This document shows positions 1 to 49,554 of a stretch of 49,554 nt of DNA, piece after piece (the stretch's first letter is position 1; each line of letters opens with the position of its first letter). The stretch spans positions 1 through 49,554 of IMG/VR virus record IMGVR_UViG_3300027573_000043. One strand, 5' to 3'. Source of the stretch: a virus. The translations under genes and the position numbers were made by a program. The notes beneath the pieces are model-generated. The model was not told the origin of the DNA, ran no database searches, and worked only from the letters and a program-made list of their open reading frames with translations.

Positions 1-2
1 GC

Positions 3-524
3 CGTATCGATCGGTACGGCGTCGCTCATCGGGGGGATAATCCGATCTCCGGCAATGCGCGCGAAGGCGCGTCTGGCGCAGTTACGTCGCATGTGAAAAA
101 TATGAATACAGGATCGATCGGAATCTCAGTTGCGGCGATGGGCGATGCGATCGAGCAGCCTTTCAACCCCGGACCGTGGCCAATCACCGAGATTCAATGG
201 TTGGCCTTCGCTCAGGCGTGCGCGGAACTGTGCGCCTTCTACGATATCCCAGTGACCGACACGACCCTGTTGCAGCACGGCGAAGTCCAGGACAATTGCG
301 GAATCGCCCAGAGCGGCAAGTGGGATGTGGGAAGACTCCCATTTGCGCCGGACAAGTTTACGAACTGCGCCGAGGTTGGCGATCATCTGCGCCATCTCGT
401 GATGGAGATTCTTGAAGGCGGGTTCACCATACCGCCTCCGCTTCATCCGCCGCAGCAGGAAGTCGTCATCACGATCAAGGCGCCGCCGGGCGTCAAAGTC
501 ACCGTGCTGCAGGAATCAGCCTGA
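3..524 (+). CDS. Endolysin, N-acetylmuramoyl-L-alanine amidase (3' part; 5' part at 49312-49554)
   Basis: Joined across the circle this gene encodes 211 residues. The fold is the Amidase_2/T7-lysozyme type, which cuts the amide bond between MurNAc and L-Ala to release progeny. Visible zinc-site residues are H20 (in CHWTAG, on the other fragment), H130 (LLQHGEV) and D146, with K144 in SGKWD where T7 lysozyme has its catalytic lysine. The MNTGSIGIS segment is the usual conserved strand near the centre. The C-terminal 45 residues are proline-rich and may be a short wall-binding tail. There is no signal peptide, so release would depend on the holin-like protein just upstream. The frame enters from the window edge, and the true start is 49312. 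Confidence 0.88.
   Translation, partial: RIDRYGVAHRGDNPISGNAREGASGAVTSHVKNMNTGSIGISVAAMGDAIEQPFNPGPWPITEIQWLAFAQACAELCAFYDIPVTDTTLLQHGEVQDNCGIAQSGKWDVGRLPFAPDKFTNCAEVGDHLRHLVMEILEGGFTIPPPLHPPQQEVVITIKAPPGVKVTVLQESA
6..131. repeat. Terminal overlap, copy 1 (identical to 49429-49554)
   Basis: These 126 bases are identical to the last 126 bases of the window. Reading across the join keeps the endolysin frame open, so this is an assembly overlap of a circular or circularly permuted genome rather than a biological duplication. The first five bases (gccgt) do not match the corresponding bases before the second copy (tcctg) and look like contig-end noise. Confidence 0.93.
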
Positions 525-536
525 GAGGAGATCACA

Positions 537-959
537 ATGGCAAGCTATGGATGGACGCAAAAACTGGAAGCGCCGGTGCTGAACGGCAACGACATCGAGG
601 TCGCGACGCCGGGCGTCAACAATATGGACTGCGACCCTACGGCGATCGAGATCGCGGTCGACGGCCGCGAGATCCTGGCCGGCGACTTTACCGCGGTGGC
701 TGGCGACGATGTCGTGACGGTCACCAACAGCACCGAGACGGTGTGGGCGGCCGGCGTCGAGATTTATGTCTACGCGCCGAGCAAGGCGCTGACCGGCGAA
801 GCCGCCGCGGATCTCGCGGCGACGGTCGCCGACCACGAGACGCGCATCGCGGCGCTGGAAGGCGTCACGACGATGGCGGCGTCCGCCGACGATGAGGACG
901 AATGGGTGGACGACGAGGACGCCGACAAGCCGGCCAAGAAAAAGAAAGGCAGGAAGTGA
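537..959 (+). CDS. Small structural-type protein, 140 aa, unknown
   Basis: I do not recognise this family. The N-terminal 80 residues look beta-rich (repeated V/T and G/N turns, VVTVTNSTETVW), like small head-decoration or fibre proteins. A predicted helix follows (LAATVADHETRIAALEG), then an acidic stretch (residues about 118-130) and a lysine-rich tail (AKKKKGRK). A good ribosome-binding site (gaggag) lies 8 bases upstream. The stop codon overlaps the next start, so the two are probably translationally coupled. It sits between the endolysin and terminase genes, a place where small virion or packaging accessory proteins are common. Confidence 0.7.
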   Translation: MASYGWTQKLEAPVLNGNDIEVATPGVNNMDCDPTAIEIAVDGREILAGDFTAVAGDDVVTVTNSTETVWAAGVEIYVYAPSKALTGEAAADLAATVADHETRIAALEGVTTMAASADDEDEWVDDEDADKPAKKKKGRK

Positions 960-1291
960 TGCCAGGCATTGGAGAGCTAATCGCGTCCGCCGGCGCGCAG
1001 GGCGCGCCGCCAGGCGCTGCGCCCGGCGCGCCTTTGGGCGCAATGCCGCCAGGCCCGCCCGGCGCGCCGTCGATGGCCGAGCAACCGATGCTTCCCCCTG
1101 GAGGGATCGCCGAGATGATCATGCAGATCCTCGCGGCGATCCCGCCGGAGCAGCTCGCGGCGATCATGCAGTCGAGCGTCGCGGCGCTGCAGCAGACCGC
1201 GCCCGGCGTTCCGCCGCCGGCGATCGGCGCAGGTCCGGCGCAGGCCGGGCCGATGAACGGTCTCGGCGCCATCCTCGCCGGAGGGCGCTGA
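959..1291 (+). CDS. Small Gly/Ala/Pro-rich protein, 110 aa, unknown
   Basis: This protein begins MPGIGELIASAG and continues with a low-complexity GAPPGAAPGAP stretch, then an amphipathic helix (IAEMIMQILAAIPPEQLAAIMQ) between proline-rich segments. I chose the start at 959 because it overlaps the previous stop (TGATG). The frame stays open upstream, but only in shadow of that gene. It ends right before the large terminase start. A packaging or head accessory role is possible from position only. Confidence 0.6.
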   Translation: MPGIGELIASAGAQGAPPGAAPGAPLGAMPPGPPGAPSMAEQPMLPPGGIAEMIMQILAAIPPEQLAAIMQSSVAALQQTAPGVPPPAIGAGPAQAGPMNGLGAILAGGR

Positions 1292-2875
1292 ATGAATGGA
1301 CTGCCGTTCACGCCGGAGCAGGTGAAGCGCCGGCTGCTGCTCTTGAAGCGCAAGCGGAAGATCATTCGCGCGCGCGACGACCTGGTGCATTTCAGCCAGT
1401 ACAACATGCCTTCGCCGGACAGCGACGACGCCGACGTTTCCGATTACGTCGCGGCGAAGCATCATCGCGTCCTGTGTGCAGCGATGGAGCAGGTCGAATC
1501 CGGCGCGATCCGCCGTCTCGTGATTACGATCCCGCCGCGCAGCGGCAAGACGTTGACGGTCTCACATATGTTCCCGGCCTGGTACATGGGGCGGCATCCG
1601 CAGCACTCGTTCATGCTCGGCACCTATTCCGAGAAATTCGCCGCCGATCACGGACGCGCCGTGCGCGACATCATGCAGTCGCCGCTCTATAGCCACGTCT
1701 TTCCGAACGTGAAATTACGCGACGACGCCGCGGCGCAGGACCGGCTCGAGCTCGAGAATGGCGGTGTGATGTTCTTTCTCGGTCGCAAGGCGGGAACCAC
1801 GGGTCGCGGCGCACATATGATTGTCATCGATGATCCGCTGAAGGATTCGATGGAGGCGTCGTCGCCGACCATCCGCGAGCGCGTGTGGGAATGGTACAGC
1901 CGCGTGCTCAAGACTCGTTTGATGAGCGATGTTGGGTGTATAGTCCTTATAGCTACCAGATGGAACGAGGATGATCTTACTGGTAGGATTATTGACCCTA
2001 CTAACCCGCATTTCTCGGCGCAGGAGGCGAAGCTGTGGCGCAAGATCGATCTCCCGGCGCTCGCCAACGAAAACGACGTCCTGGGCCGTCAGCCTGGCGA
2101 GGCTCTCTGGCCGGAGCGTTTCAGCGCCAATTACCTGCGCGGCTTGCAGAAGGCGGATCATCGCGGCTTCGAGGCGCTCTACCAGGGCAACCCGACGCCC
2201 AGCGAGGGCAATTTTTTCGACAAGCGATTCATCCAGACCTACAAGCGCATGTCCGACATGCCGCACAAGGACGAGCTCCGGTTTTATTGCGCCAGCGACC
2301 ATGCTGTTTCGCTGAAGCAGGAAGGCGACAAGTCCGTCCTGGTTCCGGTCGGCGTCGATAAGCATGGGACGATCTGGATCCAGCCCGACGTATGGTGGAA
2401 CCGCGCGCCGACCGATATGGCCGTCGAGGCGATGCTGCGCATGATGCAGAAATACCATCCCCTACTGTGGTGGGCCGAGCGCGACAAGATCACCAAGGCG
2501 ATCGGTCCCTTCCTGCGAAAGCGGATGATCGAGACGCAGACCTTCTGCTCGATCGACGAGGTGACGCCGATCCTCGACAAGATGCAGCGCGCGCAGTCGA
2601 TCCACGCGCGCATGAGCATGGGATGCGTGCGCTGGCCGGAGTTCGCGCCGTGGTGGCCGCAGGCGTACGATCAATTGCTCAAGTTCCCGCTTGCCGCGCA
2701 CGACGATCTCGTCGACGCGATCGCGCTGGTCGGCCTGAAGCTCGACCAGCTCGCGGTCCGCCGCCCGAAGAAGGTCGAGCCGGCCGCGCCGGAGATTGGT
2801 TCGATCGACTGGCTCAAGGGCGAAACCAAACGCCAGCAGCGCGAGAAGCGCCAGGCGGGCTCGCAAGGATGGTGA
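1292..2875 (+). CDS. terL: Terminase large subunit
   Basis: The 527-residue DNA-packaging motor protein has an N-terminal ATPase with Walker A (PPRSGKT, residues 81-87), Walker B (IVIDDP, about 177-182) and coupling motif (ATRWNED, about 221-227). An RNase H-like nuclease follows, with acidic residues at D336 (CASDHA) and in HDDLVDA (about 470-476). It translocates phage DNA into the prohead through the portal encoded next and cuts it. The ATG follows the previous stop directly. The probable small subunit lies about 12 kb away on the circle (38914-39273), which is an unusual split. Codons 1933-2007 are unlike the rest of the gene (see findings). Confidence 0.95.
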   Translation: MNGLPFTPEQVKRRLLLLKRKRKIIRARDDLVHFSQYNMPSPDSDDADVSDYVAAKHHRVLCAAMEQVESGAIRRLVITIPPRSGKTLTVSHMFPAWYMGRHPQHSFMLGTYSEKFAADHGRAVRDIMQSPLYSHVFPNVKLRDDAAAQDRLELENGGVMFFLGRKAGTTGRGAHMIVIDDPLKDSMEASSPTIRERVWEWYSRVLKTRLMSDVGCIVLIATRWNEDDLTGRIIDPTNPHFSAQEAKLWRKIDLPALANENDVLGRQPGEALWPERFSANYLRGLQKADHRGFEALYQGNPTPSEGNFFDKRFIQTYKRMSDMPHKDELRFYCASDHAVSLKQEGDKSVLVPVGVDKHGTIWIQPDVWWNRAPTDMAVEAMLRMMQKYHPLLWWAERDKITKAIGPFLRKRMIETQTFCSIDEVTPILDKMQRAQSIHARMSMGCVRWPEFAPWWPQAYDQLLKFPLAAHDDLVDAIALVGLKLDQLAVRRPKKVEPAAPEIGSIDWLKGETKRQQREKRQAGSQGW

Positions 2876-2876
2876 C

Positions 2877-5078
2877 ATGTCGTCGATGATGCCTCCGGCC
2901 GGCGGCGAGCCGCCGATCGATCCGCCGCCCTCGCCGGAACTGCCCGGCATGGCGCGCGATCCGAACCAGAAGATCGTCGATCGCGAGGCCCCGACGCCCG
3001 ACGCGGCGCGGTCCGCCCTGGTCGACGCCTGGGTGTCGCGCATCAAGCGGGCGAAGGGTCACTGGGCGTCGCCGTTCAAGCGCATGCGCGAGGACCAGGA
3101 CTTCTGCCGCGGCAAGCAGTGGACGAAGGATCTCGAGGACAAGCGCTACGTCGCGAATCTGACGCTCAGGCTGGTGCAGCAGCGCGTCGCGTTTCTCTAC
3201 GCGAAGAACCCGAAGGTCGTCGCGAAGCGCCGGCAGAAGATCCTGAATACGACGTGGGACGGCAGCCAGGCGACGCTGCAGCAGGCGACGCAGGCGGCGA
3301 CGATGGCGATGCAGGATCCGTCGGTCCTGATGCAGCCGGAGATGCAGCCGGCGGTGCAGGAAGTCACGGCGACGATCCAGGACGCGACCAACGTGCGCGA
3401 GCAGTCGCAGAGTCTCGACAACATCGCCCGCACGCTTGAGCTACTTTACGAGTACCAGGTTGACCAGATGACGCCGCCCTTCAAGGCGTCGATGAAGATG
3501 GCCGTCAGGCGTGCAGTGACGACCGGCGTCGCCTATGTGAAGCTCGGCTTCCAGCGCGTCATGGGCCGGTCGCCGGAGAACGAGCGGCGTCTGTCCGACG
3601 CCATGACGCAGCTTTCTCGCGCCGAACAATTGTCCGCCGATCTCGCGGACAAGGAGCGCACCGACAGCGACAAGGAGGCCGAGGAGCTGCGCCTGCTCAT
3701 CGCTGAGTTGCAGAACACGCAGGATCTGATCGTGCATGAGGGTCTCACTGTCGATTACCCCCTCAGCAACGCGATCATACCAGACGAGAAGACGGTTTTC
3801 TTGCCTCAATTTATCGGCGCCGACTGGGTCGCAGAAGAATACTTGCTCACTCCAGGGGAGATCCAGCGCGTCTACGGCGTCGACGTCTCGACCAGTTACA
3901 CGGCGTATTCGCGCAGCGACGGCGGGCTCGATATCCAGGCTTACGTCGAGGCGAAACTCAAGGGCGAGCGCTACGGCGGCGCCGACGGGGCCAAGAACTG
4001 CGTTCTGGTCTGGGACGTCTACAGCCGCGTCGACGGCCTGGTCTACACGATCGCCGACGGGTGGCCCGACTTCCTGCGCGAACCGGCCGCGCCGGAAATC
4101 TCAATGGAAAGGTTCTGGCCGTGGTTCGTCGTGATGTTCAACACGACCGATTCCGACGAGGACATCTACCCGCCGAGCGACGTGAGGTTGGTGAGGGATC
4201 AGCAGCTCGAATATAACCGCGCCCGCCAGGGGCTGCGCGAGCATCGCGTCGCCGCCAGGCCCAAGACGATCGTCTCGGCCGGCAGCCTCAACGACGACGA
4301 CATGGACAAGCTGGAGAACCATCCGCCGAACGCAATTCTGGAGATTCAAGGATTGCAGCCGGGCCAGGATGTGAAGCAATTGCTTCAACCCTGGATCGGC
4401 CCAGGGATTGACCCGAACCTATATGAAACCGGGCCGGTCTGGGAGGACATCCAGCGCGTCACCGGCATCGCCGAAGCGAACATGGGAGGCACGTCGGACA
4501 CGACGGCGACGCAGTCGCAGATTTCCGAATCGTCGCGCATGACAAGCATGGGTTCGAACATCGACGACTTGACCGAAGTGATGACCCAGCTTGCGCGCGC
4601 CGCCGGCCAGATCCTGCTGATGAACGTCGAGGAGGCGACCGTGAAGCGCATCGTCGGCGAGGGCGCATCGTGGCCGCAGCTCACTCGGCAAGAGGTCGCC
4701 GACGAGGTTTGGCTGGAGATCGAGGCCGGCTCGATGGGGAGACCCGACGCCGCGGCGAGCGTCGCGCGGGCGCAGCAGATCTTCCCGCTGCTGATGCAGA
4801 TCCCCGGCATCGATCCGGAATTTTTGGCCAAAGAGCTGCTCAAGAGGTTGGACGACGATCTCGACCTGACGCAGGCTTTCCTGCCGGCGGCGCCGTCGAT
4901 CACCATGATGAACGCGGCGAAGCCGACGGCGCCGGGCGCCGGAGCTCCGGCCGGGGCGGGGCAGGGAGCTCAAGGGTCGCAGAACGCGCCGCAGGAGCCG
5001 GGCCAGCCCGGTTCAGGACCGCGGTCCGACGTCGACGTCGCCGCAGGCGCCAGGGGCGCCCCGCCGATGATGCAGTAG
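2877..5078 (+). CDS. Portal protein
   Basis: The 733-residue protein has the size and position of podovirus portals, which form the dodecameric ring at the capsid vertex. It begins with a proline-rich leader. A conserved core follows: KRMREDQDFCRGKQW, the wing, a charged coiled-coil around residues 235-290 and a clip/stem region ending in helices typical of the barrel. The last 60 residues are low-complexity G/A/P/Q. I chose ATG 2877, one base after the terminase stop, over an upstream in-frame ATG inside terL. The scaffold and capsid genes follow, completing the head block. Confidence 0.88.
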   Translation: MSSMMPPAGGEPPIDPPPSPELPGMARDPNQKIVDREAPTPDAARSALVDAWVSRIKRAKGHWASPFKRMREDQDFCRGKQWTKDLEDKRYVANLTLRLVQQRVAFLYAKNPKVVAKRRQKILNTTWDGSQATLQQATQAATMAMQDPSVLMQPEMQPAVQEVTATIQDATNVREQSQSLDNIARTLELLYEYQVDQMTPPFKASMKMAVRRAVTTGVAYVKLGFQRVMGRSPENERRLSDAMTQLSRAEQLSADLADKERTDSDKEAEELRLLIAELQNTQDLIVHEGLTVDYPLSNAIIPDEKTVFLPQFIGADWVAEEYLLTPGEIQRVYGVDVSTSYTAYSRSDGGLDIQAYVEAKLKGERYGGADGAKNCVLVWDVYSRVDGLVYTIADGWPDFLREPAAPEISMERFWPWFVVMFNTTDSDEDIYPPSDVRLVRDQQLEYNRARQGLREHRVAARPKTIVSAGSLNDDDMDKLENHPPNAILEIQGLQPGQDVKQLLQPWIGPGIDPNLYETGPVWEDIQRVTGIAEANMGGTSDTTATQSQISESSRMTSMGSNIDDLTEVMTQLARAAGQILLMNVEEATVKRIVGEGASWPQLTRQEVADEVWLEIEAGSMGRPDAAASVARAQQIFPLLMQIPGIDPEFLAKELLKRLDDDLDLTQAFLPAAPSITMMNAAKPTAPGAGAPAGAGQGAQGSQNAPQEPGQPGSGPRSDVDVAAGARGAPPMMQ

Positions 5079-5084
5079 CAATAG

Positions 5085-5741
5085 ATGGCCGATCCTTACG
5101 CTCTGTCTCTCGCTGATCGGATTACCGCCGACCTGGCGCAGGGCGTCCCTGATCGGCGCACGGCGCAGGCCGGTCGATCCTGGATCAGCGATTTTTTCAT
5201 CGGCGGTCCGGCGCCGATGCAGCCCGATCTGCTTCAGACCCAGATGGGCGCGGTTCCCGAGTCTGGGCAGACCCGGCGTCCCGGAGTATTGCCATTGACG
5301 CGCGACGCAGACACTGGCTGGTTGCAACTCGCGATGCCAAAGCTACTCGACATTGCAGGTTCTCAGACCGGCGGCCTTGTGGCGCCGGTAAAAGGCGCGG
5401 GCGTCGTTCTTGGATCCGGCCCGACGCGCACGGCGTCGCAATTCGCCGATCTCATCGCGCAGAGCCGCGATCGGGCGGCGCTGGCGCGCAGTTTGACCGA
5501 ACAGGCGTTAGCCGCGCCCAAGCCGCGCATGGTGCTGGAAAAAGAAGGCAAAACAGTTGTTTTGACCCCGTCGCTGGATCCGGCTTACCGGTATCGCGTC
5601 ACCAGTTTTGACGAGTCGGGACCACTCGGTCATCGCGAATATGGCGACGACGCCACGGCGTCGATCGCTTCCGAGATCAGTCAGCATCTGGCGTCAGGCT
5701 ATCGGCCGCGCCCGCGTCGTCTGTCTGACCCCGACGCCTAG
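5085..5741 (+). CDS. Unknown 218-aa protein, possible ejected protein
   Basis: I do not recognise a named family. It starts MADPYALSLADRI and has a Gly/Ala/Val hydrophobic stretch (about residues 90-110, VAPVKGAGVVLGSGPTRTAS). A compact beta-rich C-terminal domain follows (about 145-205), with VVLTPSLDPAYRYRVTSF and GHREYGD. The hydrophobic stretch followed by P-x-RTA resembles the corresponding part of the metallopeptidase protein at 10581. The DPYA start recurs in the internal virion proteins at 14346 and 15863. This suggests a virion-packaged protein, possibly with a small polyvalent-type domain, but that is inference. Confidence 0.6.
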   Translation: MADPYALSLADRITADLAQGVPDRRTAQAGRSWISDFFIGGPAPMQPDLLQTQMGAVPESGQTRRPGVLPLTRDADTGWLQLAMPKLLDIAGSQTGGLVAPVKGAGVVLGSGPTRTASQFADLIAQSRDRAALARSLTEQALAAPKPRMVLEKEGKTVVLTPSLDPAYRYRVTSFDESGPLGHREYGDDATASIASEISQHLASGYRPRPRRLSDPDA

Positions 5742-5782
5742 TTGTAGGTCTTTCGTCTTGCGGGGGTGACGATACAAGAGTA

Positions 5783-5820
5783 CTTCTCCGGGCGGCCAGG
5801 TTCGGCCTGAACCGGAGAAG
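5783..5820 (+). promoter_or_regulatory. Stem-loop covering the scaffold ribosome-binding site
   Basis: cttctccgg (5783-5791) pairs perfectly with ccggagaag (5812-5820), and an inner cagg/cctg stem closes on a ttcgg loop. The right arm contains the ggagaagg ribosome-binding site of the TTG-started scaffold gene at 5831. There is no U-run, so this is not a rho-independent terminator. It would hide the ribosome-binding site and could set scaffold translation level. Confidence 0.5.
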
Positions 5821-5830
5821 GGCGCAAGAA

Positions 5831-6877
5831 TTGAGCGACGAATCGCCCGACGTCGTCACTTCGGAACCCAGCGCCCCGGCGCCGGCCCCCGATGCTCCCG
5901 CTTCAGCCGCTCCCGACCGTCCCGCCGAACCCGCGCAGTCGGCAAGCGCGACCCAGGACGAAGGCAAGCAAACGCTGCTCGAGGCGGTGCTGGAGGCGAT
6001 GCCCGAGAAGGCGTCGCGGCCGGATCCGGACATCGTGCAGTTGCCAGGCGTAACGTCCGACGCCGCCAGCGAGAAACCAGATCAGGAAAAGGCGGACGAG
6101 TCCGAATCACCGGAAGATCGCGCTCTTGCGAAAGACGAGCTCGATCCTCGCTGGTCGGAGCGGACGAAGACGCGCTTCCAGCGGTTGCTGGCCGAACGCG
6201 ACAGCTACCGCACAGACGCGGAAGTCGCGATCGGATTTCGCAAGTTCTTAGCCGATAACGGAATCGATCGTCCCGGACTGGAAGTGATGCTGGATATCAC
6301 CACGGCGCTGCGCCGCGGCGACTTCCAGACCTTCCACGCCGGCATCATGCCGTACGTCGAGCTCGCAGAGCAGGCGCTCGGCCTGCGGGTTGCGCCGGAC
6401 ATCCAGCGCGACGTGCAGACCGGGCACATGACCAGCGAGGCGGCGGCGCGCATGACGCAGGAGCGCATCCAGCGGCAGCTCGCCGAGGGACGCGCCCAGG
6501 ACTACGAGCGCGGCCAGCAGCAGCAGGTCGCGCAGCGCCAGTCGGCCGAATTGCGAAACGCCCTCGCGGGCGCCGTCAACCAGTGGGAAGCGCAGACCGC
6601 CAAGACCGATCCGGACTTCGCGCTGAAACAGCGCGCCGCGAAAGATATCGTGTGGTCGGTGCTGCGTGAGAGCGGACAGCCGGCGACGCCGCAGCAAGCG
6701 GTGCTCGTCGCGCAGGAAGCCTATCGCAGGGCGGGAGAACATCTCCGTGCGGCGCAGCCAGCGCCGCGTGCGACCCATGCAGTCCCGAGCAGCGCGCATC
6801 GCTCCAATGGCGCGATGGCGGCTCCGAAAACCCTCATGGAAGCAGCGCTTCAAGGACTGGCCCGCTCCCGCGCCTGA
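5831..6877 (+). CDS. Scaffolding protein
   Basis: The 348-residue, highly charged protein lies directly before the capsid gene. The N-terminal 100 residues are disordered and rich in A/P/E/D. A helical middle follows (DPRWSERTKTRFQRLLAERDSYR, then FRKFLADNGID), with a long Gln/Ala/Glu coiled coil (about 190-250) and a basic C-terminal tail, as expected for a protein that templates head assembly and then leaves. It starts at TTG 5831, with ggagaagg about 9 bases upstream. That site is inside a hairpin, so expression may be tuned. No protease motif is seen. Confidence 0.75.
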   Translation: MSDESPDVVTSEPSAPAPAPDAPASAAPDRPAEPAQSASATQDEGKQTLLEAVLEAMPEKASRPDPDIVQLPGVTSDAASEKPDQEKADESESPEDRALAKDELDPRWSERTKTRFQRLLAERDSYRTDAEVAIGFRKFLADNGIDRPGLEVMLDITTALRRGDFQTFHAGIMPYVELAEQALGLRVAPDIQRDVQTGHMTSEAAARMTQERIQRQLAEGRAQDYERGQQQQVAQRQSAELRNALAGAVNQWEAQTAKTDPDFALKQRAAKDIVWSVLRESGQPATPQQAVLVAQEAYRRAGEHLRAAQPAPRATHAVPSSAHRSNGAMAAPKTLMEAALQGLARSRA

Positions 6878-6895
6878 TCTGCGGGAATCACTCAC

Positions 6896-7999
6896 ATGGC
6901 CTTCACGGCTGGCGAAGTTAACAACATCGCTGCGTCATCGATCGACTGGTATTTCAAGAAAGGCAGTCTGTTCGAGCAGGCGATCCAGGAGAAGCCTCTC
7001 CTCAGTTACATGGAAGGAAAGAAGAAAACCTTCCCTGGCGGCAAAGGAAACATCTCGCTCGGCGTGCGCGGCGAGTACGGCGCGGCCGGCGTCAACGATT
7101 CGGTCGTCGGGTACACGCACACAGATTCTGTCGCCTTCTATACCCCGGCGACTAACCAGCGCGCGAACTATCCGTGGCGCGAGCATCACATCGGCCTGAC
7201 GATGACTCACACGGAATTAAAAGTGGATGGCATCTCGGTGGTCGATACGAACGGCGAGAAGACCTCCGAGCATACGAATCGCGAGATGCATGTGCTTGTC
7301 GGACTGCTCGACACAAAACTGTCGGATCTCGCCGAGCGTTACGCGAAGACGATGAACGCCCTGTTCTGGGGCGACGGCGTCGCAGACGCGAAGGCGATCG
7401 CTGGTCTTCGTCACATCATCAGCAAGAACCCGTCGACCGGCACCGTCGGCGGCCTCGCGCGCGGCACATATTCGTGGTGGCGCAACCGAGCCCGCACGAC
7501 ATTGTTCGGCGCCGCGGTCTCCGGCACGCCGGCGCTCGCCGCGCATGGCGGCGACAAGATCACCAGCGCGACGGCGAACGGCGGCGCGTTGCTGCAGGCG
7601 CTGCAGGTCGAGCAGCGTCAGCTCATCCGCTACGGCGGAAAGCCGACGAAAGCCTTCTGCGGCAGCGACTTCCTTGGCGCGATGGAAACCGAGATGCGCG
7701 CCAACGGACAATATACGCAGACCGGGTTCACCGGCGCGCGCGATGTGTCGATGGGCGCATTGTCGTGGGCCGGAACGACGTTCGAATATGATCCGACCTT
7801 GGATGATCTGTCAGAAAGCAAGTTCTGTTATTGGTTCGATCCGAAGGCCATCTTCTTGATGAGCATGGAGGACGAATGGTTGCATCACCATTCGCCCGCG
7901 CGCCCTGCCACGCAGTTCGTCTTGTACCGGAGCATCACTGCTACGGGGCAAATCTGCGCTTCGCAGATGAACTCGTCGATTGTTCTCGAAATAGCCTGA
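6896..7999 (+). CDS. Major capsid protein
   Basis: The 367-residue protein follows the scaffold and is followed by a strong terminator, as expected for the most abundant virion protein. It begins MAFTAGEVNNIAAS and has features of HK97-fold coat proteins of podoviruses: an early long helix region, GKGNISLGVRGEYG, NYPWREHHIGLTMTHTEL, and a C-terminal strand block (FLMSMEDEWLHHHSP...QFVLYRSITATGQ). There is no sign of a cleaved delta domain. The assignment rests on position, length and general pattern. Confidence 0.85.
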   Translation: MAFTAGEVNNIAASSIDWYFKKGSLFEQAIQEKPLLSYMEGKKKTFPGGKGNISLGVRGEYGAAGVNDSVVGYTHTDSVAFYTPATNQRANYPWREHHIGLTMTHTELKVDGISVVDTNGEKTSEHTNREMHVLVGLLDTKLSDLAERYAKTMNALFWGDGVADAKAIAGLRHIISKNPSTGTVGGLARGTYSWWRNRARTTLFGAAVSGTPALAAHGGDKITSATANGGALLQALQVEQRQLIRYGGKPTKAFCGSDFLGAMETEMRANGQYTQTGFTGARDVSMGALSWAGTTFEYDPTLDDLSESKFCYWFDPKAIFLMSMEDEWLHHHSPARPATQFVLYRSITATGQICASQMNSSIVLEIA

Positions 8000-8008
8000 A
8001 CATTACAG

Positions 8009-8032
8009 GGCGCGCCATCCGGCGCGCCTTTT
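8009..8032 (+). terminator. Rho-independent terminator after the capsid gene
   Basis: An 8-bp GC stem (ggcgcgcc, 8009-8016, with 8021-8028) closes on a 4-base loop (atcc) and is followed by tttt. It starts 9 bases after the capsid stop and probably lowers expression of the downstream tail genes relative to the capsid. Confidence 0.9.
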
Positions 8033-8050
8033 CACTGAGGGAGAGAATGT

Positions 8051-8371
8051 ATGGATCTCGTAACTTGCAAGATCGCGCTCGCGTCGGACTTCGACCAGGT
8101 CGTCATTCGCCACAACATGCCGTGGCCCGAGATCGCGATCATCCAGAAGATCCACGGCGAAGAGTCGGTGCATGATGTCGAGAAGACCGGCGAAATCGAC
8201 GGCGTCGAGCCTTACGACGTGAAGCGCGAACTGTCGCTGCGCTACGATCCGGACGTCGTCGCATCGGTTTATCCCGGCCGCGATCCGAACATGCGGATGG
8301 AAGCTCCCGCTCCGAAGGTTCTCACTCGCGCCGCGCCGAAAACCGCGCCGTCGCGCGGTGCGAGCGCCTGA
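8051..8371 (+). CDS. Small head/tail-junction-region protein, 106 aa, unknown
   Basis: This soluble protein begins MDLVTCKIALASDFDQVV and includes a predicted helix-strand core (MPWPEIAIIQKIHGEESVHDVEKTG). A basic, alanine/proline-rich tail lies at residues 85-106. The ribosome-binding site gggagaga is 5 bases upstream. Its stop overlaps the next start (TGATG). In many podoviruses a short gene of this type lies between capsid and adaptor genes. I can give no molecular function. Confidence 0.7.
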   Translation: MDLVTCKIALASDFDQVVIRHNMPWPEIAIIQKIHGEESVHDVEKTGEIDGVEPYDVKRELSLRYDPDVVASVYPGRDPNMRMEAPAPKVLTRAAPKTAPSRGASA

Positions 8372-9090
8372 TGCCGATCGGCGTCACGCTGTCCGAGCTG
8401 CGGCGCGAACTGCGCGCCGAGATCGGCCATTCGCTGTCGATCGCGCAGGGCGTGAACTACCAGGATTCGCTCGACGCGGCGCTGCGGCGGACGCAGCAGG
8501 AACTGTGGTCGAACTACACCTGGGACCACCTGGTCTTCACGTCGCCGCAGGTTCTGCCGATGTCGCAGCGCTTCTACACGCTGCCGACCGAGCTCGACCA
8601 GGTCCAGGTCGTCGAAGTCAGCGACATGGACAACGGCTTCAGGCCGCTGGTCAACGGCGTCGGTCCGCCGCAATACGCCGAGATCAACTCGATCACGGGC
8701 GCGACGTCCTGGCCGGTGAAGCGCTGGGCCATGTCGCCTTTGCTGACGGCCGGCGTCGCGACGCCGACGACCAGCCGTATCGAGGTGTGGCCGATCCCGT
8801 CGCGCGCCGCGAACCTGCTGTTCTCGTCGCAGGCGCAGTTGCCGCCGCTGATCCTCGACACCGACCGCTGCGCCCTCGACTCGTACGCGGTCACGCTGTT
8901 CGCGGCTGCGCTCATCCTGTCCAGGCAGGAGAATGAAGACGCAGCTCCGACGCAGGCCCGCGCGCAGGAATATGTTCGACGCCTCCGCGCGGGCGGCGGC
9001 GCGCGCAAGAAGCCGATCCGGACCCTTGCGAACGCCAGCTCGATGTACAGCCAGGCGCCGATGCGGCCCGGCATCGACTACATCGCGTGA
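8371..9090 (+). CDS. Head-to-tail adaptor protein (tail tubular protein A-like)
   Basis: The 239-residue protein begins with a helical block typical of phage adaptors (LSELRRELRAEIGHSL... YQDSLDAALRRTQQELWSNYTW). Beta structure follows (FYTLPTELDQVQVVEV, TTSRIEVWPIP), then a terminal helix (YAVTLFAAALILSRQENEDA). This matches the adaptor ring that bridges portal and tail nozzle in podoviruses. Position after the capsid and before a large beta-rich tail protein agrees. Assignment is by pattern, not by alignment. Confidence 0.65.
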   Translation: MPIGVTLSELRRELRAEIGHSLSIAQGVNYQDSLDAALRRTQQELWSNYTWDHLVFTSPQVLPMSQRFYTLPTELDQVQVVEVSDMDNGFRPLVNGVGPPQYAEINSITGATSWPVKRWAMSPLLTAGVATPTTSRIEVWPIPSRAANLLFSSQAQLPPLILDTDRCALDSYAVTLFAAALILSRQENEDAAPTQARAQEYVRRLRAGGGARKKPIRTLANASSMYSQAPMRPGIDYIA

Positions 9091-9099
9091 GCCGCGGCG

Positions 9100-10581
9100 G
9101 TGCAAAGCTACGAAATCAAAAATTTTAATAGCGGCTGGGACACCCGCCGCGACACGACAAACGCGCCGGCCGGCACGTTGCGCAAGCTGCGCAACGCCGT
9201 GATCACGGCCGGCGGCGAGATCGCGAAGGTGCAGCCGTTCGAACTGTTCGCGACGGCGCCAACGACGTCGGTCGGATTGCTTGGCGACCAGCAGTATATC
9301 TATACGGTCGCGAAGACTGGCGACGCGGCCGCGGCGGCGCCCGGCCCGACAACGCTCGGCGTCCTGAATGTGGCGTGTCCGGTATCGCTGCAGGAACTCT
9401 TCGACTACGACCGCTGGGCCGGACAATTTTACGTCGTTGTCTACGGCGTTGACGGCATCACGCGCCACTATCTCAACGGCGTCGACGTTCCGGTCAGCGA
9501 CGATTCGTACAACGTCAAGCTGCATCGCAGGAAGATGTACCGGCTCGGCGGCGACGGCGTCGTGCGCTTCTCGGTGTCGGGCGACCCGGCGACGTTGGCC
9601 GACGCCGGGTCGCTGGTCGGGTCCGGCTCGTTCGCGCCGCCGGAATATGATTCCGAGATGACGAACCCCGGCGGCATCGAGGTCTATTATTCCGACATCG
9701 CGATATTCTCGGCCTACGCCGCGCAGATCTGGGCGATCAACGCGGATCCGGCGCAGAACCAGTACAAACAGACCCTCAGGCAGGCGGGCACGATCGCCTG
9801 GCGCTCGGTGAAGCAGTACGGATCCGGCGACGTCCTGTATCTCGCGGCGGATGGCATCCGGTCGCTGCGCGCCCGCGACGAAAGCCTTGCGGCGTCGGTC
9901 AGCGACATTGGCTCGCCGCTCGATCCGGTGATCTCGGATCTGCGGCGCGAGAAGGGCATCTGGAGTTACCTGCGTCTCGCGATCAGCCTGCTGGAGCCTT
10001 ATTCGGGCCGGTTCTGGCTCGTCCTGCCGGATCGGATTTTCGTTCTGTCGGCTTTCCCGACGCCGCACATCACGGCCTGGTCGGAGATCGCGCCGCCGTT
10101 CGTCACCGGCGGCGTGACGATCACCGGCGCGGCCGTCGGCGGCGACAAGATCTTCCTGCGCGATTCGACGCACAAGGTCTGGGCCTACGGCGATCATTCG
10201 GGTCCGGCCGTCATGTCGTTCGCCGAGCGGCCGCCGGCCGCCGAGACCCGCGGACCCGACCCCCGCGTGGTTTATTCGGGCGCCCTGGTGGATATCGAGT
10301 TCCCTTTTCTGTCGATGGAAAAGCCGTCGCAGTTCAAGACGTTTCAGTCGCTCGACGTGTCGTGCGAGGGCGACTGGGACATTTACGCGGCCTTCGATCC
10401 GGCCAACCCGACGGCGGAAGAGCTGATCGGGCGCTGCGCCGGGACGACGTTTCCGGCCCGGCGCTTCGCGCTCGCCGGCTATAGCACGCACTGCTCGATC
10501 CGCATGCGCCACCAGAACGGCGCGCAGAAGGCGACGATCTCCAGTTTCATGTTCCACTACGATCCGTCGGAGAAGGATTGA
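9100..10581 (+). CDS. Tail nozzle/tubular protein B-like or stabilisation protein
   Basis: The 493-residue, beta-strand-rich protein starts at GTG 9100 with MQSYEIKNFNSGWDTRRD. Stretches such as GLLGDQQYIYTVAK, LFDYDRWAGQFYVVVYG, RMYRLGGDGVVRFSVSG and IWAYGDH-like repeats suggest a beta-propeller, as in podovirus nozzle proteins. Helices near residues 210-240 resemble the platform insertion. No clear ribosome-binding site is seen for the GTG, so coupling with the gene before is likely. Its stop overlaps the next ATG. Confidence 0.6.
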   Translation: MQSYEIKNFNSGWDTRRDTTNAPAGTLRKLRNAVITAGGEIAKVQPFELFATAPTTSVGLLGDQQYIYTVAKTGDAAAAAPGPTTLGVLNVACPVSLQELFDYDRWAGQFYVVVYGVDGITRHYLNGVDVPVSDDSYNVKLHRRKMYRLGGDGVVRFSVSGDPATLADAGSLVGSGSFAPPEYDSEMTNPGGIEVYYSDIAIFSAYAAQIWAINADPAQNQYKQTLRQAGTIAWRSVKQYGSGDVLYLAADGIRSLRARDESLAASVSDIGSPLDPVISDLRREKGIWSYLRLAISLLEPYSGRFWLVLPDRIFVLSAFPTPHITAWSEIAPPFVTGGVTITGAAVGGDKIFLRDSTHKVWAYGDHSGPAVMSFAERPPAAETRGPDPRVVYSGALVDIEFPFLSMEKPSQFKTFQSLDVSCEGDWDIYAAFDPANPTAEELIGRCAGTTFPARRFALAGYSTHCSIRMRHQNGAQKATISSFMFHYDPSEKD

Positions 10582-11648
10582 TGTCTGATCCGTTCTCGCT
10601 TCCGCTAATGCGATACCGATCAGACGATCCGGCGCTGCCTGCGTTCGCCCGGCAGCCGCAGCCGACGCAGTATCCGTCGATGTCGGGTCTGTCGGACCAG
10701 TGGTTCGGCAACGCTGCGGTGCAGCCGCGCAATCAGCTCGACGTGGACGGCCGGGAGCGCGCGTACGGCGTTCTCGCCGGCGACAGCCCGTACAACAGTC
10801 CGCGCGCAGAGACGGCGCGCAAGATTACCGGACATGGCGGCGAGATGAGCCTCGCCGATATGTTCGCGCCGACTGCTGTTGGCTGGGGTCTGGAAGATGC
10901 CGTTAAGAACCGCAGTGTAGTGCAGGGACTTGCCGCTGGTTTATCCGCACCGGTTCCACTGACGAAACTTGCGATGTTTGCTGGACCCCTAGCGAGAACT
11001 GCTGATCTCGCCGCCCTGCGGGCGGCGCAGGAAATGGCCGCGAAGGGCGCGAAGGCCGGATCGATCTGGGACAAGACCGGCTGGTTCAAGGCCGTCGACG
11101 GCAAATGGAAGTTTGAAATCCCCGACCAGCCGGCTGCGTATACGCGAAGAGGCTTGTACGAAGACCTTCAACTCGGGGATGTCCTCGATCACCCTAAACT
11201 CTATGAGGCTTACCCGGATCTACGTCATGAAACCCTGACATTGAAAAAGGAGCTTCCGTCAGGCGCGCATGGCGATTTTACGCCCGGCGCGGGCATAACC
11301 CTGCGAACGGGTCATTCGCTTGCTGGCGAGCGGGGGACTCTTCTGCATGAGATCCAGCATGCAGTTCAGGAGATGGAAGATTTCGCGCGTGGCGGCAACG
11401 CGCAGACGTTTGCAGATCCTTTGTCGCCGCTGTTTCGACATCGCAGGCCAACCGAAAGTCCTGGCGCTGCAACGGCGCGACTCGCGGGCGAAGTCGAGGC
11501 GCGCAACGTCGTTGACCGCTCGACCATGTCGCCGGAAGCGATCAGGCCTGGTGGAACTGGATATACGCGGTTCCCGTGGGCGACGGAAGATATTCCGCCC
11601 CGAAATCAGATCGTCGATTTCGCCCGCGGCAGAGGAGTCGAACGCTGA
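10581..11648 (+). CDS. Polyvalent-type protein with HEIQH metallopeptidase domain (LPD23-like)
   Basis: The 355-residue protein has a disordered N-terminus (to about 95), a hydrophobic Ala/Gly/Pro stretch (about 115-150) and then TGWFKAVDGKWKFEI. That last motif I recognise from the LPD23 domain of large polyvalent phage/conjugation proteins. A zincin motif follows, H256-E257-I258-Q259-H260, within GTLLHEIQHAVQ. A C-terminal region with EVEARNV and IPPRNQIVDF is usual in the same domain. Such proteins are carried in the virion and enter the host with the DNA. ATG 10581 is chosen (TGATG overlap); a TTG lies one codon earlier. Confidence 0.75.
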   Translation: MSDPFSLPLMRYRSDDPALPAFARQPQPTQYPSMSGLSDQWFGNAAVQPRNQLDVDGRERAYGVLAGDSPYNSPRAETARKITGHGGEMSLADMFAPTAVGWGLEDAVKNRSVVQGLAAGLSAPVPLTKLAMFAGPLARTADLAALRAAQEMAAKGAKAGSIWDKTGWFKAVDGKWKFEIPDQPAAYTRRGLYEDLQLGDVLDHPKLYEAYPDLRHETLTLKKELPSGAHGDFTPGAGITLRTGHSLAGERGTLLHEIQHAVQEMEDFARGGNAQTFADPLSPLFRHRRPTESPGAATARLAGEVEARNVVDRSTMSPEAIRPGGTGYTRFPWATEDIPPRNQIVDFARGRGVER

Positions 11649-12223
11649 TGCGCCGCATCGAGCCGCTGACGCACTTCGCCGACCTTTGCCATGTGCTGGC
11701 GAACCTGCGCGAGGCCGACCTGCGCGAGCTCGAGGCGACCAGCGCGACCGGCGACCCGATGCAGGTCGGCGAGCAGATCGTCAACGGCCACCCTTTCGCG
11801 CATGTGATCTACGCCGACGGCGGCGAGCCGGTCTGCGTCGGAGGAATACTTCCGGGATGGCCGGGCATCGGTCTGTTGTTCGCCTTCGCGACCGACCGCT
11901 GGCCGGAAGTGGCGCTGACGGCCTTCAAGTTCACCAGGCGCTTTTTACTGCCCGCGGCGATGGCGCACGGCGTCCACCGCATCGAGTGCCGCGTCGCGGC
12001 CGACAACACGCCAGCCGTGCAATGGATCGAGTCGCTCGGCGGGCGCCGCGAGGCCGTCATGCCGGGTTTTGGCCGCAACCGTGAGCCGTTCCTGCTCTAC
12101 TCGTGGATCTCCGACAATGTTCGACCCGCAGCAGCTCTCGCTCTCGTTCCCGTCCGACGCCCCCGCGGCGGCGGCGATCCAAAGCTCGATTCGCGACGAA
12201 TCATCGGCGCGCTGTTCCATTAA
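11648..12223 (+). CDS. GNAT acyltransferase-like internal virion protein
   Basis: The 191-residue protein resembles the T7 gp13/internal virion protein A family, which has an N-acetyltransferase (GNAT) fold. Supporting segments are MRRIEPLTHFADL, FAHVIYADGGEPVCVGGILPGWPGIGLLFAFATDRW (acceptor strands), an acetyl-CoA helix region and the family-typical HRIECRVAADNTPAVQWIESLGG, which matches GNAT motif B. The tail after residue 155 is basic and overlaps the next gene by about 107 bases. It probably acts inside or near the virion ejection apparatus; its acyl substrate is unknown. Confidence 0.7.
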   Translation: MRRIEPLTHFADLCHVLANLREADLRELEATSATGDPMQVGEQIVNGHPFAHVIYADGGEPVCVGGILPGWPGIGLLFAFATDRWPEVALTAFKFTRRFLLPAAMAHGVHRIECRVAADNTPAVQWIESLGGRREAVMPGFGRNREPFLLYSWISDNVRPAAALALVPVRRPRGGGDPKLDSRRIIGALFH

Positions 12224-12680
12224 GGGGGTCGAATTGCGCATGGCGACGACGGACGACACGCTGCAGATCGTCGATATCTTCGGCGCGTACCTGCGCGAGT
12301 CGGCGTGGTCGCGCTACCTGACGTTCGACCGCACGCGCTGCTGGCGCGCCACATGGGCCGCGCTGCAGAACGGCGGCGTGCCGATGATCGTCGCGACGAA
12401 GCACGGCGAGATCGTCGGTCTGCTCTCGTGGTCGACCGACCACCTGTTCACGACGCGGCCGATCGCCAACCTGCACGAGGTCTGGGCGCATCCGGCCTAC
12501 CGCCGCACGCGCCTCGGCCGTCTCATGTTCACCGCGTTTCTGCACATCCTGCGCAACGAGGGCGTCGCGGCCGTTCATGCGACGATCGCGTCGGGACTGC
12601 CCGGATCGCGGACGTTGAAGAACCTCATGCGCAAGTTCGGCTTCGAAGACGCCGGCTACGCCATGCGCGCCGTTCTGTAG
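12117..12680 (+). CDS. Second GNAT acetyltransferase-like protein
   Basis: The 187-residue GNAT protein has VELRMATTDDTLQIVDIFG (strand 1/helix 1), GGVPMIVATKHGEIVGLLSW (strands 2-3), a motif A-like VWAHPAYRRTRLGRLMFTAFL and a C-terminal GFEDAGYAMRAVL. The arginine-rich RRTRLGRL replaces the usual QxxGxG/A loop loosely, so acetyl-CoA binding is likely but not certain. ATG 12117 is chosen because the first GNAT strand starts before the internal ATG 12240; the latter has a better ribosome-binding site (aaggggg). It is adjacent to another GNAT gene, but the two differ too much by eye to call a recent duplication. Confidence 0.65.
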   Translation: MFDPQQLSLSFPSDAPAAAAIQSSIRDESSARCSIKGVELRMATTDDTLQIVDIFGAYLRESAWSRYLTFDRTRCWRATWAALQNGGVPMIVATKHGEIVGLLSWSTDHLFTTRPIANLHEVWAHPAYRRTRLGRLMFTAFLHILRNEGVAAVHATIASGLPGSRTLKNLMRKFGFEDAGYAMRAVL

Positions 12681-12690
12681 GGAGGACCCC

Positions 12691-13566
12691 ATGTCTTTCG
12701 GAGCCAAGGACAAGTCGAACCAGCAGATGGTCGACCTGCAGCGCGAGCAGGCCGACGAAGCCCGCATTAAGGAGCAGGAAACGAAAGGCCGCGTGCAGCA
12801 GAAGTCGGACATGCTGACGCAGCTCTTCGAAGGCGCGCCGGTCATGGGCCAGCGCCAGGCGCAGCGCACGCGCCAGGTCGCAGCGCCGGGGGCCGCGCCA
12901 GTTGCTGCTCCGGGCGGCTATGTCACCAGGTATTCAGGCGACCAGGACTGGCAGGAATGGAATCCGAACGCTGGCGGACAGATGACCGCCGCGGCGCCGA
13001 TGATTAATGAAAACTACTGGGACACCGAGCAGTACGACACCGGGCAGCGCAGCGGCGGCTTCGGCGACGACTTTTTCACCAATTACCGCAACAGCATTTT
13101 CAACAACCTCAATCCGCAGATCAACGAACAGTCGGAAGACGCGAAGCGTAATCTGCTGTTCTCGCTCGACAACGCCGGCCTGATGGGCTCGACCGAAGTC
13201 GATCGCGGCCTCGCCAAGTGGCAGAAGCAGAAGGACACGGCGCTGGCCGACGCCGGATCAAAGGCCGACCAGGCCGCAGGCGATCTCCGGAACCGCGTCA
13301 ACAAGGAGCGCGAGAACCTGCTGGCGCAGATCTTCGCGACCGAAGGATCCGACAACATCACCGGCATCGCCAGCAACGCCGCGGCGGCGCTGCGCAATGC
13401 GCCGGCGCCGATCACCAGCGCCAATGTCGGGTTCGATCTTGGCACCTACGGACAGGCCGGCTACGCCGGCGGCTACCAGACCGGCGCCAACAGGTTCAAC
13501 GCCCAGCGCGGCCTGCAGCCGGCGTCGCCGACGCAATCGTCCGGCAAGGGAACTACCTGGAGCTAA
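12691..13566 (+). CDS. Putative internal virion/ejection protein, 291 aa
   Basis: I do not recognise a named domain. The N-terminal 60 residues are a charged, Gln-rich helix (MSFGAKDKSNQQMVDLQREQADEARIKEQ begins it). An Ala/Pro linker follows and then a tract with many aromatic/Asn residues. A helical C-terminal half has ALADAGSKADQAAGDLRNRVNKE, ending in Gly/Tyr-rich repeats. Helical, Gln/Ala-rich proteins at this place are usually ejected cores of podoviruses. Ribosome-binding site gggagga lies close upstream. Confidence 0.65.
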   Translation: MSFGAKDKSNQQMVDLQREQADEARIKEQETKGRVQQKSDMLTQLFEGAPVMGQRQAQRTRQVAAPGAAPVAAPGGYVTRYSGDQDWQEWNPNAGGQMTAAAPMINENYWDTEQYDTGQRSGGFGDDFFTNYRNSIFNNLNPQINEQSEDAKRNLLFSLDNAGLMGSTEVDRGLAKWQKQKDTALADAGSKADQAAGDLRNRVNKERENLLAQIFATEGSDNITGIASNAAAALRNAPAPITSANVGFDLGTYGQAGYAGGYQTGANRFNAQRGLQPASPTQSSGKGTTWS

Positions 13567-13571
13567 CGGCC

Positions 13572-14333
13572 ATGTGCAGCCCTATCGCCCTCGTCATTGG
13601 TCTCGGCGTCGCCAGCGCCGGCCTCAACTACATGGCCGCGTCGAGCGTCAACAGGCAGAACACCGGCGCGGCGGCGGCGTGGGCCAACAACCAGCGCCAG
13701 AAGCGCGCCGCCGAGAACGTGCGCCAGGACCTGATGCGCGAGCAGGCCGAAGGCGCGCGCCAGGAGACGCTGCAGGCGATGGATCCGCGCAACCAGATGG
13801 CGGCGCGCGAGGCCGAACAGGGACGCCTGTCGCAACAGCTCGAAAGCGACGCCGGCCTGCCGGGCGCCGGCCAGACGCTGACGACCGGCAACGTCGTCGA
13901 TTCCGATCTCGGCAAGGACCTGCGCTACTCGTCGGAGGCGACGAAGGCCGACCGCGCCGCGTCGATCAACAGCGCGACGGCGGAATCGCGCAAGCGAATA
14001 GCTGCTCTTGCAGCGGTGCAAAGCTACGGCGGCTCGCAGTTCGGCCTCGGCAACCGCAACGAGCGCCTGATCAACAAGTCGGGCGGCGCGATCGACATGC
14101 AGAACATGTTCCGGAAGGGCTCGCAGGCTGCCTACCAGACCGAAGCGGCCGTTTCGCCGGAGAAGTATCAGATCTCGCCGTGGGTCGGACTGGCGTCCGG
14201 CATCGCCAACACCATCGCGGGCGGCGTCGGCGGCGAGTTTGGTCGAACCGCCGGCTACGGCGCGGCGCAAAACTACGCCGCAAGCATGCCGGCGACGCCG
14301 ACGTGGCAGCGCCCGGCGAACTGGACGATCTGA
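13572..14333 (+). CDS. Internal virion protein B-like (T7 gp14-like)
   Basis: The 253-residue protein starts MCSPIALVIGLGVASAGLNY, a short hydrophobic N-terminus with Cys2. This is the usual beginning of gp14-type internal virion proteins. A long Ala/Gln/Arg/Glu helical body follows (about residues 30-180) and a small Gly-rich C-terminus (GIANTIAGGVGGEFG). In T7, gp14 is ejected into the outer membrane to open the DNA channel, and an equivalent role is inferred here. I chose ATG 13572 because the frame further upstream is a shadow of the preceding gene. Confidence 0.7.
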   Translation: MCSPIALVIGLGVASAGLNYMAASSVNRQNTGAAAAWANNQRQKRAAENVRQDLMREQAEGARQETLQAMDPRNQMAAREAEQGRLSQQLESDAGLPGAGQTLTTGNVVDSDLGKDLRYSSEATKADRAASINSATAESRKRIAALAAVQSYGGSQFGLGNRNERLINKSGGAIDMQNMFRKGSQAAYQTEAAVSPEKYQISPWVGLASGIANTIAGGVGGEFGRTAGYGAAQNYAASMPATPTWQRPANWTI

Positions 14334-14345
14334 GAGGAGCACCCG

Positions 14346-15863
14346 ATGGCCGGCATCTTCATGTCGAACGACGGCACGATGGGTCAGCTCATCGGCGCCG
14401 CCCTGACCGGATCCGACCCGTACGCCGGCAACCTCGCGCAGGGCTGGGCGCAGACCGAGAACGCCCGCATCGCGCAGGAACGTCTCAAGATGGACATGGA
14501 CGTCAAGCGCCGCGAGATCGAGCAGGCGCAGCGCGAGCAGGAAGCCTTCCGGCAGCGCGCCGGGATGGAGACGGCCGGCGCCATCGGCCAGTTCAACCGC
14601 AGCATGATGCCGCTGGCGCCGACTGTGGCGCCGTTGACGTCCTTTATGCCGCAAGGCGGCGACCCTGGGTCGGTGCAGCCGCTGGCGACGCAGACCGTGC
14701 CGGGTGGACAGCAACGGCCAACCGGACTCGGATCTGTCGAAGCGCGCGCGCCGACGCCGCTCACGCCGGAACTGGAACGGGAACTGGCGCAGACGATCGA
14801 CGTGTATACGCGCAGCGCGAAATCGGGCGACGAGCTCCTGAAACTGACGGCGCAGGCGAAGCGCGCCTTCGCGATGAAGCACGGCCTGCCGCTCGGCGCG
14901 GACGCGCAGATGGACATTCACACCGGCATTTTCGGAACGTCGGGCTACACGCCGGGCAACCAGCCGACCGAACCGCTACGCCGGCAATTCTACGACGAGA
15001 AGTCCGCCGCCGAATTGCGCGGCAAGCCGTTCGAATGGAAGCCGGGCGCGTCATACAGCAATCCGCCGGTCGTGCAGCAGACGCTTGGCGTGCCGGGCCA
15101 GATGACCGTCCCGACAGCAGCGCCGGACGCCAAGGCGCATATCGACCTGGCGAAGGAAGTGCGCAACGGCGACGCCTTCAAGCGCCTCGGCAATATCTCC
15201 GGCTCGATCATGTCAGCCGAAAGCCTGCTGGCGAAAGCCAGGCAGACGGGAGCGTGGCTGCCGACCAACGACCAGGAACTGGTCACCGCAGTCGCCAAGA
15301 TCGCCGACCCGAATACCGGCGTGAAGGAAGGCGAGGTCGATCGCTGGGGCGGCCAGGGCTATCTCGGCAACATCATGGCCAAGGTTCGCTACGCTTTCGG
15401 CGGCGGCAAGCTCGACGACAAGACGCGCCAGGAACTGGCGCAGTTCATCGCCCGCGCCCGCGAGAATTACGGAACCCTGGCCGAACGCGAGATGGGCGAC
15501 TGGAAACGACTCGCCGCGGCCAACGGTTACGACTGGAAGCGCATCGAAGCTTCGATGCCGCTGGGCGAAGCCCCCGCCGCTGCGGCAGCGCCGGCCGCCG
15601 GCGGCGCAGCCGCGCCCGCAGCCGATCCGTCGCGGCCGGTCTTTACGATCCCCGGCGGCGGCGGCGGCGGGCCGGCGCAGTCGTCCGCAACAGCGGCTGC
15701 GCCGGTTAACCTGCCGCCGGCGCCGGCGAGCGGTCCCGGCTCGGAGGCGCAGCCGATCACCGGCATCGGCGGCCCGCGCGACGCCATCCAGAAGGTGCCG
15801 CCGGGAGCCTGGTTTGTCGACGGGCCGACGGGTCGGCTGTTACGGATGAAGGGAACGCCCTGA
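14346..15863 (+). CDS. Putative internal virion/DNA-ejection protein, 505 aa
   Basis: Ribosome-binding site gaggagc precedes ATG 14346. The N-terminal part has GSDPYAGNLAQGWAQ and then a charged coiled coil (about 35-80). A helical centre includes LLKLTAQAKRAFAMKHGLP and NDQELVTAVAKIADPNTGVKEGEVDRWGGQG, the last a pattern I associate with ejection proteins of podoviruses. An Ala/Pro/Gly-rich tail (about 400-470) and a small terminal unit (GAWFVDGPTGRLLRMKG) follow. The DPYAG element recurs twice at the start of the next protein. Its stop overlaps the next ATG. Confidence 0.68.
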   Translation: MAGIFMSNDGTMGQLIGAALTGSDPYAGNLAQGWAQTENARIAQERLKMDMDVKRREIEQAQREQEAFRQRAGMETAGAIGQFNRSMMPLAPTVAPLTSFMPQGGDPGSVQPLATQTVPGGQQRPTGLGSVEARAPTPLTPELERELAQTIDVYTRSAKSGDELLKLTAQAKRAFAMKHGLPLGADAQMDIHTGIFGTSGYTPGNQPTEPLRRQFYDEKSAAELRGKPFEWKPGASYSNPPVVQQTLGVPGQMTVPTAAPDAKAHIDLAKEVRNGDAFKRLGNISGSIMSAESLLAKARQTGAWLPTNDQELVTAVAKIADPNTGVKEGEVDRWGGQGYLGNIMAKVRYAFGGGKLDDKTRQELAQFIARARENYGTLAEREMGDWKRLAAANGYDWKRIEASMPLGEAPAAAAAPAAGGAAAPAADPSRPVFTIPGGGGGGPAQSSATAAAPVNLPPAPASGPGSEAQPITGIGGPRDAIQKVPPGAWFVDGPTGRLLRMKGTP

Positions 15864-17899
15864 TGGCAGGACCAGACCCATACGCCGGCATTGCCGATTC
15901 GGCCGAGCCGGGAACCGACCCTTACGCCGGCATCGCCATCGTCGCAGCGCCGCAGCGCCAGATCCAGATGGATTTCAACAAGCCCCGCGACGCGATTATC
16001 CAGGACATCAACCGCGCCCCGCCGGAATTGCGCGAGCAGATCCGCAAGGCGTATGGCGACTTCGTCGGCAAGCAGAACCAGCCCGGCGGCGTCACCCAGG
16101 ACGTGCTCAATTTTGGCCGCGCCGCGATCGGCAGCGGCACGTTCGGGTTCAGCGACGAGATCGCCGCCGGTCTCAAGACCGGCTTCGGCTACGCCGGCGA
16201 CTACGACACCGAGCTGGCGGCGCAGCGCGGCTACAACCGCCAGGCGGAAGCGGCGAGCCCGTGGGCCTCGACGGCCGGCTCGGTCGTCGGCGCCGTCGCG
16301 CCGGCCTTCATTCCGGGCGTCGGCCTGGCGTCGACCATCGCGCGCGGAGGCGCATCAGCGGCCGGAACTGCGACGAGCCTCGGTCGCGCGGCTCTCGTCG
16401 GCGCTGGTCAGGGAGCTCTGACCGGCGTCGGCGAGGGTGAAACGGCGGGCGAACGCCTCACCGGCGGCGCGATCGGCGGTGTGGTGGGCGGCGTCGGCGG
16501 CGCCGCCTTGCAACGCGCATCGAACGTCTTCCTGGCTCCCAGGGGCGCGAGCGCTGTTGATCCGGTGATGGACGCCAACCTGCAGCGCATTGGCGTCAAT
16601 CCCGACACCATCTCGCACTTCGTCCGCTCGGAGGACCCCGGCGTCCGCACGTTTGGGACGCGGTTTGCGCAGCGCGGCATCGACGCCGCAACGCCGGTGC
16701 GCGAGGCGTTCGCGCGCGACATCCAGTCCGTCGGCCTGGCCGGCGCGCAGCATGTCGGCGGCGATCTCCAGGCCGCGATCCAACGCGGCGGCCAGGCGAT
16801 CCGATCCGCAGCCGATACGGCCAGCGACCAGATGACGGCGCAGATGCTCGCCAACCGCGGCGCGGTCACACAGACGATCGGCGCGGCGACGCCGACGGCG
16901 ATGACCAACACCGCGAACACCGTCAACGCGATACTTGTCGATAACGCGCAGTTGGGTGGCGCCGCGCTCGGCCCGCGGGTGCAGCAAGTCATCAACGCGA
17001 TTCAGGACGGCGATCTAACCTTCGACACGGCGGCGCGGTTGCGCACCGAGATCGGCCGGCTGCACAAACTGTCGAACCGCTCGACCGTCGCGGAGGACCT
17101 TGCCCAAGCGCCCTATCTCGAAAGGATCTATGGCGCGCTTTCCGACGACCTGGCGGCGACAGCCCGCGGGACAGGCCAAGGTAACGCCTGGAACCAGTAC
17201 AACACCGCGAACCGGGCGCTCGGCGACGAACGTAGAGCCCTACGCAAAGCGTTCGGGCCGGGCGCAGGCGACGACGAGGCGCTGGTCAACAAGCTCAGAA
17301 GCTGGACCTCGACCAGCGGCGCGCGCTCTGGCAACGCCAACGCCTTCACGCAGGCGTTCGACCGCGCCAACAACCCGCAGGGCGCGCGCGACGTCGCCCA
17401 GGCGCTCTATGCGTCGATGCTGAACAAGACGGCCAACAACTATCCCGGCGGCAGCCCGCAGAAGGCGTTCACGCAGCTCAGCGGCCAGACCCGGCAGGGT
17501 CAGGACCTGATGCGGCGGCTGAGCCCTGATACCGCCGACGTGGTCGAGGCGCACCGCATGGTGGCGCAGCGTCTCTCCGAGATGATCACGGCGCGAAATC
17601 ACTCAAACACCGCGGCGGCGCTGGAGATGGCCGGCATGGCGACCACCGGCGGCGCGTTGCCGGCGATCGGCGCGTGGGCGACCGGCCAGCACGACCCGGT
17701 GACGATGGGTCTCCTGACGTCGGGCGGCGCCGCAGCCGGCGCGCTGTTCTCGCGCGGCCGCCAGGGTCAGGTGGCGCAACACCTCTTGCGCGGCGGCGCT
17801 TACCGGCCGCCGCTCCTCCCGGCGACGATCGGCCGGTCGCTGCAGGGTCTCGGCAGCGGCAGCGGCCGCATCGCCGCGCAACTCTATGGAGCTCAGTGA
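15863..17899 (+). CDS. Large internal virion protein with repeated DPYAGI start, 678 aa
   Basis: The N-terminus carries two copies of DPYAGIA. A conserved amphipathic region (residues about 35-110) follows, then a long Gly/Ala-rich hydrophobic section (about 135-220; GAVAPAFIPGVGLAST, GGAIGGVVGGVGGAALQ) that could insert into a membrane. The rest is mostly helical, with many Gln/Asn/Arg and repeated amphipathic helices. Large proteins of this shape are ejected into the periplasm and inner membrane to carry the genome through. No enzymatic motif is visible, and the wall hydrolase is on the next gene. Confidence 0.68.
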   Translation: MAGPDPYAGIADSAEPGTDPYAGIAIVAAPQRQIQMDFNKPRDAIIQDINRAPPELREQIRKAYGDFVGKQNQPGGVTQDVLNFGRAAIGSGTFGFSDEIAAGLKTGFGYAGDYDTELAAQRGYNRQAEAASPWASTAGSVVGAVAPAFIPGVGLASTIARGGASAAGTATSLGRAALVGAGQGALTGVGEGETAGERLTGGAIGGVVGGVGGAALQRASNVFLAPRGASAVDPVMDANLQRIGVNPDTISHFVRSEDPGVRTFGTRFAQRGIDAATPVREAFARDIQSVGLAGAQHVGGDLQAAIQRGGQAIRSAADTASDQMTAQMLANRGAVTQTIGAATPTAMTNTANTVNAILVDNAQLGGAALGPRVQQVINAIQDGDLTFDTAARLRTEIGRLHKLSNRSTVAEDLAQAPYLERIYGALSDDLAATARGTGQGNAWNQYNTANRALGDERRALRKAFGPGAGDDEALVNKLRSWTSTSGARSGNANAFTQAFDRANNPQGARDVAQALYASMLNKTANNYPGGSPQKAFTQLSGQTRQGQDLMRRLSPDTADVVEAHRMVAQRLSEMITARNHSNTAAALEMAGMATTGGALPAIGAWATGQHDPVTMGLLTSGGAAAGALFSRGRQGQVAQHLLRGGAYRPPLLPATIGRSLQGLGSGSGRIAAQLYGAQ

Positions 17900-19761
17900 T
17901 GCCTTTCAAAGAGGGACTGCGCGACCTGGTCATTCGCACCATCATCGGCGAAGCCGCCGGCGAAGGCCCGGAAGGCTGGCGGGCCGTCGCGCACGTCATC
18001 CGCAACCGTTACGAGAAGGGCGGCTACGGCAACGGCCTGGTGCAGATCCTGCGGCCGGACCAGTTCAACGCCAACGCGAACCCGATGAAGCTCGATCCGT
18101 CGGACCCGACGTACCAGCGCGTCGGCGTCCTCGTCGACAACGTCTTCGACGGCGATTCGGTGGATCCGACCGGCGGCGCGACGCACTACTACAACCCCGC
18201 GACTTCGAACCCGAAGTGGGGTCCGGGCATGGCCGACCGCAAGCAGATCGGCAACCACACGTTCGGCAAGGCCGACATCAAGCTCGGCGAGCACGGGCTC
18301 GACCCGCGCACGCAGAACGCGCTGGAGTGGATCCAGGCGCGCGCGAAGGAAGAGGGGATCCCGCTGCGCGTTACGTCGACCCGGCGCTCGGAAGATGAAA
18401 ACCGCCGCGTGGGGGGCGACCGCAATTCGCAGCATCTGATCGGGCGCGGCTTCGATCTCGGCTACCGCGACCTGACGCCGGCGCAGCAGGCGCGCGTCGA
18501 GGAAATCGCCCTGCGTGCGCCGGGCGTCAACGGCCTCAAGGGGGAGGGCGATCATCTGCACGTCGACACCCGCGAGGGCTACCGCTACGTCGGCGGCAAC
18601 TTTCAGCCGTCGGTGCAGGCGAGCCTCGCGGCGTTCAGGCAGGGCTACCCGCTGGAACCGATCCAGACAGCCGCCGCCGCGCCAGCGGCTGCATCGGTCG
18701 AGCCGCTCGGCATCACGGCCGCCGGCCTGCCGATCCCGAAGGGCGCTTCGGGCGACGTCTCGGGCGGCGCGCAGGGATCGGCCGCGGCGGCGCCGGGCGT
18801 CAATCCGGTCACGCTCGCCAACGCGACGCCCGCAGCCGGCTCTGTAACGACAACGGCCGACATTCCGGCGACAGGGTCGGCGCCGGCCGCTTCGACGCCA
18901 TCGATCATGACGCTGCCGCCGCCGCCGCCAGAGTTGACCGCGGCGCCAGCGCCTACGCCAGAACCTGCGCCGGCGACATTGCCGGACGTTACCGTGCCGG
19001 CGCCGCCGCCGGTCGAGCCCTATCAGACCCGCCGCGGGCGGGCGTACCGGCCGCCGCAGGAATCGATGTTCGCGCCGCCGGCTGCGCCGCCGGCGGATCT
19101 GTCCAGGCCCTGGAGCGGCCGTATCCTGCCGACGCAGCCGGCGCCGGCGTACGCCGACGACACCGCGCCAAAGTCGCTGCCGCTCGCGCCGCCCGCGGCG
19201 CAGGGTCTCGACCCGCAGGGCTCCCGGCCGATGCCGAATATCCCGAAGCCCCCGCCGCTCGATCCGCTCGACCGGCCGTCGCTACCGAAGCCGCCGCCAG
19301 CGGACCCGTTCGATCGGCCGGGCGACCCGCTCGGCGCGCTGCCCAGCCGGGCGGACTTGCCGCTGGCGCCAAAACTCGCGCCGCTCGACCTGCCGCTGGA
19401 GCGCCCCGACACGCTCGCGCCGCCGTCCGCATCGGTTCCGCTGACGAAGCCAACCGAGCTGATGCCGCTGGCGCCGCAGGCGCTCACGCGGCGGTCCGAG
19501 CCGGCCGTGACAGGGTCGACGGGCGGCGGACAAGGGAGCCCCCCGCCGTCGCCGCCCGCCAGGCCGCCGGAGTTCGGCGGCCCGCCAGTCGGTGGTCCGG
19601 CTCTCGGCCTCGCGGGCGGGCCGGACGCCGACTGGCAGACCATGATGGGGATCGCGCGCGGCGGGCCGGGCGCGATGCCGCCGCCGCCGCCGTACCTGTC
19701 GGCGCAGGCGCCGCAGAACCCCTTCGGGTTGCTGTTTCAGCGACTGTTCGGGATGGGTTAG
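17899..19761 (+). CDS. Virion-associated cell-wall hydrolase: SleB-type domain + M15 peptidase-like domain
   Basis: The 620-residue protein contains two apparent wall-cutting units. Residues 1-125 match the SleB/CwlJ hydrolase family (RTIIGEAAGEGPEGWRAVAHVIRNRY; E18 as the likely catalytic acid; DQFNANAN and THYYNP motifs). Residues 130-235 resemble M15 carboxypeptidases, with H179 and D186 (SQHLIGRGFDLG) and H219/H221 (GDHLHVD) as zinc/catalytic residues. The remaining 380 residues are proline/alanine-rich repeats that look disordered. It probably opens peptidoglycan at DNA entry, unlike the lytic endolysin at the join. Start ATG 17899 overlaps the previous stop. Confidence 0.78.
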   Translation: MPFKEGLRDLVIRTIIGEAAGEGPEGWRAVAHVIRNRYEKGGYGNGLVQILRPDQFNANANPMKLDPSDPTYQRVGVLVDNVFDGDSVDPTGGATHYYNPATSNPKWGPGMADRKQIGNHTFGKADIKLGEHGLDPRTQNALEWIQARAKEEGIPLRVTSTRRSEDENRRVGGDRNSQHLIGRGFDLGYRDLTPAQQARVEEIALRAPGVNGLKGEGDHLHVDTREGYRYVGGNFQPSVQASLAAFRQGYPLEPIQTAAAAPAAASVEPLGITAAGLPIPKGASGDVSGGAQGSAAAAPGVNPVTLANATPAAGSVTTTADIPATGSAPAASTPSIMTLPPPPPELTAAPAPTPEPAPATLPDVTVPAPPPVEPYQTRRGRAYRPPQESMFAPPAAPPADLSRPWSGRILPTQPAPAYADDTAPKSLPLAPPAAQGLDPQGSRPMPNIPKPPPLDPLDRPSLPKPPPADPFDRPGDPLGALPSRADLPLAPKLAPLDLPLERPDTLAPPSASVPLTKPTELMPLAPQALTRRSEPAVTGSTGGGQGSPPPSPPARPPEFGGPPVGGPALGLAGGPDADWQTMMGIARGGPGAMPPPPPYLSAQAPQNPFGLLFQRLFGMG

Positions 19762-19786
19762 TAAACTGGAGGCTCCAGTTTACTAA
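19758..19786. other. Perfect 13-bp inverted repeat at the end of the late operon
   Basis: ttagtaaactgga (19758-19770) and its exact complement (19774-19786) flank a 3-base loop (ggc). The left arm contains the stop codon of the wall hydrolase. No T-run follows, so this may be a non-canonical terminator or part of the attachment-site region. A similar AT-rich palindrome (ttgctaaa-g-tttagcaa, 20032-20048) lies at the integrase stop. Confidence 0.55.
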
Positions 19787-19826
19787 ACCGCTGCTAAGGT
19801 CGCGCGCCCGCTAAATTTTGGCATCG

Positions 19827-19898
19827 TTTTGTCGCGTTTCGTCGCGATACGCAGACCTGTGAAGGGCGATTTCCGCAACGATTTCAGGAAAGCGACAA
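19827..19898. repeat. Candidate integrase arm-type sites
   Basis: Two tandem 10-bp units ttttgtcgcg (19827-19836) and tttcgtcgcg (19837-19846) lie upstream of the attP core, with an inverted gcgacaa at 19892-19898. Tyrosine integrases usually bind short repeated arm sites beside the core. This assignment is inferred from spacing and position only. Confidence 0.35.
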
Positions 19899-19928
19899 GA
19901 CGGCGGGGCGTTAAACAATAAGCTGCTT

Positions 19929-19978
19929 CTCCCTTCACACGGGAGGGGTCACAGGTTCAATCCCTGTCGCGCCCACCA
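19929..19978 (+). other. attP: attP core: 3' half of tRNA-Val(CAC)
   Basis: The sequence folds as the 3' half of a tRNA. It has an anticodon stem ctccc/gggag around the 7-base loop ttcacac (anticodon CAC, valine), a variable loop gggtc, a T-arm acagg-ttcaatc-cctgt, and an acceptor strand cgcgccc, A, then CCA. No 5' half is present, so it is not a functional tRNA gene. It lies 56 bases from the integrase stop. This is the standard arrangement for a phage that integrates in a tRNA gene and restores its 3' end. Confidence 0.88.
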
Positions 19979-20034
19979 AGTCTTTTCAGTGTGTTATTGC
20001 GGAGTATCTCCCGAATCACTTCGGGTCTCCTTTG

Positions 20035-21087
20035 CTAAAGTTTAGCAAGTCTGTTCGGGGCGCGTTCCCCGGAATCCACCGATTCGATCCGGCTGGCGTT
20101 GACCGCGTTCCGCAGATGTTCCGGCGCGAACGGGAGGTAACGCGACATGACGATACTCAGGCTGTCGCCGAGAACGGCGGCGATCTCGTGCATCGGGACG
20201 CCAGCGCGGGCCATGCGGATCGCGGCGGAACGGCGCAGGTCGTGCGGCGTGACCTCGGACCACTCGGACGCGGCGAAGAAGCCTTCCAGCGTCGCGCGAA
20301 GCGATCCGGCGCGGGTCTGGCCCGGCCAGAACACGAGCCCCTTCTGCGGGCGCCCCTGCGCGATCCAGGCCGCCTCCAGCACGGGGCGCAATCTGTTGGC
20401 GATCGGCGAGCGCACGCGGCGCTTGGCCGTGACGCGGCCGTCCGAGCGAAAGTCGATCACATCGGCGCGCCAGTCGACGCGCGACCAGTCCAGTTCCTCG
20501 ATCGAGCGGCGCCGGGCGGCGGTCCAGATGGCGAGGGCGCAAAAGAGTCCGACGCGGGGCGAGTAAGCTTCCGCCGCCGCCAGGAAGCGCGGCTGATCAG
20601 AGTCGTCGATGTAGACTTCGCGAACCGGGGAGGGCGGCGGGAGCGCGATCTCCGGCCACTCGCGGCCGACGAGCATGCGCGCCCGTTTGCACCAGTTGAG
20701 CGCCGCGGTCAGCGCGCCCAGCTCGCGGCGCAGCGTCCCGTCGGCGCGCCCGCGGGCGACGCGGTACTCGACGATCGTGGGAGGAGTCAGGTCTTCCGGC
20801 TGTAGCTCGCCGAGCAGCTCCCGGATCGGCTTCAGCGACCAGCGCGTCGCGTCGCGGATGTCCTGGTGTTCCACGTGAAGGGCGACGTAGGCGTCGATGA
20901 GCTCGGCGACCGTCGTGCCGCGGGCGGCGACCTGGTCCCGAAGCGTCAGTTCCGCCTGATCGTCGAGGAAGAGGCGCCTGAAGCGTTCAGCCTCCGTGCG
21001 GTCGCGCGTGCGCGTAGAGACAGGATTTCTGCGCTTGCCGGGCGACTTGTGGTCGAAGACCCAGTATCCGTGTGCGTTCTGTCGCAT
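20035..21087 (-). CDS. int: Tyrosine-family site-specific integrase
   Basis: The 350-residue recombinase would integrate the phage at the tRNA-Val(CAC) gene. It has an N-terminal arm-binding region, a SAM-like core-binding domain (about 60-150) and a catalytic domain. The catalytic domain shows the Arg in TAARRRSIEELDW (about 193), H282-x-x-R285 (HDLRR) and the nucleophile Y317 in MSRYLPFAPEHL. The gene begins inside the excisionase gene (142-bp overlap). It runs toward attP, as is common, and ends in a short AT-rich palindrome. Confidence 0.93.
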   Translation of the reverse strand: MRQNAHGYWVFDHKSPGKRRNPVSTRTRDRTEAERFRRLFLDDQAELTLRDQVAARGTTVAELIDAYVALHVEHQDIRDATRWSLKPIRELLGELQPEDLTPPTIVEYRVARGRADGTLRRELGALTAALNWCKRARMLVGREWPEIALPPPSPVREVYIDDSDQPRFLAAAEAYSPRVGLFCALAIWTAARRRSIEELDWSRVDWRADVIDFRSDGRVTAKRRVRSPIANRLRPVLEAAWIAQGRPQKGLVFWPGQTRAGSLRATLEGFFAASEWSEVTPHDLRRSAAIRMARAGVPMHEIAAVLGDSLSIVMSRYLPFAPEHLRNAVNASRIESVDSGERAPNRLAKL

Positions 21088-21245
21088 CGCTCGTGGCTCT
21101 CGATGTATTTCTGCAGGACGTTCATTCGGATCTTCGGCGGGCGGCCGGGCAGGTAGGCCAGCTTCCCGCTGCGGCGCAGGCGCGCCACGGTCGCTTCGCT
21201 GCAGCGCAGGATCTGAGCGACTTCGGCCTGCGTCAGGAGTCTCAT
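20946..21245 (-). CDS. Excisionase-like DNA-binding protein
   Basis: The 99-residue protein begins MRLLTQAEVAQILRCSEATVARLRRSGKL, a winged-helix/MerR-like excisionase domain (residues 1-55). The C-terminal 45 residues are rich in Ser/Arg/Thr and are encoded in the region overlapping the integrase gene. It shares a 4-base overlap with the repressor gene upstream. It could act as directionality factor for the integrase or only as a regulator. Confidence 0.75.
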   Translation of the reverse strand: MRLLTQAEVAQILRCSEATVARLRRSGKLAYLPGRPPKIRMNVLQKYIESHERCDRTHTDTGSSTTSRPASAEILSLRARATARRLNASGASSSTIRRN

Positions 21246-21709
21246 CCGGCCTTCTGCTCGTGCTTCGCGATCAGGGCGATGATCTCGGCCGCCAGCGACG
21301 TCGGCAGGATGACGCGAAGCTCGAGCAGCGACTGGCCGATGGCGCCGGGGACGGCCGTCAGGTTCACCGTCGCGCCCTGGCTGCCGGTCAGCGGCGACTG
21401 GTTGCGCTCCGGAATCAAATCGTCGGGCGCAACGTCGAGCGCCCTGGAGATGGCGAGCAGGTTCTTCGTGTCGGGGATGGAGTGGCCGCGCAGGTACTTG
21501 CCGACCCGGTCGCGGTTGCGCGCTACGGTGTAACCCCTGTCGTTGGTGACGTCGCCCCAGATGCTGCGCGCCAGGTCGGACGCGGAGAGACCCTTTTTGT
21601 TCATGATGTCGCGAAGGCGGGCGGCGAACTCGCGATTGACTGGCGATTGGAAAGCGTCGGCTGGAACGGACTGGAAAGTAGCTGCGCTGGTTTTTGGCTT
21701 GTCTGTCAT
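21242..21709 (-). CDS. XRE-family repressor (CI-like)
   Basis: The 155-residue protein has a helix-turn-helix domain at about 25-100 (FAARLRDIMNKKGLSASDLARSIWG ... VGKYLRGHSIPDTKNLLAISRALDVAPDDLI). The C-terminal helical region (ELRVILPTSLAAEIIALIAKHE) is suitable for dimer formation. There is no LexA-type serine/lysine autocleavage domain, so control by RecA would need another route. It is divergent from the Cro-like gene at 21798, with an operator-like region between. Confidence 0.85.
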   Translation of the reverse strand: MTDKPKTSAATFQSVPADAFQSPVNREFAARLRDIMNKKGLSASDLARSIWGDVTNDRGYTVARNRDRVGKYLRGHSIPDTKNLLAISRALDVAPDDLIPERNQSPLTGSQGATVNLTAVPGAIGQSLLELRVILPTSLAAEIIALIAKHEQKAG

Positions 21710-21797
21710 CTTGTTGGTATCCGGTTGAGTCGCTGGAGTAGCTAACTACTGGTTAGATACAAACCGACCGTTACTCCCCTTGCAAGGGAGCGTCAAG
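21710..21797. promoter_or_regulatory. Divergent control region with operator-like palindromes
   Basis: The 88-bp gap between repressor and Cro-like gene is richer in A/T than its surroundings. It holds ctaac-tactg-gttag (21742-21756) and a perfect 12-bp palindrome cccttgcaaggg (21777-21788), which overlaps the ribosome-binding site of the rightward gene. A possible rightward -35 (ttgagt, 21725-21730) is seen. The exact promoters cannot be fixed by eye. Confidence 0.55.
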
Positions 21798-22064
21798 ATG
21801 TTGTATCGACAACCCATGGAGACCAAACGATACAAACCGCCGCGCTGGCGCCACGCCAGCCTTATCAGGATGTTGGGCGCGCCGGAGAGCGCCCGCAGGA
21901 TCATCATGCGGGCGGGCTACGAAGCGCCTACTCCGGCCGGCGTGACAATGTGGCGCAGGCGCCAGACCATCGGCGCAGACTGGGTTCCGACGGTCGTCCT
22001 GGCGTTGATCGCCGACGGGAAGCTCGATTCCTTCGAATCGGCCCTGCGAATGCCGCTCAAATGA
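21798..22064 (+). CDS. Cro-like small regulator
   Basis: The 88-residue protein has a basic N-terminus and a short helix-turn-helix-like core (SLIRMLGAPESARRIIMRAGYEAPTPAGVTMWRRR), similar to YdaS/Cro-type regulators, followed by an amphipathic helix. ATG 21798 has a good ribosome-binding site (aagggag, 7 bases upstream), which itself sits in a palindrome, suggesting autoregulation. It is the first gene of the rightward early operon. Confidence 0.7.
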   Translation: MLYRQPMETKRYKPPRWRHASLIRMLGAPESARRIIMRAGYEAPTPAGVTMWRRRQTIGADWVPTVVLALIADGKLDSFESALRMPLK

Positions 22065-22273
22065 CGGACGAATGGCGTCCGATCGACACGGTTCCGGAAG
22101 ATGGATCAGAATTTTTAGCCTACGATCCAGTCGCCCAGAAGTTCGACGTCTGCGCATGGTCGTTACATTGGAAACGTGTGCATCAGACGCAAAGGGACAG
22201 TGAACTCGATCCATTCGAAGACGATTTCAGACCTGAACGCGCTACGCATTGGCGCCCGTTGCGCGCGCCATGA
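22061..22273 (+). CDS. DUF551-like small protein
   Basis: The 70-residue protein has the pattern W-x-P-I-x-T-x-P-E-D-G at the start and ATHWRPL at the end, as in DUF551 proteins common in phages. Function is unknown. It overlaps the Cro-like gene (ATGA) and the following resolvase gene (ATGA), so the three are coupled. Confidence 0.7.
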   Translation: MTDEWRPIDTVPEDGSEFLAYDPVAQKFDVCAWSLHWKRVHQTQRDSELDPFEDDFRPERATHWRPLRAP

Positions 22274-22713
22274 TCGTCGGGATCGACCCCGGCGCGTCAG
22301 GCGCCATCGCCGGCCTGCCGGAAGATGGACGGAAGCCGGTCGCCTACGACATGCCTGTATTCAGCAACGAAGTTGATGCGGCTACCGTAGCGCACCTTCT
22401 GCGGCATCTGCCGGCGCAACTGGTGGTTATTGAAGCAGTCCACGCCTTTCCCAAACAGGGCGTTAGTGGCGTTTTCCGATTCGGACAAGCCTACGGGACC
22501 GTTCTGGGCGTCTGCGCAGCGTTGTGCCTGCCGGTCAAACGGGTCTCTCCGGCGCGGTGGAAAAAGTTTTTCAATCTTAGTTCCGACAAGGAAAAATCGC
22601 GCCGCCTGGCGATCGAAACCTGGCCGGAAGTGGCTGAAAGGCTTGCACGAAAGCGCGACGAGCGACGCGCCGAGGCGATGCTGCTGGCGCTCTGGGGTTT
22701 GCGTCAAAAGTAG
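22270..22713 (+). CDS. RuvC-like Holliday-junction resolvase
   Basis: The 147-residue RNase H-fold nuclease shows D6 (IVGIDPGASG), E55 (LVVIEAV) and D130 with E134 (KRDERRAEAMLLAL), the acidic set of RuvC-type resolvases. It would cut branched DNA during replication, recombination or before packaging. ATG 22270 is chosen because the glycine-rich strand 1 begins there and it overlaps the previous stop. Confidence 0.85.
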   Translation: MIVGIDPGASGAIAGLPEDGRKPVAYDMPVFSNEVDAATVAHLLRHLPAQLVVIEAVHAFPKQGVSGVFRFGQAYGTVLGVCAALCLPVKRVSPARWKKFFNLSSDKEKSRRLAIETWPEVAERLARKRDERRAEAMLLALWGLRQK

Positions 22714-22723
22714 CGATGGGTCG

Positions 22724-22776
22724 CCTTTAGGCCGTTGACACAGTCGAAGGGGTAAAGGTAGTCAGGTTGACCTTTA
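22724..22776. promoter_or_regulatory. Putative promoter/operator before the helicase gene
   Basis: Three cctttag-type boxes lie in 53 bp: 22724-22730 (direct), 22753-22758 (inverted) and 22771-22777 (direct). The last two form the dyad taaaggt/acctttA (22753-22759, 22770-22776). A consensus -35 ttgaca sits at 22735-22740, but no good -10 follows. The layout looks like a regulated promoter. The evidence is only sequence pattern. Confidence 0.35.
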
Positions 22777-22789
22777 GCCAGTCAGCCCG

Positions 22790-24166
22790 ATGCTCGATCA
22801 GACCCGCCAGATCCTCGCCAAAGCCCGACGCGACCTGTTCCACAACCAGCGGAAGGGCGTTGCGTTCCTGGAGAGGAACCACAAGGCGATCCTCGCGCAC
22901 GGCATGGGCAGCGGTAAGTCGCTGACCGCGATCGACGCCGCCGACCGTCTCGACCTTCGGAACAACCTCATCGTCTGCCCGGCGATCGGCCGCACGAGCT
23001 GGAAGATCCAGTTCGAGACCCACGCGCCGGGCGACGCCTACGCCTTCGTCCACAAGGCCGCCGATCTCGACAGCGACGCGCGCTGGAAGATCGTCTCGTA
23101 CGACGGCGCGACGAAGCTCGCCGCGGAGATCGCAAAGCGCAGTTTCGACCTGCTGATCCTCGACGAGGCGCAGGCGTGCAAGAACCCGCTGGCGAAGCGC
23201 ACCATCGCCATCTACGGGCGCCGCTGCGACGGCAAGGCGCCGGCCATCATCTCATGCGCGCGCAAGATCTGGCTGCTGACCGGGTCGCTCTGCCCGAACG
23301 CGCATCACGAAGCGTGGCCGCACATCTACGCCTTGCGGCCCGACCTGCTGCCGCGCGTCGCGACGGGCCAGCCGATCGGACTGGCGCATTTCATCAGCCA
23401 GTTCTGCCTCGTGAAGAAGATCCAGATTGCGAGCGGGCGCACCGTCGAGACCGTCGTCGGATCGAAGAACGCCGAGGACTTCGACGCTATGATCCGCCCC
23501 TTCTGCCAGCGCATCCCGTCGGATGAACTGGCGAAGTCGCTGCCCGAGCTCGCGGTGCGCGAGACGCCGGTCGAACTGAAGCGCGCCGAGCGCGCCGCGG
23601 TCGAGGCGATCGAGATCGAGATCGAGACGCTGGCGCGGGAGATGGGCGTCTCGGCCGCCGAAGCGCTCGCATCGCAGAACGTCGAATCCGCCGGCATCCG
23701 GCGCCGTCTCGGCCTGCTGAAGGTCCGCGGCGCGATCGACCACGTCGAGAACATCATCGAGTCGTCGGAGCCCGACGAGAAGGTCGTCTGCTTTTTTCAC
23801 CACCGCGCCGTCGGCGACATGATGAGCAGCGGCCTCGCGAAGCACGGCGTCGTCCTCGTCGACGGCTCGACGACGCAGGCGCGTCGCGACGATGCGGTCG
23901 ACCGCTTCCAGAACGATCCTTCTGTGCGCGTCGCGATCCTCCAGATCCAGGCGGCGTCGACGTCGATCACCATGACGGCCGGTCGCTTCGCGGTGATCGT
24001 CGAAGCCAGTTTCACGCCCGAGACCAACCGCCAGGCGATCGGCCGGCTGCATCGCGCGGGTCAGAAAAGACCCGTCGTGGCTGAGTTTCTCGTCGTGCCG
24101 GATTCGTACGACGAGCGCGTCATGGCGATCGTCGCCGACAAGGCGCGGGGTATGTCAAGGCAATAA
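22790..24166 (+). CDS. SNF2-type SF2 helicase
   Basis: The 458-residue ATPase has Walker A (GMGSGKS, 38-44), DEAQ box (125-128), motif III-like LLTGSLCPN (about 162-170) and motif VI QAIGRLHRAGQ (415-425), all typical of compact SNF2/SMARCAL1-like phage helicases. The second lobe includes KVVCFFHHRAV and VLVDGSTTQARR. Such genes regularly accompany DUF2800/DUF2815 and a family A polymerase in temperate phages, suggesting a role in replication fork handling. No strong ribosome-binding site is seen before ATG 22790. Confidence 0.88.
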   Translation: MLDQTRQILAKARRDLFHNQRKGVAFLERNHKAILAHGMGSGKSLTAIDAADRLDLRNNLIVCPAIGRTSWKIQFETHAPGDAYAFVHKAADLDSDARWKIVSYDGATKLAAEIAKRSFDLLILDEAQACKNPLAKRTIAIYGRRCDGKAPAIISCARKIWLLTGSLCPNAHHEAWPHIYALRPDLLPRVATGQPIGLAHFISQFCLVKKIQIASGRTVETVVGSKNAEDFDAMIRPFCQRIPSDELAKSLPELAVRETPVELKRAERAAVEAIEIEIETLAREMGVSAAEALASQNVESAGIRRRLGLLKVRGAIDHVENIIESSEPDEKVVCFFHHRAVGDMMSSGLAKHGVVLVDGSTTQARRDDAVDRFQNDPSVRVAILQIQAASTSITMTAGRFAVIVEASFTPETNRQAIGRLHRAGQKRPVVAEFLVVPDSYDERVMAIVADKARGMSRQ

Positions 24167-24194
24167 GTTCCATCGGGATAACGGAGAAAACAGA

Positions 24195-24794
24195 ATGGCT
24201 TACACAGTGTCGATTCCCTTGGCCTATGGCGCGCTGCTGACGGTGACTGCCGACTCACGCGGGCGCATGGCGGAGGATCTCAGCACACTCGCAGACAGTT
24301 TTGGCGGCGTCGCCGAAACGTTCAAATCGATGGACGGCGCTATGCCGCTCATCGTCGGTCACTTGCGTTTGATGGCACTTAATTTTAGCGGCTCCGTCAC
24401 AACCGAAAACGAAGTCGATAGGGAAATCGACGCGGACAAGATCGCCGAAGCGGTCCTGCGCGAAACGATCGTCGTCGAAGAGCCGAAGCCGGCGAAGAAG
24501 CCGAAGAAGGCCGCGGCCGAGCCGAAGCCGCCGAAGATGAACGGGGCGAAGAAGGTCGACGCCCCAGTTTCTTTGCCGGCGGTCGACGTCGCGCAGCTCC
24601 GCGCCCAGGCGGTCGTCTGGATGGACGACGTCTACCGCGCCGGCGACGAGAAGGACGACGATTCGGGCATCGACCGCGTCGTCGAACTGCTCGCGTCGTT
24701 CGGCGCCAAGTCGAGCAAGGACATCCCGGACGACCAGTTCGCCGACTTCGCCGCGTCGGTCGAATCGATCCACGCCGAGCATGTCGGCTCGTGA
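24195..24794 (+). CDS. Unknown early protein, 199 aa, with PK-rich linker
   Basis: A good ribosome-binding site (ggagaa) precedes ATG 24195. Residues 1-90 form a mixed domain (MAYTVSIPLAYGALLTV...). A lysine/proline/alanine linker (about 97-120, EPKPAKKPKKAAAEPK) connects to a helical C-terminal part (AQLRAQAVVWMDDVYRAGDE ... IDRVVELLASFGA). I do not recognise the family. Its stop overlaps the GTG of the nuclease gene, so a partner role in replication is plausible. Confidence 0.65.
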   Translation: MAYTVSIPLAYGALLTVTADSRGRMAEDLSTLADSFGGVAETFKSMDGAMPLIVGHLRLMALNFSGSVTTENEVDREIDADKIAEAVLRETIVVEEPKPAKKPKKAAAEPKPPKMNGAKKVDAPVSLPAVDVAQLRAQAVVWMDDVYRAGDEKDDDSGIDRVVELLASFGAKSSKDIPDDQFADFAASVESIHAEHVGS

Positions 24795-25957
24795 GCGCGC
24801 ACGCGATCCTGTCCGCATCGTCGATGCATCGCTGGAAGCGCTGCCCGGCGTCGGCGATGGCGTCGCACCTGGCCGGTCCGGTCGACGCCGGGCCGTTCGC
24901 TGCGATGGGTTCGGTGCTTCATAAGATCGCCGAGAGTCTCATGCGCGGCGGTAGCGACGACTGGCTCACCGCATCGTTCGGCGCGGCGCTCGGTGGTGGT
25001 GAGTTCGAGCATGAGGGGCACACGGTAAAAGTCGGTCCAGAAGAAATGGAGCTCGTCATGACTGCGGTGAGAACGCCGCAGATGCTGCAGCGGCGCCGCT
25101 ACGAGCTCGAATACGAAGTGAAGGTGGCGCCGCCGGTCGATACGCCTGCGTCGCTCGACGGCATGCGTCCCTGGGGAACCGCCGACGTCATCGGCTGGCG
25201 TCCGGCGACGCAGTCGCTCGCTGTGGTCGACTACAAGTTCGGTAACGAGCGTGTCGAGATCGGCGACCAGCCGCGCTTCTACGGCGTCGGCGCCGTCGAT
25301 CGCCTGCGCCGGCAGGGCGAAGAGCCGAAACACGTCTCGCTGTTCATCGTGCAGCCGAAGCACGAAGACTGCGTCCGCCGGCTCGATCTCACGGTCGACG
25401 AACTCGACGCATGGGCGCGCGACGAGCTGCAGCCCGCGGTCGACGCCTGCTGCGCGCCTGATCCGGCTTACAACGCCGATCCGGCCTGGTGCCGGCGCTG
25501 CCCGGCGCGGCATCGCTGCCCGGAGATCGCGAGGATCGGCCGCGAGATGATGGCGCCGGGCGTCGTCGCGCCGGCGCTCGCGCTGTCGATGACGAACGAT
25601 GAAATCGTCAGCTTGCTGCACCGCGCCGAGATCGCCGACATCATGATCGCGTCGCTGCGCGCCGAAGCCGAGCGGCGTCTCGCCGCGGGTGATTGCCTGC
25701 CGGGCTGGCGTCTCGTCGACAGGCGCCCGGTGCGCAAGTGGATCAAGCCAGAAGCGGAGATCGTCGGGTCGCTGCTCGAGCGCGGGTTCCGCGAAGACGA
25801 GTTCATGCCGCGCGCGCTGCTGACGCCGCCGGCGCTCGAGAAGCGATCGCGCAAGGCGTTCCGCGCCGTCGAAGGGTTCGTGCAGCCGGTGTCGAGCGGC
25901 AAGAAACTCGGCAGAGCCGAAGACCTTTTAGCCATCATCGAGGAGAACGATCAATGA
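24791..25957 (+). CDS. DUF2800-type PD-(D/E)XK nuclease with probable Fe-S cluster
   Basis: The 388-residue protein belongs to the RecB/Cas4-like nuclease group. The active site is seen in WGTADVIGW and LAVVDYKFG (D-x-K). Four cysteines are placed as in Fe-S nucleases of the Cas4/AddB kind: C18 near the N-terminus (KRCPAS), and C234, C237 and C243 (WCRRCPARHRC). Start is GTG 24791 in a GTGA overlap. It sits between an unknown early protein and the DUF2815 protein. It probably processes DNA ends in phage recombination/replication. Confidence 0.85.
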   Translation: MSAHAILSASSMHRWKRCPASAMASHLAGPVDAGPFAAMGSVLHKIAESLMRGGSDDWLTASFGAALGGGEFEHEGHTVKVGPEEMELVMTAVRTPQMLQRRRYELEYEVKVAPPVDTPASLDGMRPWGTADVIGWRPATQSLAVVDYKFGNERVEIGDQPRFYGVGAVDRLRRQGEEPKHVSLFIVQPKHEDCVRRLDLTVDELDAWARDELQPAVDACCAPDPAYNADPAWCRRCPARHRCPEIARIGREMMAPGVVAPALALSMTNDEIVSLLHRAEIADIMIASLRAEAERRLAAGDCLPGWRLVDRRPVRKWIKPEAEIVGSLLERGFREDEFMPRALLTPPALEKRSRKAFRAVEGFVQPVSSGKKLGRAEDLLAIIEENDQ

Positions 25958-26664
25958 GCAATCAGCTAATGACGCCGGCCGGCCGCCTGATCTGGGCGAA
26001 CCTGGACGAACCGAAATTCAAGAAGAATTTCACCAATCCATCCGCGCCGCCGCCGGCGAACGAGAAGCCGAAGTATCGCCTGTCGATGATCTTCGACCAG
26101 CAGGCGCAGAAGGATCCCCTCTTCGCCGCGATGGACACGGCGATGGTCAACGAGGCCGCCGCCGCCTTCGGGCGCCGCGCCGAGCCGAACTGGCCGCTGA
26201 AGCCGTTCGACCCGTCGAAGAAGTGGGCCGGGTTCCAGCCGGGCGACGTCTACCTGCAGAACGCATCGTCGCTCGACAAGATTCCGATGTTCGTCTTCAA
26301 CCCGCAGGGCGAGCGCGAGCTGACCGATCGCCTCGACCTGTTCTATCCCGGCGCAGGCGTCGCGGCGCTGATCTCGTTCGTCGGCTACCATCACGCGGCG
26401 TCCGGCAACGACAGCGTGTTGTGCAACGTGCATGCGCTGGTCCTGATGGACCCGAACCTGCCGATGATCTCCGGCGGCGGGCCGAACGTCATCGACGGCG
26501 ACGCCTTCAACCAGATCGTCAACGTGCCGAAGTATCGCCTGCCGCCGCCGAAACAGGCGGGACAGCCGGCGCACGATCCGGAGACCGGCGAGATCCAGCA
26601 GCGCCGCTTCGCGTCGCCGAACGTCGCCGCCATCGAGAGTCGTCGCCGCCTGTCGCCGGGCTGA
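25954..26664 (+). CDS. DUF2815 single-stranded DNA-binding protein
   Basis: The 236-residue protein matches the DUF2815 family (MTPAGRLIWANLDEPKFKKN, YRLSMIFDQQAQKDP, then the OB-fold-like middle with PGDVYLQNASS and GVAALISFVGYHH). Members are thought to act as ssDNA-binding proteins like T7 gp2.5. The C-terminal tail is not strongly acidic here, unlike classical SSBs. It overlaps the nuclease gene by ATGA and ends just before a strong hairpin terminator. Confidence 0.8.
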   Translation: MSNQLMTPAGRLIWANLDEPKFKKNFTNPSAPPPANEKPKYRLSMIFDQQAQKDPLFAAMDTAMVNEAAAAFGRRAEPNWPLKPFDPSKKWAGFQPGDVYLQNASSLDKIPMFVFNPQGERELTDRLDLFYPGAGVAALISFVGYHHAASGNDSVLCNVHALVLMDPNLPMISGGGPNVIDGDAFNQIVNVPKYRLPPPKQAGQPAHDPETGEIQQRRFASPNVAAIESRRRLSPG

Positions 26665-26670
26665 ACGACG

Positions 26671-26713
26671 GGCGCGCGGTCCGGGGGGTCTCGCGTGGGA
26701 CCGCGCGCCGTTT
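26671..26713 (+). terminator. Probable rho-independent terminator, long GC stem
   Basis: A perfect 12-bp stem (ggcgcgcggtcc, 26671-26682, with 26698-26709) has a 15-base loop and is followed by gttt. The stem is strong but the T-run short, so termination may be partial. It separates the replication proteins from the run of small genes. Confidence 0.7.
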
Positions 26714-26736
26714 CGTACGATGAGAAGGAGCAAACG

Positions 26737-26952
26737 ATGGAAGCCGTCGCGATCGATATGTCCGCATGGAAGCCGGATAAATCCTACGACGAATGCCTGG
26801 CGCTCTGCACGCAACTGGGACTGATCGAGATGCTGACGCATGGCGATGATGAATATGCGCGAATGACCCAGACAGGCTGCAACGTATTGCACGCCCTGAT
26901 GCGTCTGGTCGTGTACGCAGCAAACCCTGAAAATGCGATGAAGCAGACATGA
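26737..26952 (+). CDS. Small unknown protein, 71 aa
   Basis: ATG 26737 has a strong ribosome-binding site (gaaggag). The sequence MEAVAIDMSAWKPDKSYDECLALCTQLGLIEMLTHGDDE is mainly helical with no recognised domain. It is the first gene after the terminator and starts a chain of six short genes linked by 4-base overlaps. Confidence 0.65.
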   Translation: MEAVAIDMSAWKPDKSYDECLALCTQLGLIEMLTHGDDEYARMTQTGCNVLHALMRLVVYAANPENAMKQT

Positions 26953-27173
26953 CTGAATTTCCGAGCGCCGTGCGCCAGCTCGTCGACATGCTGAACAAGC
27001 AATCGGCCTCCGGCCTGATCACGCGCGCGATCATCATCCAGACCCTGCGCGTCGACCAGATGCTGCGCCGGCTCGAAGCCGGCGAAGACCCGCGCAGCGA
27101 AGAGATCAGGAGCCTGCGCGGCTACATCGACGCGCTCGAGCGCGAAAAGCACGAACGGGAGAACGGCGCGTGA
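26949..27173 (+). CDS. Small helical protein, 74 aa
   Basis: A soluble, helical protein (FPSAVRQLVDMLNKQSA ... IRSLRGYIDALEREKHERENG) with a charged C-terminal coiled-coil-like end. It is joined to its neighbours by ATGA/GTGA overlaps. I do not recognise it. Confidence 0.6.
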   Translation: MTEFPSAVRQLVDMLNKQSASGLITRAIIIQTLRVDQMLRRLEAGEDPRSEEIRSLRGYIDALEREKHERENGA

Positions 27174-27385
27174 GAGACCTGACCAGCATCTTCAATCATG
27201 AACCCGCCTGGCGCCTGGAGTTCAGGGACTCGGAAGGCTTCCTCGTCGAGACGACGCTGGTCGACGAGATCGAGCGGCGACGGATCCTCGCCGGCGACAT
27301 CGCGGAAATCATGAAGTGCGCCGGATCGAACGTCGTGTCGATGGACATCGTCTCGCTCAACGAGAACCTGGGTGAAGAGTCATGA
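27170..27385 (+). CDS. Small unknown protein, 71 aa
   Basis: GTG start in a GTGA overlap. The mixed alpha/beta sequence (WRLEFRDSEGFLVETTLVDEIERRRILAGDIAEIMKC) has no recognised motif. It is part of the small-gene chain. Confidence 0.6.
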   Translation: MRDLTSIFNHEPAWRLEFRDSEGFLVETTLVDEIERRRILAGDIAEIMKCAGSNVVSMDIVSLNENLGEES

Positions 27386-27603
27386 CCACCGCGGCCGTCA
27401 AAGAAACGCGCGTCTATCTCGTCGACGAATTTAACGCGCTGATACGTCGCGTCGAAAGAGCCGAGCACGAACGCGACGCCGCGATAAACCTTTGTGAGGT
27501 CTATAAGCATCGCTGCCTGGCCGCCGTGAAACGTAACGACCAGCTCGCGTCGGACCTCGAAGCGCTGCGCCGAAAGCGGCGCGAGAAAGGATCTTCGACA
27601 TGA
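27382..27603 (+). CDS. Small coiled-coil protein, 73 aa
   Basis: This is almost wholly helical, with heptad-like charged residues (DEFNALIRRVERAEHERDAAINL; LASDLEALRRKRREKGSS). It probably forms a dimer or binds a partner. No family is recognised. Confidence 0.6.
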   Translation: MTTAAVKETRVYLVDEFNALIRRVERAEHERDAAINLCEVYKHRCLAAVKRNDQLASDLEALRRKRREKGSST

Positions 27604-28049
27604 CCGACGAGATCGACGCGACGGTGAAAATCACGCCGCTCGACAACGAGCCGTCGCTGCAGGACCTGCACGACGTGGCGCGCTCGGTCGCCGGGCGCAT
27701 CCTCATCGCCGAGGGACGCATGCCGGCGATGCTGTGGCTGCACCATCCGGACAACGGGACGAAAGGCGGGTTCCTGTCGTTCACGCCGATCGCGACGGGA
27801 GCGCGGGAGAACAGGTTCGTGACCCGCCTGATGATGCGGGCGCAGCTCCAGGCGCCGTCGCGGATCGACATGTACGGCCTCGTCGCGCCGGCCTGGTTCA
27901 TCACCACAACGGGATCGAAGCGCAACGTGACGATCGTCTCGGCCGGATCGCGCCAGGGCGGCCTGGTCTCGTCGGCGATCGACCGGAAGGGGCGGCCGAC
28001 AGTCGTCATGAGCGCCGTCGTAAATCTGTTCGAAGCGATCGAATCGTGA
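27600..28049 (+). CDS. Unknown early protein, 149 aa
   Basis: The protein has a helical start (DLHDVARSVAGRILIAEGRMPAMLWLHHPDN) and a beta-rich remainder (GGFLSFTPIATGARENRFVTRLMMRAQ; YGLVAPAWFITTTG). By eye it resembles small early proteins of unknown function in alphaproteobacterial phages. It overlaps both neighbours by 4 bases. Confidence 0.62.
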   Translation: MTDEIDATVKITPLDNEPSLQDLHDVARSVAGRILIAEGRMPAMLWLHHPDNGTKGGFLSFTPIATGARENRFVTRLMMRAQLQAPSRIDMYGLVAPAWFITTTGSKRNVTIVSAGSRQGGLVSSAIDRKGRPTVVMSAVVNLFEAIES

Positions 28050-28270
28050 CGAGCAACCGGAAGAAGCTGAAACGCTGCCGCCGCGGCCAGCGCGCGATGG
28101 CCGGGTTTCTGTCGATGCAGACCAAGCGGATCCGCGATCTCGAAAACCTGGTCGCGAGCGGCGCCGCAGCCAACGTGCGGATGCAACAGACGCTGCGCAG
28201 CGTCACGAACGAGATGCTTGAGCTGCAGGCGCGGCTCAACGAGATCGAGACCCCGCCGCTCGCCGAATGA
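28046..28270 (+). CDS. Small basic coiled-coil protein, 74 aa
   Basis: GTG 28046 in a GTGA overlap. The N-terminus is strongly basic (TSNRKKLKRCRRGQR), then a long helix (MQTKRIRDLENLVASGAAANVRMQQTLRSV split by one Gly) and an acidic end. It could bind nucleic acid. No family is recognised. Confidence 0.58.
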   Translation: MTSNRKKLKRCRRGQRAMAGFLSMQTKRIRDLENLVASGAAANVRMQQTLRSVTNEMLELQARLNEIETPPLAE

Positions 28271-28327
28271 ACAGAATCCCCATGACGCCAGGGGTCAGAT
28301 GGCGTCGCCGGAAGAAGGACAAGTCGC

Positions 28328-29212
28328 ATGTCTGTAAGCGCAGTTCAAACCAAGTCGCCGCGTTTCATCGATCCAAACGCGCCGCTGGCGAAGCAGCAGG
28401 AGATTTTCAAGCTGCTGCTCAAGGATCCGCCGGAAAATTCGCGGATTGTCACCATCACGCCGCCGTTCGCGACGTGGGTGCTGGAGACCTACAACAAGTC
28501 CGGCAACCGCAAGCACAAGCCGGCGCGCATCCGCCGCTACGCGGAGGCGATGGAGCACAGCGACTGGCTGCTGACCGGCGAGCCGCTGATCTTCGGCCGC
28601 AACAAATTGCTCGACGGGCAGAACCGCCTGATGGGCTGCGTCCACTCCAACAAGAGCTTCCGCACCTATGTCGTGTTCGGAATCGATGACGACGTCTTCA
28701 CCGCGATCAATTCCGGCGTGTCGCGTTCGCCCACCGACACGTTTCTGATCGCAGGCGTCGAGAACCACGGCGTCGTCTCGCGCGCCGTGCGTTGGCTGAT
28801 GATCTACGCCGGCGGCGACCCGCAGGCCCGTCTCAGCTACTCCAATCAGGAGATGTGGGAATACTACAAGGACAAGGTCGACCACGCGGCGATGAAGCTG
28901 GCTGTGTCGCGCACCAAGAAAGCCAACAAGGCGATCCCGCCCGGTCCGCTCGCGGCGCATTTCTACATGTTCGAGAAGAAGCATCCGGCGACAGCGAAAA
29001 AGCTGTCGGTCGACTTCGACAAGAACCAGCACGGCGCACGCAAACTGACGACGATGCTGCAGCGCGCGCGCAAGGAGAACCTGGGCCGCCTCAACGATAC
29101 GTGGATCAACGCGCTGCTGGTGCATACGTGGAACGCCTATCGCGACGGGCGTCAGGTCACGAGCGCCGATCTCAAGCATAACGACGCGCGGGAGTACCCT
29201 AAAATTGCCTAG
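28328..29212 (+). CDS. ParB/sulfiredoxin-fold-like protein, 294 aa
   Basis: Residues 40-130 contain the pattern of phage ParB-like domains: ITPPFATWVLETYNKSGNR, RRYAEAMEHSDWLLTGEPL, LLDGQNRLMGCVHSNKSF (the LDGQ/HR-type motif) and TYVVFGID. The helical C-terminal half (about 140-280) is typical of the same phage family. Such proteins sit beside methyltransferases in temperate phages and may regulate DNA or transcription; CTP/DNA binding is not proven. ATG 28328 has aagga 9 bases upstream. Confidence 0.75.
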   Translation: MSVSAVQTKSPRFIDPNAPLAKQQEIFKLLLKDPPENSRIVTITPPFATWVLETYNKSGNRKHKPARIRRYAEAMEHSDWLLTGEPLIFGRNKLLDGQNRLMGCVHSNKSFRTYVVFGIDDDVFTAINSGVSRSPTDTFLIAGVENHGVVSRAVRWLMIYAGGDPQARLSYSNQEMWEYYKDKVDHAAMKLAVSRTKKANKAIPPGPLAAHFYMFEKKHPATAKKLSVDFDKNQHGARKLTTMLQRARKENLGRLNDTWINALLVHTWNAYRDGRQVTSADLKHNDAREYPKIA

Positions 29213-29417
29213 GTTTCCAAAACCGTGGCGTCTGGAGTGGAGTGGCGGTTATCTTCGTGTTTTTGACGCTAATAACCGCCACCTGCTCGTCATCGTCAAC
29301 GGACATCCTGTGCTGGACTACGGTGTCCAACTGGATGTCAGCGAGATGCGCCAGCAGTTAAGTTCACTTATGGGAGCTGAGCTGACACGACTCAGCAAGA
29401 GGCTGGATCAAATATGA
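29205..29417 (+). CDS. Small unknown protein, 70 aa
   Basis: TTG start at 29205, overlapping the ParB-like gene by 8 bases, with gggag about 10 bases upstream. The N-terminus is beta-rich with aromatics (PWRLEWSGGYLRVFDANNRHLLVIVNG) and the C-terminus helical. Base composition is a little richer in A/T than its neighbours. It ends with an ATGA overlap into the methyltransferase gene. Confidence 0.62.
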   Translation: MPRFPKPWRLEWSGGYLRVFDANNRHLLVIVNGHPVLDYGVQLDVSEMRQQLSSLMGAELTRLSKRLDQI

Positions 29418-30445
29418 AACTCGTTAAATACGATGCTGCCTGTCGCGCCATCGCCGAAGCCAAGCGGGTCGATGACGTCAAGGCGTTCAAGGACAAGGCG
29501 ACAGCTCTCAAAGCCTACGCTCGTCAGATCAAGAACCCGCAGCTTGAAGCCGATTCATGGGCGATTAGAAAGCGGGCGGAGGACAGGCTAGGCGAGTTGA
29601 GCCTGGCGCTGGAGAAGGCGCCTGTCGTCAAAGGGGCGGGCAATCGCCGACTTCCCGTTAATGGGAAGTCGGGAAAGGCGCAGACGCTCAAGGCTGCAGG
29701 CATATCAACGTCGGCGGCCAATCGTTACGAGACCTTCCACAGGCTCCCGCAAGCGGAGAAGGAGAAGCGCATCGCGCGCGGGCGCGCCGCCATAGAGGCC
29801 GGCAAGTCCATCGCCGATACGATCATCCGACAGGATGATAAAAAGGAACGACGCGCTGAGCGCGAACAGGCGCTCGGATCGAAAATCATGGCGCTGCCGG
29901 ATAAGCGTTATGGCGTGATCTACGCCGATCCGGAATGGTTGGATGAAGTATGGTCAGAGGAGACTGGTCAAGATCGCGCGCCCGCGAACCATTATCCAGT
30001 GCAGTCGGAAGAAATCATCGCCGCGCGTGACGTGCCATCGATCAGCGCGAAAGACTGCGTGCTGTTCCTATGGACGACCAATCAGCATTTGCGCATCGCG
30101 CTCAATGTCATGGAAGCATGGGGGTTCGAATACAAATCAAATTACTGCTGGGGTAAAGATCGGATCAGCACCGGACGCTGGAATCGTTCGAAACACGAAC
30201 TCTTGCTGATCGGCGTCCGCGGCAATGTGCCTTGCCCGGCGCAAGGCGAACAGCGCGAATCGTTGATCATGGCGCCAAAGAGCGGACACTCGGCGAAGCC
30301 GGAATGCTTCCTCGAAATGATCGAGTCCTACTATCCGAACCTGCCGAAGATCGAACTCAACCGCCGCGGGCCGCCGCGGCCGGGATGGGACGCCTGGGGC
30401 AACGAAGTCGAGCCCGATGCAAAGGCGTCCGGAGGCGCGCGATGA
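29414..30445 (+). CDS. MT-A70-type DNA adenine methyltransferase
   Basis: The 343-residue protein has a helical N-terminal region (1-150; YDAACRAIAEAKRVDDVKAFKDKA ...) commonly fused to phage MT-A70 enzymes, then the catalytic domain from about 155. The usual DPPW tetrad reads ADPEW here (VIYADPEW), followed by NHYPVQ, LFLWTTNQH and a C-terminal SGHSAKPECFLEMIE. N6-adenine methylation of phage DNA against host restriction is the likely role. The gene contains a perfect 10-bp hairpin at 29647-29672. Confidence 0.83.
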   Translation: MKLVKYDAACRAIAEAKRVDDVKAFKDKATALKAYARQIKNPQLEADSWAIRKRAEDRLGELSLALEKAPVVKGAGNRRLPVNGKSGKAQTLKAAGISTSAANRYETFHRLPQAEKEKRIARGRAAIEAGKSIADTIIRQDDKKERRAEREQALGSKIMALPDKRYGVIYADPEWLDEVWSEETGQDRAPANHYPVQSEEIIAARDVPSISAKDCVLFLWTTNQHLRIALNVMEAWGFEYKSNYCWGKDRISTGRWNRSKHELLLIGVRGNVPCPAQGEQRESLIMAPKSGHSAKPECFLEMIESYYPNLPKIELNRRGPPRPGWDAWGNEVEPDAKASGGAR

Positions 30446-30648
30446 GATACGTTGAACTCGTATTCATTCGGGAAGATGACACCTGTCGGAACACACTCTT
30501 TCGCATCGACACGATTCTCAAGGTGCAGGCGATCAGCGATCTGGATCTGACCGACGCCTATTGTCTTGTCTGGATCGTCGGCGAAGAGAAACCCATCAAA
30601 GTGCTGGAAGACTATGAGACGGTTCGCGATCTGCTTACCAAGCGTTGA
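30442..30648 (+). CDS. Small unknown protein, 68 aa
   Basis: Begins MRYVELVFIREDDTCRNTLFRIDTI, mixed beta/alpha with no recognised motif. It is joined by ATGA overlap to the MT-A70 gene and lies just before the cytosine-methyltransferase-like gene. Confidence 0.6.
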   Translation: MRYVELVFIREDDTCRNTLFRIDTILKVQAISDLDLTDAYCLVWIVGEEKPIKVLEDYETVRDLLTKR

Positions 30649-30662
30649 CCCGATGGATTCTG

Positions 30663-31223
30663 ATGCGCGTCCTGGTCGCCTGTGAATTTTCCGGCGTCGT
30701 GCGCAACGCCTTCCGCGCGTTGGGGTGGGAAGCATGGTCCTGCGACCTGCTCCCGGCCGAGGACGGCAGCGTGCATCATCTCAACGGCGACGTTCGCACG
30801 TTCGTCGGCGCACCCGGTACATGGGATCTGATGATCGCGCATCCGCCATGCACGCATCTCGCGGTCTCCGGCGCGCGCTGGTTCAGGGAGAAGCAGGCCG
30901 AACAGGCCGAAGCGCTCGACTTTGTGCGCTTCCTGCTCGATGCGCCGATCCCGCGCATCGCGCTCGAGAACCCGGTCAGCATCATCTCGTCGCGCATCCG
31001 CAAGCCGGACCAGATCGTGCAGCCCTGGATGTTTGGTCACGGGGAAACCAAGGCGACGTGCCTGTGGCTGAAGAACCTGCCGAAGCTGGTCCCGACCGAT
31101 ATCGTCGAAGGCCGGACGCCGCGCGTGCATTTCGCCTCGCCCGGACCTGACCGATGGAAGGAGCGCTCGCGCACGCTGCGCGGCCTGGCGAAGGCGATGG
31201 CGTCCCAATGGGGCGCCAGATGA
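30663..31223 (+). CDS. Small DNA cytosine methyltransferase-like protein
   Basis: The 186-residue protein begins MRVLVACEFSGVVRNAFR (SAM-binding motif I-like). It has AHPPCTHLAVSG, matching the catalytic PPC of C5-cytosine methyltransferases, and ALENP where those have ENV. It lacks a separate target-recognition domain, so it is a minimal member or a relative with another role. A TTG at 30645 overlapping the previous stop (TTGA) is an alternative start adding six residues. Confidence 0.72.
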   Translation: MRVLVACEFSGVVRNAFRALGWEAWSCDLLPAEDGSVHHLNGDVRTFVGAPGTWDLMIAHPPCTHLAVSGARWFREKQAEQAEALDFVRFLLDAPIPRIALENPVSIISSRIRKPDQIVQPWMFGHGETKATCLWLKNLPKLVPTDIVEGRTPRVHFASPGPDRWKERSRTLRGLAKAMASQWGAR

Positions 31224-31287
31224 AAGGCCCGCCGCGTCTACCTTGCGACGCCGCGCGCCGACATTTCGGCAATTTCGCGAGATTCGA

Positions 31288-34098
31288 ATGACCCGCGTTG
31301 TGTCGTTAGATTTTGAGACGTGCAGCGCAATCAAGATTCAGCGCGGCGCTCCCCGATACGCATCCGATCCGACAACGCGCGTCCTCATCGCCGCCTGGGC
31401 GATCGACAACAAACCGCCCAAAGTCTGGATCATCGGCGACGATGAACCCGCGGAACTGCTCGACTTGGCGCGCGATCCGAACACGGTCTTTCGCGCGTTC
31501 AACGCGGCTTTTGAGCGCAACGTCTGGCATCACGCCTGGGCAAGGCAATGGCCGAGCGCGCCGGCAATCCCGATTGAACGCTGGACCTGCACCATGACCC
31601 GGGCGCTCGTTTGGGGCTTGCCTCGATCCTTGGAGCATGCCGGCGCGGCGATCGGCGCGCTGCAGCAGAAAGACGTCGCCGGCGCGAAGCTCATGCTCCG
31701 CATGTCGAAACCGCAGCGCGACGGGATTTGGCATCATGAAGTCGTTCCTGAGGATTTGACCGAGCTGGCGTCCTATTGCATTCGAGACGTGGAAGCAGAG
31801 CGCGCTATCGCACGCAAATTGCCGCCGACGCCGCCCGAAACAGAAGCCGGCTATCATCTCAATCAACGCATGAACACACGCGGTCTCCTGATTGACCAGG
31901 AACTTGTCCGGCGCCTGCTAGCGCTCGCCGCCGAGAAACGACAGGCGCTGCACGAACGGTTAAGCGAAATCACCTTGGGGACTGTCACGTCGCCGGACCA
32001 GCGCGAGAAGCTGCTGGAGTGGCTGCATATCATGGGCGTCGAGATTTCCGACCTGCGCCGCCAGACCGTGGCTGAGACGCTTAGAAACGGTTCCCTGAAC
32101 GGTTGTGCGCGGGAAGCGTTGCAGATTCGCGCTGACGGCTCACGCAGTTCAGTCGCAAAACTTCAAGCAATGCTCGGCGCCGTTATGGCTGATGGGCGAA
32201 TCAGAGATCCCATTTTATTCCACGGAAGTCATACTGGACGCGCCAGCGGCGCCGGGGGAGGAGGAACGCAATTTCAGAATTTCGTCCGGTCGGCGCTGCC
32301 GAAGGGCGTCAAGGTCGACGACGTGATCGGCGCCGCCCTCGACGAAGATTCGGATGTCGAGGATCTCGAGGACGAGGCCGAGGTTGACGGCCTGGCGGCG
32401 ATCGCCTCGATGCTGCGCGGCTGCGTCGTGGCCGGCGAGGGGAACGAGCTCGTCGCGTGCGACTTCGCCGGGATCGAGGCGAGGGTATTGGCGTGGATCA
32501 GCGGCAACCGGCCGATGATCGACGTGTTTCGCAGCGGCGAGGACATCTACCTGACGGCCGCCGCGCAGGCCGGAGCTCCAGGCGAGCGGATGCTTGGAAA
32601 AGTCGTGATTCTCGCGCTGGGATACGGACAGGGGCCGGTGCGGTTCGTCATTACGGCGCGCGGATACGGGGTCGAGATCAGCGAGGAGCGGGCGCAGGAG
32701 ATTGTCTGGGGCTGGCGCGAGGCGAACCCGGCCGTGACGCAATTGTGGAAGCAGCTCGACGACGCGCTGCGGCTGCTGGCGACGACGAAGGGCGACCAGG
32801 TAATCAGGATCAACCGTTACGTGTCGCTGCGCCGGTGGGGCTCGCGCGTGCTGATGCGGCTGCCGGGCGGGCGCGAGATGGTCTACCGTAATTTGCGCCT
32901 GGAGCCGGATGCGGAATCGCGCACGGGATCGTCGCTGTTCTACGATGGCGCGAAAACGATCGGCGGGAAGCTCGTCCCGTCGCGGATCTATGGCGCGGCG
33001 GCTTGTCTCGCCGGCGACACGTTCGTTCTCACTCATCGCGGATGGAAACAGATCGTCGATGTCGCACATGACGATCGCGTCTGGGACGGCGAAGCATGGG
33101 TCGCACATGACGGTCTGATCGATCAGGGCGTGCAGAGTGTGATCGAAGTCGACGGCGTCTGGATGACGCCCGATCATCAGGTTCTCACAGCGGAGGGGTG
33201 GCGTAATGGGTCGCAGGCGATTGGATCTGACTGGGCGCGTGTTCGGCTTCCTGACAGTAATCAGACCAATGGGATCAGACGGCCAGCATTCCCTGTGGGA
33301 GACGCGATGCGCATGCGGGCGCATCAAGGTTCATCTGGGCAAGCAGCTAACCAAGGGAACGAAAGCGTGCGCGTCATGCGCCAGCAAGAAGCCCCGAACG
33401 CACGGCATGTCGCGGCATCCGGCGTATGCAGTTTGGCGCTCGATGATCGATCGCTGCAGACTGCCGACACATCAGGCATGGAAGAATTACGGCGCCCGTG
33501 GAATTATGGTTTGCCTGGAGTGGCAGGCGTCGTTCGAACAGTTCTGGACGGATATGGGGCCGACCTATCAGCGAGGGTTGACGATCGAGCGCAAAGACAA
33601 CGACGCGGGTTACAGTTTGCAGAACTGCCACTGGGCCACCTACAGGGAACAGAATCGCAATCGACGAGACAACCGATACATCGACACACCATGGGGAAGA
33701 ATGACGGTGGCGGAAGCGTCGCGAAAAACAGGAATCGGCAAAACGACGCTGACATATCGACTGGATCACGGCGCGAGCGCGTCTACGATCTTCTCAATAC
33801 CGGACGTAACCACCAATTTGTCATCGCGGGGTTAAGCGGGCCGATCGTCTCGCACAACTGTGAGAACCTGGTGCAGGCCGCGGCGTACGACCTGCTCGAC
33901 CACGCGATGCGCCGGCTGGACGCCTGCGGCGTTCCGATGATCTTCTCGGTTCACGACGAGATCGTCGCCGAGGTTCCGGCCGATCGGGCGGAACGGACGC
34001 TGCGGCTGATGAAGGCGGCGATGAGCCAGCCTCCGGCGTGGGCGGAAGGGCTGCCGCTCAAGGCGGAAGGGTGGCGCGGAAAAAGGTTTCGCAAATGA
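31288..34098 (+). CDS. Family A DNA polymerase with 3'-5' exonuclease, interrupted by an intein
   Basis: The 936-residue precursor gives a 651-residue polymerase after splicing. The exonuclease domain shows D8/E10 (VSLDFETCS) and the YCIRD motif (about 170). The polymerase domain has motif A D392 (VACDFAGIEARVLAWISG), motif B K438 (LGKVVILALGYGQG) and motif C HDE 889-891 (SVHDEIVAE). The intein occupies residues 573-857, between IYGAAA and CENLVQAAAYDLL, a conserved palm segment shortly before motif C. This is the replicative polymerase of the phage. ATG 31288 is chosen because the exonuclease strand starts there. Confidence 0.92.
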   Translation: MTRVVSLDFETCSAIKIQRGAPRYASDPTTRVLIAAWAIDNKPPKVWIIGDDEPAELLDLARDPNTVFRAFNAAFERNVWHHAWARQWPSAPAIPIERWTCTMTRALVWGLPRSLEHAGAAIGALQQKDVAGAKLMLRMSKPQRDGIWHHEVVPEDLTELASYCIRDVEAERAIARKLPPTPPETEAGYHLNQRMNTRGLLIDQELVRRLLALAAEKRQALHERLSEITLGTVTSPDQREKLLEWLHIMGVEISDLRRQTVAETLRNGSLNGCAREALQIRADGSRSSVAKLQAMLGAVMADGRIRDPILFHGSHTGRASGAGGGGTQFQNFVRSALPKGVKVDDVIGAALDEDSDVEDLEDEAEVDGLAAIASMLRGCVVAGEGNELVACDFAGIEARVLAWISGNRPMIDVFRSGEDIYLTAAAQAGAPGERMLGKVVILALGYGQGPVRFVITARGYGVEISEERAQEIVWGWREANPAVTQLWKQLDDALRLLATTKGDQVIRINRYVSLRRWGSRVLMRLPGGREMVYRNLRLEPDAESRTGSSLFYDGAKTIGGKLVPSRIYGAAACLAGDTFVLTHRGWKQIVDVAHDDRVWDGEAWVAHDGLIDQGVQSVIEVDGVWMTPDHQVLTAEGWRNGSQAIGSDWARVRLPDSNQTNGIRRPAFPVGDAMRMRAHQGSSGQAANQGNESVRVMRQQEAPNARHVAASGVCSLALDDRSLQTADTSGMEELRRPWNYGLPGVAGVVRTVLDGYGADLSARVDDRAQRQRRGLQFAELPLGHLQGTESQSTRQPIHRHTMGKNDGGGSVAKNRNRQNDADISTGSRRERVYDLLNTGRNHQFVIAGLSGPIVSHNCENLVQAAAYDLLDHAMRRLDACGVPMIFSVHDEIVAEVPADRAERTLRLMKAAMSQPPAWAEGLPLKAEGWRGKRFRK
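33004..33858 (+). mobile_element. Intein in the DNA polymerase gene (285 residues)
   Basis: The first residue is Cys in block A (CLAGDTFVLTHRGWKQ). Block B is VWMTPDHQVLT (T55, H58). Block F is VYDLLNTGRNHQFVIAG, and block G PIVSHN is followed by Cys as the +1 residue. All residues for class 1 splicing are present. The Hint halves are about 68 and 26 residues. The roughly 190 residues between them in this frame show no endonuclease motif, because that DNA encodes an HNH protein in another frame (33206-33835). The polymerase frame is open throughout. Confidence 0.9.
33206..33835 (+). CDS. HNH homing endonuclease nested out of frame inside the intein
   Basis: The 209-residue protein is encoded one frame away from the polymerase. 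It has a start typical of phage HNH proteins (LTGRVFGFLTVI), a zinc-binding set CAC...CASC (residues about 35-58) and THGMSRHPAYAVWRSMIDRC. The nuclease core is YGARGIMVCLEW, TIERKDNDAGYSLQNCHWATYREQNRNRR. A C-terminal DNA-binding helix unit follows (TPWGRMTVAEASRKTGIGKTTLTYRL). The ribosome-binding site ggagggg (33192-33198) is 7 bases before the ATG, so it is probably translated on its own. It most likely spreads the intein by cutting intein-less alleles. Confidence 0.88.
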   Translation: MGRRRLDLTGRVFGFLTVIRPMGSDGQHSLWETRCACGRIKVHLGKQLTKGTKACASCASKKPRTHGMSRHPAYAVWRSMIDRCRLPTHQAWKNYGARGIMVCLEWQASFEQFWTDMGPTYQRGLTIERKDNDAGYSLQNCHWATYREQNRNRRDNRYIDTPWGRMTVAEASRKTGIGKTTLTYRLDHGASASTIFSIPDVTTNLSSRG

Positions 34099-34192
34099 GG
34101 CGAGCCGCGCCGGCGCCGTCTGACTTTCCCGTACCTGAAGTACGCGAAAGTTGCGACGCGCGCGCGGCGGCGGCTGCGCCCGAAGGCGGGAA

Positions 34193-34288
34193 ATGATGCT
34201 GACGCAGCTTGAATCGGTCGGCTTTACGGCGATCATCCTGGTCTTCGTCGCCATCAGCGCGCTGCTGGTATGGATGACGTTCAGGTGA
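34193..34288 (+). CDS. Small membrane protein, 31 aa
   Basis: Begins MMLTQLESVG and has one membrane segment (FTAIILVFVAISALLVWM). The ribosome-binding site is aaggcggg, directly upstream. It lies between the polymerase gene and the next unknown gene in the same operon. Function is unknown; a regulatory or exclusion role is only a guess. The second ATG (34196) is an equally good start. Confidence 0.55.
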   Translation: MMLTQLESVGFTAIILVFVAISALLVWMTFR

Positions 34289-34305
34289 GCGAAACGGAGG
34301 AGACA

Positions 34306-34674
34306 ATGACAGACGAGCCGGATCCGCGGATAGCGGTCGAACCCTACGAAGCGACGCCGTACGCGCAGACGGTCCCGTTCCTGCAGACGGCGCGCAACGG
34401 GTTTGTGCGGATCAGCGCCATCGACTGGATCGGCTACGATCCAACGCACGGGACGCGCACATGCGTTGCGATCGGCGGCGCCGACGCGACGCGCATCCCG
34501 GTATTGGGGACGCTCGACGAGGTCATGGCGGTCTGCGGGTTCGGCAAGGCGACGGTCGTTGCGCCGACGCCGCAGCCGACGATCGAGCCGCGGGAGCCCG
34601 AGCCGCGCGCCGGGCCGACCGACGCGCATCGTCCGATCAGTTCGAAAAGCGTCATGGACAAGCAGGGGCAGTAA
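34306..34674 (+). CDS. Unknown early protein, 122 aa
   Basis: Strong ribosome-binding site ggaggag precedes ATG 34306. The middle (TARNGFVRISAIDWIGYDP ... THGTRTCVAIGGADATRIPVL) looks like a small beta-rich domain that might bind nucleic acid or a partner. The last 35 residues are proline-rich and disordered. It is the last gene of the rightward early operon. Confidence 0.62.
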   Translation: MTDEPDPRIAVEPYEATPYAQTVPFLQTARNGFVRISAIDWIGYDPTHGTRTCVAIGGADATRIPVLGTLDEVMAVCGFGKATVVAPTPQPTIEPREPEPRAGPTDAHRPISSKSVMDKQGQ

Positions 34675-34786
34675 GGCGTTGACGCGCAGAGGCGGCGGCG
34701 TAAGGTCGCCTGCGTCTGTAGCCGGCGTCCTTCCGAAGCGCGGCTCCAGGTCTTCGTTGGATTATCCCTACTGTGAACCTGACTGG

Positions 34787-34810
34787 GCGCGTCCTTGACG
34801 CGCTCTTTTT
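34787..34810 (+). terminator. Rho-independent terminator of the early operon
   Basis: The stem gcgcgtc/gacgcgc (34787-34793, 34797-34803) has a 3-base loop and is followed by tcttttt. It ends rightward transcription and overlaps the 3' end of a leftward gene. The 112 bases before it (34675-34786) hold no gene; a -35-like ttgacg at 34679 could start a short RNA. Confidence 0.9.
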
Positions 34811-35024
34811 ATTCCGCCGCGCGTCGGTCGACGAGGGCGACGACGTTGGATGCGTCGGCGTCGTCGCGGGTGATGGCGTGCAGGATCTCGAGCGGATCCA
34901 CGCCGAGCCGGCGCGCGAGACAGAAGACTTCATACGGGGTCGGGAGGGCGTCGCCGCTGGCGAAGGAGTCGAAGCGGACAAGGATCTCAGCCTCGCATCG
35001 GGCCGTGGCGAACGTCGTCGGCAT
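34809..35024 (-). CDS. Small leftward protein, 71 aa, possible degenerate regulator
   Basis: Ribosome-binding site ggggag precedes the ATG on the minus strand. The sequence ends with TPYEVFCLARRLGVDPLEILHAITRDD, which resembles the last helices of an XRE-type domain. The first helices are not clear (FATARCEAEILVRFDSFAS). It is convergent with the early operon and divergent from the primase gene, a common place for a regulator. Three ggatarg repeats lie just upstream. Confidence 0.5.
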   Translation of the reverse strand: MPTTFATARCEAEILVRFDSFASGDALPTPYEVFCLARRLGVDPLEILHAITRDDADASNVVALVDRRAAE

Positions 35025-35053
35025 TTGTCGCTCCCCGCTTATGGTTAACGACA

Positions 35054-35085
35054 GGATAAGCAGGGGATAGGGGCGCTGGATAGGG
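35054..35085. repeat. Three short direct repeats (ggataag/ggatagg)
   Basis: ggataag at 35054-35060, ggatagg at 35065-35071 and ggatagg at 35078-35084 lie 11-13 bases apart, in the 231-bp gap between the leftward gene and the primase start. They could be operator or replication-protein sites. No gene is seen in the gap itself, though the primase frame is open from 35121. Confidence 0.4.
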
Positions 35086-35255
35086 AGCGTCTCGTCGCGC
35101 GGAGTATCGCCGACGAAAGGATGGACAGACGCTGCGTCACGGGTTTAGCGTGCTGGTTCTGCGCGGCGCCGCTTGGCGCTTTCCTGCTGATTTCGCCATC
35201 GCCGTGCGGCTCACCCAGCGACCCGAACCACGTTCGGGCGAACGCGGAGACCTGC

Positions 35256-36698
35256 ATGACCAACGACTGGCTGATGCGCGAACACATCCGGATCGCGATC
35301 GCCGACCACGCTGCGATGCAAAAGAAAAGACCCACTATTGCTAGTGGGTCTTTGGGCGGCGCCAGACCATTACTGGTTGCTGATCGCTTTCCTGCTCCGG
35401 GGACGATCAGGGAATCGGCGCCGAAAGTCAAGCAATCCACGCTGGCCGTCGCGTTCGGCGCCATTAGTAGCCCGGACATTCTGTCAAAGCAGTTCGTCAG
35501 GGTCGACGACACGATCGTCAAGGAATCGGGAACGCAGCTCTGGCGGGGCGAAGCCTGGGTGCAGCGGGTTGAGGGGGCGACGATCGTCGAGGCGCTCGAA
35601 TCGGTCGGGCGGTTCATGGAATCACTCGGGCCGGGCGAAGCCATCACGCCGGGACTGCCGCAGGCGTCAGTCGAAGCAGGCGGCGGACGGGTGCGGATCG
35701 CGTCGAAACGCTGGGCGGCGCGGATCGAGGCCACGACGCGAACCCGCGGGGCGTATGGATGGCCGAACGCCCCGGCGCTGGCGCTGGCGCCGCTCGACAA
35801 GGACACAGAGGGCGGGGAGGAACTGCCGGAGGTTCTGGCAGGCATCCATCCGGCGCTGGGCAAGGCGGCGCTGCTGCTAAGGCCGTCAGCCGCGGCGGGC
35901 GTAGCCCTGGAAGGACAGGATGCAGCCGGCGGGCGCATGCACGCCTACCTGCCGGTTCGACGCGCTGCATCAATCCCGATGCTGATCAAACTGATGTCGG
36001 CGCATGCGCTCATCCTGGGGCTCGGCGGATCCGGTCTGCGGCTCAACAAGCCGGGTGATCTGTGCCGCAAATCGTGCATCGACCCGGCGCTCGGGGACCC
36101 TGAGCATCTTTGCTACGAGGGCGCCGCCGTGTTGGGGCCGGGCCTGTGGCAGGCGACGCCGCGGGCGGCGCAGGTCCGGAACGGGCTGATTGTCGACGCC
36201 GGGGCGATGGTCACGGCGCTCGACGAGAGCGGGACAAACCACCGGCTGCGCGTCTGGGAAGCGGCCGAACGGGCGCGGTGGCGCGACGATCCCGAGCTGG
36301 CGCGGATGCGGCGCGAGCATCGGCAGGCGTATGTCGATGAGCCGGGGATAACTGCGGCGAAACGCCAGAGGCGGGCGCGGCGCCTGGCGGCCGGCGATTT
36401 CTCGGGCGGCGACGTGCGGGACGATTATGCGAACTACGGGTTCGCCCTGGCGTCGGATTCAATGACGCTGGTCGATGGCCGCGAGATCCTGCTGGCCGAG
36501 GTGCTGGACGATCCTCTGGCATTTGACGGCTGCGTCGGATCGGACCCGCTCGAGGACGTCGGGTACGGGCGGACAACAGCGCGGGTATGCGTCGATCGCG
36601 TCGGGCGGCCCTTCATTTTCAGTTTTGCACATTCGCGATCACGCTACGCGATCATCGACGATCGTGTTCTGGGTCCGGTGAAACGGAGGGGAGAATGA
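35256..36698 (+). CDS. Archaeo-eukaryotic-type primase (PrimPol-like)
   Basis: The 480-residue protein has the acidic pair D181-x-D183 (PLDKD), H229 (GRMHAYLP) and D276 (CIDPALGDPEHLCYEGAAVLGPGLWQ). Together these match AEP primase motifs in phage primase-helicase sets. N-terminal ILSKQFVR...DDTIVKE...W also fits that family. ATG 35256 has ggaga 5 bases upstream. The frame is open back to ATG 35121, but that start has no suitable ribosome-binding site, and a terminator-like hairpin lies at codons 24-33. The true start could therefore be further downstream (TTG 35352). It is coupled to the SF3 helicase by ATGA. Confidence 0.72.
   Translation: MTNDWLMREHIRIAIADHAAMQKKRPTIASGSLGGARPLLVADRFPAPGTIRESAPKVKQSTLAVAFGAISSPDILSKQFVRVDDTIVKESGTQLWRGEAWVQRVEGATIVEALESVGRFMESLGPGEAITPGLPQASVEAGGGRVRIASKRWAARIEATTRTRGAYGWPNAPALALAPLDKDTEGGEELPEVLAGIHPALGKAALLLRPSAAAGVALEGQDAAGGRMHAYLPVRRAASIPMLIKLMSAHALILGLGGSGLRLNKPGDLCRKSCIDPALGDPEHLCYEGAAVLGPGLWQATPRAAQVRNGLIVDAGAMVTALDESGTNHRLRVWEAAERARWRDDPELARMRREHRQAYVDEPGITAAKRQRRARRLAAGDFSGGDVRDDYANYGFALASDSMTLVDGREILLAEVLDDPLAFDGCVGSDPLEDVGYGRTTARVCVDRVGRPFIFSFAHSRSRYAIIDDRVLGPVKRRGE
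35326..35353. terminator. Perfect 12-bp hairpin, terminator-like, inside the primase 5' region
   Basis: aaagacccacta (35326-35337) pairs with tagtgggtcttt (35342-35353) around a 4-base loop. On the minus strand it is followed by tttctttt, a good leftward terminator. On the plus strand only the ttt of the stem is present, so rightward termination would be weak. It may protect the leftward gene or the primase region from antisense transcription, or attenuate primase expression. Confidence 0.65.
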
Positions 36699-38305
36699 GC
36701 GTGCTGCCGACGATCGATGTCCTGCTGCGGATGACGCCGCTCGGGCCGGCGTGGATGGTCGAGGACCAGGACAGGGTCATGAAGACCGCGGCGGATACCC
36801 TGAAGATATATGGCGGCAAGAAACGATTTCTGCCGCCGAAATCAAAACCGGATTCGCTCGCGTCGCACATGGTGTGCGCGAAGACGACGCTGGCCCTGGC
36901 CGCGCATCGCCTGCTGCACGCGCCGGCGATGGGGCTGTTCCTGGCGTGGAACGGGCAGCGCTATGCGCCGGGAGACGAGGTTGCGTCGGAGATCCAGCCG
37001 CTGGTCGAGGACGTGTGCAGGATGGCGTGCGGCATGAAGAAAGCGAGGGAGAAGGACATGTATGAGTACAACGCAACGGGCGAGTCGGAGGCGTTTGTGC
37101 GGGCCGTCGTGGCGCTGCTGAAACGCGATCCGCGCATCCAGGTCAGCGCCAGCGATCTCGACGCGATCGGCGAACTGATGGGCATGGACACGGGCGCTGG
37201 CGTTACATGGGACGCGAAGCAGGGCGGGGCGGTCCCGGCGCAGCCGAAATGGCTGATCACGCGAGCGCTGCGAAAGGGGCTGACGCCCAAGGCGGGGCCA
37301 GCGCCGAAGTGGGATCGGTTTCTGGACGCGGTGCTGGCCGAGTTCAAGGAGGACGCGCCTGCGGTGCGCGCGTATCTGCAGAGACACCTGGGATACTGCT
37401 GCACCGGCGACGATCCGCACCGGAAGATACTGCTGATCTGGGGGTTGGGACGGAACGGCAAATCGACGCTGATGCGCACGGTGACGGAACTGCTCGGCAC
37501 ATATGCCGTGGGCATGCCGGCCTCGGCGTTTGCGAAGGATTCATACGGCGCACGGCCGAACCAGGCGACGCCGGACATGATGGCGCTCGAGGGATGTCGG
37601 CTCGCGGTCGGGTTCGAAGCGTCGGAGAGGCTGGATGTTGAAGCGCTAAAGGCGTGGACCGGGGGCGACGCGGTGTCGGGGAGGGCGCTCTATCATGGCG
37701 TGCGCAAGATACGGACAGGCGCGAAGCTGGTGTTCATCGCCAACAAGGAGATCCAGGTTCCCGGCGCCGACGCGGCGTTTGCGGACAGGCTGGTGATGCT
37801 GCCGATGGAGGCGCGGCTGCCGGACTATTCGGACGAGTCGAGGCCCTATTGGCAGGTGCTGGTCGAGGAGGAGGGGCCGGCGATCATGGCGTGGATCCTG
37901 GAGGGCGCGCGGCTGGTCTACGCGGAGGGGAGGCTGGACGCGCCGGGCGTGCTGAAACGAGCGACGAAGGCGTTTGTACAATCGGCCGACAAATTGCTGC
38001 AGGCGATGCAGGCGGCGCTGGTCAAGGATGTCGACGGGGAGATCAGGTCGAAGGAATTATATCATACGGTCGAGCAGGCGTGGCTGGGCTCGGGGGGCAA
38101 CCCACACGACATGCCGTCGGCCAGAAGCAGGACATTCTCGGCGCGGGTGAAAGAGACTTTCGGGGCGCGGTTGCTCCAGGACAAGGAGGGTTCGTACTGG
38201 AGAGGCGTACGAAAACGTACTTTAAACGATCCGTTAGACGACCCCACGGAGGGTCAAAAAGGGACAGTTGTGGGTCTAAAAGAGCGGCGAAAGTCGCCAG
38301 GATGA
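36695..38305 (+). CDS. SF3/D5-type replicative helicase
   Basis: The 536-residue protein has an N-terminal D5-N-like region and a superfamily 3 ATPase. Walker A is GRNGKST (about 252-258), Walker B-like CRLAVGFEASE and motif C LVFIANKEIQVPG. The sequence FADRLVMLPMEARLPD supplies the arginine-finger region. Strong ribosome-binding site ggaggggag. It would unwind phage DNA at the origin with the primase encoded just before it. The iteron cluster directly after its stop supports this. Confidence 0.9.
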   Translation: MSVLPTIDVLLRMTPLGPAWMVEDQDRVMKTAADTLKIYGGKKRFLPPKSKPDSLASHMVCAKTTLALAAHRLLHAPAMGLFLAWNGQRYAPGDEVASEIQPLVEDVCRMACGMKKAREKDMYEYNATGESEAFVRAVVALLKRDPRIQVSASDLDAIGELMGMDTGAGVTWDAKQGGAVPAQPKWLITRALRKGLTPKAGPAPKWDRFLDAVLAEFKEDAPAVRAYLQRHLGYCCTGDDPHRKILLIWGLGRNGKSTLMRTVTELLGTYAVGMPASAFAKDSYGARPNQATPDMMALEGCRLAVGFEASERLDVEALKAWTGGDAVSGRALYHGVRKIRTGAKLVFIANKEIQVPGADAAFADRLVMLPMEARLPDYSDESRPYWQVLVEEEGPAIMAWILEGARLVYAEGRLDAPGVLKRATKAFVQSADKLLQAMQAALVKDVDGEIRSKELYHTVEQAWLGSGGNPHDMPSARSRTFSARVKETFGARLLQDKEGSYWRGVRKRTLNDPLDDPTEGQKGTVVGLKERRKSPG

Positions 38306-38310
38306 GCGCT

Positions 38311-38516
38311 GGTGGCATGTCGGTGGCATGTCGGTGGCATGTCGTGGCGCGACATGCCACCGGAAAACGCCTGTTGGATCAAGGATTAACAACTTGTATC
38401 ACGCGCTGGTGGCATGTGTGGCATCTCAACCCCCCTTATTCCGTATACGCGGACGCGCGCGGCTGCGCGCAAGGCTACATTTGGCGCGACATGCCATGAC
38501 ATGCCATCATGCCACC
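38311..38516. other. ori: Iteron cluster, candidate origin of replication
   Basis: Three exact 11-bp tandem copies of ggtggcatgtc (38311-38343) are followed by an inverted copy gacatgccacc (38351-38361). After a more A/T-rich 46-bp spacer there is another direct copy (ggtggcatgt, 38408-38417), with a partial one next to it. Three inverted copies follow (38488-38496, 38498-38506, 38509-38516). Facing iterons around A/T-rich DNA next to primase and SF3 helicase genes fit a replication origin. The 238-bp gap 38306-38543 holds no gene. Confidence 0.7.
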
Positions 38517-38543
38517 GCGCCCGTGTTGTGGTAGCGTCGCGTC

Positions 38544-38903
38544 ATGCCTTCGTCGCGTCTTCGCTTGCGCCTGCGTCCCGGCCGTTGCGGTCCAACGCCC
38601 GCGTCGTTCTACGAGAATCGGGTCGAGTTTAAAAAGGATGGTTATCCTAACGGGCGAAGGATCTGCGAGGCGATAGCCTGGCGTTCGGGCGAGCGTTGCG
38701 GCTGCCTGGCCGCTTATGCGACGAACGTGTGCCAGTGGCACGGCGCGCGGAAGGTTCTTGCAGAGCTCGATCTTGTCCGGCGGGTAAGACGGGTCAGCAT
38801 CGCGCGGGAGAAGCGGCTTGGGCGGGAAAGCGAGCCACGGATGGTGGCTGCGGGATACGAAGTTGACGCGCAAGCTGAAGGCGCAGAAGCTGGTGAGGGA
38901 TAA
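38544..38903 (+). CDS. Small Cys/His protein, 119 aa, near the small terminase
   Basis: The middle part, RRICEAIAWRSGERCGCLAAYATNVCQWHGARK, has the C-x(8)-C...C-x-x-H-G layout of small phage proteins that I have seen next to terminase genes. Four cysteines and a histidine could bind zinc. The N-terminus is arginine-rich. No clear ribosome-binding site is seen, and the start could be downstream. Function is unknown. Confidence 0.6.
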   Translation: MPSSRLRLRLRPGRCGPTPASFYENRVEFKKDGYPNGRRICEAIAWRSGERCGCLAAYATNVCQWHGARKVLAELDLVRRVRRVSIAREKRLGRESEPRMVAAGYEVDAQAEGAEAGEG

Positions 38904-38913
38904 GCGTAAGCGT

Positions 38914-39273
38914 ATGGCGAAACAGGTGAAAAAGCTCGAGCCGAGGACCCTGCCGATCGTTATACAGGATAACGGCGGTCTCGAGCGACTGACCGAGCAG
39001 AGTATGGCTACGTTACGTGAGGTTGCCACAGACCAGGACGCCCCGGCTTCCGCTAGGACAAGCGCCGCAAGATCACTCGCCGAAATCGCCGGTTTGATCG
39101 GCCGACAAAAGCCAAAAGCCAATACAAATCAACGACCTACGGCCGAGCTGTCGCTCGACGAAATCGATCGGGAGATCGCGGCATTAACTGCACTCGACCA
39201 GCCCGAACAACGTTCAAAATCGGAGCCTGCCGTAGCGTCAGATGCTAGGCCCAAGAGGGTCTCGCCCGGCTGA
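38914..39273 (+). CDS. terS: Probable terminase small subunit
   Basis: The protein of 119 residues (135 if TTG 38863 is used) has a basic N-terminus and a helical centre (LERLTEQSMATLREVATDQDAPASARTSAARSLAEIAGLIGRQK), which resembles small-terminase cores. A C-terminal element (ELSLDEIDREIAALTAL) often ends such proteins. It would bind the packaging site; repeats that could be that site lie directly downstream. It is separated from terL by the accessory cluster, fibres and lysis genes. Assignment is by pattern. Confidence 0.55.
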   Translation: MAKQVKKLEPRTLPIVIQDNGGLERLTEQSMATLREVATDQDAPASARTSAARSLAEIAGLIGRQKPKANTNQRPTAELSLDEIDREIAALTALDQPEQRSKSEPAVASDARPKRVSPG

Positions 39274-39389
39274 AACTGGGACCAGAACCGGTACCCGATA
39301 CCAGTACGCAGCCATAAGCCTATTCATATCAAGCACTTAGCCAATACGTTGAGCGGATCGGGTGTCCGCCTAACCCCCTCGAACGGGGC

Positions 39390-39510
39390 GCGAACATCGT
39401 TCAGGCCCGTGACCTTACGTTGCTGTAACGTCATGACGTAAGGTAAGTAGGAATTAAGTCAAGTGACCCTCCGCTATCCGGGATTTTAGTCCGCGAACAT
39501 CGTTCAGGCC
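39390..39510. repeat. 18-bp direct repeat, two copies
   Basis: gcgaacatcgttcaggcc occurs at 39390-39407 and again at 39493-39510, 103 bases apart. They flank the acgt-rich inverted repeats at 39413-39443 in the non-coding region after the probable small terminase. Candidate roles are a packaging (pac/cos) recognition region or regulator binding. I see no gene in 39274-39713. Confidence 0.65.
39413..39443. repeat. Nested acgt palindromes
   Basis: ccttacgt (39413-39420) pairs with acgtaagg (39436-39443), and inside it acgtcatgacgt (39428-39439) is a perfect 12-bp palindrome. Only one of the two structures can form at a time, and no T-run follows. This looks like a protein-binding site rather than a terminator. 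Confidence 0.5.
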
Positions 39511-39648
39511 GCCTCCCGCCCCCTGGCGCAGTCCGCGAGCAGCGCGGCGGCGGGGCCGACACCCCAACTCCGAGTTGAAATTCTACCGACCTATCTAACA
39601 ATGCGTGTATTTGCGTAGTAAGCGGCCTTTTTCGATGCCTGAAACGCC

Positions 39649-39683
39649 GAAGGCCCCAGGATGTCTCCGGGGGCCTTCTTTTC
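39649..39683 (+). terminator. Rho-independent terminator
   Basis: The stem gaaggcccc (39649-39657) with ggggccttc (39670-39678) is followed by ttttc. A second smaller hairpin (gcggc-tgc-gccgc, 39691-39703) with ctgtttt follows. They end rightward transcription from the terminase region before the leftward cluster, or end a non-coding RNA starting in 39274-39640. Confidence 0.8.
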
Positions 39684-39713
39684 AATCCTCGCGGCTGCGC
39701 CGCCTGTTTTCCC

Positions 39714-40124
39714 TTACTTGCGACCCAAACCGGCGGCATGCGCTCTTTGACGCAGCGCCTCCCGGAAGTCGTCCGAAATATCCTTGCGTAAGCCGACCAG
39801 GTCGCGGATTTCGACGGCTTCGGCCGCCGTCGGCGTTCGCAACAGGCGCAGCACGCCTTCCCCGTCGCCGTCCTGGGTCACGGCGCAGAACCCGAGTCGT
39901 TTCTTCGCCCAGCTCCACGCCAGCGCCGAACGCGCCGACACGACCAGCATCAGGCTTCGTCCGTCGCCCCATGTCGCGGCGTATCCGTGCTTTCCCTGCA
40001 GCGTCCAGCAGCGGCAGTCGTCCAGCTTCATCGCGCCGGGCGTGACCTCGAGCGCGACGCGCCATTCCTCGAGCAGCGCTTTGTCGGCGAGCTGGTCTTT
40101 CAGCGATTTGTATGTATCGGCCAT
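39714..40124 (-). CDS. Unknown protein, 136 aa
   Basis: The minus-strand ATG at 40124 has ggaggaga upstream. The protein begins MADTYKSLKDQLADKALLEEWRVALE and has a beta-rich middle (CRCWTLQGKHGYAATWGDGRSLMLVVSARS). A helical C-terminus (AAEAVEIRDLVGLRKDISDDFREALRQ) follows. No family is recognised. It is the last gene of the leftward cluster. Confidence 0.62.
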   Translation of the reverse strand: MADTYKSLKDQLADKALLEEWRVALEVTPGAMKLDDCRCWTLQGKHGYAATWGDGRSLMLVVSARSALAWSWAKKRLGFCAVTQDGDGEGVLRLLRTPTAAEAVEIRDLVGLRKDISDDFREALRQRAHAAGLGRK

Positions 40125-40153
40125 GCGTCGGGTCTCCTCCCCCCTTCGATCGA

Positions 40154-40729
40154 TCACATCGTCAGCAGCGCGAACGCCACGGCCGCGGCCCCCGCGCCGG
40201 ATCCGACGACTGCGACAAGCCCGAGCGCCAGCGCGATTTCGCCGCCTATCGACATCCAGCGCAGGCCGAGCCATGCAACCAGTCCGCAGCACAGGAACCA
40301 GAACCCGACCAGGACGCGCCCGAAGATTTTTTCGTTGCGTTGATCCCTGGCGATGCGCGCCTTCACTTCCGGCGAATTGAAGTGGTCGTAGATCGTCGGC
40401 GGACCGGCGGCGGCCGCCGTCGCGACGCGCTCCCGCTGTTCGCAGACCGCTATTCCGTGCCAGGAACTCTTCGGGTCGCACGGATCGGATGACGCTGGCG
40501 TCGCCCCCGGCGCGTATGTCGTCCCCGGCGCGACGAAGCGCGGATTCGTCACGATCGGTCCGACCCGATGCGGATCGTTCGCTCCCCCAGGCGTATATTC
40601 AATCGAGACCGGCGGCGGCGGCGCCCACATCGTCGCCCGCATCGAATCCGAATTAGGTTCGACGATGGTCCCGGCGCCGACGGGCGCGATCGTCGCGATC
40701 ATCGCGGCGCAGATCAGAATCTTCCTCAT
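40154..40729 (-). CDS. Exported membrane protein, 191 aa, unknown
   Basis: It begins with a clear signal peptide (MRKILICAAMIATIAPVGAG). A proline-rich, probably periplasmic stretch follows (about 21-130, with two cysteine pairs C83/C96 region), then two C-terminal membrane segments (VGFWFLCCGLVAWLGL and IALALGLVAVVGSGAGAAAVAFALL). The ribosome-binding site on the minus strand is ggggaaag. Envelope location suggests superinfection exclusion or another lysogen trait, but there is no direct evidence. Confidence 0.65.
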   Translation of the reverse strand: MRKILICAAMIATIAPVGAGTIVEPNSDSMRATMWAPPPPVSIEYTPGGANDPHRVGPIVTNPRFVAPGTTYAPGATPASSDPCDPKSSWHGIAVCEQRERVATAAAAGPPTIYDHFNSPEVKARIARDQRNEKIFGRVLVGFWFLCCGLVAWLGLRWMSIGGEIALALGLVAVVGSGAGAAAVAFALLTM

Positions 40730-40782
40730 GGTCTTTCCCCCTCTGGCTGATTGGCTGTGCAGTTAATTCACGCCGCGTCGCG

Positions 40783-41148
40783 TCACGGCGGATCGTATTT
40801 CTCTTCGATGATGCGATCGATGATGGCGTCCTGTTTCTCCGACGGCTTCCAGCCCCTGCCCCGCGCCCGCGCGAGGATGCTGTCGACGAAGTCCTGCTCC
40901 CACGCCGAGAGGCGCGCTTCGTCGATGCGGCGCAGCGCCGAGAGGCGCGCCGCGAGGTTCGGCTCCCGCGGCGCCGGCGGCCCCGTCGAGAGCATGGCGA
41001 GCAGTTCGTCGACGCGGATCCGCTTGGCGTCCGCGAGCCTCTTGAGGACGGCGAGCGCGTTCATCGCCTCGCCGTCCCGGTCCGACGAGAGCATCGCCGC
41101 CACCTTGCGCGCCCGGATCAGTTCGTCGGTCGTCAGGATGGCGGCCAT
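40783..41148 (-). CDS. Unknown helical protein, 121 aa
   Basis: Begins MAAILTTDELIRARKVAAMLSSDRDGEAMNALAVLKRLA, a pattern I have seen in many phage and mobile-element proteins of unknown function. The second half (LSAWEQDFVDSILARARGRGWKPSEKQDAIIDRI) looks like the SeqA/terminase-like helical motif found next to it in those proteins. A DNA-related role is possible. Confidence 0.65.
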   Translation of the reverse strand: MAAILTTDELIRARKVAAMLSSDRDGEAMNALAVLKRLADAKRIRVDELLAMLSTGPPAPREPNLAARLSALRRIDEARLSAWEQDFVDSILARARGRGWKPSEKQDAIIDRIIEEKYDPP

Positions 41149-41151
41149 GCG

Positions 41152-41361
41152 TCAGCGCCGCCGCCACTCGCCGACGACCAGTTTCCCGCCACTCTCGAAC
41201 ACGATCGACGCCTGCAGCGCCGCCAGTATCTTCTCGATCGGCGCGTCGACCATCCACGCCACAGCCTCGCGCGTCAGGCCGCGCATGATCATTCCCGATT
41301 CCTTGTCCACGAGGATCCAGTCCCTGCCCCGCGCATCTTCCCCTGCTTCACTCGCCTTCAT
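41152..41361 (-). CDS. Small unknown protein, 69 aa
   Basis: Sequence MKASEAGEDARGRDWILVDKESGMIMRGLTREAVAWMVDAP and on is a small alpha/beta protein without recognised motif. It begins inside the 3' end of the upstream membrane-protein gene (14-base overlap) and ends three bases before the next gene of the cluster. Confidence 0.55.
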   Translation of the reverse strand: MKASEAGEDARGRDWILVDKESGMIMRGLTREAVAWMVDAPIEKILAALQASIVFESGGKLVVGEWRRR

Positions 41362-41458
41362 CGTTCCGCCCCCACATGATCCAGATCAGATACAGCCCCG
41401 CGGCGACGCAGCTGAACGCCAGCCACGCGATCGTCGCGTCGAGAAACGTCGAGATCAT
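41348..41458 (-). CDS. Small single-pass membrane protein, 36 aa
   Basis: MISTFLDATIAWLAFSCVAAGLYLIWIMW forms one membrane segment followed by an acidic/basic end (GRNDEGE). The ATG overlaps the stop of the helix-turn-helix gene (ATGA), which supports it as a real coupled gene. Function is unknown. Confidence 0.55.
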   Translation of the reverse strand: MISTFLDATIAWLAFSCVAAGLYLIWIMWGRNDEGE

Positions 41459-41670
41459 CGCTTCGCCCGTCGCACGCTCGCGTTCAGCCGCGCCTTCGCC
41501 AGCGCCTTCGGGTCGTCGAGCCACGCCTGGAGCTGCATCATCACGGCGTCCGGCGCTCCGTCCTGCGGCGACGCCCACCGATGCGACGTGCGAACCCCCA
41601 CGCCAAACAACCGCGCCGCCTCGACCTGCGACAGGCGCAAAGCCTCGAGCGCGGCGCGGTAGGCGTTCAC
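41455..41670 (-). CDS. Small helix-turn-helix regulator, 71 aa
   Basis: The N-terminal helices (AYRAALEALRLSQVEAARLFGVGVRTSHRWASPQDGAP) match a phage XRE/YiaG-like helix-turn-helix with the recognition helix in VGVRTSHRW. The C-terminus is basic. It may control its own leftward cluster; a perfect 17-bp dyad lies just upstream of that cluster (42175-42191). Confidence 0.7.
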   Translation of the reverse strand: MNAYRAALEALRLSQVEAARLFGVGVRTSHRWASPQDGAPDAVMMQLQAWLDDPKALAKARLNASVRRAKR

Positions 41671-41900
41671 GCGACGTCTTTATTGACGCGCGCCCATGCG
41701 TCGATCGCTATCTGGTCGAGGCCGCGATCCTTCAGCAGCAGATAGGGAAAGTTGACGATCTGCCAGTCATGCAGATCCGACAGGTTCTTGCCTGCGTCGA
41801 GATAGCAGGCATGGCAGGCGTAGTGGCGCGCGCCGTATTTGACGAGCGGCCTGCGCTGTCCAGCGAAGTCTGATCGTTTGCAAAAGCGGCAGGTGCTCAT
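41667..41900 (-). CDS. Small zinc-ribbon-like protein, 77 aa
   Basis: MSTCRFCKRSDF and HYACHACYLDAGK supply two C-x-x-C pairs, a likely zinc ribbon. The C-terminal part (WQIVNFPYLLLKDRGLDQIAIDAWARV) is helical. ATG 41900 overlaps the next stop (ATGA). The frame is open further upstream, but the zinc ribbon begins here. Confidence 0.65.
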   Translation of the reverse strand: MSTCRFCKRSDFAGQRRPLVKYGARHYACHACYLDAGKNLSDLHDWQIVNFPYLLLKDRGLDQIAIDAWARVNKDVA

Positions 41901-42118
41901 GATTGCACCACATGAACGAGATGCTGGCTTGAAGTGCTGTTGAGACTCCAAGGCTTCGGCAGGCACTTTTCGAACGACGCGGCGCGCTTAACGCGGCCTG
42001 TGTCGTGGTTGACGAAAACCCATGTCCCGTTCGTCGTCTCGACAGCGACGCCCAGTTCGGAAGCGCGCGGATCGCCCGCCATGCTGCGCCAGACCTTGTA
42101 AGCAGATAGTTCTTTCAT
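41897..42118 (-). CDS. Small unknown protein, 73 aa
   Basis: First gene of the leftward cluster: MKELSAYKVWRSMAGDPRASELGVAVETTNGTWVFVNHDTGRVKRA and on. It is a small, probably beta-rich protein; no family is recognised. A gagacag element upstream may serve as ribosome-binding site. Confidence 0.58.
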   Translation of the reverse strand: MKELSAYKVWRSMAGDPRASELGVAVETTNGTWVFVNHDTGRVKRAASFEKCLPKPWSLNSTSSQHLVHVVQS

Positions 42119-42174
42119 GATGGCTGTCTCGCTGAGTAGTTGAGTCTCGCCGGGTCTCGGCGACCAGACACAAC

Positions 42175-42191
42175 TACGCCATTTTGGCGTA
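42175..42191. promoter_or_regulatory. Perfect 17-bp dyad in the divergent gap
   Basis: tacgcca-ttt-tggcgta is exactly symmetrical and lies in the 196-bp gap 42119-42314 between the leftward cluster and the rightward fibre genes. It is a good operator candidate for the helix-turn-helix protein of the cluster. No gene is seen in the gap. Confidence 0.55.
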
Positions 42192-42314
42192 CCACGTCAA
42201 GCGACGAAACGCGACAATCTTGCCCCTCGCGCCGACGCAGCGTAAGACATCCCCGCGCCGGAAGGTCTGGAGTCGGCCGCCAGAGCTCGTGAACGCCATC
42301 GCGGAGCCGCGGCC

Positions 42315-43589
42315 ATGACCATCCAGCGACCCCAGCTCAAGTTCCCGTTCACCGGCCAGACAGTCCCCGGCGACGTCATCCGCGACCAGGTGGTCGAGAC
42401 CCACCGCGCGATCGACCAGGTCATCGACCAGCTCGACCGGCCTCCCGCCCCTCACTCGATTCCCTTCAGCGCCCTCGCGCCCGAGACCCTGCGCGGCATC
42501 GCCGACGAGATCGCCGCAAAATCCCTGCGCGAGATCAACGACGCCCGCCTCGCCCTCGCCGCAGCCGCGTCGGACGTGCTCCTGGCGAACGAAGCCGCAG
42601 CCAGGGCCTCTCAGGCCGCGGCCAGAGCCGAACAGGCCGCCAGAGTGATCCTGGAAGGTTCTGGAGCCGCTCTGACGCAGATCCACGCGCAGATCACGCA
42701 GGCGACGCAACGACTCGAGGCGGCGCAGCAGTCGGCGCTCGACGTGTCGCAACAATCCAGCGCCGTCATGCTGAGCGCCAGCGCCGCCGAGAACTGGAGC
42801 GTCGCCTCCTGGCACTGGGCCGAATACATGGGCGGCCCCGGCGACGAGACCCTCCCCGCCGACACCGTCGCCATGTTCGACCTGACCGGCGACCACTGGA
42901 GCGCCCGGTGGTGGGCGAACAAGGCCGCCGAATATGCGTCGGGCGCCGACGGTTCGAACGGCGAGGCCGGCGAAGCGGGAGCCGCGGCCGAAGCCGCGTT
43001 GGACGAGTTCCAGACCTGGTACCTGGGCGCTTTCTCCGTCCCGCCCGTGCTCGACGGCGACGGCGACCCCATCGTCGAAGGCGCATTGTACTTCGACACC
43101 GTCGTCGACCAGATGCAGGTCTGGGACGGAACCCAGTGGCTCGCTTTTGTTCATGACGGCGTCCAGGGACCCATGGGACCCCAGGGAATCCAGGGCGAGC
43201 AGGGCGATGTAGGGCCCATGGGGCCCCAGGGAATCCCGGGCGAGCAGGGCGATGCCGGCCCTGCGGGTCCCGCTGGAGCTGACAGTATCGTGCAGGGACC
43301 GCAGGGCATTCCTGGGGAGCCTGGGGCCACAGGTCTTGATGGACCCGTGGGACCTGCCGGTCCCGCCGGAGCCGACGGAGCCGACGGAGCCGATGGTTTG
43401 GCCGGAGCCGACGGAGCCCCCGGCGCGACAGGCCCCGCCGGCCCTCAAGGCGAGGCCGGCGAGGTCGAGGAGGCCCCTATAGATGGCGGACAATATGTCA
43501 GGAAGGACGGGGTGTGGGAGCTTGTCGACGTCTCGGGCGGCGGTGGAACCGGGACCGTGACGATTATTAACAGCGGCTCGTTCTTCTAG
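42315..43589 (+). CDS. Tail fibre with collagen-like repeats
   Basis: The 424-residue protein has an N-terminal attachment part ([38 protein letters not shown]) and an Ala/Gln-rich coiled coil (about 70-165). A conserved unit follows ([56 protein letters not shown]), then about 100 residues of Gly-X-Y collagen-like repeats (283-383) and a short tip. Its first ~270 residues are paralogous to the fibre at 46464. It probably forms trimers that extend from the tail. Confidence 0.85.
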
Positions 43590-43591
43590 TC

Positions 43592-44839
43592 ATGACTCTC
43601 GTCGACACCACCTGGTACTGCAACAGCGTTGGCTACGCCGCCGTCACCGCCCGCGCCGCGAGCACTGCTGTAGCAGCGGGAACTATCAGGCGACAATTTA
43701 CAACGCCTGCTGTTGGAAGCGAGAGATGCTTCGTCTGCATCGTTGCTGGAACGACATCCGCTTCAGCGGATGCTACCTGGGTTCTGACCAGAGGGGCCAA
43801 GACAACCGACAATACATGTCAATGGATGGAATGCACAGGCCAGGCCGCGCTCAACGGCGACATCGTCAACACAACCACCTGGGCGCAGGTCAAGGCCGCG
43901 ACGCCTGCGGTGCTCGGCCAGATCATCAAGCGTTCGAACAACGCCTCTTATCAGATCTGCACGACGGCGGGCGCGATGAGCGCCTCCGAGCCTGCGTTCT
44001 CCGATACTGCTGGCGTGACCACGACGGATACGACTGCGGTCTGGTGCAGTCTGGGCCCAGTAGGTTCGTTCACGGCCGGCATGGCTCCGTTCGCGCGTCT
44101 CGCCAGTGTATTTGGAACGAACTGGTTCGCCGCCAACAATACGGTTTATGTCGCCAGCAATCACGCTGAGACGCAGGCCACTACAATAAGCATTCCATTT
44201 GGCGCTGGAGCCTCTGTTCTTTGCCACAACGTTGCTGGCGGCTATCCTCCTGCATCCGCCGATCTTACGACTGGCGCAACGATCTCATGTACGGGATCGG
44301 CAGGCGTTTCGGTCGGCTCTTCCGGCAATGGTCCCTGGTATATTCGCGGGATCAGGTTCAGGTGCGGGGTCGGAATATCCACCGCACAGGCGATGATCAT
44401 TGCCGATACAGCGAGCGTCTTTTGTCATTTTGAGGATTGCTCCATTCAGCAGCATTCGACGAGTGCGACTGCTTATATTGCTTTTGGCGGCACCGGTGAG
44501 ACCACTATCATTCTGACAAATACGACGGTGTATTTTGGGCATGTCACCCAGAATATCACTCCCGATGTGAATGTTCTCTGGCAAAGCACTGGTCCGGTGC
44601 TGGCGACGGGCTCGCTGGTTCCTGCAAAGTTCCTTAATCCCCGGTTTAACGGCACTCGCAGAGACATTGTGCTGGAGGCTCTCGATCTGAGCCAGCTTAC
44701 CGGCGTCATCATTGCCTGCACCAGCGGGCAGGCCGGTTTCACGATGGTCAGGGACTGCAAGCTGAACGCCGCCGCTGTACTCTCCGAGACGCCTACACGT
44801 CATGGTTTCGCCGCCCAGTTCTCGCGGTCCTCCTCATGA
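43592..44839 (+). CDS. Probable tail spike/fibre protein, 415 aa
   Basis: The protein is rich in Thr, Ser, Ala, Gly and Cys, with strand-like repeats (GSAGVSVGSSGNGPWYIRGIRFRCGVG; AMIIADTASVFCHFEDCSIQQHS; ETTIILTNTTVYFGHV) that suggest a right-handed beta-helix, as in receptor-binding spikes. The unusual number of cysteines is notable. It follows the collagen-like fibre and overlaps the next gene by ATGA, so the products may assemble together. Confidence 0.65.
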   Translation: MTLVDTTWYCNSVGYAAVTARAASTAVAAGTIRRQFTTPAVGSERCFVCIVAGTTSASADATWVLTRGAKTTDNTCQWMECTGQAALNGDIVNTTTWAQVKAATPAVLGQIIKRSNNASYQICTTAGAMSASEPAFSDTAGVTTTDTTAVWCSLGPVGSFTAGMAPFARLASVFGTNWFAANNTVYVASNHAETQATTISIPFGAGASVLCHNVAGGYPPASADLTTGATISCTGSAGVSVGSSGNGPWYIRGIRFRCGVGISTAQAMIIADTASVFCHFEDCSIQQHSTSATAYIAFGGTGETTIILTNTTVYFGHVTQNITPDVNVLWQSTGPVLATGSLVPAKFLNPRFNGTRRDIVLEALDLSQLTGVIIACTSGQAGFTMVRDCKLNAAAVLSETPTRHGFAAQFSRSSS

Positions 44840-46455
44840 CCGCGCCCTACTCCTCCAGCCGCTTCGCCTACGAGGGGACCGAGACCACCGAGACGTCTAT
44901 CGTTCGCACCGGCGGCGCAGTCGATCCGAACGGGCAGGCGCAGTCGCGCAAGATCGTGACCACGACGAATGCGCAATGGCTCAGGCCGTTCCGTTGCGAG
45001 CCGTGGGCGATCTGGAACGAGACGGTCGGCGCTGATGTGACGGTGACGGTGTACGGCAATGGCGCGTCTGTTCCGTTGACAGATGAAGTTTTCATGGAAG
45101 TCGAGTATTTGGGCGACGCAAGCAGCACTCTTGGAACCATAAAAACAACAACGAAGGCGAACGTTCTAGCGACTGGCGCGGCGGGAACGTCCGACAGTTC
45201 GTCGTGGGCTGGTGGAACGACGGCATTCAAGCTCGTTGCCACGCTCAACAGCCCGCAGCCCGGCCGTCCCGGCCTGATCCATGTCCGCCCGAAGATCGGC
45301 AAGGCGAGCGCGACGATATACCTGGACCCGAAGATCGAACTGAGTCCGTCGTCAACGACGGACCTGATGGCGACGACGCACAAATCCTCGCGCTACGCCT
45401 ATGAAGGAACCGAGACGACCGAGACGACCATCGTGCGCACGGGCGGAACGCCGCACAGCCGCAGGATCGTCACCACGGCGAATTGCCAGTGGCTGCGGCC
45501 TTACCGGGCCGAACCGTTCGCCATCTGGAACGAGACGACCGGCGCTGACGTGACGGTGACGGTGTATGGCTGGGTTCACGACTTGGTTCCATTGAATGAC
45601 CAGATATTCATGGACGTGGAGTATTTGCAGTCCGACGGTCTTGGCAAGATCGTCAGCACCACGAAAGTGAATGTGCTGGCGACGGGCGTTGCTGTTGCGT
45701 CGGATGCATCTGTCTGGCCGACAATGCCATTGGCGACATTCGATGCGCCTCTCGTCCTGAACACGCCTGCCACGCCAGCTATCGGATTGTCGGGCGGCAA
45801 CCTCGTCGTCACCAAGCTCACCAGCCCTAACGACGGATATGCGTCCAGCGCGTTGTTCGCCAGCGTCAGAAAGTATTACTTCGAGATGACGGTCGGGGCG
45901 AAGTCTGTCTCCCCCGCATACAGCATTGGGATCGTCAAGAGCGGGACCACGCTGGTTGACGCCTCCCTCCAAAAGAACTCTACGGTAATTAACCTGCCGA
46001 GCGGTACGTCCAATTCGGTGCTTTGGTCCAACAACGTGACAACAGGCGTTGATTTTGGTGCGGTTTCAGCCGGGACAAATTACGGTTTCGCGATTGATCT
46101 GACCAATCGGCTTGTCTGGGCGCACAAGAACGGCGGCCTGTGGAACCTCAATGCTAGCGCCAATCCTGCGACTGGCGTTGGCGGCTTCACGATTGCGGAG
46201 GGCGATTTTGCGCCGTTAGTCTATATGAGCAGTTCCGGCGGCGGCGACTTCATTACAGCGAACTTTGGCGCAACGGCTTATGCTTACACGGCTCCGTCCG
46301 GGTTTGTGAACTGGGGTTCGGTCTGGACGCCCTTCAGTCTCGTCGCCACGCTTAACAGCCCGCAGCCGGGACAGCCCGGCCTGATCAACGTCCGCGTCAA
46401 GGCCGGCAAGCCATCGGCGACGTACTATATCGATCCGACTCCGGAACTCTCCTAG
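44836..46455 (+). CDS. Tail fibre-associated protein with internal duplication and inserted SPRY-like domain
   Basis: Residues 1-170 and about 180-300 plus the end are two copies of one module: YEGTETTETSIVRTGG/YEGTETTETTIVRTGG, QWLRPFRCEPWAIWNET/QWLRPYRAEPFAIWNET, TLNSPQPGRPGLIHVRPK/TLNSPQPGQPGLINVRVK. The second copy is split by about 200 residues (YYFEMTVGAKSVSPAYSIGIV ... LTNRLVWAHKNGGLWN) resembling the SPRY/concanavalin-like domain in some phage fibres. Receptor or glycan binding is likely. Confidence 0.7.
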   Translation: MTAPYSSSRFAYEGTETTETSIVRTGGAVDPNGQAQSRKIVTTTNAQWLRPFRCEPWAIWNETVGADVTVTVYGNGASVPLTDEVFMEVEYLGDASSTLGTIKTTTKANVLATGAAGTSDSSSWAGGTTAFKLVATLNSPQPGRPGLIHVRPKIGKASATIYLDPKIELSPSSTTDLMATTHKSSRYAYEGTETTETTIVRTGGTPHSRRIVTTANCQWLRPYRAEPFAIWNETTGADVTVTVYGWVHDLVPLNDQIFMDVEYLQSDGLGKIVSTTKVNVLATGVAVASDASVWPTMPLATFDAPLVLNTPATPAIGLSGGNLVVTKLTSPNDGYASSALFASVRKYYFEMTVGAKSVSPAYSIGIVKSGTTLVDASLQKNSTVINLPSGTSNSVLWSNNVTTGVDFGAVSAGTNYGFAIDLTNRLVWAHKNGGLWNLNASANPATGVGGFTIAEGDFAPLVYMSSSGGGDFITANFGATAYAYTAPSGFVNWGSVWTPFSLVATLNSPQPGQPGLINVRVKAGKPSATYYIDPTPELS

Positions 46456-46463
46456 GAGCTGCG

Positions 46464-48170
46464 ATGACCATCCAGCGACCGATTCTCAAGCATCCGTTCA
46501 GCGACCTGGCGCGCCGCGGACAAACGCCGCCAGGCGACCTGATCCAGGACCAGATCATCGAGACGCACCGGGCGATCGACCAGGTGATCGACGCGCTGGC
46601 CGACATGCAGGCGAAGGCCGCGGCGCAGCCGCCGCAGGCTGGAACGCTCGCGACGATGCCGGAAAGCTTCGAGCGCAGCGCCGTGATGCTGTCGGAGAAC
46701 TCGGCCGAGAACTGGTCGGTCGCGAGCTGGCAGTGGAGCGAGCACATGGACGGCGCGCTGCCGGCCGACACGGTGGCGATGTTCGACATCACCGGCGATC
46801 ACTGGAGCGCCAGATATTGGGCGAACCAGGCGCTGGTCATTCTCGAAGACGCAGAAGACTGGGGCGAACAGGCCGCCGCGAGCGCCGCCGCGGCCGCCGC
46901 ATCCGCTGCGGACGCCGCCGCCTCCGCCGATCTCGCCGACGAGTGGGGCGATCTTTATCTCGGCTCGCACGCTGTCGCGCCGACGACCGACAACGATGGC
47001 GACCCGTTGCAGACAGGGGCTCTCTACTTCGACACGGCCGTCGTGCAGATGCGCTCCTGGAACGGGACTGTCTGGCAAGGATTCGAGACGCTGGGCGACG
47101 TCGCCAGCGACGTGATCTTCGCCCCCGCCGCCGGGATCGCCGCCACCAACGTGCAGGCCGCCATCGTCGAGGCGCTCGCCGACAGCAAGGCGTACGCGGA
47201 CGGGCTGCTCGGCGGGCTCGTCGCGCCCTACACCAAGGCTGAGTCCGATACGAAGTTTGTCGATGTCGCCGGCGATGCGATGACCGGCGATCTCGTCATA
47301 TCGAAATCCGATCCGGTGCTCGTCATCAACAAGGCGTCCAGCGGCCAGAACAACCACATCATCGGCGCAAGAGCCGGCGCGTATCGCTGGATTATGCTGC
47401 CGGGAGATACGGCGGCGGAAGTCGGGGCCAACGCCGGTTCGGATTTCGGCGTCAATCGCTACGATGACGCCGGCGCTCTCCTGGGCCAGCCGTTTCACAT
47501 CAGCCGCGCCACCGGATCGGCGACGTTTCAGAACATCCCGATCTGCGCCGTCGCGCCGACCGTCGACAGCCATCTGGCGAACAGGGCTTATGTCGAGTTC
47601 AGCGCCAGCGCCTGGGGCGCGGCGCACGCCAGCGCGCGCGTCGCCAAGGCTGGCGACACCATGACTGGCGGGCTGACTGTCAACGCCAACAGCAACTACG
47701 CCGGGCAGAGCGCGATCATGATCTACAATGCGGGCGACAGTTTCCTGTCGTTCCATACCGGCGGATATGCGCTCAATCTCGGCCTGTCGGCGACCGGAAA
47801 TACGTTCTATCTCGGCGGATGGTCGCAGGGCGGACATCGCTGGTATTCGGACTCGGCGGGTAATTTCACTGCGACCGGCAACGTCACGGCCTATTCCGAC
47901 GCGCGCCGCAAGAAGGACGTCGTCACCATCAGCGAAGCTCTCGACCTGGTGAAGCGCATGCGCGGCGTGCGCTATCAGCGCACCGACACCGTCGAGCGCG
48001 GCGTCGGCGTCATCGCCCAGGAGATGCAGGAGATCGTGCCGGAAGTCGTGATGGAGGATCCCGGCGGCGACCGGATGCTGAGCGTCGCCTACGGCAACCT
48101 CGTCGGGGTGCTGATCGAGGCGATCAAGGAGCTTGCGGCGCGCGTCGAGGAACTGGAAAACCGCACATGA
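46464..48170 (+). CDS. Tail fibre with C-terminal S74 intramolecular chaperone
   Basis: The 568-residue protein shares its N-terminal 220 residues with the collagen-like fibre ([49 protein letters not shown]). The centre has fibre repeats with GDAMTGDLVISK and AGDTMTGGLTVN. The C-terminus (about 470-568) is a peptidase S74 chaperone, with S478-D479 in AYSDARRKKDV and GVGVIAQEMQEIVPEVV. It helps trimer folding and is often self-cleaved. The stop overlaps the next start. Confidence 0.87.
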   Translation: MTIQRPILKHPFSDLARRGQTPPGDLIQDQIIETHRAIDQVIDALADMQAKAAAQPPQAGTLATMPESFERSAVMLSENSAENWSVASWQWSEHMDGALPADTVAMFDITGDHWSARYWANQALVILEDAEDWGEQAAASAAAAAASAADAAASADLADEWGDLYLGSHAVAPTTDNDGDPLQTGALYFDTAVVQMRSWNGTVWQGFETLGDVASDVIFAPAAGIAATNVQAAIVEALADSKAYADGLLGGLVAPYTKAESDTKFVDVAGDAMTGDLVISKSDPVLVINKASSGQNNHIIGARAGAYRWIMLPGDTAAEVGANAGSDFGVNRYDDAGALLGQPFHISRATGSATFQNIPICAVAPTVDSHLANRAYVEFSASAWGAAHASARVAKAGDTMTGGLTVNANSNYAGQSAIMIYNAGDSFLSFHTGGYALNLGLSATGNTFYLGGWSQGGHRWYSDSAGNFTATGNVTAYSDARRKKDVVTISEALDLVKRMRGVRYQRTDTVERGVGVIAQEMQEIVPEVVMEDPGGDRMLSVAYGNLVGVLIEAIKELAARVEELENRT

Positions 48171-48652
48171 CGACGCCGGCCTATCCCAATCCGACCAGCA
48201 TACAGGACGTCAAGACCGAGTTCGTCGTCATGTACGGTCAGTATAACGATCTCAACAACTGGGGCTCGCTTGTCCTGGGCCGGACGCCGGGAACAGCCGT
48301 GTCTCTCAGCGAGTTCTGGGGCCTGACCGGCGAGCGCAAATACGCCGGTTATGTCGGGCCGCCGGCGTACGACACCGGCCACAACATCGCGATTGCGACA
48401 GCCTGGGGAACGGCGCAGGTCGGCTGGTCGAACGGCGACGGTGCTTTCGCCATCCGGTACTGGCTGTACGAAGGCGGCGGCGCGGCGGTCTGGAATCATT
48501 TCGTGCGGGTCGAACTGCCGAACGGGTCCAGCATCGCGAAGTCGTCGTTTGCTGGTCCGTTGCGGGAGAGCCCGCAGCCGAAATGGTCTTTCATGTATCA
48601 TAACATCGCAGCCACGATGACGACCGGTAACCTGTATTGGGTGTTCCGTTGA
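48167..48652 (+). CDS. Unknown fibre-region protein, 161 aa
   Basis: A beta-rich, aromatic-rich protein (PTSIQDVKTEFVVMYGQYNDLNNWGSLVLGR; SEFWGL; AFAIRYWLYEGGGAAVWNHFVRVEL). It could be a fibre tip, a fibre chaperone or a minor tail protein. The start GT...SLSEFWGLTG resembles phrases in phage tail proteins. It overlaps the S74 fibre gene by ATGA and is followed by the lysis genes. Confidence 0.6.
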   Translation: MTTPAYPNPTSIQDVKTEFVVMYGQYNDLNNWGSLVLGRTPGTAVSLSEFWGLTGERKYAGYVGPPAYDTGHNIAIATAWGTAQVGWSNGDGAFAIRYWLYEGGGAAVWNHFVRVELPNGSSIAKSSFAGPLRESPQPKWSFMYHNIAATMTTGNLYWVFR

Positions 48653-48680
48653 ACGAGCGAACTATGATCGTAATCGGGTG

Positions 48681-49079
48681 ATGAGTGAGACGACCGTATC
48701 TACTCTTGTCGCGGAGCGGGTGATGACCGTGGATACTGATCCGCGCGCCCGGCCTTTGCCGCTGACATCCATGCAGCTAGCCGGGCATACCACCGGCGCG
48801 GTCATTGAGGGACTAGGCCGTACGCCTTTGATGTTGGCGGTGCTTTTGCTGAATGTGATCGGCATCGGCGCGGCGGTCTATTTTCTCAACTTGCTGATCT
48901 CGGGCCAGCAGGCGCATCTCAAGTCGCTGCTGGAAGTCCAGGACAAGCAACAGACCGAACTGGTGACGCTGCACAAGCACGTCTTCGACACGATGGTGGC
49001 GATGCTGCCCAAGGCCGAGAACATCCCGCCCGTCATGCCGACGCCAATGACGCCGACGCCGCGCGGCAGCGCAAGATAG
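48681..49079 (+). CDS. Membrane protein with coiled coil, possible lysis/spanin-type, 132 aa
   Basis: A 50-residue soluble N-terminus is followed by one membrane segment (TPLMLAVLLLNVIGIGAAVYFLNLLI, about 48-73). A short coiled coil follows (LKSLLEVQDKQQTELVTLHKHVF) and then a proline/threonine-rich end. A single-pass membrane protein with periplasmic coiled coil before holin and endolysin fits an i-spanin, but the long N-terminus is unusual. No outer-membrane lipoprotein partner is seen. Confidence 0.6.
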   Translation: MSETTVSTLVAERVMTVDTDPRARPLPLTSMQLAGHTTGAVIEGLGRTPLMLAVLLLNVIGIGAAVYFLNLLISGQQAHLKSLLEVQDKQQTELVTLHKHVFDTMVAMLPKAENIPPVMPTPMTPTPRGSAR

Positions 49080-49088
49080 GAGACAGCC

Positions 49089-49307
49089 ATGACAGTCGCA
49101 GGTCTTGTTAATTTCGTCATCGTTCTGGTCGTCGTCGGCCTGATCTTTTGGTTGCTTAGCTATTTATTGCAGACGCTGCCAGTGCCCGAACCGTTCCGCA
49201 CAGTCGGACGAACCGTATTGATCGTCCTGGCGGTGCTGATCTGCATCTTGTTGTTGCTCGATCTTGTCGGCATGGGCGGCGGCATCCTGCGTCTGCGCGC
49301 TGGATAA
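49089..49307 (+). CDS. Holin-like membrane protein, 72 aa
   Basis: Two membrane segments (LVNFVIVLVVVGLIFWLLSYLL and VLIVLAVLICILLLLDLVG) are linked by a short turn (PVPEPFRTVGR). It is like small two-pass holin-type proteins of alphaproteobacterial phages (Thivi_2564-like). Ribosome-binding site aggaga lies close upstream. It is directly followed by the endolysin, so a role in letting it out is inferred. Confidence 0.75.
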   Translation: MTVAGLVNFVIVLVVVGLIFWLLSYLLQTLPVPEPFRTVGRTVLIVLAVLICILLLLDLVGMGGGILRLRAG

Positions 49308-49311
49308 CTCC

Positions 49312-49554
49312 ATGACCGTCCTGGATCCGGCCTGGTTGTCCGATGTCGTCATGGAACGAATCGTGTGTCATTGGACCGCCGGGACCTACGATGTCTCGGA
49401 TAACGATCGCGCGCATTATCACGTCCTGATCGATCGGTACGGCGTCGCTCATCGGGGGGATAATCCGATCTCCGGCAATGCGCGCGAAGGCGCGTCTGGC
49501 GCAGTTACGTCGCATGTGAAAAATATGAATACAGGATCGATCGGAATCTCAGTT
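49312..49554 (+). CDS. Endolysin, N-acetylmuramoyl-L-alanine amidase (5' part; continues at 6-524)
   Basis: This is the true start of the endolysin, 4 bases after the holin stop. The first 81 residues are encoded here (MTVLDPAWLSDVV...), including zinc ligand H20 in CHWTAG and the YHVLIDRYG strand of the amidase fold. The frame runs off the window end and continues at position 132, because 49429-49554 repeats 6-131. Catalytic residues of the second half are given in the other entry. Confidence 0.88.
   Translation, partial: MTVLDPAWLSDVVMERIVCHWTAGTYDVSDNDRAHYHVLIDRYGVAHRGDNPISGNAREGASGAVTSHVKNMNTGSIGISV
49429..49554. repeat. Terminal overlap, copy 2 (identical to 6-131)
   Basis: The 126-base second copy of the window start marks a circular genome of about 49,423 bp. 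Confidence 0.93.

Follow-up and report, generated by a model that had tools for sequence, protein, structure and literature searches.

The family A DNA polymerase gene of a virus from an IMG/VR record carries an intein, and wholly inside the intein lies a second gene, for an HNH-type protein, that is read in a different frame of the same strand. By "the window" I mean the entire stretch of DNA that was analysed, 49,554 nucleotides long; positions are counted from its first letter, and the parts of the polymerase gene described below all lie on the plus strand. Computation establishes both open reading frames, the conservation of the splicing motifs, selection on both frames, the recurrence of the arrangement, and the existence of alleles with an empty insertion site. 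The element as a whole I take, with considerable confidence, to be a mobile intein that is able to splice and whose homing nuclease is out of frame and separately initiated, where splicing, initiation, cutting, and homing are inferred.

The Polymerase Gene and Its Intein

The polymerase precursor (N-extein, intein, and C-extein) occupies positions 31288 to 34098, as judged from its translation and from matches to Pfam DNA_pol_A (E = 4e-19) and to phrog_17, DNA polymerase (E = 1e-101). Its reading frame runs without interruption from 31243 to 34098, straight across the HNH gene, as the preliminary description had it. The frame is open from a TTG at 31243, but the ATG at 31288 is the likelier start. 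The record contains one copy of the intein and one of the HNH gene. Elsewhere in the window, an ORF at 29414 to 30445 resembles an MT-A70-type adenine methyltransferase (motif ADPEW) and another at 36587 to 38305, with a P-loop GLGRNGKST, resembles a D5/P4-type phage primase/helicase, both likenesses having been judged by eye only.

The intein (33004 to 33858; 285 amino acids, Cys1 to Asn285) was delimited by its conserved blocks, by comparison with polymerases that lack it, and by a structural match to an AlphaFold model. It interrupts the polymerase just ahead of the conserved ENxxQ motif, begins with the Cys at 33004, ends with the Asn at 33858, and is followed by a +1 Cys from 33859. The 79 polymerases found with an empty site are contiguous across the junction, and in 22 of them the +1 residue is Cys. 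Conservation of blocks A, B, F, and G was seen in 39 to 42 relatives. The N-terminal splicing region (33004 to 33201) includes block B, GVWMTPDHQVLT, at 33154 to 33189, with its T..H motif. Block F, VYDLLNTGRNHQFVIAG, at 33781 to 33835, is read in the intein frame from the same nucleotides that encode, in the other frame, the last 18 codons and the stop of the HNH gene. Block G (GPIVSHN) follows, and together with the +1 Cys, the first residue of the C-extein, it occupies 33838 to 33861. All of the residues relevant to splicing, C1, T55 and H58 (N-terminal region), D262, and H284, N285, and C286 (block G and beyond), are invariant in the alignment of relatives (alignment A7).

AlphaFold models were built from alignments of the window's proteins with sequences from viral contigs. 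The splicing blocks are modeled with pLDDT of 93 to 98, and among PDB structures the intein model matches the mini-inteins of DnaX and RecA (E = 3e-4 to 5e-4, probability 1.0), thereby meeting the criterion for a Hint fold. Pfam provides no match to a Hint or intein domain in the window at a threshold of 0.1, nor any domain for intein or nuclease in either frame, and annotation pipelines therefore miss both of them. A group I intron bearing an HNH ORF was considered as another kind of insertion and rejected: there is no Rfam match, with E values up to 1, between 32800 and 34100, and the host frame is open throughout.

The Out-of-Frame HNH Gene

The HNH gene (33206 to 33835) is a complete ORF of 209 codons, +1 relative to the polymerase frame and contained entirely within the intein. 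The preliminary description had placed it there, out of frame, with its own ATG and ggagggg site and with about 18 final codons that double as block F; the ORF, the GGAGGGG at 33192 to 33198, and the overlap from 33781 are all present. The gene was identified by profile matches of its 209-residue product to phrog_374, HNH endonuclease (E = 2e-51), and phrog_3377 (E = 7e-48), as well as by its AlphaFold model (mean pLDDT 87.8) and its dN/dS. The protein is laid out as an N-terminal Cys knuckle, an HNH-like core, and a C-terminal helix-turn-helix. The core, LTIERKDNDAGYSLQNCHWATYREQNRNRRD, at about residues 125 to 155 (33578 to 33670), gives only a weak profile match to I-HmuI (1u3e; E = 0.035), and its residues Y136, N140, C141, W143, and N152 are invariant. 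The helix-turn-helix-like segment (residues 164 to 187; 33695 to 33766) rests on Pfam HTH matches that are weak but occur in many members of the family (best E = 1e-4) and on helices at residues 168 to 175 and 179 to 187 of the model. Pfam finds no HNH domain in the protein.

Where HNH enzymes have their first catalytic His, Arg (Arg129) stands instead in 54 of 55 intein-borne relatives and in all 38 free-standing relatives sampled, and since the free-standing proteins share it, the Arg is a trait of the family rather than a sign of decay. Judged from its sequence, then, the protein is a member of the phrog_374 group but not a canonical H-N-H enzyme. Its family makes nuclease activity likely. 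This is an inference, and catalysis remains unproven, because the first His is Arg family-wide and because a Foldseek search of the PDB with the HNH model found no match at E ≤ 0.001.

Recurrence of the Arrangement

Viral contigs were scanned with an alignment of the intein frame, yielding 416 stretches. The best 80 of these 416 loci all have a stop-free intein frame with the HNH gene in the +1 frame. The same layout occurs in the finished genomes of the phages APSE-1, SFCi1, and Caulobacter phage RW. Dereplication by shared 12-mers left 63 non-redundant +1 loci, drawn from Caulobacter, Shewanella, and APSE phages and from IMG/VR contigs. The preliminary description had proposed such a search for polymerase inteins with an overlapping HNH frame. 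The arrangement is widespread, occurring in many phages that are unrelated to one another, and is not peculiar to the window's phage. A search of genome contigs found the layout at one locus, in the Gram-positive Paenibacillus alkaliterrae (L099), where the HNH protein is 53% identical to that of the window and the insertion lies three codons further on; a second match in P. alkaliterrae has 13 stops in the alternate frame and is probably a free-standing copy. A search of plasmids gave no match.

A second scan, led by the HNH protein instead, recovered 46 copies that lie in inteins and have an intact HNH frame, along with 39 free-standing copies. An assembly error or a sequencing frameshift might have displaced an HNH domain that is really in frame with the intein, as the preliminary description allowed in naming what would refute it, but nothing was found in favor of this. 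None of the 46 intein-borne loci from the HNH-led scan has an in-frame version. That, and the same +1 layout in finished genomes, in IMG/VR contigs, and in Paenibacillus, leave such an error with practically no standing as an explanation.

Within this motif of the polymerase, the element is also found displaced by a few codons. Outside the polymerase, three loci (L004, L068, and L069) have the same intein with a hidden +1 HNH gene in what Pfam identifies as an SNF2-type helicase gene, and two others (L042 and L077) resemble these at the junction only.

Translation of the HNH Frame

The Shine-Dalgarno-like GGAGGGG lies 7 nt 5' of the HNH ATG and doubles as the E-G-W codons that end the block B region. 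Over the 63 loci, a Shine-Dalgarno match of at least 4 nt precedes the HNH start in 78% of cases, as compared to 22% for positions drawn at random from these inteins, and in most of the loci the start codon recurs near the end of block B, at an offset of about 199 to 205. The enrichment is suggestive of initiation but is not independent proof of it, since the intein's own conserved G-W codons make up part of the site. No sigma-70-like promoter for the HNH gene was found between 32700 and 34200, so the HNH gene is assumed to be translated from the polymerase mRNA.

One might suppose that there is no separate protein at all, and that programmed ribosomal frameshifting out of the N-terminal region of the intein produces a fusion of that region with the HNH protein. 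The HNH frame is indeed open for a short distance 5' of its start in all loci, and in some an A-run (TGGAAAA) immediately precedes the start. The run is absent, however, from the window and from many relatives, the HNH frame is closed by an upstream stop at varying distances, and the recurrent position of the start codons and their excess of Shine-Dalgarno-like matches are not what frameshifting would lead one to expect. I consider it improbable, and separate initiation remains the preferred account.

Coding in Two Frames

It had been estimated, with uniform bases, that the polymerase frame would stay open across the HNH gene by chance about once in several tens of thousands. The estimate is right on its own terms (4.4e-5, or about 1 in 23,000), yet it makes the window, taken singly, look more striking than it is: the chance is 2.9e-4 with the real base composition (57.6% GC) and about 0.005, with 4.0 stops expected, when the HNH protein is held constant and its own codons are reshuffled. 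A value of 0.005 is not tiny, and by itself would leave room for the view that the HNH gene is passively inherited and that GC-rich codon usage merely happened to leave the intein frame open.

The relatives are decisive where the window is not. Stops were counted in the polymerase frame and compared with the number expected when the HNH protein is fixed and synonymous codons are reshuffled. In the 63 non-redundant loci, whose GC content extends down to 46%, the polymerase frame should by this reckoning contain 409.5 stops and contains none, whereas the third frame has 774 against 728.5. The 46 intein-borne copies from the HNH-led scan, all in the same relative frame, likewise have none (293 expected), while the equivalent frame of the 39 free-standing relatives has 612 (633 expected) and so exhibits no avoidance. 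With the third frame and the free-standing genes both at expectation and the polymerase frame so far from it, an effect of codon usage is hardly credible. Stops in the intein frame of relatives whose host gene is intact would have told against the dual-coding interpretation, and there are none.

One free-standing HNH gene, L321:2001-2438, lies between structural-type genes and has its polymerase-equivalent frame open, by chance or by history (0 stops against 5.9 expected).

A codon analysis of both frames had been among the checks suggested at the outset. In the splicing region, substitutions between relatives fall mostly at the third position of polymerase codons; across the overlap they fall mostly at the first, which corresponds to the third position of HNH codons. 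Counting differences at polymerase positions 1, 2, and 3 in turn, the pair L053/L055 has 3, 0, and 23 in the splicing region and 77, 24, and 22 in the overlap, and the pair L020/L043 has 11, 7, and 33 and then 98, 33, and 20. In other words, the fast-evolving codon position changes frame at the start of the HNH gene. Values of dN/dS for the HNH frame (NG86), calculated between relatives including close pairs, are about 0.07 to 0.3. The HNH protein is under purifying selection, and the intein frame is selected to stay free of stops.

These values also bear on the idea that the nuclease frame is a dead relic and that only the intein persists. The absence of the canonical first His would fit a relic, as would a few relatives in which the HNH frame is broken or shortened (L007, L285, and possibly L216). 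But dN/dS is well below 1 even between close pairs, zinc ligands and core residues are kept, and the Arg in place of His is found in every free-standing relative sampled. A relic is accordingly unlikely, though it is the rival I would be slowest to dismiss, and a maintained nuclease gene is the better reading. In L285 and L216 the intein frame is still open, an asymmetry that would follow if the host frame alone were essential.

What the intein frame encodes across the overlap is another matter. Its residues are 26% identical between relatives, only slightly more than the 22.5% forced by the coding of the HNH protein, so the overlap behaves as a mostly unconstrained, open linker. It has no domain match, and in the AlphaFold model its pLDDT is about 43, mostly below 50. 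The small excess of identity may mean that it is not pure filler. On the evidence of stop avoidance, the switch in wobble position, the free-standing controls, and structure prediction, the original proposal that one piece of DNA serves as splicing linker and as a separate HNH gene holds up well.

Spread and Origin of the Element

Mean identity amongst the inteins (0.51) and amongst the HNH proteins (0.50) exceeds that of the exteins (0.33); the pair L029/L060, for example, has exteins with an identity of 0.24 and HNH proteins with 0.60. This is as one would expect of horizontal spread, but the comparison demonstrates no transfer event, and faster divergence of the exteins through different constraint alone is not excluded as the cause of the gap.

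In a tree of HNH proteins, the intein-borne proteins cluster together, beside free-standing relatives, with the root unsure. The tree fits the suggestion, made in the preliminary description, that an HNH-less mini-intein captured a free-standing HNH gene, subject to that uncertainty. A single origin of the intein-borne genes is not ruled out.

A Second Class of Intein in the Same Polymerase

A second class of intein is found in the motif B region of the polymerase (L180, L181, L182, L012, L008, and L183-L262, including Salmonella Jerseyviruses). It has an HNH gene of a different subfamily, in the +2 frame in all 75 loci examined. Its members include Salmonella phage fSE1C (L180), EBPR siphovirus 2, Pseudomonas phage MR14, and Vibrio phage 97.13. 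The 58 non-redundant loci have no stops in the polymerase frame (269 expected) and 1060 in the third frame (1002 expected). The intein of MR14 is matched over most of its length by 164 phage records, mostly from Salmonella, the HNH frames of which were not checked individually.

Two polymerase ORFs, of about 1230 to 1250 codons, carry both inteins (L253 with L059, and L221 with L046), and all three forward frames are thus used in one gene. A common clade for the +1 and +2 HNH proteins is not rejected (p-AU 0.73), and I therefore do not claim that two separate captures have been shown.

A Proposed Mechanism and Its Consequences

Translation from the polymerase start would read through the intein, producing a polymerase interrupted by a folded Hint domain with a disordered linker of roughly 170 residues, and the intein would then excise itself and ligate the exteins. 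A second ribosome, starting at 33206 by way of GGAGGGG on the same mRNA, would make a free-standing HNH-type nuclease of the phrog_374 group from the +1 frame. This protein is presumed to recognize an intein-less polymerase gene and to cut or nick it near the insertion point, and repair would copy the intein, along with the hidden gene, into the cut allele.

It seems somewhat probable, though well short of assured, that out-of-frame nuclease genes are a general and recurrent architecture of phage inteins, maintained by no fewer than two lineages that differ in frame and in their site within a single essential gene (some polymerases having both), with a folded nuclease and a stop-free disordered linker encoded by the same DNA. 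If so, then many annotated mini-inteins are active homing elements, expression of the nuclease is uncoupled from splicing, and the nuclease is protected from loss by its position inside an essential open frame.

The arrangement alters how inteins are to be read, since inserts recorded as mere splicing domains may hide a homing nuclease. Curated records call such inteins splicing-only (that of Salmonella phage Ent2, for one). Should the nuclease be active, many supposed mini-inteins are mobile, and models of intein gain and loss can no longer treat those without a nuclease as dead ends. The family also offers a clean natural case of dual-frame coding, pairing a well-folded enzyme with a disordered linker, for which the free-standing relatives serve as controls; for engineering it could supply nucleases that are conditional or separately expressed.

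Comparison with Known Systems

This large family of inteins with hidden nucleases is unrecognized in the sources searched, and it is itself a variant of a familiar theme, the intein with a homing nuclease. Canonical large inteins contain an in-frame LAGLIDADG or HNH domain as part of the intein polypeptide. The window's nuclease occupies the usual place of a homing endonuclease, between blocks B and F, but it is a separate protein in another frame and does not meet the in-frame criterion. In the "fractured genes" reportedly described by Dassa et al. in 2009, the intein is split and a nuclease gene stands on its own between the two halves. There too the nuclease is encoded apart from the splicing domain, but in the window neither host gene nor intein is split, and the nuclease overlaps the coding sequence of the intein.

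The inteins of Salmonella Jerseyvirus polymerases (e.g., vB_SenS-Ent2 gp37) likewise interrupt phage polymerases of family A, and that of fSE1C has a hidden HNH gene. They differ in site (motif B), in HNH subfamily, and in frame (+2). The polymerase intein of Ent2 is annotated only as "encoding splicing domains".

One of the two closest precedents is a RefSeq annotation. The preliminary description knew of no well-studied example in a phage polymerase, and none was found described: the literature that could be searched yielded nothing on out-of-frame nucleases in polymerase inteins or on dual coding in APSE-1. An example has nonetheless been annotated, since P45 and P46 of APSE-1 (NC_000935) are an intein-bearing polymerase of family A and an HNH ORF that overlaps the intein in another frame. 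The insertion point, before ENxxQ, is the same as in the window, and intein and HNH protein are homologous to the window's. P46 differs in being annotated from an internal ATG (L009:3431-3853), with the first 76 codons missing. The HNH frame of APSE-1 is open upstream to a GTG at 3203 and encodes a full N-terminal zinc knuckle.

Nor is an out-of-frame HNH gene new in itself. The other close precedent is the ShiLan domain, which, like the Pacc40 insert, lies in mycobacteriophage methylases and has been published as an out-of-frame HNH insertion (Arsenault, Gosselin and Gogarten 2025; PMC11855218). The same article cites a 2025 preprint on actinobacteriophage inteins of "non-canonical architecture", which may already report out-of-frame nucleases in other inteins. 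As in the window, the ShiLan insertion leaves the host frame open around an out-of-frame HNH gene, and homing is inferred there as well (PMC11855218). The window thus satisfies one criterion of a ShiLan-type element, an out-of-frame HNH gene in a stop-free insertion, but not the other, the absence of a splicing domain. No intein splicing motifs and no ribosome binding site were detected in the ShiLan insert, which is thought to be retained in the methylase (PMC11855218), whereas the window has a complete splicing domain and a Shine-Dalgarno-like site before its hidden gene.

What the first reader, a model, noticed from the sequence alone, without database searches (positions are those of the whole stretch)
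38311..38516. Facing iteron clusters next to primase and SF3 helicase: likely origin
Eight full or near-full copies of tggcatgtc, the first three in exact 11-bp tandem, face inverted copies across A/T-richer DNA. Spacing of 11 bp puts the copies on one face of the helix. The helicase or primase may bind them.
Basis: partly seen in the sequence, partly recalled or inferred. Interest (0 to 1): 0.7.

Follow-up and report, generated by a model that had tools for sequence, protein, structure and literature searches.

The report
Phage replication origin beside its helicase
A 206-base cluster of facing short repeats directly behind a phage's helicase gene is very probably where the phage starts copying its DNA; the layout is known from phage satellites, and comparison shows it in many complete phages too.

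Summary
The repeats are real. TGGCATG occurs 8 times in the 49,554-base window (4 per strand), all within 38313-38514; simulated sequences never exceed 6 copies of any 7-mer in so short a span. The cluster starts 5 bases after the stop codon of a D5/P4-family SF3 helicase gene, downstream of a primase-like gene. The predicted helicase ends in a winged helix, and its best solved-structure match is SaPI5 Rep (Z 28.7). Published work says SaPI Rep reads iterons directly downstream of its own gene with its C-terminal domain.

No close relative of this phage was found. Among 93 loci (92 with related SF3 helicases), 66 have their strongest inverted repeat in the 310 bp after the helicase stop (about 5 expected); 60 of 83 reach the cut-off there against 1 of 83 on the 5' side. 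Repeat sequences differ between phages, and phiadh's region is annotated rep_origin. RHph_N65-type phages, with an unrelated RecA-fold helicase, carry iteron arrays in the same place.

Verdict: a replication origin of SaPI/PICI type in a complete phage, probably read by its helicase. It is a new member of a known kind. The GC skew does not support it, only one spacer is A/T-rich, and no experiment was possible.

The parts
35121..36698 (+). primase-like gene (525 aa), upstream partner of the helicase
   Evidence: phrog_16593 'DNA primase' 1e-15, residues 118-348; no Pfam match; no relative in phage records or viral contigs
36695..38305 (+). SF3 (D5/P4-family) initiator helicase; probable start at the ATGA overlap (36695-36698), 536 aa; the longer ORF opens at 36587
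   Evidence: TIGR01613 'phage/plasmid primase, P4 family' above cut-off; D5_N above cut-off; AF2 model best matches SaPI5 Rep 7om0_D Z 28.7, 406 residues; residues 1-57 pLDDT < 50; ATGA overlap
37991..38221 (+). segment coding helicase residues about 469-545: predicted C-terminal winged helix, proposed iteron reader
   Evidence: AF2 E478-487 H488-501 H515-525 E528-532 E535-543, block pLDDT mostly 77-95; covariation
38311..38362 (.). iteron cluster 1: three direct TGGCATGTC at 11 bp plus one inverted copy
38363..38402 (.). spacer 1, 60% AT, candidate duplex-unwinding element
   Evidence: 60-bp window from 38370 at the 97.5th percentile of the window for low duplex stability
38403..38427 (+). 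iteron cluster 2: two direct, imperfect copies (TGGCATGTG, TGGCATCTC)
38428..38483 (.). spacer 2, contains CGTATACGCG (about 38442-38451) and GCGCGCGG/GCGCGC: short alternating purine-pyrimidine tract like that between facing iterons in relatives
   Evidence: 10-bp alternating run, top 4% of same-length stretches
38484..38517 (-). iteron cluster 3: three inverted copies facing cluster 2

Best explanation
38311-38517 is the phage's replication origin. The SF3 helicase encoded immediately upstream binds the TGGCATGTC iterons with its C-terminal winged helix. Facing iteron sets would load helicase rings (in SaPI Rep apparently two hexamers) that point at each other over the spacers, melt the A/T-rich or alternating purine-pyrimidine DNA between, and thread onto single strands; the neighbouring primase then primes and the phage's own family-A DNA polymerase extends. 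Shown here: repeats, position, protein family and fold, recurrence of the architecture, statistical covariation. Inferred: binding, loading, melting, initiation, directionality.
For: Repeat cluster unique in the window and far beyond simulation. Directly 3' of a P4/D5-family SF3 helicase gene. AF2 model with C-terminal winged helix; best match SaPI5 primase-helicase, Z 28.7 over residues 60-546. [quoted passage not shown] PICI ori = two iteron sets flanking an AT-rich region 3' of rep, and cloned rep-ori drives plasmid maintenance (PMC6092414). Survey: strongest inverted repeat of the locus lies in the 310 bp after the helicase stop in 66/93 loci vs 4.8 expected; score >=12 in 60/83 at 3' vs 1/83 at 5'. 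phiadh has this region annotated as rep_origin. Iteron similarity correlates with the C-terminal part of the helicase after controlling for the rest (partial r 0.28; SF3 core -0.02; Mantel p 0.002).
Against: No direct evidence of replication or binding. No close relative of this phage, so conservation of this exact site is untested. About 27 of 93 loci lack a top-ranked repeat. GC skew has a maximum, not a minimum, near 39 kb. RHph_N65-type phages keep downstream iterons with an unrelated RecA-fold helicase, so the format does not depend on SF3. The N-terminal part also covaries with iterons (r 0.23).
Confidence: 0.83

Rival explanations
1. Origin, but the iterons are read by another protein (primase, a small phage protein, or a host factor) and the helicase is only recruited.
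For: RHph_N65-type phages, Mae-Yong1326-1 and L182 have iterons directly 3' of RecA-fold helicases that are not SF3; in RSF1010 a separate RepC reads the iterons (stated in PMC4234260).
Against: The SF3 helicase model has its own C-terminal winged helix and best matches SaPI5 Rep, whose family binds iterons through that end; iteron identity tracks the C-terminal part.
Confidence: 0.1
2. Operator cluster for a transcription regulator at the meeting point of rightward replication genes and the leftward genes beyond 39 kb.
For: Intergenic position; gene orientation appears to change near 39-40 kb.
Against: No sigma-70-like promoter within 38250-38600 (weak test); repeats form three clusters with facing orientation as in phiadh and PICI origins; position is fixed behind the helicase gene across unrelated phages.
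Confidence: 0.04
3. Partition or incompatibility site (parS-like) for maintenance as a plasmid prophage.
For: Iterons can serve partition in plasmids (general knowledge).
Against: The phage carries an integrase (20035-21087); no ParA/ParB was found among the window proteins scanned, though not every ORF was scanned; position and helicase link point to replication.
Confidence: 0.02
4. Transcription terminator or other RNA hairpin of the helicase mRNA.
For: Perfect 13-bp inverted arms with a 5-nt loop at 38332-38362.
Against: No T-run after the hairpin; terminator scan finds nothing on + strand; no Rfam match; a terminator does not explain nine copies over 206 bp.
Confidence: 0.01

Closest known systems
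SaPI / PICI pri-rep-ori replication origins (SaPI5, SaPIbov1, EcCICFT073)
   Same: SF3/D5-type Rep with best structural match to SaPI5 Rep; ori directly 3' of rep; iteron sets facing each other around easily melted DNA (PMC6092414, PMC7581432).
   Different: Here in a phage record with terminase, portal, capsid, tail-fibre genes and its own polymerase; three clusters rather than two; iteron sequence different; primase is a separate gene.
Lactobacillus phage phiadh origin (NC_000896, rep_origin 13084-13469)
   Same: Facing arrays of short iterons from the stop codon of a P4-family primase/helicase gene, around A/T-rich DNA.
   Different: Low-GC host; iteron GTGTATAGTT; primase domain fused to the helicase.
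Phage P4 alpha / ori-crr
   Same: P4-family SF3 helicase (TIGR01613) whose C-terminal winged helix binds short ori repeats (described in PMC4234260).
   Different: P4 alpha is fused to a Toprim primase and P4 also needs crr (from memory); no crr-like second cluster here.
pRN1 and Bordetella BIP-1/BPP-1 downstream stem-loop origins (PMC4234260)
   Same: Putative origin directly 3' of a primase-SF3-winged-helix gene, made of facing inverted arms.
   Different: One arm pair only (BPP-1 GGCGTCAGC/GCTGACGCC), no multi-copy iterons.
RHph_N65 / Mae-Yong1326-1 type podophages
   Same: Nearest by terminase (43-52% identity); iteron arrays directly 3' of the replicative helicase gene.
   Different: Helicase is RecA-fold AAA_25, not SF3; iterons TGGCGGAGAT and ACTGGCGC. 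For Mae-Yong1326-1 the helicase type rests on its GenBank annotation 'RecA-family ATPase'.

Membership tests
SaPI/PICI-type rep-ori replicon | Rep is a D5/P4-family SF3 helicase with C-terminal winged helix | tested here: met
   TIGR01613 above cut-off; AF2/VIA best match SaPI5 Rep 7om0_D Z 28.7, rmsd 5.2, 406 aligned
SaPI/PICI-type rep-ori replicon | Iterons immediately 3' of rep | tested here: met
   Stop at 38305, first iteron 38311-38313
SaPI/PICI-type rep-ori replicon | Two iteron sets flanking an AT-rich region | tested here: inconclusive
   Three clusters; spacer 1 is AT-rich (60%), spacer 2 before the inverted set is not (38%)
SaPI/PICI-type rep-ori replicon | Rep C-terminal domain binds the iterons; rep plus ori replicates a plasmid | not testable with these tools
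   Only statistical covariation across relatives
PICI (the element itself) | Satellite lacking its own full phage structural genes | tested here: not met
   Terminase, portal, major head, tail fibre, integrase, DNA polymerase genes present
P4-family primase/helicase (TIGR01613) | Match above curated cut-off | tested here: met
   132 bits vs 108.7
DnaA-dependent oriC-type origin | DnaA boxes TTATNCACA in the region | tested here: not met
   None in 38250-38560, nor any in the window

The most novel reading that the evidence does not exclude
[quoted passage not shown] It is kept when the helicase is swapped between unrelated superfamilies (SF3 and RecA-fold), its iteron sequence diversifies with the C-terminal part of the helicase, and in one large group an 18-30 bp alternating purine-pyrimidine tract sits between the facing iterons as a possible melting element.
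Probability: 0.55. Interest if true: 0.55.

Novelty: new member of a known kind. Interest (0 to 1): 0.42.

Why it matters
It gives a specific, small (about 200 bp) candidate origin and its likely initiator for an uncultured temperate phage. The comparison also offers a simple rule, look directly 3' of the initiator helicase for facing iterons, that predicts origins in many uncharacterised phages and ties phage origins to those of their satellites. The paired variation of iterons and helicase C-terminal parts would allow a direct test of how origin specificity evolves and whether satellites and phages can use each other's origins.

Tried and rejected
Close relatives: none by single-protein scans of viral contigs or genome contigs, none by megablast of window 1-25000; the phage is orphan-like, so all comparative evidence is from distant relatives. 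Searching viral contigs for the tandem TGGCATGTC found two contigs that proved to be another iteron array (AAAGACATGCC) 3' of a Toprim/AAA_25 primase-helicase: similar by selection of the search, not homology. Exact 8-mer counting alone called only 16 of 77 viral-contig loci; many relatives have just two iterons per arm, so inverted-repeat scoring was used instead. DnaA boxes: none. tRNA and Rfam: none. GC skew as origin evidence: rejected, because its sign follows gene orientation. phmmer of helicase and primase against PDB: nothing useful; the SaPI5 link came only from the fold. Pan4's DnaG-type primase is unrelated to the window's primase. Caveats: survey loci are partly related to each other, were not each checked for being satellites or plasmids, and the RecA-type survey gave 19/75 with a unique top iteron cluster, mostly among the closest relatives and without facing arms as strong.

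Full report
What is there. The window is a 49,554-base IMG/VR virus record with terminase, portal, major head, integrase, SNF2-type helicase, exonuclease, family-A DNA polymerase, primase-like, SF3 helicase and tail-fibre genes. By terminase its nearest named phages are Microcystis phage Mae-Yong1326-1 (52%) and Rhizobium phage RHph_N65 (43%). The cluster lies at 38311-38517, starting 5 bases after the stop of the helicase gene.

Observation. Six exact and three near copies of TGGCATGTC form three clusters: three direct plus one inverted (38311-38362), two direct (38403-38427), three inverted (38484-38517). Every TGGCATG in the window, four per strand, is here. No other 300-bp stretch outside this cluster has more than 4 copies of any 8-mer, and 200 third-order Markov simulations never exceeded 6 copies of a 7-mer in 206 bp against 8 observed. 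The 11-bp spacing applies to the first three only. Spacer 1 (38363-38402) is 60% AT in a region of about 35-40% AT; spacer 2 (38428-38483) is not AT-rich but holds CGTATACGCG, a short alternating purine-pyrimidine run.

The helicase. The ORF 36587-38305 most likely starts at 36695, where ATGA overlaps the primase stop; the first 57 residues of the longer ORF are unstructured in the model. It passes the cut-offs of TIGR01613 (phage/plasmid primase, P4 family) and D5_N. The AlphaFold model (mean pLDDT 78.5) has a helicase core and a C-terminal strand-helix-helix-strand-strand unit, a winged helix. VIA-align places SaPI5 primase-helicase first (7om0_D, Z 28.7, 406 residues, model 60-546), followed by vaccinia/mpox D5/E5, ASFV PrimPol and NrS-1; the leading rows are within about 1 Z of each other, so this is a fold class, not a unique assignment.

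What is published. [quoted passage not shown] the related Cch2 binds direct repeats downstream of its gene, through its C-terminal domain, and needs the iteron for activity (PMC7581432). PICI origins lie immediately 3' of rep, always with two iteron sets flanking an AT-rich region, and a cloned rep-ori segment supports plasmid maintenance; [quoted passage not shown] pRN1 needs a stem-loop 3' of its primase-SF3-winged-helix gene, and Bordetella phage BIP-1 has a similar one (PMC4234260); in BPP-1 I find facing arms GGCGTCAGC/GCTGACGCC there.

Survey. I took 15 phage records (14 SF3 plus RHph_N65), 77 usable viral contigs with SF3 helicases and the window. In 66 of 93 loci the 310 bp after the helicase stop hold the strongest inverted repeat of the locus (4.8 expected by chance; loops under 12 nt, i.e. 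ordinary terminators, were excluded). At a fixed cut-off 60 of 83 have one on the 3' side and 1 of 83 on the 5' side. The arms are tandem iterons facing each other, with different sequences: AGAACAGAT (LeMond), AGGGACGG (Marcoliusprime), GTGTATAGTT (phiadh, annotated rep_origin), GGAGGATA (Pan4), GGTGGATAG (B025), TCTGACGGG (AcaML1). About 27 loci, including Tuck, DrManhattan, AbbeyMikolon and a Vibrio phage, lack it, so the linkage is frequent and not universal.

Who reads the iterons. Across 66 loci, iteron similarity correlates with identity of the helicase's C-terminal part when the rest is controlled (partial rank r 0.28, Mantel p 0.002), not with the SF3 core (-0.02), and also with the N-terminal part (0.23). 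This is supportive but not tree-corrected. With the predicted winged helix and the SaPI precedent it makes the helicase the likeliest reader.

A twist. RHph_N65 has no SF3 helicase: its protein is Prim-Pol, PriCT_2 and AAA_25 (RecA fold), yet twelve copies of an 8-mer from TGGCGGAGAT sit directly 3' of it with inverted copies beyond. Seven of its ten nearest viral-contig relatives have 7-10 copies of an iteron there, each with its own sequence or one of a few shared ones; over 75 such loci, 19 have the unique top cluster there. Mae-Yong1326-1 and contig L182 show the same. The format therefore outlives replacement of the helicase, or arose more than once. Between facing iterons many relatives carry an 18-30 bp alternating purine-pyrimidine tract (45 of 68 loci at p < 0.05; 23 of 40 after removing similar arms); the window's is shorter (10 bp, p 0.04).

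Mechanism. Most likely the helicase's winged helices bind the iterons, two oppositely oriented assemblies form, the spacer between them melts, rings load on single strands, the adjacent primase primes and the phage polymerase extends. Binding, loading and initiation are inferred.

What does not fit. The cumulative GC skew peaks at about 39 kb, opposite to a simple bidirectional origin; predicted genes left of it run rightward and several beyond it leftward, which explains the sign. No close relative exists in the collections searched, so site conservation could not be tested directly.

Verdict. A genuine, ordinary-in-kind replication origin; new member of a known kind, with a comparative result (format general in phages and independent of helicase superfamily) that is more interesting than the site itself.

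Noticed in passing
window 33004-33858 (inside DNA polymerase gene 31243-34098): In-frame 285-aa intein-like insert in the family-A DNA polymerase: starts C-LAGDTFVLTHRGW, has TPDHQVLTAEGW, ends VSHN before C-ENLVQAAAYDLL; Pfam finds no domain in it.
   Followed up: partly
window about 32000-43000: Cumulative GC skew rises to a maximum near 39 kb and then falls, matching a switch from rightward to leftward gene content.
   Followed up: partly
L182 3300-3550 and L181 around 2860: Iteron array AAAGACATGCC directly 3' of a Toprim plus AAA_25 primase-helicase gene on the - strand (gene checked in L182 only), with facing copies.
   Followed up: partly
L075, L011, L054, L061, L079, L095 and others, directly 3' of the SF3 helicase: 18-30 bp perfectly alternating purine-pyrimidine tracts (e.g. 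TATACGCGTGTGCGCGCACACACGCGTATA in L079) between facing iteron arms: possible melting or Z-DNA element.
   Followed up: partly
window 29414-30445 and 30645-31223: Two DNA methyltransferase-like genes just upstream of the polymerase gene.
   Followed up: no
L101-L107, directly 3' of the RecA-type helicase: Iteron sub-arrays separated by similar A/T-rich spacers; in RHph_N65 and L101 these read like GCTAAGTCATTG, while the iterons differ.
   Followed up: partly
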